Positions 1 through 64,000 of a stretch of 64,000 bases of DNA are shown here, piece by piece. A program made the translations under genes and the position numbers. The stretch covers positions 261,001-325,000 of the forward strand of contig JBAMJV010003250.1 of assembly GCA_037951105.1 (NCBI GenBank), given 5' to 3'. A model generated the notes under the pieces. The model was not told the origin of the DNA, ran no database searches, and saw nothing but the letters and a program-made list of their open reading frames with translations. Position 1 is the first letter of the stretch, and each line of letters begins with the position of its first letter. The stretch comes from Echinarachnius parma. Lineage: Eukaryota > Echinodermata > Echinoidea > Clypeasteroida > Echinarachniidae.

Positions 1-1823
1 CTACTTCCCTAACTGTGATCAGCGCCGCGCTGTGAAGACGAGACGTTAACAAATGTTGAGAAATTTTGCGACGAGTGGTTTCAACAACTTTATATCTATT
101 ATTATTTTTTTTTTTTTAGTTCTAGACATGAATTAAACCTTCAACCTACCTTGCATGCTATTTAATTTGTTGCAAAAGAATGATAACTTACCTCAAATTG
201 ATGATGATGATGATGATGACTGTTATTTCCTTCGTCTTTGTTCGCTGCATGCAATGTCAGGTGACCGAAAACTCGTCGGCAATGCATGCTGGGATAGGAG
301 GTATTCCGCGCGTAAGTGGCGATCGGTTGACTAATAAGCCAGGGACTGTACCGTACTCACACGTACGTGTACAGGGGTGTATCGCGCACGCAGAAATAGA
401 TAGTCGTAGCAGACGACGAACTATCAATTGCTGTACAGAACGCGCGCACATCCAGGCTCGTACGCCAAAGTTTGACCTGCGACCTCGCGCATTGCCGACA
501 AGTTTTCGATCACCTGATATTGCATGCAGCAAACAAATTTGGATACCATTTTCGTCACTTCTGTAATCTTGCCAGTTTTATAGTAAATTTCAGGATAAAT
601 CAAACGAATGGAGCATCAGACGTTTTACAATTTGGATCATTGATGTCCATGCATAACATAATTTGTAAGTATGAACCGAGATATGTTATTTAAAGTATGA
701 TATTGTTTTTTTTTTTATAAACTTGTGTGTTTGCCGTTATAGCCTATAAAGTGTTAGCATCACGGTATACACACCTCAGTATGCCAGACCTGGTTAGGTT
801 ACTACTTCCCCTACAAAACTAAGCACAGAAAAAGAAAACTTAGAAAAGGTTTGAGGTAACATTAATAATTGTCAAGACTCAAGGTAGGCATCGTCATTCG
901 GCGTTACATGGCGCGCGCACATGGACCATATTTTTGTACACGTAGTTTGCGCAATATTTGGCTGTGGGCAATGCAACTTCGCTATTGCAAGGGTGGAGGG
1001 ATATACTATTTTTCCAAATGTAATGCGGTCAAACAGCTGATTGAACCACGTACTATGCATGTGAAGTATAATACACAAGATATACTAGCAATAATCATAG
1101 ATCCGGTTCGTGTTTTGAATCGAGAAACTCGATCAATTTCAACCTCCGTAAGTCATTTTTTGCCGCATTTTCGCAGTGAACTTTGTTGAAATCTCAAATT
1201 TTCGAGCAATCGGCAGTAGTCCGCACTTTGGAAACTTACATTTTTGGATAATTCAGGTGTTTTTACAATATATTCTCGGAAGATTTGTCCGCCTCAAGCA
1301 GTCTCACATAATCATTTTGATGCTCGAACAGTGGTTTTGGGGCTTCGATTCAGTGATTTTAGCCGTCGTCGCCGAGGCCCGCCGCGTGTGCTGTCGCGCG
1401 AGCGGGTATTCAAATTGCGTGCAGAGATAGTGGGAGCGCACGCCGCGTGCGAGCCGGAGACCAAGCGAGCGACATCGGTCGGGAACGCAAAAGGTAAGCT
1501 CGCAGCGCGCCATTAAGTGAATGGCAAAAAAAAAAAAAATGGGTAAAATACCATATTTTGGCAAAATATCGGTATTTGTTTGGATTTTAAAGGGCATAAT
1601 GATCTACATTAGGTCAGTCCCGACTCATAGAATATAATTTGCATTAATTTCGCGCAATTTTCATTTGGTGATGCCTACTCAAGGAGTCAAGAGTCGAGAC
1701 AAACTTCCAAACGACAGATGCACCTGCAGTAGATTGACAAATCTATCGCTTTCATGGCCTTTTTGACATTATTATTGTTATTTTCACTGTCGGCATTCTA
1801 GAATGATAGATTTGTCGATCTAC
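1..1823. other. Left-edge region, no recognised gene
   Basis: Small ORFs only, none resembling a known protein. A CpG-rich patch at about 1,340-1,515 ends in a strong donor-like sequence (AAAAG|GTAAGC, near 1,490) and could be an untranslated first exon on the plus strand; this is weak. A hairpin lies at 1,728-1,824: arms near 1,728-1,749 and 1,804-1,823 are nearly perfect inverted copies, and transposon E0 is inserted directly beside the right arm. Confidence 0.4.
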
Positions 1824-2787
1824 AGTTGGGCAATTCCACTGAAATTGTTCACTTGCGTAAAAAAAAAAAGTTGAGAGAAAGGCTTGGCAATACTTAAAAT
1901 CTTGAAGGATATAGTCCAAACCATCATATTTTACTTGAAACACAAGTAATCAACTCGCTTTTGTTCGTTTTTTATGCTGATGAACATGATACACTAAAAT
2001 TTGAAATTTGAAAAAAATATTGCAATTTTTACCTAGTTTTATTTAATATTTCATGTGGAAAATTATGATTAGTTTAGGGCAAGTCCAAGATAACGCGCGT
2101 GTAACGTATGGGACATTTCAGAGACTTTCACTCCAAAAAAAAAATGTAGAGGGACTTTGATTTTATTCTTTTACCATCTCCATTACTGGTATCTATAAGA
2201 AGAATAACCTTGGTAAAGATGGTGACCTTTGACCTTTGCAATAATATTTTATTATATAAAATGTATGGTGTTACGTATGGGACCAGAAGAAATGAGGTTT
2301 TTTATAAATAATTTTTAAGTTAAAAACTCTGTGAAAGTAATTTAGAGGACAGGTTGTAATTCAATGTGGTAGAGGGTACATTGCTCAGGTTTGTTGAGGC
2401 AAAGTTTCATTTCATTCCGAAGAACGCTTTTCTTGTAGGCTCTAATTAATTTTGGTAAAGACGTGTTACGTATGGGACAGTTACGTATGGGACATTTTGT
2501 CCCTATTCGTTTAGTGTAGGGAAATCAATATTTAAGGCAAATTGAGGATATTTGGTTAAAATGACGAGTTGCCATGGTGATTGGTGAAAATAAGTATCAG
2601 AAATGGTTATGTCATTCCTTAAAACCCTATAAAAGAGGTATCACTCATTAATTTAGCGTTCCTAGATCAGAATCTATGCAATTTTACAGGAATTTGGGGA
2701 ATATGCAAATTAGGTAAATATCTTAATTACACAAATCATATGCTTTGTATAATGTTTTTGGAGTCAAAGTAAGTTAACAAATCTTAA

Positions 2788-3342
2788 AGGGATAGTTGAG
2801 TTCTGGTAAGGAGAGTACAGTTTTAGTGAAACTGAATTTTAGTAACCAAAACCTGCATCATTACATTACAAACTAATAGTTATAACTAGAAAGGAACACA
2901 AAATTACAAATGACGTAGTAAAGATCATGTTATCATTCAAAAAGAGCCGTTAAAACGTAAGAGGGCGCTCTCTAAACACTCATCGGTTTTAACCATTTTG
3001 AATAAAATATTGTGCATGTGATGCTTTGTTGAAATAGTGATTAGATAGAGAAATAACCAACAACTATTTAAATACCTATTTTGTAACTTTTTTGAAAAGA
3101 GGAAGCATTTTTTTGAATTTTTAACGGCTGGTTCAAAATTCTCTAATAAACCCGGGGCCCGGGTTTATTACCAATTGTTATATTTATGGATATTTCAGCC
3201 GTTTCTGAACCGATTTTGATCAAACAAAGATGATTTTATTGTTTAAATATTATGCTCTTTCAAATTTTACACTCAGTTTTTCATTACCTCACAAACCAAT
3301 TAAGTAGTCTAGCGCCCTCTCTACCAAAACTCAACTTTCCCT
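2788..3342. mobile_element. TTAA-flanked MITE, copy 1
   Basis: The inverted ends AGGGATAGTTGAG and CTCAACTTTCCCT are flanked by TTAA on both sides. The interior holds a segment shared by all copies (ATTTCAGCCGTTTCTGAACC). Full or partial copies lie near 20.9, 24.9, 25.5, 37.7, 39.3 and 56.5 kb. The TTAA target is typical of piggyBac-like or Kolobok elements; that assignment is inference. Confidence 0.8.
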
Positions 3343-3436
3343 TTAAATACATAATAGGACATGATTAAATTAAATTAGTACATTTTGTGTGTTTGTAAGC
3401 CACTGTTTAACAGTAATATTCATAAATATGCAAATT

Positions 3437-3865
3437 ACTGTCCGTTAGGGACAGCGCTGTTGCCATTTTTATTGCATGCACTAAGTATGCATGATCGTAC
3501 GCGCGCGCGCGCGATATGCATGTAGTACAGCTAAGGTAGTCGATATAGTTCGATCAGCTCAGCTCAGTCAGTTGGTGTTTTCTATCGCTCGAGTTATCCT
3601 ACTGGTGAAATTATCGTGATATTTGTCACTTGTTTATGTAAAGGTAGTTGTATCATATTTTTTGACACCAGCTAGTGATACTAAAAATTGTAGGATTCAG
3701 GTGAAAAACTAGACTTTTGTTAGCAGTTTTGCTACGTATAGAGCACGTAACTGGACTGTTACTGGTGCAGATCGCGCGCGCGCGTACGTACGTACGTACG
3801 AGATCAATCATGCATACTTAGTACATGCAATAAAAATGGCAACAGCGCTGTCCCTAACGGACAGT
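3437..3865. mobile_element. hAT-like MITE with long inverted repeats
   Basis: Near-perfect terminal inverted repeats of over 40 bp begin ACTGTCCGTTAGGGACAGCG. The 8-bp direct repeat TGCAAATT flanks the element at 3,429-3,436 and 3,866-3,873. An 8-bp duplication is characteristic of hAT transposons. The middle has alternating (CG)n and (TACG)n runs. It is non-coding and inserted in E1. Confidence 0.85.
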
Positions 3866-4477
3866 TGCAAATTAGGGGCAGCCATCTTAGATTTCAGGGC
3901 TTTGCTCAAGTGGTATGCAAATAAGAAGCAGAAATGGCTTAATTTGCCCCAAATACCTTAAATAAATTGTTGGAACATTTCACACTACATTCCTGAATAC
4001 AAATAAACATCTTGCTCTAATTCATGAATATGCAAATTAGCTAATTATCTTTAAAAATGTCTGCCGAGCATAAATTATTGTTTTGGCTCCACTTCTAAAA
4101 AAAGTTTATGGACCTTATTACTTTCTCTATACTCATTAACATTGATATATCATGACAATATCACTCCAAAATAAATATTTGCCTATCTGCCACAAAGGCT
4201 CCCAGCAGCTACATTGACTTTGTATGTTAATTATGTCCCATACGTAACACATTGTCCCATACGTAACACTTTCTTTGAATTCTAATTTTCTTATAAAACA
4301 AAGATCTAATGAAAAATTCCCAGCTTATTACATAGTATTTTACTTTTAAAATGGGCAGGTCCAAGCTAATGTCCCCCTTGATGATGAACATTCATCTTCA
4401 TTTTAGCATATCAAGTTTGGTATCATTTAAAAGCTAATAGTCTGAAGTTTAGATTTTTAGTGTGGAAATTTGCATAA

Positions 4478-6288
4478 GGGCAATTCCAAGCAAACATTGA
4501 CATAAGCACCCATTTTTCAAATTCGTCGAATCATAACATATTTGGTATCAAATTAAAGCTTAAAGATTAAACTATTCAGAAATGCATTTTGTTCAAAAAA
4601 ATTGTTGGCGTAAACTATTATTTCATAGGAATTAATTAGCATGAATTAATTTTCAATTATTTTCACAAAATATACTTGTAAATATTTAGCTTAAAAGAGC
4701 TGCAAAAATAGGTTTTCATAAAATTTTCTTTCAGTGTTGGTAAGAACATTACTTCAATTTATCAGATAAATATCTATTTCGGCATTTTCGCTCTTTGTTC
4801 TGCTTCAGTGACTGTTTCATTTATAGTCATCTATATGTCACGCTGTTACCCTAAAAACAGGTATTTTTAATATTTCTGGAAAAATATGAATGGGAATGAA
4901 ATTATTTTTTGTTTCTTCTTCATTCACCCATAGGGCTATATTATGGATGCTAAATAGCAGCATTATCTTTTACCACTAATTAATCTAAGCAATATCAATT
5001 TGGTCACGCTGTTACTTTTTGGGTAACAGCGTGACGCAACCTACTTTTTTTTGCAATATCTCAAGAATCGTTGGATGGATTCTGTTCAAACTTTGTACAA
5101 GACATTTATTCAGAGGTATGGATTATCTGATACACTTTGGGGCCATGAGGTCAAAGGTCAAAGGTCACAGCTAATTAATATGCAAAAAATATATTATTCT
5201 CAAGATATTTCAAGAATCCTTGAAGGATGACATGATAATTAATACTGGTATGCGTTCAGTGAAGTAGATGACCTGATTATAGAATTTGGTCATGGGGTCA
5301 AAGGTCAACAGGTCAAATTATTGTAGTTTATTTTTTATCTCACAAAAAAATGCCAGAATTAATGTTAGAAAGAGTACTGTAGATAAAAGAAAATTCTATG
5401 AAAATGTTTGGAGCACAGGTCAAAGGTCACTCGGATAATTACCCATTCAAACACAAACATTTACTGACATTGAAATCATGTTACATGAAACAAATCACTT
5501 GCAGATATGCACTGTGCCACATAAAATTTAATATTTGTATGCTAATTTGAGAAATAAGGTCAAAGGTCAGATGTCAAAGGTCTAATATTTCATTGTTGCA
5601 ATTAAGTTTGTATTTTGGGTTTGATATTTGATGGTTCCTCAAACTAAATTCTGAAAAAGATAAGAATTTCAGTTTTGTCCAAAAACATTTTTGATCAATA
5701 GAGGGCGCTAGGCTGCAAATTTGTGTCATGCGAACCATCATTTCAGAGCATCTGGGTTATATTACCCATTCATCTAGTTCTGTATAGATTCTGGATGACT
5801 ACATCAAAATTATATAATCTTAATTCATCTCATCAATATCTCCCATATATATAACATGTACAATTCAGAGGTCACGCTGTTACCGTCACGCTGTTACCGT
5901 GCACAGATACATTTATGATATCATATTTACTATGAACATTGGATTTTTTCTACATTTTTATTTGGATGTTCTAGCTTGATGTCTAGTACAAAGAATCAAT
6001 GTGACAAAATTGCAAAATGTTCCTGTAGTTCACAGAGTTTGCTTAGTTTCTTACCATGTAAGAAACCCATGTCTTTTTGCCGTCACGCTGTTACCGCAGA
6101 TATTGATATTCATAATTCATAATTTAGTGGGAATTTTGATTTTCTTTCCTATTGTAAATAATTAGTAGGATAGTGGTAACAGATGCATATCAAAATTTGG
6201 TTCTGGACATATTTTATTTTGTGAGTTATTTAGACTTTCATCGTGAGAAACACCCTCCTACAGTCACGCTGTTACCTTGGAATTGCCC
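4478..6288. mobile_element. E3: nested DNA transposon, motif GTAACAGCGTGAC
   Basis: A perfect 13-bp inverted repeat, GGGCAATTCCAAG, is flanked by ATAA (4,474-4,477 and 6,289-6,292). The private motif GTAACAGCGTGAC, in either orientation, starts at 4,837, 5,003, 5,023, 5,871, 5,885, 6,082 and 6,263. The last copy abuts the right inverted repeat. E3 is the smallest and cleanest member at 1.8 kb, with no element identified inside it. It also carries several AGGTCA-type tandem half-sites (5,148-5,167, 5,294-5,316, 5,417-5,430 and 5,557-5,569). It is non-coding. Confidence 0.88.
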
Positions 6289-7218
6289 ATAATCTGCATA
6301 TTTAACGAGTAGGGGTCATCTTATTTGCATATTTCAAATATTAGTGTGACGTACGGGACATTACATTTTTATTTCTAATATTTATTTAATCAATGGAGCA
6401 TTACTTTCATATATGGGAACTAGTAAAACTAATTACTAGCAATAGTTGACCAAATTTTTAAGTTTCAAAATTAATTGATTATGCTAATTAGGGCGTGTCC
6501 AAAATGCTATGTCCCGTACGTCACAAAAATGCGCACATTTTTTAATATTTCAGTATGAAACAGTTAATTTTTTTCTTTCATATTCTGTGAAGTTCTAATT
6601 TATCATACTCCTGACCAGCTAGCCAAGTTTGATGAAAAAAACATGTTTCGTTTTGATTTTATTAGCTAATTAACAAATGTGACGTATTGGACAAAAGTGT
6701 GACGTACGGGACATTTTCAGTGTTAAAGCAATGGCAAGGCAGGTAAAAATTATTTTTTTGTGTTTTAACCGCTAATCATCAAAATAATACATGCTTAGAT
6801 GCTCCCCAGAAGTTCAGAATAGATAGGTCTTACCTCCAGGAGCCATCTCTAAAAAAAAAATTCATGTTCCATTTCGTACTTTGTGATATAGCTGGGCAAT
6901 TCCGTATGAGAGAAGGCAAAAACACCACATCTCAAAGTTGAGCAATCTTCCCTAAATCAAACTGTTATCGATAGAGGAAAACTTGAATTTTAGGAAACTG
7001 AAAACCATTTGTGTATAGCTCTATTGGTTTTGCAAATATTTCTGCTTGAATTGAACAGAAATTTATGACCTTTTATTCATAAATCAGCTTCATTTCATGA
7101 AAATGAAGTGAATCTTTTAATTCAATGATTGTTTCTGCTCTTTTTCTCATATTTTCCATACAATGTAGCAACAATCACAAATTGTAAAGCATGGGCAGTA
7201 ACTTCATTGCATTTTTGT

Positions 7219-7735
7219 TTGGAGAAATTTTTGAAATCTATGCATATTTTATCGTAATTCCGTTACGATAAAACGTAATAAGTTTTTCTCAATATCTTAT
7301 TACTTGTTCTTTAGTCATGTCATTGTGAATTCTCTTCCTTCACCACAGTCCTAAGAATTTCCAACATAATTTTCTGAAATAATGTCACTACTTTTTCCAA
7401 AATTGGCGTAACGGTATTAGTAATTCCGTTACGTAACAGAATTACACGCACATGGTTTGTAAGGTATTGAATGATATTGGAGAAATTTTTGAAATCTATG
7501 CATATTTTATCGTAATTCCGTTACGATAAAACGTAATAAGTTTTTCTCAATATCTTACTTGTTCTTTAGTCATGTCATTGTGAATTCTCTTCCTTCACCA
7601 CAGTCCTAAGAATTTCCAACATAATTTTCTGAAATAATGTCACTACTTTTTCCAAAATTGGCGTAACGGTATTAGTAATTCCGTTACGTAACAGAATTAC
7701 ACGCACATGGTTTTTAAGGTATTGAATGATATTGC
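7219..7735. repeat. Tandem duplication of about 260 bp inside E4
   Basis: Two near-identical units start with GGAGAAATTTTTGAAATC at about 7,220 and 7,480. Each unit carries two copies of the E4 private motif. The main difference is a short deletion of a repeated TTA near 7,307 in the second unit. Confidence 0.9.
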
Positions 7736-9032
7736 TGAAAATAAAAAAAATTCTTGTTCTCAATGTAGAAATACCCTTTAAATAGCATGAACTGTAGCCA
7801 TGTAGACAATACATCATTATACAAGTACTGTACAATGTTACTTTATGTGACTCATTGTACCCACATGCTTCATATTGCATCAATGGTGATTTAACTAAAT
7901 TGATACACGATAGATAATTTCTCTAATCTCTCCATGAACATAATAGAGATGATTATGTTCTATCATTAAATTAGTTTCCAGCAAGAACCACTTGACTGAA
8001 ATTATGAAGATGCAGCAGATTCATGTTTGTACTTTAGAAAGGGAAAAACAAAAACAATACAATTTTTTTTTAAATATCCAGTGATTAGTATGACACTGGT
8101 GCTACATTTGTTTTCTCACATTAATTTACATTCATGTATTTTAAGATATAAATCATACCTTCAACTTTCAAGGAGATTTAATATTAATAATTATGTAATT
8201 GTATGTAGATTTGAATATCATTGATCTGTTAAAGGCTCATAACTTATCATTAATTATGTAAATTTGTATTAAACTGAAGCATATAAAATTAAACATAAAT
8301 ACAGAATAGGCTTCAAGATATTTAAAACTAAACATAATACAGGCTAAGATACACATGTTTTATTCATTATCATAAAGTCATAATACATTGAGTGTTCAAT
8401 GTGCTTCTGTATGCAGATCAAAGAAGAATGATGTACAAAGTATTTGCATTTTCAAATGGGAATTCCTAAAGGTGTCTTTAATTTTTGGCAATTCCATATT
8501 TATATTTTATATGCCAACTTTATGTTTGAGGATCATACACGTTTATATCCGATATACATCTATACACGTATTTCATGGAATGGATGAAAACGCATTCCAA
8601 ATTGATTTGAGAGTAAATTAAGATCAATTTAGGATGAATTTTTTAAAGAATAATTTTAGAATATAACAAGAGTTTATATAACAAATCTCGATTTTCTTGT
8701 AATTCTGTTATGCACACACATAACTTCAGGATTTGTTCTGGTCCTTATACATGTATGTAAGGGCTTGTGATGAACAATGCATACACATTCTTTACTAAAT
8801 GACTATTTAACAGAAAAGCAGAAAAATGTAACCAAGAAATTGCATTTTCATGGGTGGATTTCACAGGCGTAATTCCGTTACAGTGACATTCGTTTGTCTT
8901 AAGGTAATTTCAGAGGTTAAAATAGATCATTTCTGGAAAAAAAGATGTACCAAATTCAAGTTTGTAACTTAAATGATAAGTTTTTATTACCAATGAAGAA
9001 TTTTTTGTGGTTGCTTTTGCAGAAAATCATTA

Positions 9033-10105
9033 CCGTATTTGTCGGTGTATTACCCGCTCCGATGTATTAACCGCACCCCCAACTTTGGCCATTTTTCCAT
9101 GAAAAAAAAAAAAATTTGATAGTATAATTCTTGATTTTTAGTCTTTAGATGGTCAGCATTTTCTTAGGAAAGGTACCAAAAATAGCTTATCTATCAGAGA
9201 AGTTTTGCCTATGAATTTTGTTTTATTTACTGAAGCCTCCGAAGTAAATAAAGAAAATTATCAGGCCTTCTTCACAGCAGAAGAATCTATAACTTCTGTT
9301 GAATTTGCCACACGGATCACTACACATGGGACTACATAAAACGTTAGACAACAAAACAAAGATTTCACCACTAAAACAATCAGAACGGAGATTTAAAAAA
9401 AACTGTACCTTAATGTTATTCCTTCTTTCTAGTTTAAATTATGTTGAATCTACTCTTGAAAACTGTTTCAGGGGATAAGAAATTACGATCGTTACTTGCG
9501 AGTGCATTGTACTGATATATACGATCACGATGTTGTCATGTCAGCTCACATGTTTTGAAGGGTGGATTATTATTTGAGTATTAGCACTCAATAGTTTAGC
9601 ATAATTTTGATGACATATCGAGTGCTACAGTGTACAACGTACCAATTTCTTATTTAGCACATGCGGAAATCGCACACGTGTGTGCATATTCAGCGGCGTG
9701 GCCTTTCACCTGAACGAGGGCCTGTGCTACCCGCAGCGCTAGCATGCACACCGCCAGCGCGCACCGGCGCGGGGCCGGGCGGCGGCTTGGGGTCGCGTCG
9801 GGAAAGAGAATTCCCGCCTGAGCTTGAGCTGAGGTAAAAGAGAAACAAAAGACACTGCATGACTTGTTTTGGGGGGAATATGCTTGTATTTTCCATGCAT
9901 CGTATGAGTATGAATGCCTTGCTGAGGTGGACTTTGGTCACTTGTGAATCTTATCTCCGTGTATTAACCGCATCGTAATTAAGGCCCGGCGCTGGCTAGG
10001 CAATTTGCGTGTACAATTTTCCTATCTCCGTGTATTGACCGCTCCCCCCATTTTGGAGCTTTTTTTTTGAGAAAAAAGGTGCGGTTAATACACCGACAAA
10101 TACGG
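9033..10105. mobile_element. TA-flanked element with CCGTATTTGTCGG ends
   Basis: The inverted ends CCGTATTTGTCGGTGTATTA and TAATACACCGACAAATACGG are flanked by TA. A short GC-rich patch (about 9,695-9,800) gives a proline/glycine-rich ORF shadow with no recognisable protein. A TA duplication would fit a Tc1/mariner-type element, but no transposase is visible. It is inserted in E4. Confidence 0.7.
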
Positions 10106-11522
10106 TACATAGTTAGTGTTGAATGAAAGACCCCTTTCCGTTATGATTGTATTTTGGTCTCTGGACGCTACAGTGTTATAGATTTGTAACAATCTTGGGT
10201 TCTGTTGTACCTCTAGTACCCCTGCCAGTTATTAAAGTTTTAAAAACTGTGAAAGTGAAAGGAATTTTAAATATGATTAAGAAAACAGAGCTAAAAATCA
10301 CTTATTTGTCATTCTGTAACAGTGGAATTACCCATTCACAATGCATTTCCATTCACACAGATTTCCAATATTCAGGAAGTTTACGAGGCTTTTATAGCAT
10401 TGAAAGTTGAATGATTTGACCTGTTTGTGATTTGTAATTGTTTAATTGTTGCTTGATATTGATTATGTGCAGTTATTTAGCATTTCACATAATGTAGTAC
10501 ATTTTTTTTCACAATTTAACCATTTTTCTTGAAGTAAAGGAACAATTCTAAAATGTTGCTTTTTTTCTTCTTCAAATATGGTTATTATTGTCAAATTATT
10601 GATTTTTGAAAAGTATTGAAGTTAAAATGTGAATTCTTTGTTGTTCATGTACCGATTTGTGGAAAAATTGATTTCACTGCTTAAGTTGTGTAATTCCGTT
10701 ACACACATTAGTGGACATAGTTCATAGGATTTTTCTTTCATTAAATTGATGCAATCCTTTTTAATTTCATGCCTACTAATATGAAGCTGAAAATAAACCG
10801 AAATAAAGCTGGATTTTAGCAATATTTTTTTCAAATTTCACTCTTATTTGTATTTTGGCCATATTTTCATTTATTTTACACATAACAAGTTCAAAAATTG
10901 CTTTACAGATATGTCAAATTATGGTTTATATTCAAGTGCTAGATAGCCTTGATGTTTGCATGAGCATGTAAGAAAAGTTGAGTGCAAAATAATTGAGTTT
11001 TCCTTGAAACTTTCAGAGATGTAATTCCGTTACAAATTTGTGTAATTCCGTTACAGTGTTTTTTTTTCAAAAAAGTGAATTTGTAAACTTATCATTGTGT
11101 TGTTTATGCACGTACTTGTTCCAAAATGAAGTTGACATTATCAAGATAGAAAAAATACATAAAATCAGTTTCAAAGTGTCTTATATTTCAGAGAAACTCA
11201 ACGCAAACTTGTAGCAAAAAAAAACCTCCATTCTCCGGTAATTCCGTTACGGTCACACATATTGGTCTAGTGTGCAACAACACATGGAAGATATAAAACC
11301 ATTTCCCTATCGTGTTGTAGCCTGGTTACCCGTGCAACTTATATAAGTATCAAAATTTACGTAAGTCATGAGAATTTTGCGCAGGGAATGAAATAATGAG
11401 CAAACTAGATGGATCTTCGATTGCGCGCAATCGAAAATTATGCCTCCGCTATCACGCAATTTTAATATCAAGCCCAAATTAACATGCACTGATTTCATTT
11501 GTAAAAATATTTTTCATATATT

Positions 11523-12395
11523 TTGAGTCCTGTGACCTTGACCATATCTTTGATGGCTCCCTAAAAAACATTCAGGTACCAACTTTGATTGAAATCTGAC
11601 ATTTAGTTCTTGAGATGTTGGCATTACAAGCTTTTTTGCATGTATAATGAGTCCTGTGACCTTGACCTCGACCTCATGACCCCAACATTTTATGGCTACG
11701 TTGACTCTTTATGATACATTCAGGTACCTAGTTTGATTGAAATCTGACATTCAGTTCTTGAAATTTTGCAATTCCAAGCCATTTTCGCATATATATGGAG
11801 TCCTGTGACCTTGACCTTTGACCTCATGAACCCCAAATCTAATCAGATCATTGCTACCCCGATATGTACACTCATACCAAGTTTGAAATTGATCCGTTAA
11901 CCGGTTCTTGAGATATCGCAAGAACGAGGCATTTCTACACATATATTGAGTCCTGTGACCTTGACCTTTGAACTCATGAACCCCAAAATCTAATCGGATC
12001 ATTGCCACCTCAAATTTTACACTCAAACCAAGTTTGAAATTGATCCGTCAACCGGTTCTTGAGATATCGCGAGAACGAGGCATTTTTGCATATATATTGA
12101 GTCCTGTGACCTTGACCTTTGACCTCATGACCCCTAAAATCTAATCAGATCATTGTCACCCCAATATGTACACTCACACCAAGTTTGAAATCGATCCGTC
12201 CACCGGTTCTTGAGATATCGCGAGAACGAAAACGGGACGTACGGACGGACGTACGGACGTACGGACGGACGGACGGACGGACGGACGGACGGACGGACGG
12301 ACGGACGGACGGACGGACGGACGGACGGACGGACGGACGGACGGACAACCCGAAAACATAATGCCTCCGGCCACTTCGTTGGCGGAGGCATAAAA
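11523..12395. repeat. Degenerate ~150-bp repeats plus (CGGA)n core, non-autonomous element
   Basis: Four to five diverged units are each marked by GTCCTGTGACCTTGACC (near 11,529, 11,653, 11,800, 11,952 and 12,105). They are followed by a (CGGA)n microsatellite at about 12,236-12,345, then by TGGCGGAGGCATAAAAACG. Microsatellite-cored mobile elements of this layout are common in marine invertebrates. I do not find matching inverted ends, so the class is open. The unit contains tandem AGGTCA half-sites on the minus strand. Confidence 0.65.
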
Positions 12396-15182
12396 ACGTC
12401 TCTGAATGTAATTCCGTTATGGTGGAATTGCCCAGCTATATTTTCATGAAAATATGTCTTGAGGGGGAAATTTGAAATCTTAAAATTACCTTTAATTAAT
12501 TATCTAAAATACTAGACAATCAATTTGAATAGGGAAATTGCGTGTCAATGAAGGAGAGACAGTAGTACACTGGTTAAGTACACCAAGACCTTCCAAACGG
12601 GTTCAAAAACTGTAAGAAAGTGCTAAAAAGGCACAAAATATGATCACTTATTCTTCTGAACAGTCCCATGTATAGGATTTGATGTAAGTTGCCCCATTTT
12701 CGATGATTCTGTTTAATTTACTCATATTAATCTCTTTTTTGGCAAATTCAAAAGTAATTTACATCAGAAGAATGTAACCAACACATATTGGTGCCAGGAA
12801 AAATAGTTTTTGTTAATTATTAATTAGGAATTAATTAGCTTAATTAATTAACTTTTTTTTTAAAGTCGTATCGTAACTTTTTGTAGAAGTATATATATAT
12901 TTTTTTTCATCAGAATATATTAGATTTATACAATAAGAACAAATATATTGCAAAATAAAATGAAATTAAAATAGAAAAATGACATAGTTTTAGTGAGGAA
13001 AAAATGTCCCGTACGTCACATGTCCCGTACGTCACGCGCATACCTATTATCTTTCATTAATTATCGTGGGAAAAAAAGTTGTGAATTAATTAATTTTTTG
13101 GTAGTGTGTACTTGAATGTTTACTGAATGCATATATTACAAATTAGTTAGTATTAGCCAATAATTAAATATTAATGAGCGATTTTATTTTATTTTTTTGC
13201 ATTTTAGGAAGGGACTGCAAGTAGCTTCCCAAAGCACCAAAAAGATTCTAAATCATAGCATCTTCCTCCGAGTAATAATCAATTAAAAGCTGTGAATGTC
13301 CCGTACGTCACAAGTCAAATAGCTTGGACCTGCCCAAATGCATAAATTAGAACTTCCCAAAGTTGCACTAGAATAACTATTAAATTATTTGAAAAAAATT
13401 AAAAAAAGTTCCTCATTTTGTTACGTATGGGACATTTCACGCTAAGACATGACCTAATTTGCATAATTAATTAGGTCATGACTTAATGTTTATGTAAAAT
13501 TTATACGGATGATTGAGTGGTCATGTCTATATATTAATAAAATATCATATCATTCCCTTTGATTTGTTATGAATTTTTATAATTGTCCCATACGTAACGC
13601 TCTATTTCACATTTATGCAAATGAGGCCCTTCAAATTTGCATAAATTTACATAAATTTTAATTTCTTTTTATGGAATTCAAAACTTCAACTCATGGGCTT
13701 CAATATGATGTGAAACATGTCATCAGTAAATCAAGATGAAATTTCAACAGCTAGGTTGACATTACCTTGGACTTGCCCTTTATTGCTCATATTTTGTGTT
13801 TTTTATTGACTACATACAATATCTGAACTAAACAAAAAAGAATTATAATACCTTTTTGATTCATATCTTTGCTACAGAAAGAGAAAGATTACCGATTTCT
13901 TTACTATTTTGAGCGTAATGTCCGTAACGTTTTCAATCAAAAGTTTGTATAACTAACACAAATTTCATTCTAATAAACTGTAAATTCATTTTCTATGTTA
14001 GAATTATATGTCCTTCCTATGGTGAAAACCAATAAATATTAAAATGTTCTGTTTTCTCAAAAATTGCGTTACGGACATTACACTTTGTGTTACGGACATT
14101 ACGTTACGGACATTACATAGCATACTATTATTGAAAATAGTCTCGAAGGGACAGTGTGTTTAATGAATACTTGAATGGATATTTATCAAATGTGAATGTT
14201 AATGTTAATAATCAATGATCAATTGTGTTGACAAGGGTTGAAATAAAGTGTCAAATTACACATTTTAAAGACAAGCCCTTAACCCTAATAATGCCGGAAG
14301 GTGGCCATAATGCTTTTGATTGCTCCAAAACGCTGTAAGATGACACGCCGCTGGATGGTGACTTTTTTCTTTTGGGTCTTGCGCATATTTTAAAACAAAA
14401 ATTTTGAAAATCGGACCTACCGTTACAAAGTCACGTGAACTTTTGTTTATGCATGTCAGCCCGAAAATTGCTCAATTTCATGATTTGTGTACAAAACATA
14501 TGGAAATATCAGTTTTCGTAAAAAGAGGTATATCATTGGTTATTTGGTCTTGTTTATATTTTAAATGTTTTTTGGGGGTTTTAAAATAGTTAAATTATAG
14601 TAAGAAATAAAATAAACAATACAAAAATTTAAAAATGAGTAAAAAAAAAACAAAGAAATACATTTAAGAAATTATAAAAACAATAGAAAACATAAGGAAG
14701 AACCTGGCTCTTCCAATTTTGTTTGTTGTATCATTATTCCAAATGCTCTAAAGAATATATGTAGTGAAAACAAATCTTTAATTATGAAGAATATATGATT
14801 TATGGGTAAAAATATGAATGTTATGACCTTATTTGCATAAATTGCCATAAATATGCAAATTAATGAATTTTTCAAAAAATCAAAATTACCATTGTATTCT
14901 TTACACTTCACTTATCAGGCATGCAAATTTTCACGGCGCCAAGAACACAAATTTGTTGCTTTCAAATAGGCTCATTTTGAAGAACAAAATGCGGACAAAA
15001 GTGTAATGTCCGTAACACTATTAGTGTAATGTCCGTAACGCCATATTTCATACTGTGAGTAAAATATAGATCACTGAATTTACTAATGGCTTCCATCACC
15101 ATTTAGAATAACATCTTGTGATCCAAATAATGTAAGATATTAACATGTTTGGTGGTTAAACTCACAGGATTTTGGCATTATA

Positions 15183-17037
15183 CATACCGTGGGTGCTGGA
15201 GAACCCGGACAGTCACACAAAACACAGTGCGTCATTGACTTTGTACACGCACCGTGCGCGGTGTCCGGGTTCTCCTGCACTGCGATAAATTGAACCTTCG
15301 TGCATGAAATCGCGCCGTGCGGAAACCCGCTTTGCCGTTGAGCGATAATTTTTTATCAGCGAAGGCAACGCGATATTACGGTCCAATTGGTGTAAGTTTC
15401 TACCGAAATGAACTACTGAGCGTAGATTTACAAAAGCGAGAATAAAGATTATAAAAATTGTAATCTCAAATTATCGTGAATAAAATAAAAAATAACAAAT
15501 TTTGGAGTTTAAAGACTGACTTTCAAACGATTTTCTGGATAACCAGGAGGACTACAGAACAGCAATATACAGTCAAACCTGTCTATAGCGGCCGCTCAAG
15601 GGAAACTTGAAAAGTGGCCGCTATAGACAGGTGGCCGGTATAGACAGGTTGGCGGCCATTTTTTTTTAACAACATGATTAATAATAATTAATATCACATG
15701 TACACATGAACATAAACAGCATGTACATTTATATACGGTATATGAAATAAAAGAACAGAACCCTGGAAACTTGTCTTGTTTTTTGAGTAATTTGTGTGAT
15801 TAGTGTTGAGAAAATAATGAAAAGTATGTGTAAACCTTCCTAAAGAAATCTACCATCGTCTGTTTGGCCGACTGTCGTTCGCTTTCGTTGAAGAAACAAC
15901 TCTCGATCTCCGGCCGCGCCGCGCGCCGGTGCATGCAATGCTAGCTGCGATCGTGTGAATCTTTGCCTGAACACAAATGCTGTTACGTAAACAAAATATT
16001 TTTGATTGAAAAAAAAAGTTCTAGAAAATACGACGATGAAACGAAAAGTTTATAAGCGCAGAAAAATATTTGTTATAACTCTATCAATAAGTGTTTCAAT
16101 TTTTAAAAATGTTTCGCAAAGAAAAATAAACATTTAAATGTACGAGGCTATACAAACCGGTTTAGATCCGATCCGGTCCGATCCCCAATACGGCGAAAGT
16201 GTGTGCATTGTGTTGCATGATCAAAGCCCCTTGCGCTGCCGCTGCATGCAGTCTATCTAGCGGTCAGCGGCCAGCGGCAATGCCAGCTACCAGCGCTCAG
16301 CGATCGATAAACCACGGAGCTAACAATGCGTGCATGAACAATAACACGGATGTTCAGCCAGCGCGCGCTAATCTCGGGTACCCGCTAATCTCAAGAAGAG
16401 CGCGCGTAGCATAGCTGAAAGCTCACGTCACGGAAACAATGCGTGAGTAAAAATAGAGCAGTCAGCGGACGAGGTAAACAAAACAAACGGCCATTTTAGG
16501 CTTTTAAACTTGACATTCATTATTTAGGCGGCACTTTTTCAAAGCTAAAGGGTAGATCTACAGCCCTAGACTATGGGTATATTGTTCGATAATCTTGGCT
16601 GCAAGCTCGGTTTCACGGCAAAGCTGGTAATCTCCACGGCTATGCATCGGAAAATAACAAACTTGCACGCCTGCAGTTACGGGCAAACCGAACATTGATG
16701 GCCGCTATAGGCGGTAAAAAATGAGTTTGGGAAGCCAAATCCGTGGCCGCTGGCCGCGTTAGGCAGGTGGCCGCTATAGACAGTGTTTATAACACTGTAT
16801 TTTCCTCGGGGGGAATTCTATGTGGCCGCTAACGGCAGGTGGCCGCTATAGACAGGTGGCCGCTAGTACAGGTTTGACTGTGTATGTATTTTATGAGCAA
16901 TATGCAGATAAATCGTTTGATATAAGTTTCGAGTCGCATGTTCAGTGCATTCTCGGCAAATCTAATTTCAAAGGTAGCCCTGTCCATTTTTTGGCCGGGT
17001 TCTCCCCCCGTCCGGGTTCTCCAGCAACTACGGTATG
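15183..17037. mobile_element. Element with inverted ends CATACCGTRGKTGCTGGAGA
   Basis: The left end near 15,183 and the right end near 17,037 are inverted copies of about 28 bp including GCTGGAGAACCCGGAC. It contains the CAGTCAAACCTG element at 15,570-16,880 and lies in E0. No transposase is recognised. The target duplication is unclear. Confidence 0.55.
15570..16880. mobile_element. Pogo/Tigger-like element with CAGTCAAACCTG ends
   Basis: The left end is CAGTCAAACCTGTCTATAGC (preceded by TA) and the right end is CAGGTTTGACTG. Subterminal GTGGCCGCTATAGACAGG repeats occur on both sides. A shorter copy lies at 20,530-20,742 and a one-ended fragment near 49,312. The pogo-like label is inferred from the CAG terminus and TA flank; no transposase ORF is seen. 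Confidence 0.55.
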
Positions 17038-19575
17038 GACAGGTCTGTTATTGTTAACTTCGCGCGTATCCCAACTTCGCGGATCATAGGCGAGATATGC
17101 AAAAATTAGAACACGGACACGGCGACGGAAATTTTCAATGTCAACTGAAAGAGCACACATCAATTACTCATCAACCAAAAAAATAGCAAATAAAGAGCAA
17201 TATTTCTGAAGAAATACTTACTTTTTGTGGTCTTTTTTTGTAAATCACAACTTTGGTGTTCCAACAAAATTATGGAGGAGGAAGTATCAAGCAAATTAGA
17301 CGGAAATCGTTCCAGTAGAACATATTTGTTGTCATCGAAAGGCTGCGCAAAATGCTCCTTTATTCGACCTACCCATCAAATTTACTTTCGGATCGCGCAA
17401 TCTCCGTAGATAGCTTGACAACGCTGCGCGTGCTAAGATGCTAATGCGCGCAAAATGTTTGCATCATCACACTGCCATTGAAATGCGTGTTACGGTTTGC
17501 TACACGGGATACGTGTTAAGTCAATGGCAGGGTGCCCTATGTATTATGCGCGAAGTATGGAGACTACCATACTCGGTGAAGAAGCTCTTGCTGATATGAC
17601 ATAGTCACGGAATCGGGTCATTAACACTAGGCACTTCAGTCACATGACAAAACCGAGTGGACAACTCTCGCTAGCGCTGCACATAGCCAGCGAGCGGTAC
17701 CTTTCGCGAACGATAATGTATGCATGACATCATTGATCGCGTGCGCACGCATCTCATTACGAGACTTGGCTGGCTTCTGGGTCGATTATGCATGCCATGA
17801 AAATGTGGTATCGGAGCGGTATCGGTCTGGACATAGCACAGGGTTTACCCTTTTCGCTGCATTCTCTTCCCACAATTCATTTCGATGCTTACGTCATTGG
17901 CTTTCTGAACGCCCATTCTACACGTTGATACCAAATTCGATACGCGACTCTTTGGACAAAATCTTGTGAAAGAAGGTCTTTTTCACCTGCTGTTTTTCGC
18001 CAAAATGGATTTTGAGCTATTCGGGATGCCGTTTATAAGGTCAGTTTTCGATATTTCGAAAATTTTGTATGTGAATGATGATAATTTATCTGAATTCTAC
18101 ATACTTTTATCGATCGTTTCATACCTTTTTTCTTGTGTGCGAGTGTTGATAAAGTTGTTGACATGGACATTATGCATGGTTTTGCAGTCCCGATATACAG
18201 TAGCTATCGTCGTACTTTTTTGTGCATGTACAGTGGAGCGCTCTGGCACGTGTGCGTGGGGCTGGCCTCATAAATATTCATATGATTTTCATGCGCAAGC
18301 GCACTTCGGCTGTACTGGCGCTCGGCGAAGTCATATAATGGGAAGACACGATGAATGGGACAGCGGGCTATGTGCGCTGCAGGGCGATCGCGCCGCTCGC
18401 ACAGCGTATACTGTGTGTACACCTTGCCATACACTCGCATGCAACTCCGATCGCATCGCTAGCATCCGCGCGGATGGCCAGCTCATTCGGCGATGTCGGG
18501 TACTACCCAAATCTGCAATGTTGCTTGGAACTTATGAGACGATCTTTCTGATTGGTCCAATCCCCGAAATATGACGTCACCTTCATTCATAAATTTCTGA
18601 TGAAGATCGGTTTTTTGTTTCGTCGAAATCGGACATGTAGTAAGGAAGTTACGACACAATCAAGAAATCTCTCCCAAAATACTATCAAAAGTCCTTCTCA
18701 GAACCAGCCGAAACTTGGTGAGTAGAAAACTTGGATATTTTACTGTGCTTGTGGAAAGTTTCATGGTGTTTCGTTGATTCAAAGCGAAAGTCTGATCACT
18801 TTTCTGAGCAATGGTTCATACAATCGCAAGGTATTTTTGCAGCAGTGTGCGCAGCTTCTGTGCGCAGCTTCTGTGCGCAGGAGTTGTAGGCTGCGGTGCA
18901 GACCCTACATGCAGTTTCGTATCGTATCCGTTGATTTGTGCGATAAATCATTTTAAATATGGAATTTATTTGACAAATCTTTTCCAAAGAAATAATTGAA
19001 TGTTGTTCTTTTTGTATAAATAACCCTTTTTAGGGTGAATATTGATGATACTAGATATGAAAAATTATTTTGGAAAATAAATGAAAATACGGGTCTGATA
19101 ACAAGGACTAGAACAGCTGTAACTGCTAAGATGGTTTCTCCATAGGCCATGTATTATAACAGTGCCATCGCTAAAACAAAGGGAATAATAAGAAATTGCA
19201 ACATGGTTTTGTCGGCATAATTGGCAAACAATGATGTACATAAATTGCCATATCTCGACTTTCCCTCAACCGATTTTGGAAATTCAAAGATTGTCTTTCT
19301 TCTGAAGGATTGCTCTATCAGACAAACCTAATTTCAATCAGTTTTAATGGTAAATTAAATTTCACCTAAAGTGCCTATTAACACCACGAATTGTGAGTTT
19401 AAATGAAATTGTTCAAGATAAATCGAATCCTCAGAATTTGAGGGGTAATTTATTATTGTTTCATTGAGATTACTGTAATTTTCTTGATCCTAAGCCACTT
19501 TGAAAAAATCCTAAATTTTCGTGCGCGAAGTTAGGATACACCTTCATACTGTGTAAAATGCTTTGTCCGTTTAGC
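17038..19575. other. E0 interior, no recognised gene
   Basis: This stretch includes a 202-codon ORF (17,966-18,574, plus) with no recognisable domain. A short direct repeat GCGCAGCTTCTGT lies near 18,850. I see no splice structure or known protein. Confidence 0.4.
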
Positions 19576-19784
19576 GTAATGTCCGTAACGAAAACAAAAT
19601 GTCTTTTTTCTCAGCAAATATTCATTCCTCAGTCATGAAACTTTGCATGTTTATCACTGACTATTTGAAGTTACTGAATCAATGACTCAAAATGTTTCCT
19701 CTTGTTTTATTTTTGCTGTGGATGGTTCTAAACAGTGAAAAATATGTCTGATGGTAATGTCCGTAACGCTGGAATTGCCCAGTT

Positions 19785-20103
19785 GCAGATGCCCATGCAA
19801 TTAATATAGTTAAAAACCTCTCATATTTTGTCCATGCGTTTTTACAAAATACGCCAAATGCTGCGATAATAAGCATGTGAACTACTTATATTTGGAACAC
19901 AGCCTCTGATTATTGAACACTCGTGCGATTTGGCAAGGTATCGCAGCGAGATTCTGAACCCTATCCGCGCTGGTATTAGCGCTCTGATTCGCTGATCTTA
20001 TTTACATATATCTCTTATGAACAATTACGGCATCATCGCACAATCAGACGTAAGTGTAAGGGGACGTTAATTTGGCACATCTATAGATATATAATTATCT
20101 CAC
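19785..20103. other. Start of intron 1 of the RBM7-like gene
   Basis: Sequence between the E0 target duplication and the donor of the RBM7-like exon. On the minus strand it is intron immediately downstream of that exon. No second RRM exon is found here or further left in the window. Confidence 0.5.
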
Positions 20104-20196
20104 CTGTAAAAATAGTTCAAATAGTAGTTCATCAGTCACTCTTGGTTCCAGATTTCCAACAAAGAGTGTTCTATCATTTTGGTTGTCGGCATCCAT
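20104..20196 (-). CDS. RBM7: RBM7/RBM11-like RNA-binding protein, first coding exon
   Basis: This exon of 31 codons starts at an ATG on the minus strand (20,196) and ends at a consensus donor, CAG|GTGAGA. It encodes the amino end of an RRM, including RTLFVGNLEPRVTDELLFEL, whose RNP2 core is LFVGNL. The match to the start of RBM7/RBM11 proteins is strong, and the exon end after FLQ falls where the family continues with AGPV. RBM7 is known as the RNA-binding subunit of the nuclear exosome targeting complex, with MTR4 and ZCCHC8. The remaining exons are not in the window. They would have to lie to the left, making intron 1 longer than 20 kb and placing the nested transposon stack inside it. A detached exon fragment is the alternative. 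Confidence 0.85.
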
Positions 20197-20529
20197 CGCA
20201 AAAACGAAACAAATTGAAGCTGGGGAATCGGAAACGAGACGACACGAAGATAATTTCGAAGACACAGCCAAAGGAGGAACACGAATGATGATACCGCGGC
20301 GCCGCGAAAATGTAAGCACAGCAGTGAATTCGACCCTTAGACAACACGTCACTAGCTTTTATGACAGCTCGTCCAAAAAAGCTTGCTTGCATTGTTGTAA
20401 AGTGTCAAATTATTGTAATGCTGCATGCTGATTGGCTGCGCTGTTGACCAAATAGTTACAATAATTGGACTCTTACAACAATTGCAACTTGCAAGTGTTT
20501 TATAAAAATGGGCTACTGATAAAACTGTT
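20197..20529. promoter_or_regulatory. Presumed upstream region of the RBM7-like exon
   Basis: This is the sequence upstream of the minus-strand ATG at 20,196, with several CpGs (about 20,220-20,330) and no TATA box that I can defend. A 5' untranslated leader and promoter are inferred from position only. Confidence 0.35.
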
Positions 20530-20742
20530 CAGTCAAACCTGTCTTTGCGGCCACCTGTCTATCACCCTGCCAGTTCTTAAACTTACCATCAACAGATATC
20601 CCCTGCAGAGCTCATACAATCTTATGGAACCTGTCTACAGTGGTTACCTGTCTACAGTGGCCATTTTTCATGAATACCATTTTACTTTAGTACTTTAGTG
20701 GTATTAGTCTGTGGCGGTCACATTGTGCACATAGTTTGACTG
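20530..20742. mobile_element. Short CAGTCAAACCTG-ended element
   Basis: Begins CAGTCAAACCTGTCTTTGCG and ends in AGTTTGACTG, with internal GGCCACCTGTCTA-type repeats. It is a deleted relative of the element at 15,570-16,880. Confidence 0.6.
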
Positions 20743-20944
20743 CGTGTGAACGAGTGGAACACACATGTATTTTTAAAGGTTATAATTATGACATGGAAAT
20801 CAGTAATAGTTTTTCATGTGGATTCCGATTATAACAATAATTTGTTCAATGAAAAAGTTGGGAACGCCCACAAAAAAAGTCTCCAGAGTGGAATTCTGGG
20901 GGAATTCTGCTTGTGACCTCATCTGTCAATCACAAGATGAGTTG

Positions 20945-21375
20945 TAAACAACTAGGTAAAACCCCTGTTATCATTCAAAAAGAGCCATTACAACTCAAGA
21001 GGGCGCCCTCTACCAAAAAAAATGGTTTTAGCCATTTTTCATACAAAATTGTGCATTTAATGTTTTGTTACAATAATGATTTAAAAGAGATATCATCAAC
21101 AACTTTTTAAAACCTATTCAGACTTTGTTCAAAGTAGTCTTTAAGCATTTTAAAAAAAATTATCTAAAGAGTCACAATGTCCCCTGGCGGAAAAAAAACT
21201 TTTGAATAAAAATATGTTTATGGATATTTCAGCCGTTTCTGAACCGATTTTGATCAAATAAAGTTTATTCTGTCATTAAAATTGTATGTTCTTTCAAATT
21301 TGACAGTCAGTTTTTCATTATCTCACAAAGAATGATTATGTGTAGCGCCCTCTATACCAAAACTCAACTATCCCT
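20945..21375. mobile_element. TTAA MITE, copy 2 (left end missing)
   Basis: The right end CTCAACTATCCCT is followed by TTAA, and the interior matches copy 1 (AGCCGTTTCTGAACCGATTT near 21,229). The opposite end is truncated near 20,945. Confidence 0.7.
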
Positions 21376-21925
21376 TTAAGATGTATTGCTTTATATTATA
21401 GTAGAGCCGATAAGTGTAACATTTCATGGGAATCGTTCAAAATTTGATACAATTAGCTACAAACTTAGTATGCAGACTACCTTAGGACACGTTTCATTAA
21501 AAAAAAAACCACTAATTAGACAAGCGAAAATCCAACATGGCGGCCATTTTTTAAAGATGGCCACCTAAAAGCTGAGTTGGCCGATTATAATTATCTTGAT
21601 GTCGATTTATATGTTTCTTGATATGCTGAAAACGATTGTGATACATTCAGACATAATTATATAATAGCGATAATTCAGCATGGCGGCCATTTCCAAGATA
21701 AAAATTGAAGTATCTTGGTGTCTATGTCTATGTAATTTTTGTGTAATGGCTGAACATGACTGATCTGAATAATCCTTTATTTGATTGACTGCGTTTGTAT
21801 TTCATTTCAAATTAGTACCAAGAACGAAATAAAAATATAACAAAAGACGAACCGCAATGTAGCTTTCCTACGAATGATAATCTGTACGTCAGGGTTTATG
21901 TGTGATCATTTTGTTTTCACTGCAG
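21376..21925. other. Intergenic, no recognised gene
   Basis: Diverged repeats of ATGGCGGCCATTTT (near 21,537 and 21,680) are visible. The end of the stretch, just before 21,926, looks like a splice acceptor (TTTTGTTTTCACTGCAG). In the matching frame it opens DEYHHPPTED... and reaches a stop at 21,987. That could be a terminal exon, but no partner exon is found. Confidence 0.35.
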
Positions 21926-22029
21926 ACGAGTATCACCACCCACCGACAGAGGACACCGCTACAGCAGCGTCGCCATCCCAGTCTAGCTGAACTACAGCCC
22001 CGACCACCACAGGGGTCTGACCAACCACT

Positions 22030-22880
22030 ACAACCACAAGAAGATGACCAGCCACCAACACCACAACCTCAACCATAAGAAGATGACCAAACACCACCAC
22101 TACCACAAGAAGATGCCCTATCACCACCATCATGCACACAAGAATATAACCAACCACCACTACCACAAGAAGATGCCCTATCACCACCATCATGCACACA
22201 AGAATATAACCAACCACCACTACCACAAGAAGATGCCCTATCACCACCACCATGCACACAAGAATATAACCAACCACCACTACCACAAGAAGATGCCCTA
22301 TCACCACCATCATGCACACAAGAATATAACCAACCACCACTACAACAAGAAGATGCCCTATCACCACCATCATGCACACAAGAATATAACCAACCACCAC
22401 TACCACAAGAAGATGCCCTATCACCACCATCATGCACACAAGAATATAACCAACCACCACTACCACAAGAATATGCCCTACCAACACCACCACAAGAATA
22501 TAACCAACCACCACTACCACAAGAAGATGCCCTATCACCACCATCATGCACACAAGAATATAACCAACCACCACTACCACAAGAAGATGCCCTATCACCA
22601 CCACCATGCACACAAGAATATAACCAACCACCACTACCACAAGAAGATGCCCTATCACCACCATCATGCACACAAGAATATAACCAACCACCACTACAAC
22701 AAGAAGATGCCCTATCACCACCATCATGCACACAAGAATATAACCAACCACCACTACCACAAGAAGATGCCCTATCACCACCATCATGCACACAAGAATA
22801 TAACCAACCACCACTACCACAAGAATATGCCCTACCAACACCACCACAAGAATATAACCAACCACCACTACCACAACCAC
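22030..22880. repeat. 60-bp minisatellite with 354-bp higher-order period
   Basis: About thirteen units of 60 bp (core ACCACAAGAAGATGCCCTAT) include a 54-bp variant unit that recurs. Sequence variants recur in the same order 354 bp apart, so a block of six units was itself duplicated. Both periods are multiples of three, so several frames on both strands stay open. The longest are a His-rich frame (plus, 22,044-23,093) and a Val-rich frame (minus, 21,933-22,916). A third plus-strand frame reads EYNQPPLPQEDA repeats and is broken once near 22,076. None has a recognised domain, so I treat this as a non-coding satellite. Confidence 0.85.
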
Positions 22881-23093
22881 AAGAAGATGCCTAACCACCA
22901 CTACAATCGCAACCATACGAATATGACCAATTCAACTACCACCATCACCATAAGATGCCCAACCACCAACCCAATCCCAAACATAAGAATAATGACCAAC
23001 CACCACCACCACCACCACCGGAACCATAAGATGACCAGTCACAACTACATGCATGAATATGAACGCATCACCCGCATCGGTCGCGTTGGCTGA

Positions 23094-24440
23094 CTCCTAT
23101 TGATCGCCATTTCCCCTATTTAAAGCTTTTGCCTTTCATGCCTTTTGATACTCTTGAGAGTCCTGTCACTTCTATACTCGTTAATTTCAATTATATTTTC
23201 TTCTACTCCAGTCGAGGAAAATATTATCCTTCATCAACATGTTATAATTATTTCGCCAAGAGTCTGTTTATTTACATTTATGAATATACTGTTAGAAAAA
23301 TATCAAATTAAAAGAAACAAACATATCAGTGTGCAAATTTAAATGAAAGATAATATAAATACGTATACTGCAATAATTATGATAGTCTATACTTTACCAC
23401 GTAATGAACCATTGTCTTATGATCCTATATTGTATCTTTATATAATTTGACGCTCAATCTTAAACATGTTAAATGAAGTGATTTATTCCTAGTTTATTTC
23501 CTCCTTCCTACTCGGTTACAGATTTATCTTTTTAAATATGGTTGGTCATTACCGCATAATTTATGCTTGCCTTTCATGCCTTTTGATACTCTTGAGAGTA
23601 TCAATCCTGCCACTTCTATAGTCGTTAATTTCATTTTAGCACTTGGGTTACACTTATAAAGTAAATAGTCAACGTTTTGATAACCACTTTCCTTTGCTCT
23701 TACTGACCAATGGATTCCAATTTTTAAAACAGTCCGCGGGCGAAGGACATTGCAGCGGACTCACCAAACACAAAGTCGGGTTCTGTAACCATCGTTAAAC
23801 TTGCGTCCGCAAGTGGTTTAAAAAGTCAAAAGCCACACCTGGTCGTCATATCTCTCTATATATCCAAAGCTGATAACTGGTATTTGGCGGGGAACTCATC
23901 ATTTATGTGTGTGCTTTCTTACTTACGTATCATAAGTGTAAAATCGATTTATTACCTTACCTATATCAAAGAGAACAACTGTATATATAGGTCTGTATGC
24001 ATGTTAAGTATGGCAATTGAATTGATGTTCATCTAGAACAATATGCCGTATGCAAATTAGGGTAAAATTAGGGTGGAAAACAGTGCTACAATAGCAGCAC
24101 ACTTAAGAGTGCATTTGTGCACCCCATGGGGTGCAAACCCCACGTTTGGGTGCAAAATTGCATCCTTAAAAGTGTTGCAATGGTAGTGGCGAAGAACTTT
24201 TATGTCTTAGTGTGCATGGATATGTAATATTGTACCAAACAAGAGTTGACTTATTTTCTCTTCTAGGCGAGGAAAATAATAACTTTCATCAACATATTAT
24301 ATTATTTCTTTACGATACTGTTTAATTTCATTAATGAATATAATACTGAAAAATAGAAAACGTTACGAACGTGTCAGTGTATATATAAGATAATGTAAAA
24401 TGTAAGCTAATGTTAAATAAAAATTATACCAAAGCACCGC
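23094..24440. repeat. Intergenic with duplicated segments
   Basis: CCTTTCATGCCTTTTGATAC occurs at about 23,131 and 23,571. The block at about 23,210-23,570 recurs in diverged form at about 24,265-24,740, and part of it recurs at about 40,500-40,640. GTGCA-rich palindromes lie at 24,105-24,190. No gene is recognised. Confidence 0.55.
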
Positions 24441-24452
24441 ACTAGGGGTTTT

Positions 24453-24524
24453 CTATAGCTCAGTCGGTAAGAGCACCGGTCTAGCAATCCGGAGGTCTCA
24501 GGTTCTAATCCCGTTGAAATCCCA
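24453..24524 (+). tRNA. tRNA-Ala(AGC)-like sequence, probably a pseudogene
   Basis: The D arm (TAGCTCAGTCGGTAAGAGC), an anticodon arm with loop CTAGCAA (anticodon AGC) and a T loop (GGTTCTAATCC) are in the correct order. T-rich sequence follows. The anticodon stem has a T-T mismatch, the T stem is weak, and the acceptor ends pair only if an extra TA is tolerated. A decayed tRNA or the head of a tRNA-derived SINE are both possible. Confidence 0.45.
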
Positions 24525-24913
24525 TTTTCTTTGCTCTTTTTCATTCATAATAATTATACATTAAATACTGCAATAGTTTTGATAGTCTACTTTACATGTC
24601 CACATTGTCTACTGTTCACATATTGTGTCCTCATATACGTGCTGTACTTTGAATGAGATTATTTATTCATATACTACACTTCCTCATTACTACTTGGTTA
24701 CAAATTTATCTATTTAAATATATAGTTGGTTTATAACAGCATAATTAATGTTCAAGTTAACCTCATGGTAAAACTTTCAGTATGAAACAAGATATACAAC
24801 ATGCGTAGATCACAGTGTAATATTAGATTGTACACATACACGTGATAATATATAAAATGTGAAATATGTCAAAATATGGCTGGTTTATAACATCATAATT
24901 AATGTTCAATTAA

Positions 24914-25320
24914 AGGGATAGTTGAGTGTTGGTATAGGCCTGGGGGGCACTTCACAAAATATTTTTGTGTGAGATAATGAAAAACTGACTGTCAAATTTG
25001 AAAGGACATACAATTTTAATGACAGAATAAATTTTATTTGAACAAAATCGGTTCAGAAACGGCTGAAATATCCATAAACATATTTTTATTACAAAATTCT
25101 TCACCAGGGGATATTTGAAAATTGGCTAAAACCAATTATTTTTTAGAGAGCGTCCTCTTGAGTTGTAACGGCTCTTTTTGAATGATAACAGGGGTTTTAC
25201 TTAGTCGTTTGTAATTGTGTATACTTTTCGAGCATGTTGTAGTTATAACTATTATTTTGTACCGTAATGGTGCAGGTTTTGGTTACTAAAGTTAAGTTTG
25301 ACCAATACTCAACTATCCCT
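24914..25320. mobile_element. TTAA MITE, copy 3
   Basis: The ends AGGGATAGTTGAG and CTCAACTATCCCT are flanked by TTAA at 24,910-24,913 and 25,321-25,324. It is 407 bp and internally deleted relative to copy 1. It separates two diverged copies of AACCTCATGGTAAAACTTT (about 24,758 and 25,323). Confidence 0.8.
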
Positions 25321-25456
25321 TTAACCTCATGGTAAAACTTTGATTATGAAACAAGATATACAAAATGCGTAGATCACAATGTAATATGAGATTGTACAAA
25401 TACACGTGATTATATAAAATGTGAAATATGTCCAAAAACTAATCATTGTCAATTAA

Positions 25457-26027
25457 AGGGCTAGTTGAGTTTTGGTATAGATCGAGGGCGCTACACCAAT
25501 TTTTTTTGGGGTGAGATAATGACAAATTGAGTGTCAAATTCGAAAGAGCATCCAATTTTAAAGACAGAATAAACTTTATTTGGTCAAAATCGGTTCAGAA
25601 ATGGCTGAAATATCCATAAACATAACCATAACCATTTGTAATAGTTGTGGGCCCCCACAATTATTCGACAATTTTGAACCAGCCGTTAGTTTGTTTAATG
25701 CTTCCTCTTTTCAAAAATTTACAAAAGAGGTTTCTAGATAGTTGTTGATTATCTCTCTATCTAATCACTATTTCAACAAAATATCACATGCACAATATTT
25801 TATTTAAAATGGTTGAAACCGATGAGTGTTTAGAGAGCGCCCTTTTTAGTTTTAACGGCTCTTTTTTTAATGATAACAGGCTTTTTACTTAGTCATTTGT
25901 AATTTTGTATTCCTTTCGAGCATGGATGAGTTATAACTATTAGTTTGTAATGTAATGGTGCAGGTTTCGCTTACTAAAATTCAGTTTGACCAAAACTGTA
26001 CTCTCTTTACCAGAACTCAACTATCCC
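25457..26027. mobile_element. TTAA MITE, copy 4
   Basis: The ends AGGGCTAGTTGAG and CTCAACTATCCCT are flanked by TTAA on both sides. It is 571 bp and its interior matches copy 1 at full length. Confidence 0.8.
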
Positions 26028-26709
26028 TTTAAATATTTACGATTGAATACACGTTAATATAATAAAACTTAATATACAAGTATTCTCAATGAATATCTAT
26101 ATTATGCTCCCAAAATCGTAGGTCAAATCGCGTTTTATTTGTTTTCAAAGTTATTCCTTGTATGTGTACTATGATGGTCTCAGCCCATTGGTTGTTTATA
26201 ACGATAACATTTTGTAATATGTTGCATAATACATATTTTCACAATGCTTCTAGAATAAAGTTTAAACTAATTCTGCCCTCTCATCTTCTCGGTACACCAA
26301 AGAAAAACCCATTGCCATGGCAACATAATTTACAAGACGTAAATTAAGTTCCAGCAACAAATAATTACATATTATACAAAAACAAAATTGGATACCACGA
26401 TCATGATGGAATGATTCATTAAAGGTAGTTCAGATTCGTCAAATGAGATGCGCGGCGCCATCTTGCATACGCGTTGCGCACGGTGCGTAATGCACGTTAG
26501 CTCAGTGTCATGCGGTGCGCGCAAACTAACCCAGTTCAAAATGGCGACCCGCTATGTAGCATCCCCACGCTTGATGCCCTTTAAATCTCGGGACGGGTCA
26601 CAAAAATACTCTAGATGGAGTAAATATTACGTTTATATTATACATATCAAATGTAAAATAACAATTTGGCCTCCAATATGTTAGAGGTCTAATTCACCAG
26701 CGGTATCCA
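26028..26709. other. 3' flank of receptor gene A
   Basis: Downstream (minus strand) of the gene A stop codon; presumably 3' UTR and intergenic sequence. Parts resemble the flank of gene B (about 41,880-42,120). A CpG-rich patch at 26,435-26,600 is specific to this copy. No other gene is seen. Confidence 0.4.
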
Positions 26710-27708
26710 TCATGTACCAAAGGTACTACCGAGGTCATGGTAGGTGTGCTGAAGACATCCATCAGAATGATCACTGTCGTCATCACCTACGTCTCGACGT
26801 GGTGCTGACCTGGTGATGTCACTAAACAAATGAAGACCTCCACTTTTCGATGGGCGGGTGACATCATCTAATCCATGGCGACCTGAACCAGTAGACCGGC
26901 GGGTGATGTCACCAAACACATGACGACCTTTCTCTGTAGATGACCTGGTGACGTCACGAAACGCACCTGTTGAAGACACGAGGCCACGAGTTCCCTTGAA
27001 GACATCTTCGCTCTCCATGTACGTGTGCTGAAGCGCTTCCGTATCACCACCATCATCCACTCGACCTTTCGCGGACACAGAGAAGGACTGACGATTCATA
27101 TCGGATCCTACTCCATGCCTTTCTGGGACAGGGTAGCCCACGTCACCAGTCGTTGATTTGACAACACGTTTCTTTAGTCCGTCCTTTAATTTTGGTTTGA
27201 CATGTTTGGGAGGTGGACATTTCTTTGACTGGTCACTAGGCAAGGCCGACATTGGAGTCAATTGACACTTTGCGGCGGTGATATGTGCAGTCGGCACCAT
27301 GTATCCAGATTCATCGAAGACTTCCGTAATTTCGTCATCATCATCATCATCATCACAGTCGTCAAACTGATCGCGGTTCGGGATGCGAGACCTTATTATG
27401 TCTTCCTGGTCGATGCTGTCGACATGATGATTCTCTGAACCATGGTACTCATGTTCAACCACGTCTTCACTGGAGAAGACTGACATAATCGCCAGAGGGT
27501 CAGGAACCAATGTGTAGTTGTTGGTCTCAGACCCAAGAGATGAATTCGAGTCGAGTTCGTTGCTCGCATGCTTCATGAGGAAAAAGTCTTTTGATAAAGA
27601 CTCCGGGACAGAATCATAGGTGTTGTCCTCAATGGTTTCATCATTGGTCCTCGGGAACCTGTACCTAGGTGGGAGGTCTGGTAGGGCTGTAGCTTCCTCG
27701 TAGATATT
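26710..27708 (-). CDS. Gene A cytoplasmic tail exon (333 codons with stop)
   Basis: The acceptor CATATAG|AAT opens at NIYEEATALPDLPPRY, and the exon ends in a TGA at 26,710. Nine tyrosine motifs are visible: YEEA, YRFP, YDSV, YTLV, YHGS, YMVP, YPVP, YMES and YHDL. The last two sit in matching LQHTY contexts. There is a short aspartate tract (CDDDDDDD), a proline-lysine patch (KKCPPPKHVKPK) that could bind an SH3 domain, and four tandem copies of a ~15-residue repeat of the form DVTRSSTEKGRHVF near the end. These are typical docking features of a signalling tail; the actual partners are unknown. Confidence 0.85.
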   Translation of the reverse strand, partial: NIYEEATALPDLPPRYRFPRTNDETIEDNTYDSVPESLSKDFFLMKHASNELDSNSSLGSETNNYTLVPDPLAIMSVFSSEDVVEHEYHGSENHHVDSIDQEDIIRSRIPNRDQFDDCDDDDDDDEITEVFDESGYMVPTAHITAAKCQLTPMSALPSDQSKKCPPPKHVKPKLKDGLKKRVVKSTTGDVGYPVPERHGVGSDMNRQSFSVSAKGRVDDGGDTEALQHTYMESEDVFKGTRGLVSSTGAFRDVTRSSTEKGRHVFGDITRRSTGSGRHGLDDVTRPSKSGGLHLFSDITRSAPRRDVGDDDSDHSDGCLQHTYHDLGSTFGT

Positions 27709-30700
27709 CTATATGAGAGTGATATCAATACAAACGTTTCGTAATCTAGAAAGTTTCCTCTTGTTTAACATGAACATACAAACATGGTACTACAAAATGG
27801 TATCTAATATGATAATAGGACAAGAAAAGGAGACGTTCGGAAATTTTAAACGGTTTAACGGTTCCTTGCTTGTATGTGTATTACGAATAAAGAGGTATGT
27901 TTGAACTGCTAGAGTTCCAAGAAAGTTTTGTGGATTTTGACAATGTTAATAGATCACTTTAAGGCCTTACCGGGGGCCTACCTACCATTTGTTCTAAACG
28001 TGCAAGCCGGTGTCCGTGGATCTTTATACGCAGCCAGTGCAGTCCAATCAGAAGCAAGATAAATACAGTCAAACTGGAAGCACCGATCAGGATGTACATA
28101 ATAGTGTCTGGTAATTATTTAAAAGAAAATAACTATGACAATAAGAGTTGTTACACTGTTTTAAATTAATTAGTTGTAGATACGATTGCTGATGCCTTAA
28201 GCCCGGCGCAGACAGAGCCGACTCGACTGGTTGTCATTCCGATCGGCTCAGTTTTCAGTGCCTCGCGACACACATTTTGCCAGTCGAGAGACAGTCGGAT
28301 GCCAGTTGGGGCCGATTCAACGCGATAAATCTGCTCCGACCGACCGGGCCCAACTCTAGCCTGATTTAAACCAGTCGGATCGGGTCGAGTCGGCTCTGTC
28401 TGCGCCGGGCTTTATACCGACACATATTATGGACTGGAAACGATACTGTGATATAGGCCTAATGTTTTATTATTTCTTTTTATTATGATGCAAACATACT
28501 GCTGAAAACTGCTTATCTACTATGATAATGCCGGGTAATAAAATGAGAGTCGATATAGGGCCTACATTTTCGATCCTAGCAGAATCTTCTTCAGAGGCTA
28601 TAAAGTGACGATTATACAAACAAAAACAGCATATATATACACATATAGGTACACATGCTGAGAAACTAAGAAAGGGGGTGGAGACATGGAACAATGAAAG
28701 GGCTGTGAGTGGCCATTCAGACTAGGCTGGGATTGGAGGAAATACACACAAAGAGGATGTTATTATGATTGACAGCGTCGTCAAATCAGGAGCAAGATAA
28801 TTATAAAAGCCACACTGAATTGTCCAATACGAAGGTCTGATATTTATTTTAACAGAAAATAACAAAGTTACAATGATAATAACTGTTGCTATACACTTTT
28901 TAAATAAATATATTTCGACAACCATGATAAAATATCTGAGGGTGCTTCAATAAACACTATAAAATCGATTTCAGGATCGAAACAATAGGACGACTGTCAC
29001 ATAATATCGATGCTAAAATCGATTTTTAGCGTTAGTGAAACACCCCACCGATGAAATTGACAGTATTAAATCAAACAATCTGTCAACGAAATATTGCGAT
29101 TTCTTGTCCGTTTGATTATTATTTTCATCTCCTAAAAATAAAACCCAAATTCGTATGGTGAATATAGTATCTGATGAGGACAAAGGGCTTGTCAACCAGA
29201 CAGGGGAAACAGGGGCGGGGGGCGTATATTTTTGTTACACCACTGTTCGACCATGTTCGCTCAAAATGGGCTCAAAACGCGCTGGCTAGCCAAGACTAGA
29301 GCCTGCTGTATGCCATTATAATTTATATGCATTATACTCTGCGACTCTGCGATATCGATCTAGCGAAGACAAGTCCAAGGGCGAGGGTGACCATAAATTA
29401 GTGGCCGATCTCGATGCGGACTACGACCACGATGATGAGACTTGGAATATTCATCTAGGCGTAGATACAATGCACTCACAGTCACCATGGTGTGTGAAAC
29501 TACGATTTTATTGAGAAAATGGCTAGGCTTTTGATGCATAGAAATTGTATCGCACACACCAGGCGCTAGTCGCATACAGTAGTCGCTAGTCTTGGCTTAC
29601 CAGCGCGTTTTGAGCGAACATGGTCGAACAATGGTGTAAAAAAAATATACGCGGGGGGGGGCGGGGGCGGGAATAAGACAATTATGTGTAATGTTGTTGT
29701 TATTTTGTAAAATGTCAAGTGAGCAAAACATGTAGTATAATTTTGGCACACTACTAAGTGGTTGTTATGTACATTGTATTTACTATATCATTACCCGAGG
29801 TCCAAATGTTGAAGTTTGTTGTCTCTGTGGGCGAAGGTTCCGCACTCTGCTCATCACTTCCGGTATGATTTGGCGCCAAACTTGAAGTGGCGCCTTTCTC
29901 AATTGGTAGTTCTGCGATCGACCCTTGACCTGAACCTAAAACATATTATAAATATGTGTTGTAAAATGAACATTGCTCTTTGAGATGGCAACAAAGCTAT
30001 GATTAAATTGTTGATGTTTATATTACTCCTTTTTTTTAAAAGTAAATTTGATTCGTGTGTATTACAATTATACGTAGGCCTATAGCAATATAGCAATATA
30101 GCAACAATTTGTTTCTTTTACCTAAAGCCAGAATGTACATTACTGAAAATATTGCGAGAACATTATATTATACAATTATTCAATCTCACTTAGATTACTG
30201 CTCGCCAGTTTGGAATAATATCATTGATATATCCTTGAATAAGTTACGAGTTTTACAAAAGAGAGCACTTAGAATTGTATTACAAGTAGATTATACCGTA
30301 AGTTCTAATACTTTGTTTCAAAGAACAAATGTCGATTCAATAGATTTAAGATGAAAGAAAACGAATTTGACGTTAATGTTTATAATAATCCATAATCAAA
30401 ATATACCACAATATTTATTATCTCGGATTCAAATGAAGCATCATTCATTTAGCTTACGTAATTCTCAATGTCTATTATTTTTACCAAAACCAAAAACTTA
30501 TTTTCTTAAACGGAGTTTTATTTATTCAAGTTCTAAGGCTTTTAATTCATTACGATCAGATAGCATTAAAACATTCTGATTGAAATTAAGGCATGAGTTT
30601 ATAATGTAATTTTTGTATTGTTTTATTTGTAACTAGCGTTTAAAAAACAAATCTGAATAAACCTATTTGTAAAGCTTGTTTTTAGTGTTTTTCTCTATAA

Positions 30701-33700
30701 TAAATATCTGTTTGTATGTATATATGTATTTTTTTATTCATATTTAACTTATTTATACTTTTAAATGTTATTGCTTGTAAAATCTTTGTATTTTTTATAT
30801 ATTGTATGGGACCCCTTTGAAAATCAATTTAAAAAAATAAAAAATAAAAATACATCTATATATTTTCTGTACCATGCCGACTGTAGCCTAACCTATGCTC
30901 CACTGAAAATGTACATTATAAAAGTCATGTTGGTTGTGGGATTGGGAATCATGATAAATTGGTCCTTGTGCACAGACAGTACACATCACACTAGCTGTAA
31001 GTATAGTCGGACTCGGTGGAATACCATGTGTGGACAGTGTGATACATAGTTTAATCTGCCTTTGCGTCACACTTTTCCACACTGTTAATCGCACTGTGAA
31101 TCAAGGGGTATGAGTTTGTTCATGGTTATTTTGGAGTGCTGACACTAGTATTTTGAAACGTCTGCAAAATGGCTGTATTCTTGCTGCAATCAACAATTTG
31201 AAACACGGTATGTTCACCTTGTGACCATTTAAGCGAACCACACTAATCCATTATTTGAAAGACAGTGCGTTTCACTCTGTGAGCCGCAAGGAAGAAAACA
31301 ATCATTAAGTTTGTTATGAGTATGATAACTTTTTAAGAACTATAATTACCCTGATATCTTCAAATGTAATGGAATACAAAACCTGTTGTGCTTTTTACAT
31401 GCATGGACATGCTAAAAGTAAGTACAAACATTGCTTTTTCACAAAAATTACTCTGCTACGTACTTGCACGTTTGTGCCTTCGATAAATTGTCATCGACCC
31501 TAAAAAGGAAGGGAATATATCTCGGTCTTACCAATTGTATCTGTGCAGTTCCTGTGGAATCTTTCGCTTTGAAGGACGAATGAGAGATGTCCACAGACGA
31601 AAGATGAACTGGAAACGATAATCTTCACGGATGACGTTCTGGAAGTGAAGTTTAAAGGGGTGTTGTCTTTCTCAAGACGAATCCAGGAGGAGCACATTCC
31701 GTCGCCATCTTGGATGAGATTGTCCACGCCATCTCCGATGTAGAGATAGTGGTCATCATTGGCGCCAGCGGCAAACTTTGGAAACGCCACACGCACGGCA
31801 GATCCATCCGGAGCTCTCACATCCCACAGTCTGTACACGTTGTATTCTCTACGGTGGTTCGTTTCGTTGTTTGTGTTGGTGTTACAGTTTTCTGTAAATT
31901 TGCTTGCCACCGAATCTGTGTCGCCGGGATATTCAATCTTCCGCACTGCGTCGATTTGGAGAGAGATAACTGAATACAAATCAAAACAAAAAACCTAGTT
32001 GACCGGCACTGTTCCGTGATTTGATTCATACCCTTAGCGAAAAAGTAGATATTGTCATAATTATTAATGTTATTGGTAGTAAGACGACGAGAAAGGAGGA
32101 GTTATGGAATTTAGTTCTTCTAGAGATTTGTTCTGTGATAAGACTACCGTACGGTATATAGTGGAAATTAGATTTTATTATTGCCAACAACAAAATACGG
32201 CGATATTGGGGTTTGTTTTAGTCACTCGCCAACGTAATATTTACGCTTATTTGGCCATTGACAGGGAACCAATTCCACTGAGATTTCAGCAAAACAAGTG
32301 TAAAACCATTATTTTTAAACCCATCCTCAAAAATATGTATATCATAAGTAAGAAAAACGTCAAGATACCTGTTTTATTCACAGCCTCAACGGATATTTCA
32401 AAGTCAGGAGCGCAGTAACATCGGCCGATGTCGTCCCTTATCATGATCCAGGCAGCATTGCTGACGCTCTCCACATCAGTCGGTAGAGAACTCCCAGTAA
32501 AGCGGGCAAGCTCCGTCGAATTGCTGCTGATAATACCGTCACCGATGACGAGAAACTCTCGATCTCGTTCGAAGTCGAACTGGCGAAATATGATTCGAAT
32601 TCGCAGGTCCGTTGATGATGCGGTGAACGTCCACACCGGCGACACGCAGAGACGCTGGTTCGACACTTGTAGATCCGATGACGATAGGTTGATGAGATGA
32701 TCAATGGTGTAATTGTCTAAATAACAAAAGGATAGCAAGTATAATACACCTTTAATGTATAACGAGATCCATGCTTTTGTAAAATATTAGGAACCCCCCC
32801 CCCCCCCCCCCCGTAGGTTAGACAAGGAATGTCATTTCCGACTAGCTGATCAAATTGATGCATTATAATTGCTGCGATTCCTCACATGCCTAATTTTGCA
32901 CGAAGATTAGAGGCTTTTCCCCCGACAACAAAATGATTAATCCCGAAATGGTATTGTCCGAACTTTAGGATCTTTTTGCTAAAATATCCCCCCTGAAAGG
33001 AATGGCATCTGACTATTAAATCTATTGAAATTGTGATGAGTAAACTCACTGACATATGTAACATCGGTTTTCTGCGCCTCCACAGATCTCAAGCGCATGC
33101 TGAAGCCCGACCTGGTTTCTTGATGGTTGCTCGTAAAGATCAGTTTCACCGACGAACTATTCGAGATGAATACATCTGACACCCGTTTATCATTTAACAG
33201 TTCCCACGAATAGCATGAATCGTTGATTTGGTTACCATGTACAAAACGGTCCACGTCGTCCCCGTAGTAGACATAATCCCCGTCCGTTTCTACATCAAGA
33301 CTTTCGATGGTTATTTCTAAAACGAAACCGTCGTTCGTCTGAAATTCCCAGAACATGAAGCAGTTGTTCGGGTAGTTATCGCTTGGATAGTTTGGTGACT
33401 CGATTGTGGTATCTTCTCCTGGCAAAAGTGCCGTTGTATCATCTTTCACATTTGATTCGTGAAAAAAAAAGACAGACACATTTTAAAATTAATTTTGCAC
33501 AAAATATATCTCAAACAAAACTATAATCATATATTGTACAAAGACTTTTACTGAACTATGAACTAGTATTATATTTAAATGATAATGTGGTATGTTGAAG
33601 ACTAACTTATTCATTATTTACAATAGAACATAGTACTATCATGAGCAGTTGCGTAAATTGTGTTATATCAAATAATACAGAAGAATAATCAACATGTTAG

Positions 33701-35108
33701 ATTTTGCCCAAGAACGAATTTGTGTAGTAATGTTTAGTGTAAAAAGAAAGACTGAAAAAAATGTTATTGTTGTTCTAACCTGACTTGGGGACTGACGTTA
33801 TTTGCACATGAAGTAACCATATCTCGGCCTATTCTCAGCCAGTGTTCACTTTGTTTGATAACCTGTTAAGGGATAATTAAAAACCGATCTACCTTAAGAC
33901 AAACATACTACATATTATACAACTGTAGCTTTAAACGGAAATTACACCGCTTGTTTGAAATTACTTTCATTTTAAACCAGTCACCACAATACTTTTAATA
34001 AGCACATGTGACCGAATGTCAGCAGGTACACGATTTGATAAGTCGAATATACGTATACACCATTGCAGATCTAGTTGTCGGTCACTTGTTCCAGATATTC
34101 TAACCATTCATTGAATACAATACACGTTTTCCATAGAAAATAAATTGGTGGCTCCATTCGTCGATTTTGTATTAATATAAGAAGAGAGGCATTCGAATGG
34201 TAGAGGATTATAACAAATTTACATATGAGAAGAGTGGCGAAGTTTCATACTCGAACGGGTATTAGCCCATACACGGTGCCAGTATCCACGCATGGTTTGA
34301 CACTCATCGCTGTGCACATCGTACCCTCTAATTTGCACCAATATCGTAGAGCCACTCCACTCCAAACCGTCTCCAATATCCACATTATTGTAATATGAAC
34401 CAGAACTGACTTGTTTGAAGGTGAACCGTATTCGTCTGTCCTCTGAAGTACTGAATGTCCACATAGGTCTGAATTCGGTTTTATTGAAGGCTTTCTGCAA
34501 GTCGCTTGAAGTGATGTTGATCGTAGTTTGGGGACCGATGACATAATGATCTGTGGTATATAATAATTATGATTCTTTTCGTAAGTTAAACAAAACAAAT
34601 CAGTAATAGCATTTTAAAGCAAATTTTATTCATTTCCTAATGTTGTTGTTGTGTTCAATAACAGCATTGGTTAGCAAATTGCATTTATTCTGTTTTATAT
34701 CTTGAAGTTACAAGTGAACAAGTTATTTCTGTTCATTGAATCTTTGCCCTGTGTACTATTCATAATATTTTCATATTTTCTACATTTCATATCCTGATTT
34801 GTTTGTTGTCGAAATGTTTTCTCCCTTTTCTCAACAATTGTTAACAGTAAAAAACGTTGTACATATATAATATATATATAATTTTAGTCTGATTAAAAGG
34901 GTCGCACAGTCTACACGATTATGCTTTATCACATTAGTTTATATAATAAATATATATTTGTTTTATAAATCACACCAACAATAAAGAGGTAACAGAGGTC
35001 TATAATTATACACCTACCTTGAAAGTCCTGGGTGTCTGCAACCGCTAGAGTCAGAATATAGAAGCAGAAAGTCAATGCTGATAAACGTATCATCATTTTA
35101 TAAGACAT
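26710..35108 (-). CDS. Receptor gene A: multi-CUB single-pass membrane protein
   Basis: Exons in transcript order (minus): signal peptide 35,018-35,108; CUB1 from 34,550 to about 34,219; CUB2 33,050-33,442; CUB3 32,369-32,716; CUB4 31,532-31,969; stalk 29,795-29,935; transmembrane 27,986-28,107; cytoplasmic tail 26,710-27,708. Apart from CUB1, all junctions are consensus and phase-compatible (phase 1 throughout, phase 0 into the tail). Compared with gene B, the CUB5 and CUB6 exons are missing without loss of frame. The CUB1 exon has a 7-bp deletion against B and C (about 34,299-34,306) that shifts the frame to an early stop. The gene may therefore be a pseudogene, or may make a product that skips CUB1. 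The structure suggests a cell-surface receptor or adhesion molecule with a phosphotyrosine-signalling tail. I do not recognise a named orthologue, and the ligand is unknown. Confidence 0.75.
27986..28107 (-). CDS. Gene A transmembrane exon
   Basis: Phase 1 to phase 0 exon of 122 nt. It encodes a hydrophobic helix of about 22 residues (core MYILIGASSLTVFILLLIG), followed by a basic stop-transfer segment (HWLRIKIHGHRLARLEQM). The donor is ATG|GTAGGT. Confidence 0.85.
28201..28409. mobile_element. PIF/Harbinger-like MITE, copy 1
   Basis: Long inverted ends AGCCCGGCGCAGACAGAGCC (starting at 28,200) and GGCTCTGTCTGCGCCGGGCT (ending at 28,410) are flanked by TTA. A 3-bp TTA or TAA duplication is characteristic of PIF/Harbinger. 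It lies in the transmembrane-side intron of gene A and is absent from gene B. Confidence 0.8.
28930..29040. repeat. Short hairpin, shared by genes A and B
   Basis: Inverted copies of a GCTAAAATCGATTTTAG-type sequence bracket about 100 bp. The counterpart in gene B is at about 44,835-44,931, so the hairpin predates the duplication. Confidence 0.6.
29223..29651. mobile_element. Inverted-repeat element in a gene A intron
   Basis: The arms are about 80 bp, beginning CGTATATTTTTGTTACACCA on the left with an inverted copy ending near 29,651, bordered by G-rich sequence. The equivalent gene B intron (near 45,085) lacks it, so it inserted after the duplication. Confidence 0.7.
29795..29935 (-). CDS. 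Gene A stalk exon
   Basis: Phase 1-1 exon of 141 nt between the last CUB and the membrane segment. It is rich in Ser, Thr, Glu and Pro (GSGQGSIAELPIEKG...) and has one N-glycosylation sequon (NHT). It looks like an extended juxtamembrane stalk, with no domain recognised. Confidence 0.8.
30097..30850 (+). mobile_element. 5'-truncated non-LTR retrotransposon fragment
   Basis: The plus strand encodes the carboxy-terminal part of a LINE reverse transcriptase: TLYYTIIQSHLDYCSPVWNN and KLRVLQKRALRIV, then a frame with KAFNSLRSDSIKTF. An A-rich tail ends near 30,850. The reading frame is broken at about 30,352. It sits antisense in a gene A intron. The equivalent site in gene B (about 45,575) is empty, so insertion followed the duplication. 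Confidence 0.8.
31532..31969 (-). CDS. Gene A CUB4 exon
   Basis: Phase 1-1 exon of 438 nt encoding a CUB module: VYRLWDVRAPDGSAVRVAF, YLYIGDGVDNL, SSWIRLE and SFVLQSE. Four cysteines are present near ENC, MCSSW, FVCGH and RNC. The acceptor is TATTCAG|TTATCTC. A second in-frame acceptor 24 nt downstream is the only one left in gene B. Confidence 0.85.
32369..32716 (-). CDS. Gene A CUB3 exon
   Basis: Phase 1-1 exon of 348 nt, the same length in genes A, B and C. Features: INLSSSDL, CVSPVWTF, LRIRIIFRQFDFERDREFLV, IGDGIISSNSTELA and SVSNAAWIMIRDD. It matches a CUB beta-sandwich, with cysteines near RLC and GRCYCAP. The donor is ACAG|GTATCT. Confidence 0.88.
33050..33442 (-). CDS. Gene A CUB2 exon
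   Basis: Phase 1-1 exon of 393 nt. It is the most canonical CUB of the set: TTIESPNYPSDNYPNNCFMF, then FVLEITIESLDVETDGDYV, YYGDDVDRFVHG, SNSSSVKLIFTSNHQ and SGFSMRLRSVEA. The DYVYYGDD stretch resembles the acidic cluster of calcium-binding CUBs. The donor is GTCA|GTGAGT. Confidence 0.9.
33780..33840 (-). other. Gene A: possible small exon completing CUB1
   Basis: A block conserved in A, B and C ends in a donor (AGTCAG|GTTAGA). Read in phase 1 it gives IWLLHVQITSVPKS, a plausible last CUB strand that joins in frame to CUB2. In A a TAG precedes it, so its acceptor is unclear. Confidence 0.4.
34219..34550 (-). pseudogene. Gene A CUB1 exon, frameshifted
   Basis: The acceptor CCACAG|ATCATTATG is in phase with the signal peptide. 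The frame encodes TINITSSDLQKAFNK, MWTFSTSEDRRIRFTFKQ and NNVDIGDGL. At about 34,299-34,306 a 7-bp deletion relative to genes B and C shifts the frame, and a stop follows at 34,219. The ancestral frame also has a stop (TAA near 34,266). This CUB has no cysteines in any copy. Confidence 0.75.
35018..35108 (-). CDS. Gene A signal-peptide exon
   Basis: The ATG at 35,108 opens a 30-codon leader (MSYKMMIRLSALTFCFYILT...) with a basic start, a hydrophobic core and likely cleavage after AVA. It ends in CAAG|GTAGGT, phase 1. Genes B and C have equivalent leaders. Confidence 0.85.
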
Positions 35109-35700
35109 TATGTCATTCAGTTACGTCCTCCGCAATATAAAAGCAACGACGACGCAAACATATAACATAACATATAAAGGAATGCCTATATTCCACACGA
35201 GGACAACTGAACAAGATCAGTATTAACGTTTCTGAAATTGTGAAATGCCAAAATAAAAAAAAACTGTATTTCGTAACAACTTAGATCTAACATATATTAA
35301 AGAAGCACATCGGCAAGTTATCTTTCCAACTCGTGTATTTCAATACGACGAATTAGGACAAAGGTTTAGCGACGAACAAGAACAGTTAACGCGAACATAT
35401 CGTTGCAGTGTACGTTCAGCATATCGGCGAGTCCTCGCGCATCATTCTCAATGCACGCAAACGTTTCATTCCAAGTAAAATATATAAATTATTGTCACGC
35501 CTACATTTAAAAATATGCAAATTAGACAGTGCACGGCGTAATGGAAAGGTGTTATAATTTATAGCGACTTCGTGAGAAGGGCTTTTTAAATAACATAACA
35601 TGTGCTCATGTTTATTTAAAGAGGCTCATTAATCACAGTCAAGAGTATTTAAAAACCTACATGTTCTCAACCGATCAACTCGAGGGTCACGTTTAAAGGT
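35109..35700. promoter_or_regulatory. 5' flank of gene A, shared with gene B
   Basis: Upstream of the gene A start. It is similar to the flank of gene B (about 51,926-52,520), including AGACAGTGCACGGCGTAAT and ATCACAGTCAAG, so the duplication includes the presumed promoter. No TATA box is assigned. Confidence 0.45.
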
Positions 35701-35702
35701 AA

Positions 35703-35775
35703 TAAATCTATCTATCTAATATATTTATCTATCTATCTTTTTAGATAATATATATCTATCTATCTATCTTATCTT
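35703..35775. repeat. (TATC)n microsatellite
   Basis: Imperfect TATC repeats abut the 3' end of the RTE-like LINE on the minus strand. RTE elements commonly end in such short tandem repeats. Confidence 0.75.
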
Positions 35776-36720
35776 TCTGTGACTCTAGTGACTCTGTGAC
35801 TTCTTAGTTGTTGCCCAAGTCTCTGCCCAGTAGGATAGTACCGGAAGTATAGACAGGTTGAATATTTGTATATAAGGGAGATTGCAAGATCCACGTCTCT
35901 GAGTGTGATGATAAGTCTCCCAAATGTTACCCAAGCTAACTGTTTTCTTCTTTGCACCTCTCCTGCCGTTCCACTTTCAAGGGTGATGTTTTTACCGAGC
36001 TATATCCACCTTCTGCAATATTGTATGGCCTTGTAGCTGGTTGCTCATCGTTACCTTGATCGTTTTTATGTTAATTTTGAGTCCTGCCTGTTTACTCTCT
36101 TCACTCAATTCACGGATCAGTGTATGTTTGTTCCTGGGGATCATGACTCTAACAAGCATGATGTCATCTGCAAACCTTAGACGATCGGATGTTTCCCATT
36201 TTTTGCAATTCATATTGATTGCCAGTCCAGGTTACGGAAGACGTCTTCCATGGCTGCTGTAAAGAGTTTCGGAGAATTTGGATCATCCTGTCTGACACCT
36301 TTCTTGATTTTGAACGCATTGGTAGTAGTATTCTCCAGATAAAATTTGTCACTAGGATCTTTGTAAATAGCTTTGATGAGGCGGATGTATTTCTCATCGC
36401 TTTCTGTTTCGCATCTAATAGTGACTGGTTGTCTAAACTATCAAATGCTTTCTCGTAATCCACGAAACCTAAACACATGTTGCAACGATATTCGTTCGCC
36501 ATTTCAATGATCTGACTTAAGGTGTGTAGATGATCTGATGTTCTGAATCCTGCTCGAAAGCCTGCCTGCATGTTCTTCCCATCTAGCTGTCGTTAGTGAA
36601 GTCTTTGTACATGTGAGGTAGTAAACTGATGGGTCTGTAATTATTCATGTCTTCCGTGTCCCCCTTTTTGAACGTGATAACTATAGATTCATTATATACA
36701 AATAATGAAAACGCGTGTTC
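35776..36720 (-). mobile_element. Degenerate RTE-like LINE, reverse-transcriptase fragment
   Basis: Minus-strand frames in order: TFKKGDTEDMNNYRPISLL (about 36,690), QAGFRAGFRTSDHL (36,570), GFVDYEKAFDS (36,455; palm motif A), LRFADDIMLV (36,165; catalytic FADD box), and RRKQLAWVTFGRL near 35,940. This order is typical of RTE-clade reverse transcriptases. Several frameshifts and stops interrupt it, and the 5' part, including the endonuclease, is missing. Confidence 0.82.
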
Positions 36721-36785
36721 ACGAGTTTTCTTTATATACATATAATGGTATATATATATTGGTTTTGCACTTAATTCATTATATA

Positions 36786-37265
36786 CAGGGTGGCCCCCCA
36801 AACACGGAAACGGGGCACTTCCCAAAATAAAGTAACAAAATGATTATGTCCATTGGATAGAGTGTCTTTTCCAATGAAAAACGATACCAAAACAGTCATT
36901 TTGGTCGTGTAATTTTTTTAGGACGCTGGGAGTAACACCATGTCATGTTCCCATTTTTGCAAATCTTTTATACCAAGTCAGTGCCTGATAAACCGCCCGT
37001 CATACCATTGAACACGCCAGTAATCCGCACGCCATTGTTAGTGTGCACTCAGTCGTGTGCCGAGAGAATGGGCTTGGACGTTCGATGGTATTAGGGGCAT
37101 GAAGTGTGATTAAACTAGCACTGACTCGGTACAAATTTACAAAAATGGGCACAGTCCTGACATGGTGTCACTTACAGCGCCCTAAAACAAAAACTACAAG
37201 AGCAAAATTACTGTTCATGGTATTGTTGTTCTTTGGAACCGTTCCGTTTTTTGGGGGCCACCCTG
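36786..37265. mobile_element. Mariner-type MITE with CAGGGTGGCCCCC ends
   Basis: The inverted ends CAGGGTGGCCCCCCAAA and TTTGGGGGCCACCCTG are flanked by TA on each side. The TA target fits Tc1/mariner, and no transposase frame remains. It is inserted in a region of repeated ATTATTTATAAATAATGAAA units (about 36,680-37,440). Confidence 0.8.
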
Positions 37266-37746
37266 TATATATAATGCGTTCGTACTATACCACAATCATT
37301 ATTTATAAATAATGAAAAAGTGAATTGTAATTATTTATGAATAATAGCAATTATATATAAATAAAAACAAATGTTATTTATCATTATATGTAAATAATGA
37401 AAACATAATTTGTCATTATTTATAAATAACACGTGTTAGAGCTATGTTTGCATGTAGAATTAATATTATCCTCGTGATAAGAAAAATATTTAAAAATTAC
37501 GCGTCTTTGGTCAAAGTCAATGGGCAGTAAGTGATAAAGTCGGAAACTGTTTTTGTTTTTGTTATTACTTGTTTGTACTACGTTAACAGAGTTCCTCTTC
37601 TTTACAGCTCTCACACATCATTCAGAAGAATCTGAATCTGAAACAATGATAATGATGTTTGATTGAAGTCTCAATTACCACCGTGACGTTCGGAAAAAAC
37701 CTTATGAAGTCAATGGATCATTTTAACTACCCAATGAGTGCTTTAA
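37266..37746. repeat. AT-rich palindromic repeat units, no gene
   Basis: Several copies of an ATTATTTATAAATAATGAAAA-like unit in both orientations surround the mariner-type MITE. The rest shows nothing recognisable. Confidence 0.55.
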
Positions 37747-38304
37747 AGGGATAGTTGAGTTTTGGTAGAGAGGGCGCTAGACTACTTATTTTTTGTGTGA
37801 GGTAATGAAAAACTGAGTGTAAAATTTGAAAAGAGCATAATATTTAAATAATAAAATCATCTTTGTTTGATCAAAATCGGTTCAGAGACGGCTGAAATAT
37901 CCATAAATATATCAATTTGTAATAAACCTGGGCCCCAGGTTTATTAGAGAATTTTGAACCAGCCGTTAAAAATTTTCAAAAAATGCTTCCTCTTTTCAAA
38001 AAGTTACAAAATAGGTATTTAAATAGTTGTTGGTTATTTCTCTATCTAATCACTATTTCAACAAAGCATCACATGCACAATATTTTATTCAAAATGGTTG
38101 AAACCGATGAGTGTGTAAGAGAGCGCCCTCTTACGTTTTAACGGCTCTTTTTGAATGATAACATGATCTTTACTACGTCATTTGTAATGTTGTGTTCCTT
38201 TCTAGTTATAACTATTAGTTTGTAATGTAATGATGCAGGTTTGTGGTTACTAAAATTCAGTTTCACCAAAACTGTACTCTCCTTACCAGAACTCAACTAT
38301 CCCT
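37747..38304. mobile_element. TTAA MITE, copy 5
   Basis: The ends AGGGATAGTTGAG and CTCAACTATCCCT are flanked by TTAA. It is 558 bp and, in inverted orientation, closely matches copy 1. Confidence 0.85.
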
Positions 38305-39331
38305 TTAACAAGAAATACCAGGTCAGTCTTGTTTTGTAATTATTCAGTGTTATATCCTTGACGCGTTGGTTCTTTTTCATCAGTTGTAAAAACTGACAGC
38401 TAGTTAAGTGTTGATGACCATCACATACGTGTATCCAGGAGTTGATTTATAGTAGGAATGGGATATCTTTGGCAAAGGTAGCATCCATCTCCAATTCTTT
38501 ACCCCTACGCCACAGTCATAGGCGTATAAGGCACAGGTATCTGAAATTCGGCAAAATCATGTCATATTTTGGGCAAAATCGTAATTTTTAGACTAAGCAA
38601 TAACAAAGGCGAGGACCTATTTTTGTGTGCTTGTCAGGTGCAAAGTCGGAATTACTCGGGTGAAATACCTCAGCCCTCTGAGCAAAACCTTCCCTACGCC
38701 CATGCACAGGTCTTCTAAAGTAGCAGTGAAAGCCCATGAAAGTGATCCATGTACTTTGTCTAACTCTACGAAAACTACTTTGAGCTTCCACATTTCTCTT
38801 TATACTGTGTTGTTTGGCTTATGGTAAGAGAAGGATAAAATAGGGTTATATTTGTTCAAATGTCCCTTTAGTATTAATATATCTCTCATTGAAAATCAGT
38901 CGGCTGAAGACCGTCTACAGACGGTCATAAAGGTACGTTATGTTTGAATCCTACGCGCAAAGAACGCAGAATTAGTGTCAAATCTGACGCCAATTTTCGC
39001 CTTTTAAACCTGGAAAGCAGTGTTCTTTTTCAATGAAACTGTCACACATCATTCAGACAATTATCTTACAATGATTTTGGCATAGGATTGAAGTCTCAAA
39101 TGTAATTTGTTTGCAACATCTAACAGACAAACAATAGTTCATGGATCACTTTAAGTCTTATTACACTGGTTTCGGCAGACCTCACAAGAATTCTCAACTT
39201 GAAAAATCACGAGGATACAAATCACACATCGTCATATTATTTCTTTTTGGTTCGATTCTGTTTATTTTCATTGGATGTTATGTTTGAATAGATATATAAT
39301 ACAAGATGAAAATATTCAATGTGTATTTTAA
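38305..39331. other. Intergenic, no recognised gene
   Basis: A segment with ACTTTGAGCTTCCACATTTC and TGTTGTTTGGCTTATG (about 38,775-38,825) recurs at about 40,670 and 49,430. It is a dispersed repeat. Nothing coding is recognised. Confidence 0.45.
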
Positions 39332-40487
39332 AGGGGTAGTTCAGTTTTGGTATAGAGGGCGCTGCACGAAATATTTTCTTGTGAGATAATGAAAAACTGA
39401 GTCTAAAATTCGAAAGCGCATACAATTTTAATGATAGAATAAACTGTATTTGATCAAAATCGGTTCAGAAATGGCTGAAATATCAATACACATAACCATT
39501 TGTATTACCTGTGGGGCCCCACAATATCAGATATCTTAAAACAGCCGTTACAATTTGTTTTAAAATGCTTTTAATGACAGAATAAACTTTATTTGATCAA
39601 AATCGGTTCAGAAATGGCTGAAATATCCATAAACATAACCACACAATATTAGATAACTTCAAAACAGCCGTTACAATTTGTTTTAAAATGCTTCCTCTTT
39701 TCAAATATTTACAAAAGAGGTTTTTAAATAGTTGTTGATTATCTCTCTATCTAATAACTATCAGGCTTTTTACTTAGTCATTAGTAATTTTGTATTCCTT
39801 CCAAACATGGTGGAGTTATAACTATCAGTTTGTAATGTAATGCCCGGCGCAGACAGAGCCGACTCGACCCGATCCGACTGGTTTTCAGCCTGCTTAACTC
39901 AGTATGCGCTGCTTCAGGACTCCGGTTTTTCCAGTCAAGTGCCAGTGGGAGGTCATTCGAGGCCGATTCAACATGTTGGATCGGCTCCGACTAAGCGAAA
40001 CTGACTCTGCCTGACTGAAAACCAGTCGTATCGGGTAAAGTCGGCTCTGTCTGCGCCGGGCTTAATGGTGCAGGTTTTGGTTACTGACATTCAGTTTGAC
40101 CAAAACTGTACTCTCTTTACCAGAATTTAACATCGCATGCATAATTTTGTATGAACAATTATTGAAACCAATGGCTTTTTACTATGGGGCCCCAGATTTA
40201 TTCGCGTTTTTAAATATAAATGTAAAAAAAGCTTACACTTTTTTAAAAATTTCAAAAGAGGTTTTTATAAAAGTTCTTGGTGACTTCTCTATTTAATCAT
40301 TATTTCAGCAAAACATTACATTTGCATAATATTATTTTGTTTGAAAAAAATTGAAACCAATGGCTTTTTACTTAGTCGTGTGTACTTTTCTATACCTTTC
40401 GAGCATGGTGGAGTTATTACTATTAGTTTGTAATGTTATTGTGCAGGTTTTGTTTAAGCTCAGCCTTATCAAAACTGCACTACCCCT
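39332..40487. mobile_element. TTAA MITE, copy 6, rearranged and split by a second element
   Basis: The ends AGGGGTAGTTCAG and a degenerate TACCCCT are flanked by TTAA. Part of the interior is duplicated (TTTATTTGATCAAAATCGGT near 39,445 and 39,589). The Harbinger-like element at 39,841-40,062 is inserted in it. Confidence 0.65.
39841..40062. mobile_element. PIF/Harbinger-like MITE, copy 2, nested
   Basis: The termini are TGCCCGGCGCAGACAGAGCC and GGCTCTGTCTGCGCCGGGCT, with TAA directly repeated at 39,838-39,840 and 40,063-40,065. The unoccupied target (GTAATGTAATGGTGCAGG) is visible in MITE copy 4 near 25,957, which proves the insertion and the 3-bp duplication. Confidence 0.9.
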
Positions 40488-42618
40488 TTAAATATAAGAT
40501 ATTTTAAGTTATACTGCAATCATTATTGATAGTCTACTTTACATGTATATTTACAAATTGTCTACTGTTCCCATATTGCATCTTTATATAATGTGATGTA
40601 TATACAATCTTAAATGAGATTTATTAAAATTCATCATCTCGTCTTGGCTTCACATTTCTAACTCCACGAAAATTACTTGGAGCTTCCACATTTCTCTTCT
40701 ACCATGTTGTTTGGCTTATAGTAAGAGAATAATACAATAGGGTTAGATTTTGTTTAAATGCCACTTTAGTATGACGATATCTATCATTGATAATCATTCA
40801 GTTCAAGAGCGTTAATGAACGGTCATAAACCTCGTACACGTTATACAGTAGTTCGTTGTAAAAGCTGACGCAAACTTTTTTTAACCAGGAAAGCAGTGTT
40901 CTTTTTAAATGAAACTTTCACACATCATTCGGACATATCTTACAATGATTTTGGTATAGGATTGAAGTCTCAAATGTAATTTTGGGCAATAGCTGACACT
41001 TTACAGGTGCACCTTTAAGCTCATGGTGAAACTTTCATTATGAAACAAGATACACAAAATGCGTAGATCACAATGTAATAAGCCTATGAGATTTGTACAA
41101 TACATGTAATAATATACAAAGTGAAATAGGTTAAAAATATAACTTCAAACTTTAAAAATCTTTGTTAATTGGATATTAACAGTTAAATAACTGTTACAGG
41201 GTTAGTTCCCCTCTCACATGGTGCAACCGTAAACCACACGTATTATATATATACACCACCATGGAAACCGATACTTACAAGCAACATTTAGTTCACTTTT
41301 GGTTTAAAGGGCGCTTCAAGAAATAATTTGATTGTGAGGAAATGAAAAACTAAGTTTGATAGAGCACACTGAACACATTTTGTTTGATCATAATTGTTTC
41401 AGAAACAGATGAATTACAATGTTGGGGACATTTTTAAAAATCGTGTCGATTTGTTTAAATATAAAAAATAAAAAAAAATAAAAAATTTGTTTTCTGATGA
41501 TCTCTCTTTTGAATAACTATTTAAGCCAACATCATATTCACATTTTTTTAAATACAGAAATGATTAAAACTTGACGTGTCTGGAGGACACCCTCTTTGAA
41601 CGGCTAATTTTTAAAGCTGAAAACAGCCCTGTAACTTAACCTTTTATATGTTTTCCTACCATTCGAACATCATTGAATTATAACTGTTATCATAAATGAT
41701 ATTTTACCAAAAGTGTAATAACAAAACATATATTAATACATTCATACATGTTTACATAATTCAATTCTAAATAAAATCTAAACTGCATAGATACTTGCCC
41801 TAAAATCAGTTAAACCACAGTACGCCACTCCTTTCACGAGGCATGTTTGTCTCACGGTGATCCCAATGTCGTGGGTCAAATCGATTTCAAACTTATTTTC
41901 AAAGTTTTAAATTGTATTTGTACTATGGTGGTATCAGCCCATTGGTTGTTTATAAATACAACGATACTATTTTGAATCTGCTGTATAATAATTTTGTTCA
42001 CAATGTATCTTGAACATTTTATGATAACGTTTAAACTCATTATGCCCTACAAATAGTATCTTCGCGGTACGCCAAACAATTGTCCAATGTCATGATAACA
42101 GACATAAAACGTAAATAATCACCTTTTACACCATGCTCAAATAAATTCCATCTAAAAATAATTACACGTAATACAAAAACATGATAACTATGAACATGAT
42201 GGAATTATGCATTACAATTATATAACACACAGCAAACTAATAAATAATCAGACATTGATCATCAATGCTTCCCTTGATTCTATCGGAAAAAAACAATTCG
42301 GAAGCTTACGTGATGAATTCTCTGTAGATAATGGCTTGTTCAACATTTCATGACCGATATTTCTTGATCCTATAACGTGGAGAGTGTCTAATAACCGCGT
42401 ATTTTACTACTGGCTATACGTTAATACTGCTTTGCACAGCGATATATGTATTTGACGCATTTCATAATTTTTTAGTTTATAGGTAGAGCTAAACTATGTT
42501 AACTAACCACCTTGCATAAAGGATACTGCATTTCTCAAAGAATTGATACTTGGTACACCAAGTTCCCGAAGTGAATGGGTAAAGGAAACAACCCATGCAG
42601 GAATATTGCAATATCAGA
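40488..42618. other. 3' flank of gene B duplicon
   Basis: It contains sequences matching 24,560-26,200 downstream of gene A, such as CATTATGAAACAAGATACAC near 41,036, so the duplicated block extends here. Low-similarity MITE debris lies at about 41,280-41,700. No gene is recognised. Confidence 0.5.
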
Positions 42619-42955
42619 CCTGGGGGGGGGGGGGGGGGGGGGGGGGTGTTTCACAAAGTTCCTAAGTTGAAATTATCTCTAAGTTGGACTTAAAAAGTAT
42701 GGAAAGCCATTTGTAGCCTTGGAATGAAATATATTCAAAAGCAAAACTGCAAGTATTTTCGACTTGTCATAAATTTTACATCCAGCTCATGAAATCTCCT
42801 TGATAGTAGAAAATATATATCATTCGGATCAACATTTTAGACCTTTCAAAATAAATTTTACAAAATTGTTTCATAGAGACTAACGGCTTTCCATAGTTAC
42901 TAAGTCCAACTTAGAGATAAGTTCAACTTAGGATCTTTGTGAAACACCCCCTGGT
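42619..42955. mobile_element. Palindromic MITE with GGGGTGTTTCACAAAG ends
   Basis: Inverted arms of about 65 bp (GTGTTTCACAAAGTTCCTAA on the left, the inverted copy on the right) enclose a short interior. A run of about 25 G at the left end probably reflects unstable terminal sequence. Confidence 0.75.
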
Positions 42956-43082
42956 CCTAACGGATAAGTTACTTCGCATGCTGGCAGCCATATGACTGGG
43001 GACGGATCCCGAATGTTGTAACATAATCATGCGGCCTTTAACGCGTTTACGTCCTTTGCACTGTAATTCACCAGCGGTTTCA

Positions 43083-43715
43083 TCATGGTGTACCAAGTGT
43101 ACTACCAAGGTCATGGTAGGTGTGCTGAAGACATCCATCAGAATGATCACTGCCGTCATCACCTACGTCTCGTCGTGGTGCTGACCTTGTGACGTCACTA
43201 AACAAATGACGACCTCCAATTTTCGATGGGCGGGTGACATCATCAAATCCATGGTGACCTGAACCTGACTTGGTGACGTCACGAAACGCATCTGTTGTAG
43301 ACACAAGGCCACGGGTTCCCTTGAAGACATCTTCGCTCTCCATGTACGTGTGCTGAAGCGCGTCCGTATCACCACCATTATCCACCCGACCTTTTTGGGG
43401 CACAGAGAAAAACTGACGATTTCCATCGGACCCTACTCCGTGCCTTTCTGGGACAGGGTAGCCCAGGTCACCAGTCGACGATTGGACAAGACGTATCTTC
43501 AGTCCGTCCTTAAATTTTGGTTTGACATGTTTGGGAGGTGGACATTTCTTTGACTGGTTACTCGGCAAGGCCGACATTGAAGTCAATTGACACTTTGCGG
43601 CGGTGATATGTGCGGTCGGCACCATGTATCCAGATTCATCGAAGACTTCCGTCAGTTCGTCATCATCATCATCACCATCACCATCATCATCATCCCCATC
43701 ATCTATCTCTTCTTT

Positions 43716-43754
<39 letters not shown>

Positions 43755-44111
43755 GTCGTCAAATTGAAAACGGTTCTGGATGCGAGACCTTCTTTCTTCC
43801 TGGTCGATGATGTCGACATGATGACTCTCTGAAACATGGTACTCGTGTTCAACCACGTCTTCACTAGAGAAGACTGACATAATCGCTAGAGGGTCAGGAA
43901 CCATGGTGTAGTTGTTGGTCTCAGAACCAAGAGATGAATTCGAGTCGAGTTCGTTGCTCGCATGCTTCATGAGGAAAAAGTCTTTTGAGAAAGAGTCTTT
44001 GAACTCCGGTACAGACTCGTACGTGTTGTCCTCAATGGCTTCATCATTGGGTCTAGGGTATCTGTACCTAGGAGGAAGGTCTGGTAGGGCTGTAGCTTCC
44101 TCATAGAGATT
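43083..44111 (-). CDS. Gene B cytoplasmic tail exon (343 codons with stop)
   Basis: The acceptor CATACAG|AATCTC opens NLYEEATALPDLPPRY. All nine tyrosine motifs of gene A are kept: YEEA, the first YP pair (RYRYP), YESV, YTMV, YHVS, YMVP, YPVP, YMES and YHDL. The aspartate tract is greatly expanded (43,659-43,760, a GAT/GAC repeat). The DVTR-type tandem repeat has three units against four in A. The open frame extends upstream of 44,111 only by reading through the intron; the splice acceptor and the gene A comparison set the exon start. Confidence 0.87.
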
Positions 44112-47100
44112 CTGTATGAGAGTGATATCAATACAAACGTTTCGTAATCTGGAAAGTTTCCTCTTGTTTAACTTGAACATACAAACATGGTACTACAAAA
44201 TGGTATATACTAATATAACAAGAAAAGTAGACGTTCGGAAATTTAAAATGGTTTACCGATTCCTTGCTTGTATGTGTATTACGAATAAAGAGGAATGTTT
44301 GAACTGTTACAGTTCCAAGAATGTGTTGTGGATTTTGACAATGTTAATAGATCACTTTAAGGCCTTACCGGGGGCCTACCTACCATTTGTTCTAAACGCG
44401 CAAGCCGGTGTCCGTGGATCTTTAGACGCAGCCAGTGCAGTCCAATCAGAAGCAAGATAAGTACAGCCAAACTGGAAGCACCGATCAGGATGTACATAAG
44501 AAGGCCTGTTTGAGAAACACCAAACAATGACAGTAACATTTGGTACACGGGTTGAAGTTAATTAGTTGTGGATACGATATCTGATGCCTTAATCGGTACA
44601 TGTGGACTGGAAATAACAGTTTGATATAATATATTTTGATTATGTTAGACAGCGCAGTCCAATCAGGAGCAAGATAAGTAAAGCCACACTTAACGGTCCA
44701 ACCAGGATGCACATATGAAAGCCTGGTAATTATTTAAAATAAAATAACATAGAATGAAAATAAGTGTTGGTATACACTGTATACACTATTAAATTAGTAG
44801 ATTTTCGACAAACATGATAAAACATCTGAGGGTATTTACTGAACGCTAAAATCGATTTTAGGATCGATTCAATAGGACGACTTTCACAACATGTTGATGC
44901 TAAAATCGATTTTAGTGTTAGTGAAACACCCCACCGATGATTTAACAGACATTAATAAATAAAACAAACTATCAACAAAATATCGTAATTGTTATTTTAA
45001 TTTCCTAAATAAAAACAAAATCAGTGGTGATTAGAGTAGGCCTATACCTCAGATGAGAAATAATACCTGTCAACCAAACAGGGGATTTGACGAGAAGTAG
45101 ACATAATGTGTAATTTTGTTGTTTCTGATTTTGTAACAACTACGACCATATCATTGATGTTCATATATATTTGTATCGTATTATTCATTTCATCATATTT
45201 GTAGTTTGTTAAATTGAAAGTAAGCACAAAATGTAGTGTCATTTTGGTAAGCACTACGTGGTTGTTATGTACGCTGTATTTACTTGATTATTACCTGAGG
45301 ACCAAATGTTGAACTGTGTCTCTGTGCGCGAAGGTTCCGCACTCTGCTCATCACTTCCGGTATGATTTGGCGCCAAACTTGAAGTGGCTCCTTTCTCAAT
45401 TGGTAGTTCTGCGATTGACCCTTGACCTGAACCTACAAATATTACAAAGGTTTGTTGTAAAATGAACTTTGCTCTTTGATTTTGCAACAAAGCATGATTA
45501 AATTGATGATGTTTAATTACCTCCTATTATTTGAAAATAAATTGGATTTGTGTTTATTACAATCATGCGTATAGCTATACATCTATATAAATTATATTTT
45601 CTGTAAAATGCCGACTGTAGCCTAACCTATGCTCCACTGAAAATGTAAATTATAAGAGTCATGTTGGTGATAGCTCTTCTTCAATATGTGGGAATCATGA
45701 TAAATTGGCCCTTTTGCACAGTGGCATCACACATCACACTAGCTGTAAGTATAGCCGTTGGTGTAACATGTGTGATCATTGTGATACATAGTTTGATCTG
45801 CCTTTGCGTCACGCTTTCCCACACTGTTAATTGCACTGTGCATCAAGGATTATGAGGTTGATCATGGTTATTTTGAAGTGCTGACCCTATTAAAGCTGTG
45901 TTCTTGCTGCAATCCACAATTTGAAACATTAGGTTCACACTGTGACCCTTTAAGTGAAACGCAGTAGTTTCATATATCCACACTATAATCCATGACTATG
46001 AGAGCCACACTTTGAAACAATCGTGTTCGCACTGTGATCCACATCTCAAAACACAACAAACTCAAGATGAGAAACACAGTGTGTGCACACCATGATATAC
46101 TATGCAAAACAATGTGTGTTCACATCGTGATAATAAAATGCGAACTCTACATAATGACACAGTGTGGTTCCCCGGTAGGATTTTACTCACCAGATTGCAG
46201 TTCTATGTTGAACCCTGTGCCTGTAGTTACACCGTTACTGGTGAAGATTATTTGGATGGGCGTCGAAGTGGACTCGAACTCGTGCGGAGTATTCTTGTTT
46301 CCACTTAGTTCACGCCAAAGAGGAGATTCCTTATCGTAGTAGTTCGCCCCATCACCGATGAAAACCAAGTCCATCCCTAGCTCAGTATTGAAGGGTGAGA
46401 ATCGAGCGTTGATGGTGCGGTCCGAAAGTGTGTGTATGTTCCAGATGTCGTAATGATTGTTCGGATATCCTCCATTACCACTGCTTTCCGACCCAGTAGA
46501 AAGTTGTATGTATTTGGCACCGTCGTCGATCTCAATTATTTTTCCTAAAAAAAATTGACAGAAGGAAATACAATTATTAATGATTTTTTTCTAGATTATC
46601 AAAATGGAAACACGTAAATATGTCACTTTACTAGCAACGTGTTGTAATCAATTAAAATTCTACTTGAAGGTCTGTGCCCCTAAGAGCCCCCCGATCTGCA
46701 CATATCTGTATAGGTTATAGTTCGAAAGAATAAAATAACGTTGACCAGCGTCAAAATGCATGTAAGCCAATATATGTGCGCACAATGTCTGTTTTCTACG
46801 AAAATTAATTTTTTTCAACAATGGTCTGCTGTGACATTAATTAACCACGTGATTCAAATTGAATAATGCTTTTGGCGTAGAAAGAAAGACTACCCATATA
46901 GTATATTTGCCATTTTTGAAATAGTTATGTATCTAAATATCAGTAACAAGAACTGACGCGGCAAATTTGGGGCGAACTTGTTCTTTATACCAACCTTCAT
47001 ATTCTGTTGCAGTCACACTCAAGTCCAGCCTGTCCAAACCTGAGTCTCTACACCAGCTATCCTTCTCATCCTCGATCCGGATCCATGCTGCACTGCTGAC

Positions 47101-50100
47101 AGTTATCACCTCACTAGGCAGAGAATCCCCGCTAAAATTAGCAAGAATCGTTGTTTCCTTGCTGATCGAACCATCGCCAATGAATAAAAGTAAGCCAGGA
47201 CTATTCAGGCGAAAATCCCTGAACGAAACTCGTATCTTCAACGGATGGGTAGTTTCGAAGGTCCATTCGTGTCTGTAACAGCGCTCCTGGTTGAATTGTT
47301 GATTGAGGCCTTCAGTTGAGATTGTGAAGTTGCTTACAGCGGTTAAAACATTATGTACTAAGAGAGATTATTGGAGTGCAAAGAAACCACATTTCAGTAA
47401 TTATTTATTTGCATTTTAATAGATGTTTGTAAAAGAATACATGATCTTTTCAAACAAACACCTAGTTTCTTATAAGTATGATAACTTGTTTTTAATGAAC
47501 TATCGAATATCCCTGATATCCTCTAATGTAATGAATTTCAAAACCAGTTGTGCTTTTTACATGGACATGCTGGAAGTAACGAACATTGAAATACTCCACT
47601 ACTAACTACAGTAGTTAATGTCTCATTCATCGACCAGAAAAGAAGAAAGGAATTATATCGATCGGTCTTACCAACTTTATTTGTGCAGTTCCTGTGGAAT
47701 ATTTCGCTTTGAAGGACGAATGAGAAATGTCCACAGGCGAAAGATGAACTGGAAAAGATAATCTTCACGGATGACGTTCTGGTAGTGAAGTTTAAAGGAG
47801 TGTTGTCGTTTTCAAGACGAATCCACGATGAGCATATTCCGTCGCCATCTTGGATAAAACTCTCCACGCCATCTCCGATGTAGAGACAGTGGTCATCAGT
47901 GTCGCCAATGTCAAACTTTGGAAATTCCAGACGCACGACAGATCCATCCGGAGCTCTCACATCCCACAGTCGGTACACATTGTATTCTCCGCTACTCGTT
48001 TCGTTGTTGGTGTTGTTATTACAGTTTTCTGTAAAGCTTGCAACCGAGTCTGTGTCACCGGGATATTCAATCATTCGCACTGCGTCGTGTCGGAGAGAGA
48101 ATACAAATCAGAAAAAACGTAATTGACAGGCACTGTTCCGTGATATGATTCATACCCTTAGCGAAACATTTGATATTGTCATAATATTAATGTTATTGGT
48201 AGTAAAATTACTAGAAAGGAGGAGTTATGGAATTTAGTTCTTCTAAAGATTTGTTCTGTGATAAGACTACGGTAGTGGAAATTCGATTTTATTATTGACA
48301 ACAACAAAATACGGCGATATCGGGGTTTTAGTCACCCGCCCATGTAATATTTTCGCTCATTTGACCATTGACAGGGAACTAATTCCACTGAAATTTCAGC
48401 AAAACAAGTGTAAAACATTAGCTTTAAACCCAGCCTCAAAAGTATGTATACAATAGATAAGAAAAACGTCAAAATACCTGTTTTATTCACAGCCTCAACG
48501 GATATTTCAAAGTCAGGAGCGCAGTAACATCGGCCGATGTCGTCCCTTATCATGATCCAGGCAGCATTGCTGACGCTCTCCACATCAGTCGGTAGAGAAC
48601 TCCCAGTAAACCGGGCAAGCTCTGTCGAGTTGCTGCTGATAATACCATCGCCGATGACGAGAAACTCTCGATCTCGTTCGAAGTCAAACTGACGAAATAT
48701 GATTCGAATTCGCAGGTCCGTTGATGATGCGGCGAACGTCCACACTGGCGACACGCAGAGACGCTGGTTTGACACTTCCAGATCCGATGACGATAGGTTG
48801 ATGGGATCATCGATGGTGTAATTTTCTGCATAACCAAAGGTAACCAAGTATAGTTATACCTATATGATGTAACAACAAGAACAACGAGAGACACGTGTAC
48901 CCAACAATTTCAGAATGACAAGGACAATGGAGTTATTGGGGGCACACCATGTGTATTTATCGTGTATCGTGCATATTTTTTTATTTTCAAACATGTACAG
49001 TGTAGCATATTACATGACTTTAAAAGTGGCCCTCTGTATATACTTTTTCCAGAATGCTCATCTTTCCTTTTTTTCCCGATTAAAAGGAATAATGGTCTTT
49101 GCCACCTTTAGCTGCTAGAAATTAAAAGATTTATCCTAATGTGACATGATTTTTGCGTAAAATGTATCACATGCCTAATTTTGCACGAAAATTAGAGGAT
49201 TTTGTCCAAAAAAAGAAACAATTCATACGAAAATGGTCTTGTCCAAATTTTAGGATCTTTTTGCTGAAAAATTCCCCCATGAAATGAATGACATTTTGCC
49301 AAATATAAATACAGTCAAACCTGCTTATGCGACCACCTGCTCATAACGACCGCTCTCCGGTCCTCCCCTGAAAATCATGTGTTAAAGTCATACTGTAAAG
49401 TGTCCAAATCCACGAAAATTACTTGGAGCTTCCTCGTTTCTCTTCTACCGTGTTGTTTAGCTTATGGTAAAAGAAGAATAAAATAGGGTTTGATTTTTTT
49501 CAAATGTCCCTTTAGTATGAAGATAATTATCATTTAAATCTTTTATTTCAATCACGTTGATTAACGCTTTTGATAAAAAGTACAATTGTCCTAGCTGAGA
49601 ACGTCCGCATGCAGCACCCGTGAGAACATTCCGGAGATTGAACTTTGAGCCGAGTGAGTTCAAATTCCATGAATTCTGTACTACGTGTGTAAACATACAC
49701 GGGTGCGAATATCTCAAACGGATCATTCATTACTGCGACAAATGTATGGCAGACCATCAGTATTCGGTGATAAAATATGAACTCAATATTCGTTTTTTCA
49801 CTAGGTAAACAGTATTCGTTTTCTTTCAAACTTTCACAAATCTTTCAATTGTATTTTACAATGATATTGATATAGAATTGAAGTCTCAAATGTCATTTTG
49901 TGCAATATCTGACACTTTACAGGTAGGACTTTAAGCGACGATTAAACTCACTGAAATATGTAACATCGGTTTTCTGCGCCTCCACAGTCCTCAAGCTCAT
50001 GCGGAAGCCCGACTTGGTCCCTTCATCATTTTCATGGTTGCTCGTGAAGATCAGTTTCACCAACGAACTATTCGAGATGATGACATCTGACGGCTGTTTA

Positions 50101-51925
50101 TCATTCAACAGGTCCCAAGAAGAACACGTATTGTTGATATGGTTACTGTGTACGAAACGGTCCATGTCATCCCCGAAGTAGACATTATCCCCTTCAGTTT
50201 CTAAATCAAAACGGTCGATGGTTATTTCGAAGACGTAACCGTCGGTTGTCTGAAATTCCTTGAACATGAAACAGTTGTTTGGGTAATTCTTAGGGTAATT
50301 CAGTGACTTGAATATGATGTTGTCTCCTGGCAAAAGATCCGTTCTCGCATCTACACCATTTGTTTTATATGTGAAAAGGAAAGAGACACATTAAACATAA
50401 TATTTTCTAAAAAATTTCGTCTGAAACAAAATTATAACCATATATTGCATAAAGACTTGCTCAACCATAAATTATTACTAAATTAAATGATATTGTGGTC
50501 TGTTGAAGACTTAATGGATAATTATCTATAATATAACAGTGCAATATAGTATTCTTATTCTGGGCAGTTTAGCAAACATTATACAAGAAAATAATTTACA
50601 TTTTTGTTTATAATTTCCTAAAACAAAAATGTTAAGTAAAATCTAGTTTAAAAAGAAAGAAAGAAAAAAGTTCATTGTTGTTCTAACCTGACTTGGGGAC
50701 TGACGTAATTTGCACATGAAGTAACCATATCTCGGCCAATTCTCGGCCATAATTGTTCACTTTGTTTGATAACTTGTTAAGGGATAATCAAAAACCGATC
50801 TACCTGATATAAAAAACACTTTATATTATTCAACTGTAGTTTCCATAAGAAATGGCACCGCTTGCTTGGAATCACTTTGATTTTAAAACAGTCACTACAA
50901 TAGTTTTACAGCACATGTGACCGAATGTCGGCAGGTAAACGATTTGATAAGTCGAATATACGTATACACCATTGCAGCTCTAATTGTCGGTCACTTGTTC
51001 CAGATATTCTAACCATTCAATTAATACAGAACATCGTTTCCATAGCAAATAACTGGGTGGCTCCATTCATCACTTTGTTATTCCTTTTCAAAGAGAGGCT
51101 TCTGAATGTTGTAGGAGTTAACAAAATTTGAATATGAGAAGGGTGGCGAAGTTTCATACTCGAACGGTTGTTGGCTGAGATACGGTGCCAGTATCCACGC
51201 ATGGTTAGACACCGAAGTCACATCGCTATGCACATCGTACCCTCTAATTAGCACCATTCTTGTAGACTCACTCCAATACAAACCGTCTCCAATATCCACA
51301 TTATTGTAATAATAATCAGAGCTGACTTGTTTGAAGGTGAACCGGATTCGTCTATCCTCTGAAGTACTGAATGTCCACAGTGGTTTGTAGTCGCCATTAC
51401 TGAAGGCGGTCTGTAAGTCGCTTGAAGTGATGTTGATCGTATTTTGAGGTCCAAGATCATAATGTGCTGTGGTAAACAATAATTGCGGTTAATGTATAAA
51501 GTACAAAATATGTTTTATCTAATAACAAATTTGTAGCAAATTTAGTTCATTTTGCTGTCTATCTTAAAGTTATGCATAAACAATTGTCATTTAAATCTTT
51601 AACAGTCATGTGTTTTTACAGCTTTATACTTCCTATATTTCAAATCCGGTTGTGCAAATTTGTTCTTCATTTGATCAACAAATTAATACAAAAAAAACAT
51701 TGTACATATATTATCTATATTAGTCTGATCACAAATGTCGCACGGTCTACATGATTATTCTTCATTATATCATGTTATTATATGTTATATAATTAACACT
51801 GAAATAAAGAGGTCAATGTATATCATAAGCATACCTTGGAAGTCCTGGGTGTCTGCAACAGACAAGTTCAGAATATAGATGCAGAAAGCCAATGCCGATA
51901 AACGTTTCATCTTTTCATACGACAT
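43083..51925 (-). CDS. Receptor gene B: six-CUB single-pass membrane protein
   Basis: Exons in transcript order (minus): signal peptide 51,835-51,925; CUB1 51,078-51,466; CUB2 49,952-50,350; CUB3 48,478-48,825; CUB4 47,672-48,079; CUB5 46,995-47,357; CUB6 46,191-46,545; stalk 45,295-45,432; transmembrane 44,384-44,505; tail 43,083-44,111. Junctions from CUB2 on are consensus and phase-compatible. It is the most complete member of the cluster and reads as a secretory-pathway, single-pass receptor with a long signalling tail. Oddities: the CUB1 exon has no clear phase-1 donor and runs to a stop, and CUB6 has one extra base in a T run near 46,499-46,502 that breaks the frame (a homopolymer sequencing error is possible). 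It is about 85% similar to gene A in the tail by eye and divergent from gene C. Confidence 0.8.
43659..43760 (-). repeat. Coding (ATC)n microsatellite, poly-Asp tract
   Basis: ATC repeats on the plus strand read as GAT codons on the minus strand and give about 30 acidic residues with few interruptions. The gene A counterpart (27,334-27,363) is much shorter. Confidence 0.9.
44384..44505 (-). CDS. Gene B transmembrane exon
   Basis: Exon of 122 nt with hydrophobic core MYILIGASSLAVLILLLIG and basic cytoplasmic flank HWLRLKIHGHRLARLEQM. The acceptor is AAACAG|GCCTTC and the donor ATG|GTAGGT. Confidence 0.87.
45295..45432 (-). CDS. Gene B stalk exon
   Basis: Phase 1-1 exon of 138 nt, Ser/Thr/Glu/Pro-rich, one residue shorter than in gene A. 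The acceptor is TTTGTAG|GTTCAGG and the donor CTCAG|GTAATA. Confidence 0.82.
46191..46545 (-). CDS. Gene B CUB6 exon with apparent +1 frameshift
   Basis: It opens GKIIEIDDGAKYIQL after acceptor TTTTAG|GAAAAAT. It continues, after a one-base shift in a run of four T near 46,499-46,502, with GGYPNNHYDIWNIH, LVFIGDGANYYD and IQIIFTSNGVTTGTGFNIEL. It ends at CTG|GTGAGT. Its 355 nt is one more than a multiple of three. There is no counterpart in gene A. Confidence 0.75.
46995..47357 (-). CDS. Gene B CUB5 exon
   Basis: Phase 1-1 exon of 363 nt: HNVLTAVSNFTISTEGL, CYRHEWTFETTHPLKIRVSF, LFIGDGSISKETTILANFSG, VSSAAWIRIEDE and LDLSVTATE. It resembles CUB3 most closely in layout. The donor GAAG|GTTGGT is weak but in phase. 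There is no counterpart in gene A. Confidence 0.82.
47672..48079 (-). CDS. Gene B CUB4 exon
   Basis: Phase 1-1 exon of 408 nt: RMIEYPGDTDSVASFTENC, YRLWDVRAPDGSVVRLEF, CLYIGDGVESF and SSSFACGHFSFVLQSE. A 7-nt deletion upstream removed the acceptor used in gene A, leaving the in-frame acceptor GACGCAG|TGCG. Confidence 0.85.
48478..48825 (-). CDS. Gene B CUB3 exon
   Basis: Phase 1-1 exon of 348 nt, nearly identical to gene A CUB3 (IGDGIISSNSTELARF and SVSNAAWIMIRDD). The acceptor is TATGCAG|AAAATTAC and the donor ACAG|GTATTT. Confidence 0.88.
48930..49951. other. Gene B intron between CUB2 and CUB3 with repeat debris
   Basis: It holds a one-ended CAGTCAAACCTG element fragment (49,312 to about 49,400) and the dispersed ACTTGGAGCTTCC repeat near 49,420. 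The gene A intron at this place is only 333 bp. Confidence 0.55.
49952..50350 (-). CDS. Gene B CUB2 exon
   Basis: Phase 1-1 exon of 399 nt: IIFKSLNYPKNYPNNCFMF, YVFEITIDRFDLETEGDNV, YFGDDMDRFVHS, SNSSLVKLIFTSNH and SGFRMSLRTVEA. A canonical CUB with one Cys pair visible. The acceptor is GTGTAG|ATGCG and the donor TTCA|GTGAGT. Confidence 0.9.
50688..50790 (-). other. Gene B: possible small exon completing CUB1
   Basis: In B this frame is open: KVNNYGRELAEIWLLHVQI, followed by TSVPKS, ending AGTCAG|GTTAGA in phase 1 before CUB2. Conservation with A and C supports function. The acceptor is not settled. Confidence 0.45.
51078..51466 (-). CDS. Gene B CUB1 exon
   Basis: The acceptor CCACAG|CACATT is in phase with the signal peptide. 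It encodes INITSSDLQTAF, LWTFSTSEDRRIRFTFKQ, YYNNVDIGDGLYW, and VTSVSNHAWILAPYLSQQPF, then a stop at 51,078. There are no cysteines. The coding exon probably ends before the stop, but no good phase-1 donor is seen, so a short secreted single-CUB isoform is one alternative. Confidence 0.75.
51835..51925 (-). CDS. Gene B signal-peptide exon
   Basis: The ATG at 51,925 opens a 30-codon leader (MSYEKMKRLSALAFCIYILN...) ending CAAG|GTATGC, phase 1. It is the same length as in gene A. Confidence 0.85.
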
Positions 51926-54900
51926 TTTGTCACTCAGTTACTTCATCCGCATCGACATCGATGCAAGCATACTAATATAAAGTTGTGCCTTTATTCCACA
52001 CGAGTACAACTGCACAGGTTCAGTATAAACGTTTCTGAAAAGTGAAATGCCAAAATAAAAATAAACTCTATTATGTAAAAACTTCGATCTAACGTAGATA
52101 TTGTCCAGGCACATTACAAGTTATCTTTCCAGCTCGTTTAGTTCAATACAACGAACATGATAATTAGCGATACAGAAGAAAAGAAAACGCAAGCAAATCG
52201 CTGCAGTGAGCGTTCATCCTATCGACCAGTCCTCGCTCATCATTCTCAATGCATGCGCAACTTTTTTTTTCAAGATTCGGCTATGGTTTTCATGACACAT
52301 TAGTGTCACGCCCACATTTACATGTATGCAAATCAGACAGTGCACGGCGTAATTTAATAAGCTAATGGGGAGGGACTAAACAAGGACTTTGAGAGAAGGG
52401 CTTTTTAGATCGTTAAAACACATGAAAATATAACATGTGTGTTAAGTTTGCTCATGTGATTTTGGAGAGGCTCATAAATCACAGTCAAGTGCATTTAAAA
52501 ACCTACATGTTGTCAACTAAACAACTAGATGGTCATGTTTTAAAAGGTAATTAATTTTTTCACAACTCTCGGTTTCATAATAATGACCATCATCCACTCA
52601 ATAGGCTATTGTATTATATTACTATAACAATCCCGTGCCGAGTTAAAGTAACTAGTTACCTTTGTCAAATTCACCAAAAAACAATTAGAGTTTTCACATT
52701 TCCCTTGTACCTTGTTGGTTGACTTATGATGGTATACATTAACAGACAATATGAAATGGGTTTTGATAATTATGGAAATGGTTATGAATGAATTGAAATT
52801 CATTCATGCTTTTTGATGGTATAGTAAAAAAAACAATGGACATATAGGTGATAAGATAAAACATCAGTTATTTTTGTATAAGTAAAAGGAGTTAATTTTC
52901 TGTGAAATTATCCCACATCGTTTGGAAAAATCCTACACAGATATTATTATACACAAATCAATAAAGGTTCAAATTTGCACCATTAATGGTGCAAAACGCT
53001 ACTTTGAGGGTGCAATTTTACACCCAAAATTTGGGTCTGCACCGTATGGGGTGCACACATACTTTGCTAATACCCCCACTTTGATGTGCATGTTATTGTA
53101 GCAGCGTTTTGCACCCTAAATGTAACTTTATTGCTTTATATGTACGATTGAAGTCTTAAATATCACGTTCGAAAAGCAACCTTACGAAGTGAATGGACCA
53201 CTTTAAACTGTACAAGGAGTGAAACACTAGAATGACCAGGTCAGCGTTAACGTTTGATTAATGTATGACATTTATGTATTTTATCCTAGATGCGTGGGAT
53301 GAGAGTGGACCTTTTCAATTAGTTATTAAAACTGACGGCTGTTATATATTTGATCATCATGTGGCACATCCAGACATTAATAAATTGGGGGCTAATGGAA
53401 ATGGGATACATTGATTGACTAATAAAAGGTTCTCGCCGTGCCAATATAGCACATGATTTGCCGCCAATATATATAATTATGTTGCCAACGCGGAACGCCG
53501 AACGTCTTATTACAGTAGTCAGAGCTAGAGGATTAGTCCTTAGCATGTACACTGCAAATTAAATGTGTAAGGTTGTGAAGTATTTTCAGTTGTATGATTT
53601 ATTTACTACACGGGGTTGTGTTTATGTGTCTAATAAAATGTCATACATTTGGATGGGTTGTATTATTATTAATGTCCTAATTTCTTTCCGCCACTAATAA
53701 TCTCTCTCCCTCTATGTAGCGTCTAAATCGATTAATGCGCTCTATATCCCGATTGCAGGAAAACTGTTCGATGAGTCAATCCCGCATGTTTGTACGCACT
53801 GTGACTGTGAGCGACATTTATGTTTGCAATGATCATGGAGCTGTGTATTAAAACACAACTCAACGGCGTAAATACGCTCATGCATGTCATCGAAAAAGAA
53901 TCAGAGCGCAAGCGATTACCGTATACAGGATCCTATGCGCGCACGCACGGCGTCGCAGATGGGCGCTTGGCCATAATGCTAACGATCACATTAACATGGC
54001 CTGCCAGTTGTTAGGTTGTACGGGGCCTTACCATTTTTAATTCCCTATATCGCGAAAATAGAGTTATCGCGCAAAGCCAAAAGATGGCGCAATAATTATG
54101 TTCGTTAGTGGAGAAGAACAATATCTCTGAGCGGGTGAGCGCGGATGGCGTATGGATTTGTGCCATCTCGTTATTAATACGGAAACTGCGCATTGAACAG
54201 TTATTAACTGGAAATGCTATATAAGCATGATAAGTGTCAATTATTATTATTATTAACTACGATAATTATGATGTTTTCGTTAAATATTATATGCTATAAT
54301 GAACAATAGCCCATAAGGATTAAATATAAATAAAAGTCAAGTATTTGGGAAACGATAGGCAACGAGCGCTATAAAAGACATCCTCATAGGCAAATCAAAG
54401 TTTCATAGCAGCTTAAGATTTCAGAATGTCCTCAGGTACTTGATGTATTCTGCACAACGTGCTTATCCACACGTTTTTTGAAGGAATTATCTCCATTCTT
54501 ATTTTCATGTAAAATGTGTACAATTAAGAGCTTTATTCCAAATGCCGCTAAATCCACGTTAGTTGATTTTTAGACTCTGTTCACGGGGAGTATGAAATCA
54601 AATTAGCTATATTTTATAAACAATCTCATAATTTGTCTTAATAATTCGATTACAGCTAGCTATTTATCTTATTATTCCCTTTTGGTAATGCGCTCTTCAA
54701 ATGTGGTCTGGAAAGTACACTAGTCGTATGGATGGTAGCCTATAATTATCAAGTGATCTACAGTGTGATTTACAAACCTTTCGAAACGATCATAAAACAC
54801 ATTGAATAGGATATAAAACAATGCTCAAATTTATCAAAATAACATGACTTATGACAACATATGAAAACTGAAAGATATTCCCGCCCTGTAAAGAATATCA

Positions 54901-56268
54901 ATACATTTGTTCATACTTTGTTTCGTTATATTGTATTTTAATATTTATCTATTCATTTATTCATCTATGTAATAGGTAATTTATAATTATGTTTATACAG
55001 ACATATTTATCAACTTATTTAGACGTATATAAATTGTTCTATATAATGATGTGTATTGTTCATGAATTATGTTACTTTGTATCAATTTCATTAATCAATT
55101 CACCCATCGTTTACGTTTACGTTTGTTTTCAATATGACATAAATACAAATTTCGTTACTTAATTGATTTTACTTAATTAATTATCTGAAATTCAAACGAA
55201 CGAAACTGACCAGCATTATTTGTAATGATTGAAAATGAGCAAAGAAAAATAGGCGAACACATTTTTGAATTAGTTACTTGATTTGATTTATTTACTTTCA
55301 ATATAATCTCATGATACAAATAATTTTACTAATGATAAAGTAATATGTTTATTGAATATTACAAATTAGAAATTTATAACTGATAAACTGATTAACATAA
55401 AAGTAAACGTTATAGTAATGGAGACATACAACAAAAGAAGAGCTTTCTTCCAAAAGACGCTGTATCCACTTTTTCAACTTTCGAGGAAAACAGGTTTCTT
55501 TGCCCAACATTGTACACGTTTTACACGTCATTCCTATGGGAATATGACAATTGAACTATCTATTTTAGATCTTGAGTGAGTAATTTGTCGTAAAATGTGG
55601 ATTCCTTGATAGCTACGTAGCTCATAAATAAAGATATATCGTTAACTAAATTTTATGAAATGTGGATTAAGCGCCTTTTGGAACTGAGCTTTTCAAATAC
55701 GTATATATCTTTTCATAACTGTAAAGTCAATAATTCCATTAACTCATTTATGCGATGGTTGAGGGGTACTTCAGCCTCCCCAGGCACCCCATTGGTGCGC
55801 CAGTGCGACTGATTGATTGAATATGTTTCCTGGTTCGCAAACATTTACATAAAGGGCGTGACACTATTGTCTATTTCGTAGAAGGCCACCGCCCACATTT
55901 TGTTGAATTGTTTAAACGTTTGGTTTAATTGGGTGATCGAGCTCGACCTGCCGCGATCCCAATGTTTCCGTGTTCTCCTCTTCACCATTTGTCATTCATT
56001 AGTTGAATTTACAGAGCAATCGTTATGAAATACACTTGCATGGAGGTAAACAATAAAATTGTGCTTCTTTGATATTGATAAGATCCGCCTAAACCTTTTA
56101 CAAATAGCTAGAATTTGCTTATTTCAAATTTCAACAACTCAGCTATCTTATATGTGTATGCGGAGAAAAATTACTTGTGATTTGTGTGCACTTTGAAGGG
56201 ATGAACACGATTACTCTGCATCTTGGAGTAGGCCTACAGTTATCAGAAAACGAAGTAAATTGATCAAC
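51926..56268. promoter_or_regulatory. Divergent intergenic region between genes B and C
   Basis: The first 600 bp match the 5' flank of gene A. GTGCA-rich palindromes lie at 52,971-53,124. The remainder shows only short ORFs and no recognisable repeat. Promoters for B (minus) and C (plus) are inferred from the head-to-head layout. Confidence 0.4.
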
Positions 56269-56365
56269 ATGATGTCGTCAAGATTCATGATGATACGTTT
56301 GTCAGCGTTGATTCCCTACTTGTATATTCTTCATGTGGCTGTTGCATTGGTTGCGACCTTACAAG
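56269..56365 (+). CDS. Gene C signal-peptide exon
   Basis: The leader MMSSRFMMIRLSALIPYLYI is followed by a hydrophobic core and AVALVATLQ, ending CAAG|GTATGT, phase 1. A second ATG at 56,272 could equally be the start. Confidence 0.8.
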
Positions 56366-56505
56366 GTATGTAGAAGACTTCCATATTTGCTGCAATGATA
56401 CACACATAATACCATGTGGTCACCATTTACCGATGCACGTCATTATAATGATATTCATGTGGGCATCACGGTGTTATACAATTAAAGCAATATTGCTAGA
56501 ATTAA

Positions 56506-57615
56506 AGGGATAGTTAGGTTTCGGTAAAGAGAGTACAGATTTGGTCAAACTTAATGTTAGTAACCAAATCCCGCACCATTACATTACAAACTAATAGTTA
56601 TAACCCCATCATGCTCGAAAGGAATACAAAATACAAATGACTAAGTAAAAAGCCTGTTATCATTAAAAACAAGAGCCGTTAAAACTCAAGAGGGCGCTCT
56701 CTTAAAAACCCATTGGTAACCACCATTTTTAATAAAATATTGCGCATGTGATGTTCTGTTGAAATAGTGAATAGATAGAAAGATAATAAGTAAGTTTTAA
56801 ATCGTTTAAATTGGGTAAGCATTGAAGAGAGGTAGACTTTTAATAAATGGAAAATGGTATATCATTCATTGAGTGACCAAGCACCAATGTATTTAGCTAC
56901 AATGTTTATAAAATCTCAATCTTAAACCCATAATACTAGAAACGCAGATGACAAGGGTTTAATTTTTACCAAAAGTAAAAACACAAATGGGTAAAAATAG
57001 GTTTTCTCATTTAGGAGGTTTTCTCATCTAGTTTTATGGAATGGTCTTCCGAATATTTTTAAATTAGCTTCTTATTTGTTGTTAATTCATATTGGTGCAT
57101 GTTGAAAATAACAATTGATGTTTATTTTAAAAGGTTTAGTTAATAGGTCACAAAATATTCTTTAAATGTTGAATTTCTATCATTTGTAAGAATATATATT
57201 TGTACTTCTTTGTTTATGTATATATGTGATGTATATTATGTTGTAGGGCCTCCGCGAAAAACAGTGCTCCGATCACTGACAGCGCTACCCTACATAAATG
57301 AAAACGAATACATAAAATAAAAAACAGATAATCAACCATTATTTAAAAATCTCTTTTGTACATTTTTGAAAAGAGGGAGCATTAAAACAAAAATTAACGG
57401 CTGGTTCAAAATTATCGAATGATTGAGGGGCCCTACAATTATTACAAATAGTTATGTTTATGGATATTTCAGCCATTTCTGAACCGATTTCGATCATATT
57501 AAGTTAATTCTGTCATTAAAATTGTATGCTCTTTCAAATTTGACACCCGGTTTTTCATTATCTCACAACAAGTGTTTTGTTGTAACGCCCTCTATACCAG
57601 AACTCAACTATCCCA
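56506..57615. mobile_element. TTAA MITE, copy 7, split by a LINE fragment
   Basis: The left end AGGGATAGTTAGG is preceded by TTAA. The right end CTCAACTATCCCA is degenerate. The MITE is interrupted at about 56,810-57,320. Confidence 0.7.
56810..57320 (+). mobile_element. LINE 3'-end fragment inside the MITE
   Basis: Degenerate frames resemble the carboxy end of the LINE at 30,367-30,579 (SDQAPMYLATMF, then WNGLPNIF). An A-rich tail with AATGAAAACGAATACATAAA ends near 57,320. The match is weak at sequence level. Confidence 0.5.
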
Positions 57616-57984
57616 TGAAATGAGTTTAGCTAATTCCTGTTAAAAATGTGACGTTATTTTCAGAAAAACTGGTCAGAACGTGTGCTCGGTGAATTAAATG
57701 TTAAAACCGTTGGGATACAAATAGAACGTAGAAATCAAGGAAAATACAAAATATATTTGTCATATAACTGACCCGAAGGAGATTATTATAATGAGGGCCA
57801 GCTTGCCCGCTTCAATATTTAAAAAAGATAAAATAAATGTACTAAAAAATTGTTTTGGGTTTCCAGTTTAGTTATTCAAACTTTAAAAAATCCATTTAAT
57901 AAATAAACGTAATCAAGATAATAATATTTAATAAATACAAAAATTGATATTATTATTATGCCTATATATTATTGTATTTTACAG

Positions 57985-58304
57985 CGCATCATGAGCTTGG
58001 ACCTAATAAAACGATAAACATAACTTCGAGCGACTTGGACAAAGCCTTCAAAGCTGGTACATTTAGCCCCATGTGGACCTTCGGTACCACTGAAGACAGG
58101 CGAATACGGTTCAACTTCAAACAATACAGCTCTGCTTACTACAATTATGTCGATATTGGAGATGGTTTGGTAAGGAATGACCCGACGAGATTGGCGAAGA
58201 TAAGAGGGAACAATGTGTCTTCGGTGGTAACTTCGGTGTCAAATCGTGCGTGGCTATTTGCACCGTATCCAGGCCAATACCCGACCACTATAGTACTTCG
58301 CTGA
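57985..58304 (+). CDS. Gene C CUB1 exon
   Basis: The acceptor TTTTACAG|CGCATC is in phase. It encodes TINITSSDLDKAFKAG, MWTFGTTEDRRIRFNFKQ, YNYVDIGDGLV and VTSVSNRAWLFAPYPGQYP, then a stop at 58,302. As in A and B, there are no cysteines and no clear exon end. Confidence 0.75.
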
Positions 58305-58708
58305 CTTTCTTATATTTAAGTTTTATTGTACAATATTCAAAAATACCTATTTATCTGCGTGATGCTGCATGATTGATGATTTAGACATCGAAAAACGGTT
58401 TATGATGGAGATATTTATATGTAATTCATGAACAAATGCGCATTGCGATAAAATAACCGAATATTACGACTGTAATGGTGTATATACGTATATACGGCTT
58501 ATCAAATCGTTTACCTGCCCACATTCGGTCACTTGTGATGAAAAGGCTTTGAATGAATGGGTTTAAACTTGGAAATATTTTAAACACAAGAATACTTGTA
58601 CACGAATATCAACATTGCTTTTGATCCATGGCACTGGTATATTAAGTTAGATTCTTATGTAAAAGTTATATAACCATATCGCAAGTGGAATGATAATCCA
58701 GACCGATA

Positions 58709-58761
58709 ATTGGCCGATATATGGTTTATTCATGTGGAGATTTCATCAGTGCCAAAGTCAG
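58709..58761 (+). other. Gene C: possible small exon completing CUB1
   Basis: LADIWFIHVEISSVPKS in phase 1, ending AGTCAG|GTAAGA. It is the counterpart of the blocks in A and B. A TAA lies immediately upstream, so the acceptor is unresolved. Confidence 0.4.
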
Positions 58762-59306
58762 GTAAGACTTTAAGAACAGCGATTAGCAGGAAAAAAAGCA
58801 GGATAAAAAAACTCTTCTAGCAGTTTCTGGCAAATGGGTTGCTTTTAAAATTTGAAATAAATATTAATATCTTATGTTTGTAATATCGTGTTATGATTAA
58901 ATGGTCGACTTTGAGACACAGCTTTTACCAACGAAAACAATAGCAAACATAATCATCACCAATTTAGAAATGTTTAATTATTGGCGATGCTCAGTTTATT
59001 ATTATATTTTTTGGAGGGGCGCATTTGTTCGGAATCTACTGGGGGCCTTAATACTGTGCCCAGTTGCTACGCAATTATCATAAAATCATTTATGAGTATT
59101 TTTGTGCAGCCATTTGTTTTGTTAAAATGTTGGCTATAACATTTGTCTCCCCTATCCACATAATTGAAATAACAGATATTTGAATAGAACAAACGAGGGA
59201 GCACATTTCCTTAAAATATTATGTCTACATTTGTTTTGTTTAAAGCATAGGGTGTCTAAAACATTTATTAAATTTGTCTCTCTTTTTTCACATATCAACA
59301 TACTAG

Positions 59307-59708
59307 ATACGATAATAGAAATTCTACCTGGTGGAAACAACACCATCGCGTCTTCAAACTATCCCAACAATTACCCGAACAACAGCTTCAGGCTTTGGGA
59401 ATTCCAGACAGTCGTTGGTTATGTTTTCGAAATAACCATCGAACATCTTGATTTAGAAGCCAGCAAAGATTACGTCTACTTTGGGGATGGTATGGGTCGT
59501 TTTGCTCACGGTAACCTTAGCAACGATTCGTGTTCCACTTGGGAGAAGCTGAATGATAAACGGGCGCTAGATACCATCATCTCAAACAGTAGGTCGGTTA
59601 AACTGATCTTCACTTCAAGCAACCATGACGGGATCAGGTCGGGTTTCTCGATGCGCTTAAGGACTGTACAGGCGAGGAAGAAGAAGACCAATGTTGTTAC
59701 TTATCTTG
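59307..59708 (+). CDS. Gene C CUB2 exon
   Basis: Phase 1-1 exon of 402 nt: IEILPGGNNTIASSNYPNNY, YVFEITIEHLDLEASKDYV, YFGDGMGRFAHG, SVKLIFTSSNHDG and SGFSMRLRTVQA. A canonical CUB. The acceptor is ACTAG|ATACG and the donor CTTG|GTAAGT. Confidence 0.88.
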
Positions 59709-59819
59709 GTAAGTTTTTTATCAGTTTAACTTTGACATCTCCACCATATAAACAGTTAGCTTGGAGTTTAATCGTATTTAAGGGGAAGGATTTGGGGCTC
59801 GTATAGAGCCTCCAATAGT

Positions 59820-60659
59820 TTTGAAAAGGACTGCAATATTCTGGTAGAAGAGCTCTTTGAATTTGGCTTGAACTTTAGCAAAAGACAATTCAATGATTAG
59901 AGGGACATTCATCCAAAGTTTCTATTTGATTTTTCTCAAATCCTGGTTCTTTTTTAAGCTATATTATCTCAGGAATCACAATGAAATAGAGAGAGCTTTA
60001 ACTTCCCACCTTTAAATCACACTGACGTGTCCTCGTTACTGAGATACAGAACTATACATGAAATGGCATATGTGGGACTACACATGCTTTTAACACAGTT
60101 TTATAGGTTTTTAAAGAAAAGTATAATTTCTTTTTCATTGATTTCTTTTGGATACTGTAAAACACTTCATATTACACCAACCAGTGTCTCCTCTATGAAT
60201 TTGAAATGCATTTTCATGCTAAAAACATCATTTTAATTTGGACGGACAAACTGTAACGTTACTAACCGTAACGTTACTAACCATGTTGTTTTTGTTTCTA
60301 CAAAAAACAAACAGACATATTTCAATATTTGATACATCGCACCACTTACCAATTCACTGCCAATGGTGTAGTAATACAAATTTGTTTCAGATGACTACCG
60401 TTTACGAGAAATAATTTTCACACGGACTCGTGTTTTTTTCCATGTCCTTTTTTTGTAACGTTACTAACCGACTATAAAAGTTGCCATGGCGACACAAATA
60501 TTATTTGAATTATGTTCATCTTTTTCTGTATTATAGACCTAGAGTGGGTGAACATGCTGCAAACTGATTGTGACTTGGAATGAATAGATGGTGGTGTTAC
60601 AGTAGAATATGATATGAAAATATGCTATAAATGTAACGTTACTAACCGTGGAATTGCCC
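59820..60659. mobile_element. E5: sixth member of the E family, motif GTAACGTTACTAACC
   Basis: The right end TGGAATTGCCC finishes at 60,659, followed by AAAA. The private motif GTAACGTTACTAACC starts at 60,253, 60,268, 60,455 and 60,633, the last abutting the inverted repeat. The left end is not identified. It is placed only approximately; a weak candidate near 59,824 has AAAA but poor terminus match. Confidence 0.6.
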
Positions 60660-60663
60660 AAAA

Positions 60664-61635
60664 GTATCTCATTTTCGGAAGGATTTAAGAAAATTAGTAT
60701 CACCAGTTGTGTTTATTTGTAATGCGTAATTGACAGGAAGGTTAAATGAAGCAGCCTCCAAGATTTTTAAATAATGAGCGGCAACATTCAAGCAAATTGC
60801 ACTTCATGTCAGATAGATATTTTTCTCGTTTGGGCAAATCGTGTTATATTTGGGGAGAATGTAGGTGTCTTACTAGCAAAAACATGTCACTTCGAAGCAA
60901 TTAAGGGGCGAAGACCCTTCTCTCCTTATCAGGTGAACAAAGAGTAGAAATACTTTAAAGGGATCTTGTAACCTTGTTGGCATGTGCAGAAAGTGATGAC
61001 TGGTTAGTATAATGTATAGCATCATCATCTGATATGTCCTCTGCGTGATGTGTGGAACGAATGTTATACGACCGAGTAATGAGCAAAAAGGCTAATCGAT
61101 ATTCGCTTACTCACTGCAGTGACTTTATACACAGTTATGACTTTCCAGTAGATAGTTAAAAATCTGACGATTTCAATCGTAAATATCTTACTAACGAAAG
61201 GGAAATTCGAAAATCCCAAACATGTTCCATGATTCCATCGGTATTACAAATGCAACAAGGTATGATAGAATCACAAGATTTCTAATGAAGTTTTTTGGAT
61301 TTGGACAATGTTACTATAGATCCCTTGAAGGCAACATAAAATACACTGAGTTGGACATTTAATGTATTTCTTAACTTTGCTTGGAATGTTGCTCATCACA
61401 ATTTGTAACCTGCTCCAACAGAATGAGTCGTTTATCGTATTATGTATGAAGTATACAGCAAAACATTCGAGAACTATGTATTGGGTCAAAGTGTCAGCTT
61501 TACAGTATTCGATACTTGTATAATATTGAAATTTCTTTTCAGAAATGTCATCTCCTCTCATTCTAATTCTATGTTACTCCAACCGCTATTATACAAGTCA
61601 AATCGTATTCTCGATTTTTTTTTCGGGGCCCTCAG
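60664..61635. other. Gene C intron, no recognised feature
   Basis: Sequence between E5 and the CUB3 exon. It shows short ORFs only, with nothing matching the receptor exons or known repeats. Confidence 0.4.
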
Positions 61636-61983
61636 AGCCTTACAACGATGGATACCCCACCAACATATCGTCATCGGATCTGGGTCAATACGAAAGTTCC
61701 TGCGTGTCGCCGGTGTGGACATTCATTGTCGCCCCCTCATTGGATCTACGAATTCGAATTTCATTCCGCCAGTTCGATTTCGAACGAGGTCGAGAGTTTC
61801 TCGTCATTGGTGACGGTATGATCAGCAGCAGCTCAACGGAGCTTGCCCGGCTTACTGGGAGTGCTCTACCGACTGATGTGGAGAGTGTCAGCAATGCGGC
61901 CTGGATCATGATACGGGATGACCTCGGGAGATGTTGCCGTGCACCTGTCTTTGAAATGTCCGTTAGTGCTGAAGATAAATCAG
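61636..61983 (+). CDS. Gene C CUB3 exon
   Basis: Phase 1-1 exon of 348 nt, as in A and B: NISSSDLGQYESSCVSPVWT, LRIRISFRQFDFERGREFLV, IGDGMISSSSTELA and SVSNAAWIMIRDD. The acceptor is CCCTCAG|AGCC and the donor TCAG|GTAACT. Confidence 0.88.
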
Positions 61984-62159
61984 GTAACTAAATCGATTTG
62001 TTCTCTTTCATATAAACATAATTACTATGGATGCTGATAACGAAATTATTTCGAACGACTCTGCAGCTTCTGTATTTCCATAGTAGTGTAAGGGGTGGCT
62101 GACCACATTTAAATTTGTTATTTTATGCTTATGTATTTTTATTGTTTTAATCCAAAAAA

Positions 62160-62300
62160 GTGGGGGGGGCTGGGGGTGGGGGGGGGGGGGGCTGGGCTGC
62201 AGCCATCTTATTCTTATGTATTTTATTTTGTTAAGCCAAAACAGTGGGGGGGGGGGGGGGGGGGCAGCCCACCCCCCCCCCCCCCCCCCCCCCCCCCGGT
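62160..62300. repeat. Long G and C homopolymer runs
   Basis: Alternating runs of G and C lie in the gene C intron between CUB3 and CUB4. The predicted glycine/proline ORFs here are artefacts of the runs. Base counts in them are unlikely to be reliable. Confidence 0.8.
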
Positions 62301-62427
62301 TCCGCGGCCCATGTATATACTTTTCATTTTTTAGCCATGATTACGAGTTTACGACATGTTCTAATGATTGGGCTCGAGTATGCTATATCAACATTTAAAA
62401 TTTACGTCAATTCACTACTTTTCACAG

Positions 62428-62869
62428 TTACCTCTCTTCGTGACAATGTAGCGGAGTTCATTGAGTATCCCGACAACAGTGAATCGTTTGCAAACTTCAC
62501 TGTAAATTGTACTAACTATACGGACAACAACACGGACCCCTGCAATAGACAGGTGAATGTGTACCGACTGTGGGATGTGAAAGCTATGGAAGGATTTGCC
62601 GTGAGTGTGGAGTTTCAAAAGTTTGACCTTGGTGCCACTGATGACTACCATCTGTACATCGGAGATGGTGTGGACACTTTCCTCCAAGATGGCGGCGAAG
62701 GATGCTCCGCGTGGATTCGTCTTGCCGGAGACACGCGCTCCTATAACTTTCACCTCCAAAACTTCATCGTTGAAGATCGTATTTTCCAGTTCATCTTTCA
62801 TGTATGGACGTGGCTTCTCCTTTACAGTTCAAAGAGAAGAATCTAGAAGGAACTGCATACATAAAGTTG
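62428..62869 (+). pseudogene. Gene C CUB4 exon with +1 frameshift
   Basis: The acceptor TTTCACAG|TTACC opens TSLRDNVAEFIEYPD, then VYRLWDVKAMEGFAVSVEF, HLYIGDGVDTF and SAWIRLAGDT. Near 62,747-62,756 one extra base shifts the frame. The rest (TSKTSSLKIVFSSSSFMYG, then GFSFTVQRE) reads in the next frame and ends at GTTG|GTGAGA. Without the extra base the exon is 441 nt, phase 1-1. Confidence 0.8.
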
Positions 62870-64000
62870 GTGAGAGCCAAATCGTTATTGTTGTTTTTAA
62901 ACCGTTGTCTGGTCGATTAAAGTCCCCACAGAGTGCACACTCTTTGAAATCAAATCAGTTAAAGTTGTTGTAGAAATAACTGTTCAATGATTTTACAAAA
63001 ATATTTTCATCAGTATCTAATTCTGGTGTTGTTCAACAATGAATGATTTTCAACAATCGTGAAAGTGCGTCATTATCAGGGGCGGGGGGGGGGGGGCGGT
63101 CGCCCCCCCCCCCCCCCAAGGAAAATATTGGGGCGGCGAACATATCATTTCGCCCCCCCCCCCCCCAATAATTCCGAAAATGAGGAAGAAAAAATCGCAG
63201 TGATATAATGCCAAAGAGGGGGAAAGACACATTTATCAATAATTAATCTTTAAAATGGCTGTTTTTTAGTTTGAAAAGGACTGTGAATCTCTTTTTTTGC
63301 CGCGCGCTTCGCGCGCATACAGTTTCTAATATTGCAAGTTTCATTTTGGTTGCAACGAAATCACCTTTCGAAATGTGTTGGGCAGTGTAATTTCTCAAAC
63401 GCACACCTCAAACGAAGTCTATTAAACTCTCATCTATAGATAGCACACCGTCACAGAAAATAAAATAATTTGAAATATATCTTTCAGTCAATTCGGTCCA
63501 TATGCGCTGAACGCAAATCCAATTGGAATATCATGTCCCCCCACATTTGAAAGTGGAGGAGATTGTCCCCTCCCTTTGTCATTATGTATGTTTGGTTCTA
63601 TACTTATATACTTCATATTACGTGAAATTTCTGTCTCAGGTGTGCACCAAATCGCACAATTTCACGCCCAAAAATACAAAAGCTCCAGTACTGTGGGAGG
63701 GGGACACCCCCTCCCACACCCTCTCCCGCGCTCGGTCGCTTCGCTTCCTCTCCCAATGTCTCCCCTCCACTTTTGAGAAGTTGTTGATGCCCTTGCTTAG
63801 TTTCATGGGAGCCCAATGCCCTAGACTATATCGATGGCTCTATAGTATACATGATCACGTTGATCCATCTCATGCAAGGCTCAATCTTTTCCTCGCTATG
63901 CCTTTTAAAAATACGTTACGAGTAGGTTCACTATTTTATACAATGTTTAACACCCATGATAGGAGTTGCAAATGTCTGAAATCTAAAAGCTTCCGGGGGC
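62870..64000. other. Right-edge region, no recognised exon
   Basis: It contains a short palindromic G/C-run repeat (about 63,080-63,180) and low-complexity sequence near 63,690-63,770. No stalk, transmembrane or tail exon of gene C is found. Confidence 0.45.

Follow-up and report, generated by a model that had tools for sequence, protein, structure and literature searches.

GGGCA-ended DNA transposon families of Echinarachnius parma carry family-specific motifs at almost identical positions

Described systems and the GGGCA-ended elements

Several described DNA transposon systems offer points of comparison for the elements of this study. In Sleeping Beauty (Tc1/mariner) about 165 bp lie between the outer and inner binding sites, the Academ nuclease is XPG-like, and Ginger elements have TGT tips.

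Most members of CACTA/EnSpm are non-autonomous and their subterminal repeat units are bound by TnpA (PMC8195511); the 12-bp unit varies between Jozin elements of Chenopodium species (PMC8978399). In the 64-kb stretch of Echinarachnius parma DNA analysed here (the window), five nested elements (E0 to E4) and one half of a sixth (E5) resemble CACTA/EnSpm in having subterminal units, and all share the tip GGGCA(A/G)(T/G)TCC. However, CACTA tips and a 3-bp target site duplication (TSD), the features by which that group is recognized (PMC8978399), are replaced here by GGGCA and 4 bp, and we therefore do not place the elements in it. Jozin units are also many and closely spaced, with 19 per element in two elements, whereas most families here have 7-8 at fixed nucleosome-scale steps.

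Sleeping Beauty likewise has outer and inner binding sites at each end whose spacing matters, but with a TA duplication and two sites per end (PMC8151067), in contrast to 4 bp, 3-4 sites per end and asymmetric ends here; its IR/DR type was rejected on the duplication. Tol2 (hAT) has repeats behind the terminal inverted repeat (TIR) (PMC8151067), but its TSD is 8 bp and its three repeats of about 30 bp are confined to the right end. The AcademX lineage of Academ, a group amplified in bivalves (PMC10294476), has a 3 or 4-bp TSD (PMC10045372), in agreement with the 4 bp of our 37 resolved loci, but in this comparison of TSDs and proteins Academ protein turned up neither within E0-E5 nor in linkage with them. 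Three Sola2 families of Dictyostelium have 12-13-bp TIRs and an AT-rich 4-bp TSD, AWWT (PMC3627910). Compared with Sola2 by TSD and TIR size, our elements have TIRs of 10-16 bp and mostly AT-rich TSDs, of which ATAT is commonest (10 of 37), but AWWT fits only part of them and CCCT, AGTT and TACT occur too. The TTAA target of Kolobok and piggyBac (PMC9587614) is seen in just one of the 37 TSDs (L024). Ginger has a 4-5-bp TSD (PMC10045372) and was set aside on its tips. No paper was found with both the tip GGGCAATTCCA and 'transpos', nor did searches of the accessible literature on this architecture and on Academ and Sola tips yield any description of it; Repbase and most subscription journals lay outside that coverage, so an earlier description may exist.

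The nested stack and its copies in the genome

All GGGCA/TGCCC pairs lying 100-20000 bp apart in the window were listed, and exactly five of them combine identical 4-bp flanks with a TIR of at least 8 bp. These five are the nested elements with perfect 4-bp duplications proposed by the first-pass annotation, which were thus all recovered. Positions in the window, without strand, are given below together with E5, whose left end was not found at its window locus; end M is the end with the tip-proximal site and end N the other.

1828..19780: E0, outermost element; TSD AGTT; end M right; private length 6247
2077..13778: E1, sits in E0; TSD TTTA; end M left; private length 2715
4353..13335: E2, sits in E1; TSD AAAT; end M right; private length 1624; lacks 84 bp holding one site
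4478..6288: E3, sits in E2; TSD ATAA; end M right; 1811 bp
6894..12433: E4, sits in E2; TSD AGCT; end M right; private length 5540
60250..60659: E5, end-M half only; right tip 60659; motif GTTAGTAACGTTAC (inward reading) at 14, 192, 379 and 394 from the tip

The nesting is an ordinary accumulation of insertions. When every TIR-like pair with a 4-bp match was accepted, an unbiased scan returned 59 cases in the window as compared to 19-25 in five first-order Markov sequences, and short TIRs alone are therefore weak evidence. The strong evidence for E0-E4 as elements is their copies elsewhere in the genome.

All five families and E5 have further copies in the 1.2-Gb genome, on many contigs and with different TSDs, and 4-bp duplications like those in the window recur among them. 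An exact 4-bp TSD is present at 37 of the 53 loci read, one of the 37 being the window's E3; the 53 include three window copies, one with an exact TSD (L009) and two without (L017, L039). By family the exact TSDs amount to 8/8 for E3 (the window's own counted), 11/20 for E1, 14/20 for E5, 2/2 for E0, 1/2 for E2 and 1/1 for E4. The two E0 copies (L061 and L062, 1885 bp) represent one insertion, since their TSD (ATAC) and flanks are identical. E1 copies with an exact TSD are 1698-1733 bp long, the sole full E2 copy read is 1708 bp, the sole E4 copy read is 3214 bp, and 12 of the 14 exact-TSD loci of E5 are 762-791 bp long. For E3, at least 37 further near-full matches of 98-99% identity were seen among the 39 scored of 2122 candidates, 36 of them spanning 1-1811. 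Inverted tips and a fixed-length target duplication in independent copies are the features of a TIR (class II) DNA transposon, and the elements show both.

The motifs described in the next section follow the elements genome-wide, an association anticipated in the first-pass annotation and seen for both motifs searched. The E1 motif occurs 936 times against 2 for its reversed control and the E0 motif 155 times against 11. Among the matches listed (100 for each motif), 98 of the E1 motif and 83 of the E0 motif are clustered, and the clustered steps measure 12-24 or 160-210 bp in 66 of 78 (E1) and 50 of 61 cases (E0). The remaining 17 of the 100 listed E0-motif places are isolated; about 11 of the 155 are expected by chance from the control. 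No exact site lies in the flanks of the eight E3 loci, all of which were examined, and the flanks of the 11 resolved E1 loci are free of sites even when 2 mismatches are allowed.

Relatives were also sought outside the genome. In viral contigs the first search pattern returned L001, which lacks both a second tip and a repeated motif, and the third pattern returned seven contigs, in each of which the two sites disagree at 6-8 of 14 bases; all were rejected. The second and fourth patterns gave no matches in viral contigs, and E3 gave none in plasmids.

Private motifs at common positions

Each family carries its own motif, whose starts in the window are given here with their orientation.

13915..19767: E0 motif GTTACGGACATTAC; 13915-, 14068+, 14089+, 14103+, 15003-, 15026-, 19576-, 19754-
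2101..13598: E1 motif GTTACGTATGGGAC; 2101+ (1 mismatch), 2270+, 2465+, 2480+, 4235-, 4254-, 13420+, 13585-
6346..13311: E2 motif GTGACGTACGGGAC; 6346+, 6511-, 6679+ (2 mismatches), 6699+, 13006-, 13022-, 13298-
4837..6275: E3 motif GTAACAGCGTGAC; 4837-, 5003-, 5023+, 5871-, 5885-, 6082-, 6263-
7254..12420: E4 motif GTAATTCCGTTAC, exact; 7254, 7420, 7512, 7675, 8869, 10690, 11021, 11042, 11238, all +
E4 motif GTAATTCCGTTAC, variants; 7433-, 7688-, 12408+ (1 mismatch) and 7408-, 7663-, 8699+ (2 mismatches)
60253..60646: E5 motif (GTAACGTTACTAAC on +); 60253, 60268, 60455, 60633

As had been claimed, the motifs are private: across the whole 64 kb, exact copies are confined to the private sequence of the layer they belong to. 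Exact copies number eight in E0, seven in E1 (with one more at one mismatch), seven in E3, nine in E4 (with variants) and six in E2 (with one more at two mismatches); the earlier figure of seven to ten per layer is therefore slightly high for E2. A copy abutting the TIR, noted before in E0, E3, E4 and E5, does start at base 14 in all four (in E4 with one mismatch), while the first copy in E1 and E2 starts at base 25. Motif type and TIR subtype are linked, as proposed, when one copy per family is compared: the GGGAC-type motifs of E1 and E2 accompany tips of the form GGGCA(A/G)GTCC, with the first site at 25, and the other four families have GGGCAATTCC tips, with the first site at 14.

In one respect the earlier description has to be revised. 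A wide spread of sites through kilobases of interior does not belong to the elements as such; the spread is only apparent, because secondary insertions sit in the window copies of E0, E1 and E4, as follows (without strand).

15192..19544: secondary insert in E0, 4353 bp; missing in two other spanning copies (in C4046 and C3892, query 1-1409 is followed directly by 5763-5998)
2789..3342: insert in E1 relative to its family, 554 bp; copies match query 1-712 and 1267-1361
3438..3865: insert in E1 relative to its family, 428 bp; copies match query 1267-1361 and 1790-2276
9034..10105: insert in E4, 1072 bp; 1030 bp of it (9063-10092) have perfect inverted ends of 13 bp
11405..12391: insert in E4, 987 bp; 151-bp tandem repeats and a GGAC microsatellite
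7219..7734: tandem duplication in E4, period 255; doubles one group of sites

In standard copies, one per family, no site is more than about 570 bp from an end, except for three additional interior sites in E4, which we count against the reading preferred below. From the site layout we had expected E0 to hold about 4.3 kb of inserted sequence and E4 about 990 bp, and copies in the genome confirmed inserts of 4353 and 987 bp. Similarly, an E2 copy that includes the 84 bp also has the site lacking in the window's E2.

The families place and orient their sites in almost the same way. When up to 2 mismatches per site are allowed, and an overlapping reading at 196 in E5, itself with 2 mismatches, is set aside, one standard copy of each of the six families has same-facing sites at 14 or 25, 192-195, 379-392 and 394-412 bp from one tip. 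At this end M all sites face inward, at about 14 or 25, 193, 387 and 405 bp. At end N, seen in E0-E4, one site faces outward at 344-381 and a further group lies deeper, at 512-569; E1 and E2 have one more site there, at about 180. The stretches between sites measure roughly 153-197 bp. E5, which the first-pass annotation had named without a position and which was located after the layout had been seen, shows the matching end M.

Two positions per end were used to measure the positional spread, namely the second site and the doublet start at end M, and the 344-381 site and the next one at end N (E0-E4, leaving aside E5 and the additional E1 and E2 sites near 180). The mean spread is 3.4 bp at end M (six families) as compared to 29.2 for the lowest of 200000 random placements, and 10.6 at end N as compared to 18.6. 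In a first null test, with E0 and E2 uncorrected for inserts or gap and E4 excluded from end M, 0 of 20000 placements at end N and 4 of 20000 at end M did as well.

The sequence between the sites is much less alike. Identity of the end-M spacers is 0.50-0.59, against 0.50-0.53 when shuffled (30 plain shuffles per pair), and most sites share with one another no more than the motif when 8 bases on either side are compared. Descent or local copying is nevertheless still visible, because some spacer pairs exceed the shuffled ones (z up to 3.5) and because, within E0 and within E1, the doublet of one end aligns with that of the other at 89%, over 46 and 37 bp respectively, the short stretch between the sites included.

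Possible readers of the motifs

Judged from the sequence, E0-E5 are probably six non-autonomous families of cut-and-paste DNA transposons with family-specific transposase sites, whose spacing would be fixed by the geometry of end pairing. To explain the observed ends, duplications, genome copies, motif privacy and common positions and orientations, we infer a bound protein, looping and co-evolution. A transposase, or a DNA-binding subunit working with it, would bind the 13-14-bp sites, and each stretch between sites would be held as a loop, either as one nucleosome or bent by protein. The looped arrays would pair one end M with one end N, after which the common tip would be cut, and this pairing geometry may keep the site spacing constant. 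On this proposal a change in the DNA-binding part, followed by every site, accounts for the differences in site sequence between families, so that each family would obey its own enzyme.

Other readings have been weighed. It is possible, if rather unlikely, that an accessory or regulatory protein comparable to TnpA of CACTA/Spm occupies the sites while the catalytic transposase reads the GGGCA tip alone. The nearly invariant tips beside variable motifs would suit such a protein, and so would the 10-20-bp subterminal units of CACTA, which vary between elements (PMC8978399) and are bound by TnpA (PMC8195511). The sole point separating this reading from direct binding by the transposase is the first site lying directly after the TIR in four of the six families, which counts for the cutting enzyme, since that is where such an enzyme is expected. 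We regard it as improbable that the layout was simply inherited from one ancestor, with gene conversion or short duplications keeping the motif copies uniform in the absence of a bound protein. The tips are indeed still similar, as are stretches of the N ends in E1, E2 and E3. The doublets are tandem copies, and those at the two ends of E0 and of E1 align as given above. However, the end-M spacers are near-random in identity while shifts in position amount to only a few bp and orientations are fixed, and the lack of similarity around most sites speaks against copying as well.

Recruitment of host replication, transcription or chromatin proteins would be in keeping with the nucleosome-scale steps, but is very unlikely: a host factor would have one specificity, whereas six families of one genome have six motifs, and it would have other sites, whereas the motifs are missing from the flanks examined and isolated places make up just 2 of the 100 E1-motif matches listed. 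Chance or an assembly artefact, to which the other short inverted pairs of the unbiased scan might point, is a negligible explanation, since the copies occupy many contigs, their TSDs differ and the motifs greatly outnumber their controls.

Under the preferred reading of family-specific transposase sites, our data suggest that the spacing persisted through changes of the word and, probably, of the protein reading it. It seems plausible, and is put forward tentatively, that the ruler is fixed and the address words are exchangeable, sites at conserved nucleosome-scale positions switching sequence jointly to give mutually private transposase-site pairs within one genome. This would address the open question of how a DNA-binding protein and its many sites can shift specificity jointly with function retained. 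Six solutions to one design, present in many copies in one genome, make the route between specificities and the end-pairing rule testable; the conserved steps bear on the choice between a nucleosome and a bent loop at transposon ends, and the cognate enzymes, if found, would form a natural orthogonal set.

The earlier suggestion that binding proteins diverged in specificity along with their DNA fits this picture well, but the protein itself did not come to light: Pfam scans of open reading frames (ORFs), genome profile hits and one large candidate yielded no transposase for E0-E5. The copies read are short, mostly 777-1885 bp with E4 at 3214 bp, and the longest open stretch in the E4 copy is 115 aa. 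The Pfam scans covered three ORFs of the E0 insert, which matched no Pfam family, and one E4 ORF, which had only a match below the cut-off. Genome hits to XPG_I (PF00867, three) and XPG_I_2 (PF12813, one) are linked to none of the elements. The region at 155-162 kb of C472 was rejected for now as an autonomous member, as 450 bases of its interior contain, by eye, no transposase-like frame; these bases resemble the tail of another repeat.

Nested elements and their private motifs

The window (64 kb, GC 36.6%) occupies C3249:261001-325000 in a 1.2-Gb assembly of 14790 contigs. The first-pass annotation had described five nested elements with GGGCA-type ends (E1 in E0, E2 in E1, E3 and E4 in E2), and a scan of every GGGCA...TGCCC pair of the window spaced 100-20000 bp returned these five as the only pairs with equal 4-bp flanks and inverted tips of at least 8 bp. 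With each inner element excised in silico together with one copy of its target duplication (TSD), the private lengths of E0, E1, E2, E3 and E4 are 6247, 2715, 1624, 1811 and 5540 bp. Each family-specific 13-14-bp motif is restricted to its own layer in the window, as had been claimed, and in genome-wide counts the motifs of E1 (936 against 2 for the control) and E0 (155 against 11) were strongly enriched. For each motif, 100 places were listed; 98 (E1) and 83 (E0) of them were clustered, with steps of 12-24 or 160-210 bp in 66/78 and 50/61 cases, respectively.

Shared layout of the motif sites

After excision of the inner elements, the distances of the motifs from the tips are alike between layers. 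When the layers are turned so that the tip-proximal site lies at the left (end M), inward-facing sites are seen at 14 or 25 bp, after a further 170-181 bp, after a further 187-197 bp and, as a second copy completing a doublet, 14-23 bp beyond. The opposite end (end N) carries an outward-facing site at 344-382 in all five layers. A sixth related family, E5, had been named earlier without a place; a search for any repeated word of GTNA..AC form led to it after the layout had been noted, and its sites lie at 14, 192, 379 and 394 from the tip. Positional variation at end M averages 3.4 bp across the six families (one copy each), and that at end N (E0-E4) is 10.6, against minima of 29.2 and 18.6 in 200000 random placements, a null model of which descent is not a part.

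Three window copies depart from this layout: the inner sites of E4 lie ~990 bp and the doublet of E0 ~4.3 kb farther in, and E2 is one site short. The departures of E0 and E4, put down beforehand to later insertions, were matched in the genome by copies lacking 4353 and 987 bp, respectively.

Since common descent could also give shared positions, the spacers between the sites are of importance. Aligned end M spacers have an identity of 0.50-0.59 versus 0.50-0.53 when shuffled (z -0.1 to 3.5), and therefore the layout is conserved far better than the sequence, although a residual trace of common origin may persist in the spacers. The motifs themselves show 2-8 differences per 14 columns between families (the absent base of 13-mers scored as a difference), with G1, T2, A4, A13 and C14 in common. 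Doublets at opposite ends align at 89% over 46 bp within E0 and 37 bp within E1, and doublets may therefore have been copied locally.

Copies elsewhere in the genome

For E3, 39 of 2122 candidates in a first look were scored. Thirty-eight of these, one being the window copy, align at 98-99% identity across 1-1799 or more; of the 37 that lie elsewhere, 36 extend across 1-1811. Eight loci were read, with the window's own counted in; all have an exact TSD, each different, and seven exact motifs, with none in the flanks. At L037:4648-8987, a full-length E3 (6468-8276) sits within a decayed E3-like element and points the same way, with ATTA at every flank; insertion into kin elements thus occurs outside the window as well.

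Copies of E1 (40 scored of 2732 candidates) are made up of three parts of the query, 1-712, 1267-1361 and 1790-2276. Both tips and an exact TSD are present in 11 of 20 loci, with eight sites in ten and seven in one, and sites are absent from the flanks of these 11; both tips with equal flanks were not seen in the remaining nine, the window's own included. Within E1's 554-bp insert, the repeat piece 2849-3268 is 92-99% alike to 37822-38242 in inverted orientation, with more relatives near 21, 25, 39 and 57 kb.

The E0 copies on C4046 and C3892, which share TSD and flanks and therefore represent one insertion, are without the 4353 bp and have sites at 14, 192, 380, 403 and at 381, 534, 555, 569. 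Partial matches are found on C10034 (query 23-1409) and C6440 (1-948). The four-site M-end array occurs alone, with steps of about 178, 188 and 23, in E0-motif clusters on C647, C1281, C1531, C2211, C2722, C3375 and C6270, and a second, E0-like family therefore probably exists. A ~625-bp segment inside E0 (14314-14938), also carried by C4046 and C3892, recurs dozens of times elsewhere, at 88-92% identity and unaccompanied by the remaining E0. Segment 17679-18375 (~697 bp) of the insert has at least 33 other genome copies at 97-100% identity and is a putative young repeat.

The scored copies of E4 (40 of 7284 candidates) are without 1072 bp and 987 bp of the window's E4; the one copy read is 3214 bp long and has ATAT as its TSD, and its sites lie at 14, 195, 391, 412, 743 and at deeper positions. 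Within the 1072-bp insert, the 1030 bp at 9063-10092 end in perfect inverted repeats of 13 bp, TGTATTAACCGCA, accompanied by the 4-bp duplication CCGA, and are, judged from their sequence, another transposon type. The insert at 11405-12391 contains tandem repeats with a 151-bp unit together with a GGAC microsatellite, which we take to resemble molluscan pearl/CvA-type repeats. The scored copies of E2 (40 of 422 candidates) contain a stretch absent from the window's E2; the only full copy read exceeds the latter by 84 bp and has sites at 25, 195, 391, 407 and 179, 344, 512, 532, and at a second locus (L080) both tips were not seen.

E5 candidates (40 scored of 476) show 93-97% identity, the query itself apart. 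An exact TSD is present in 14 of 20 loci, 12 of which span 762-791 bp. The tip is visible in 18 of the 20, each of them with sites at 14 and 192-196, and 16 carry the complete doublet. One 777-bp copy has its site at 394 from end M placed 371 from end N, facing as the 344-381 site of other families does, with no other N-end sites. This arrangement suggests economy.

The commonest TSD was ATAT (10 of 37 exact TSDs), with TTAT (3), ATAC (3, of which two stem from a single insertion) and ATAA (2) also recurring; most are AT-rich, and CCCT was seen too.

Proposed mechanism, classification and other features

The structure matches transposon ends that carry multiple putative subterminal binding sites. 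The tip, common to all families, is likely the cleavage signal and the motif a likely family-specific address. The fixed ~153-197-bp steps suggest that inter-site DNA is wrapped or bent into constant-size loops, and the asymmetry of the ends may secure pairing of one M with one N end. Bound protein, looping and co-evolution are what we infer from this arrangement.

TTAA families, CACTA, Ginger and Tc1/mariner were ruled out by tips or TSD. AcademX and Sola2 are possible identities; the TSD is 3 or 4 bp for AcademX (PMC10045372) and 4 bp, AT-rich, for Sola2 (PMC3627910). Nuclease-domain searches of the genome gave 3 and 1 matches, none linked to an element, and no autonomous member was identified among the genome copies and matches examined. 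An XPG_I_2 match at C1283:206873-207166 lies in a 642-aa open frame, possibly a transposon protein or a host gene.

Subterminal words differing between elements are already known in CACTA (PMC8978399). No description of a conserved nucleosome-scale layout with word exchange was found in the literature searched, Repbase and many journals lying outside its reach.

The gene content of the window marks it as animal DNA, with two ORFs elsewhere in it matching the CUB domain:

32979-33482, ORF with CUB domain match
61530-61991, ORF with CUB domain match

A region with CUB-type ORFs is tandemly duplicated (26700-36000 and 43000-52000, copies 16.1-16.9 kb apart), with inverted relatives at 59-63 kb. 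A 482-484-bp stretch at 36784-37267 has AT-type flanks and ends in 13-bp inverted repeats around ACAGGGTGGCCC, and 21946-23019 is a 60-bp tandem repeat that is open in more than one reading frame and has a strong GC skew.
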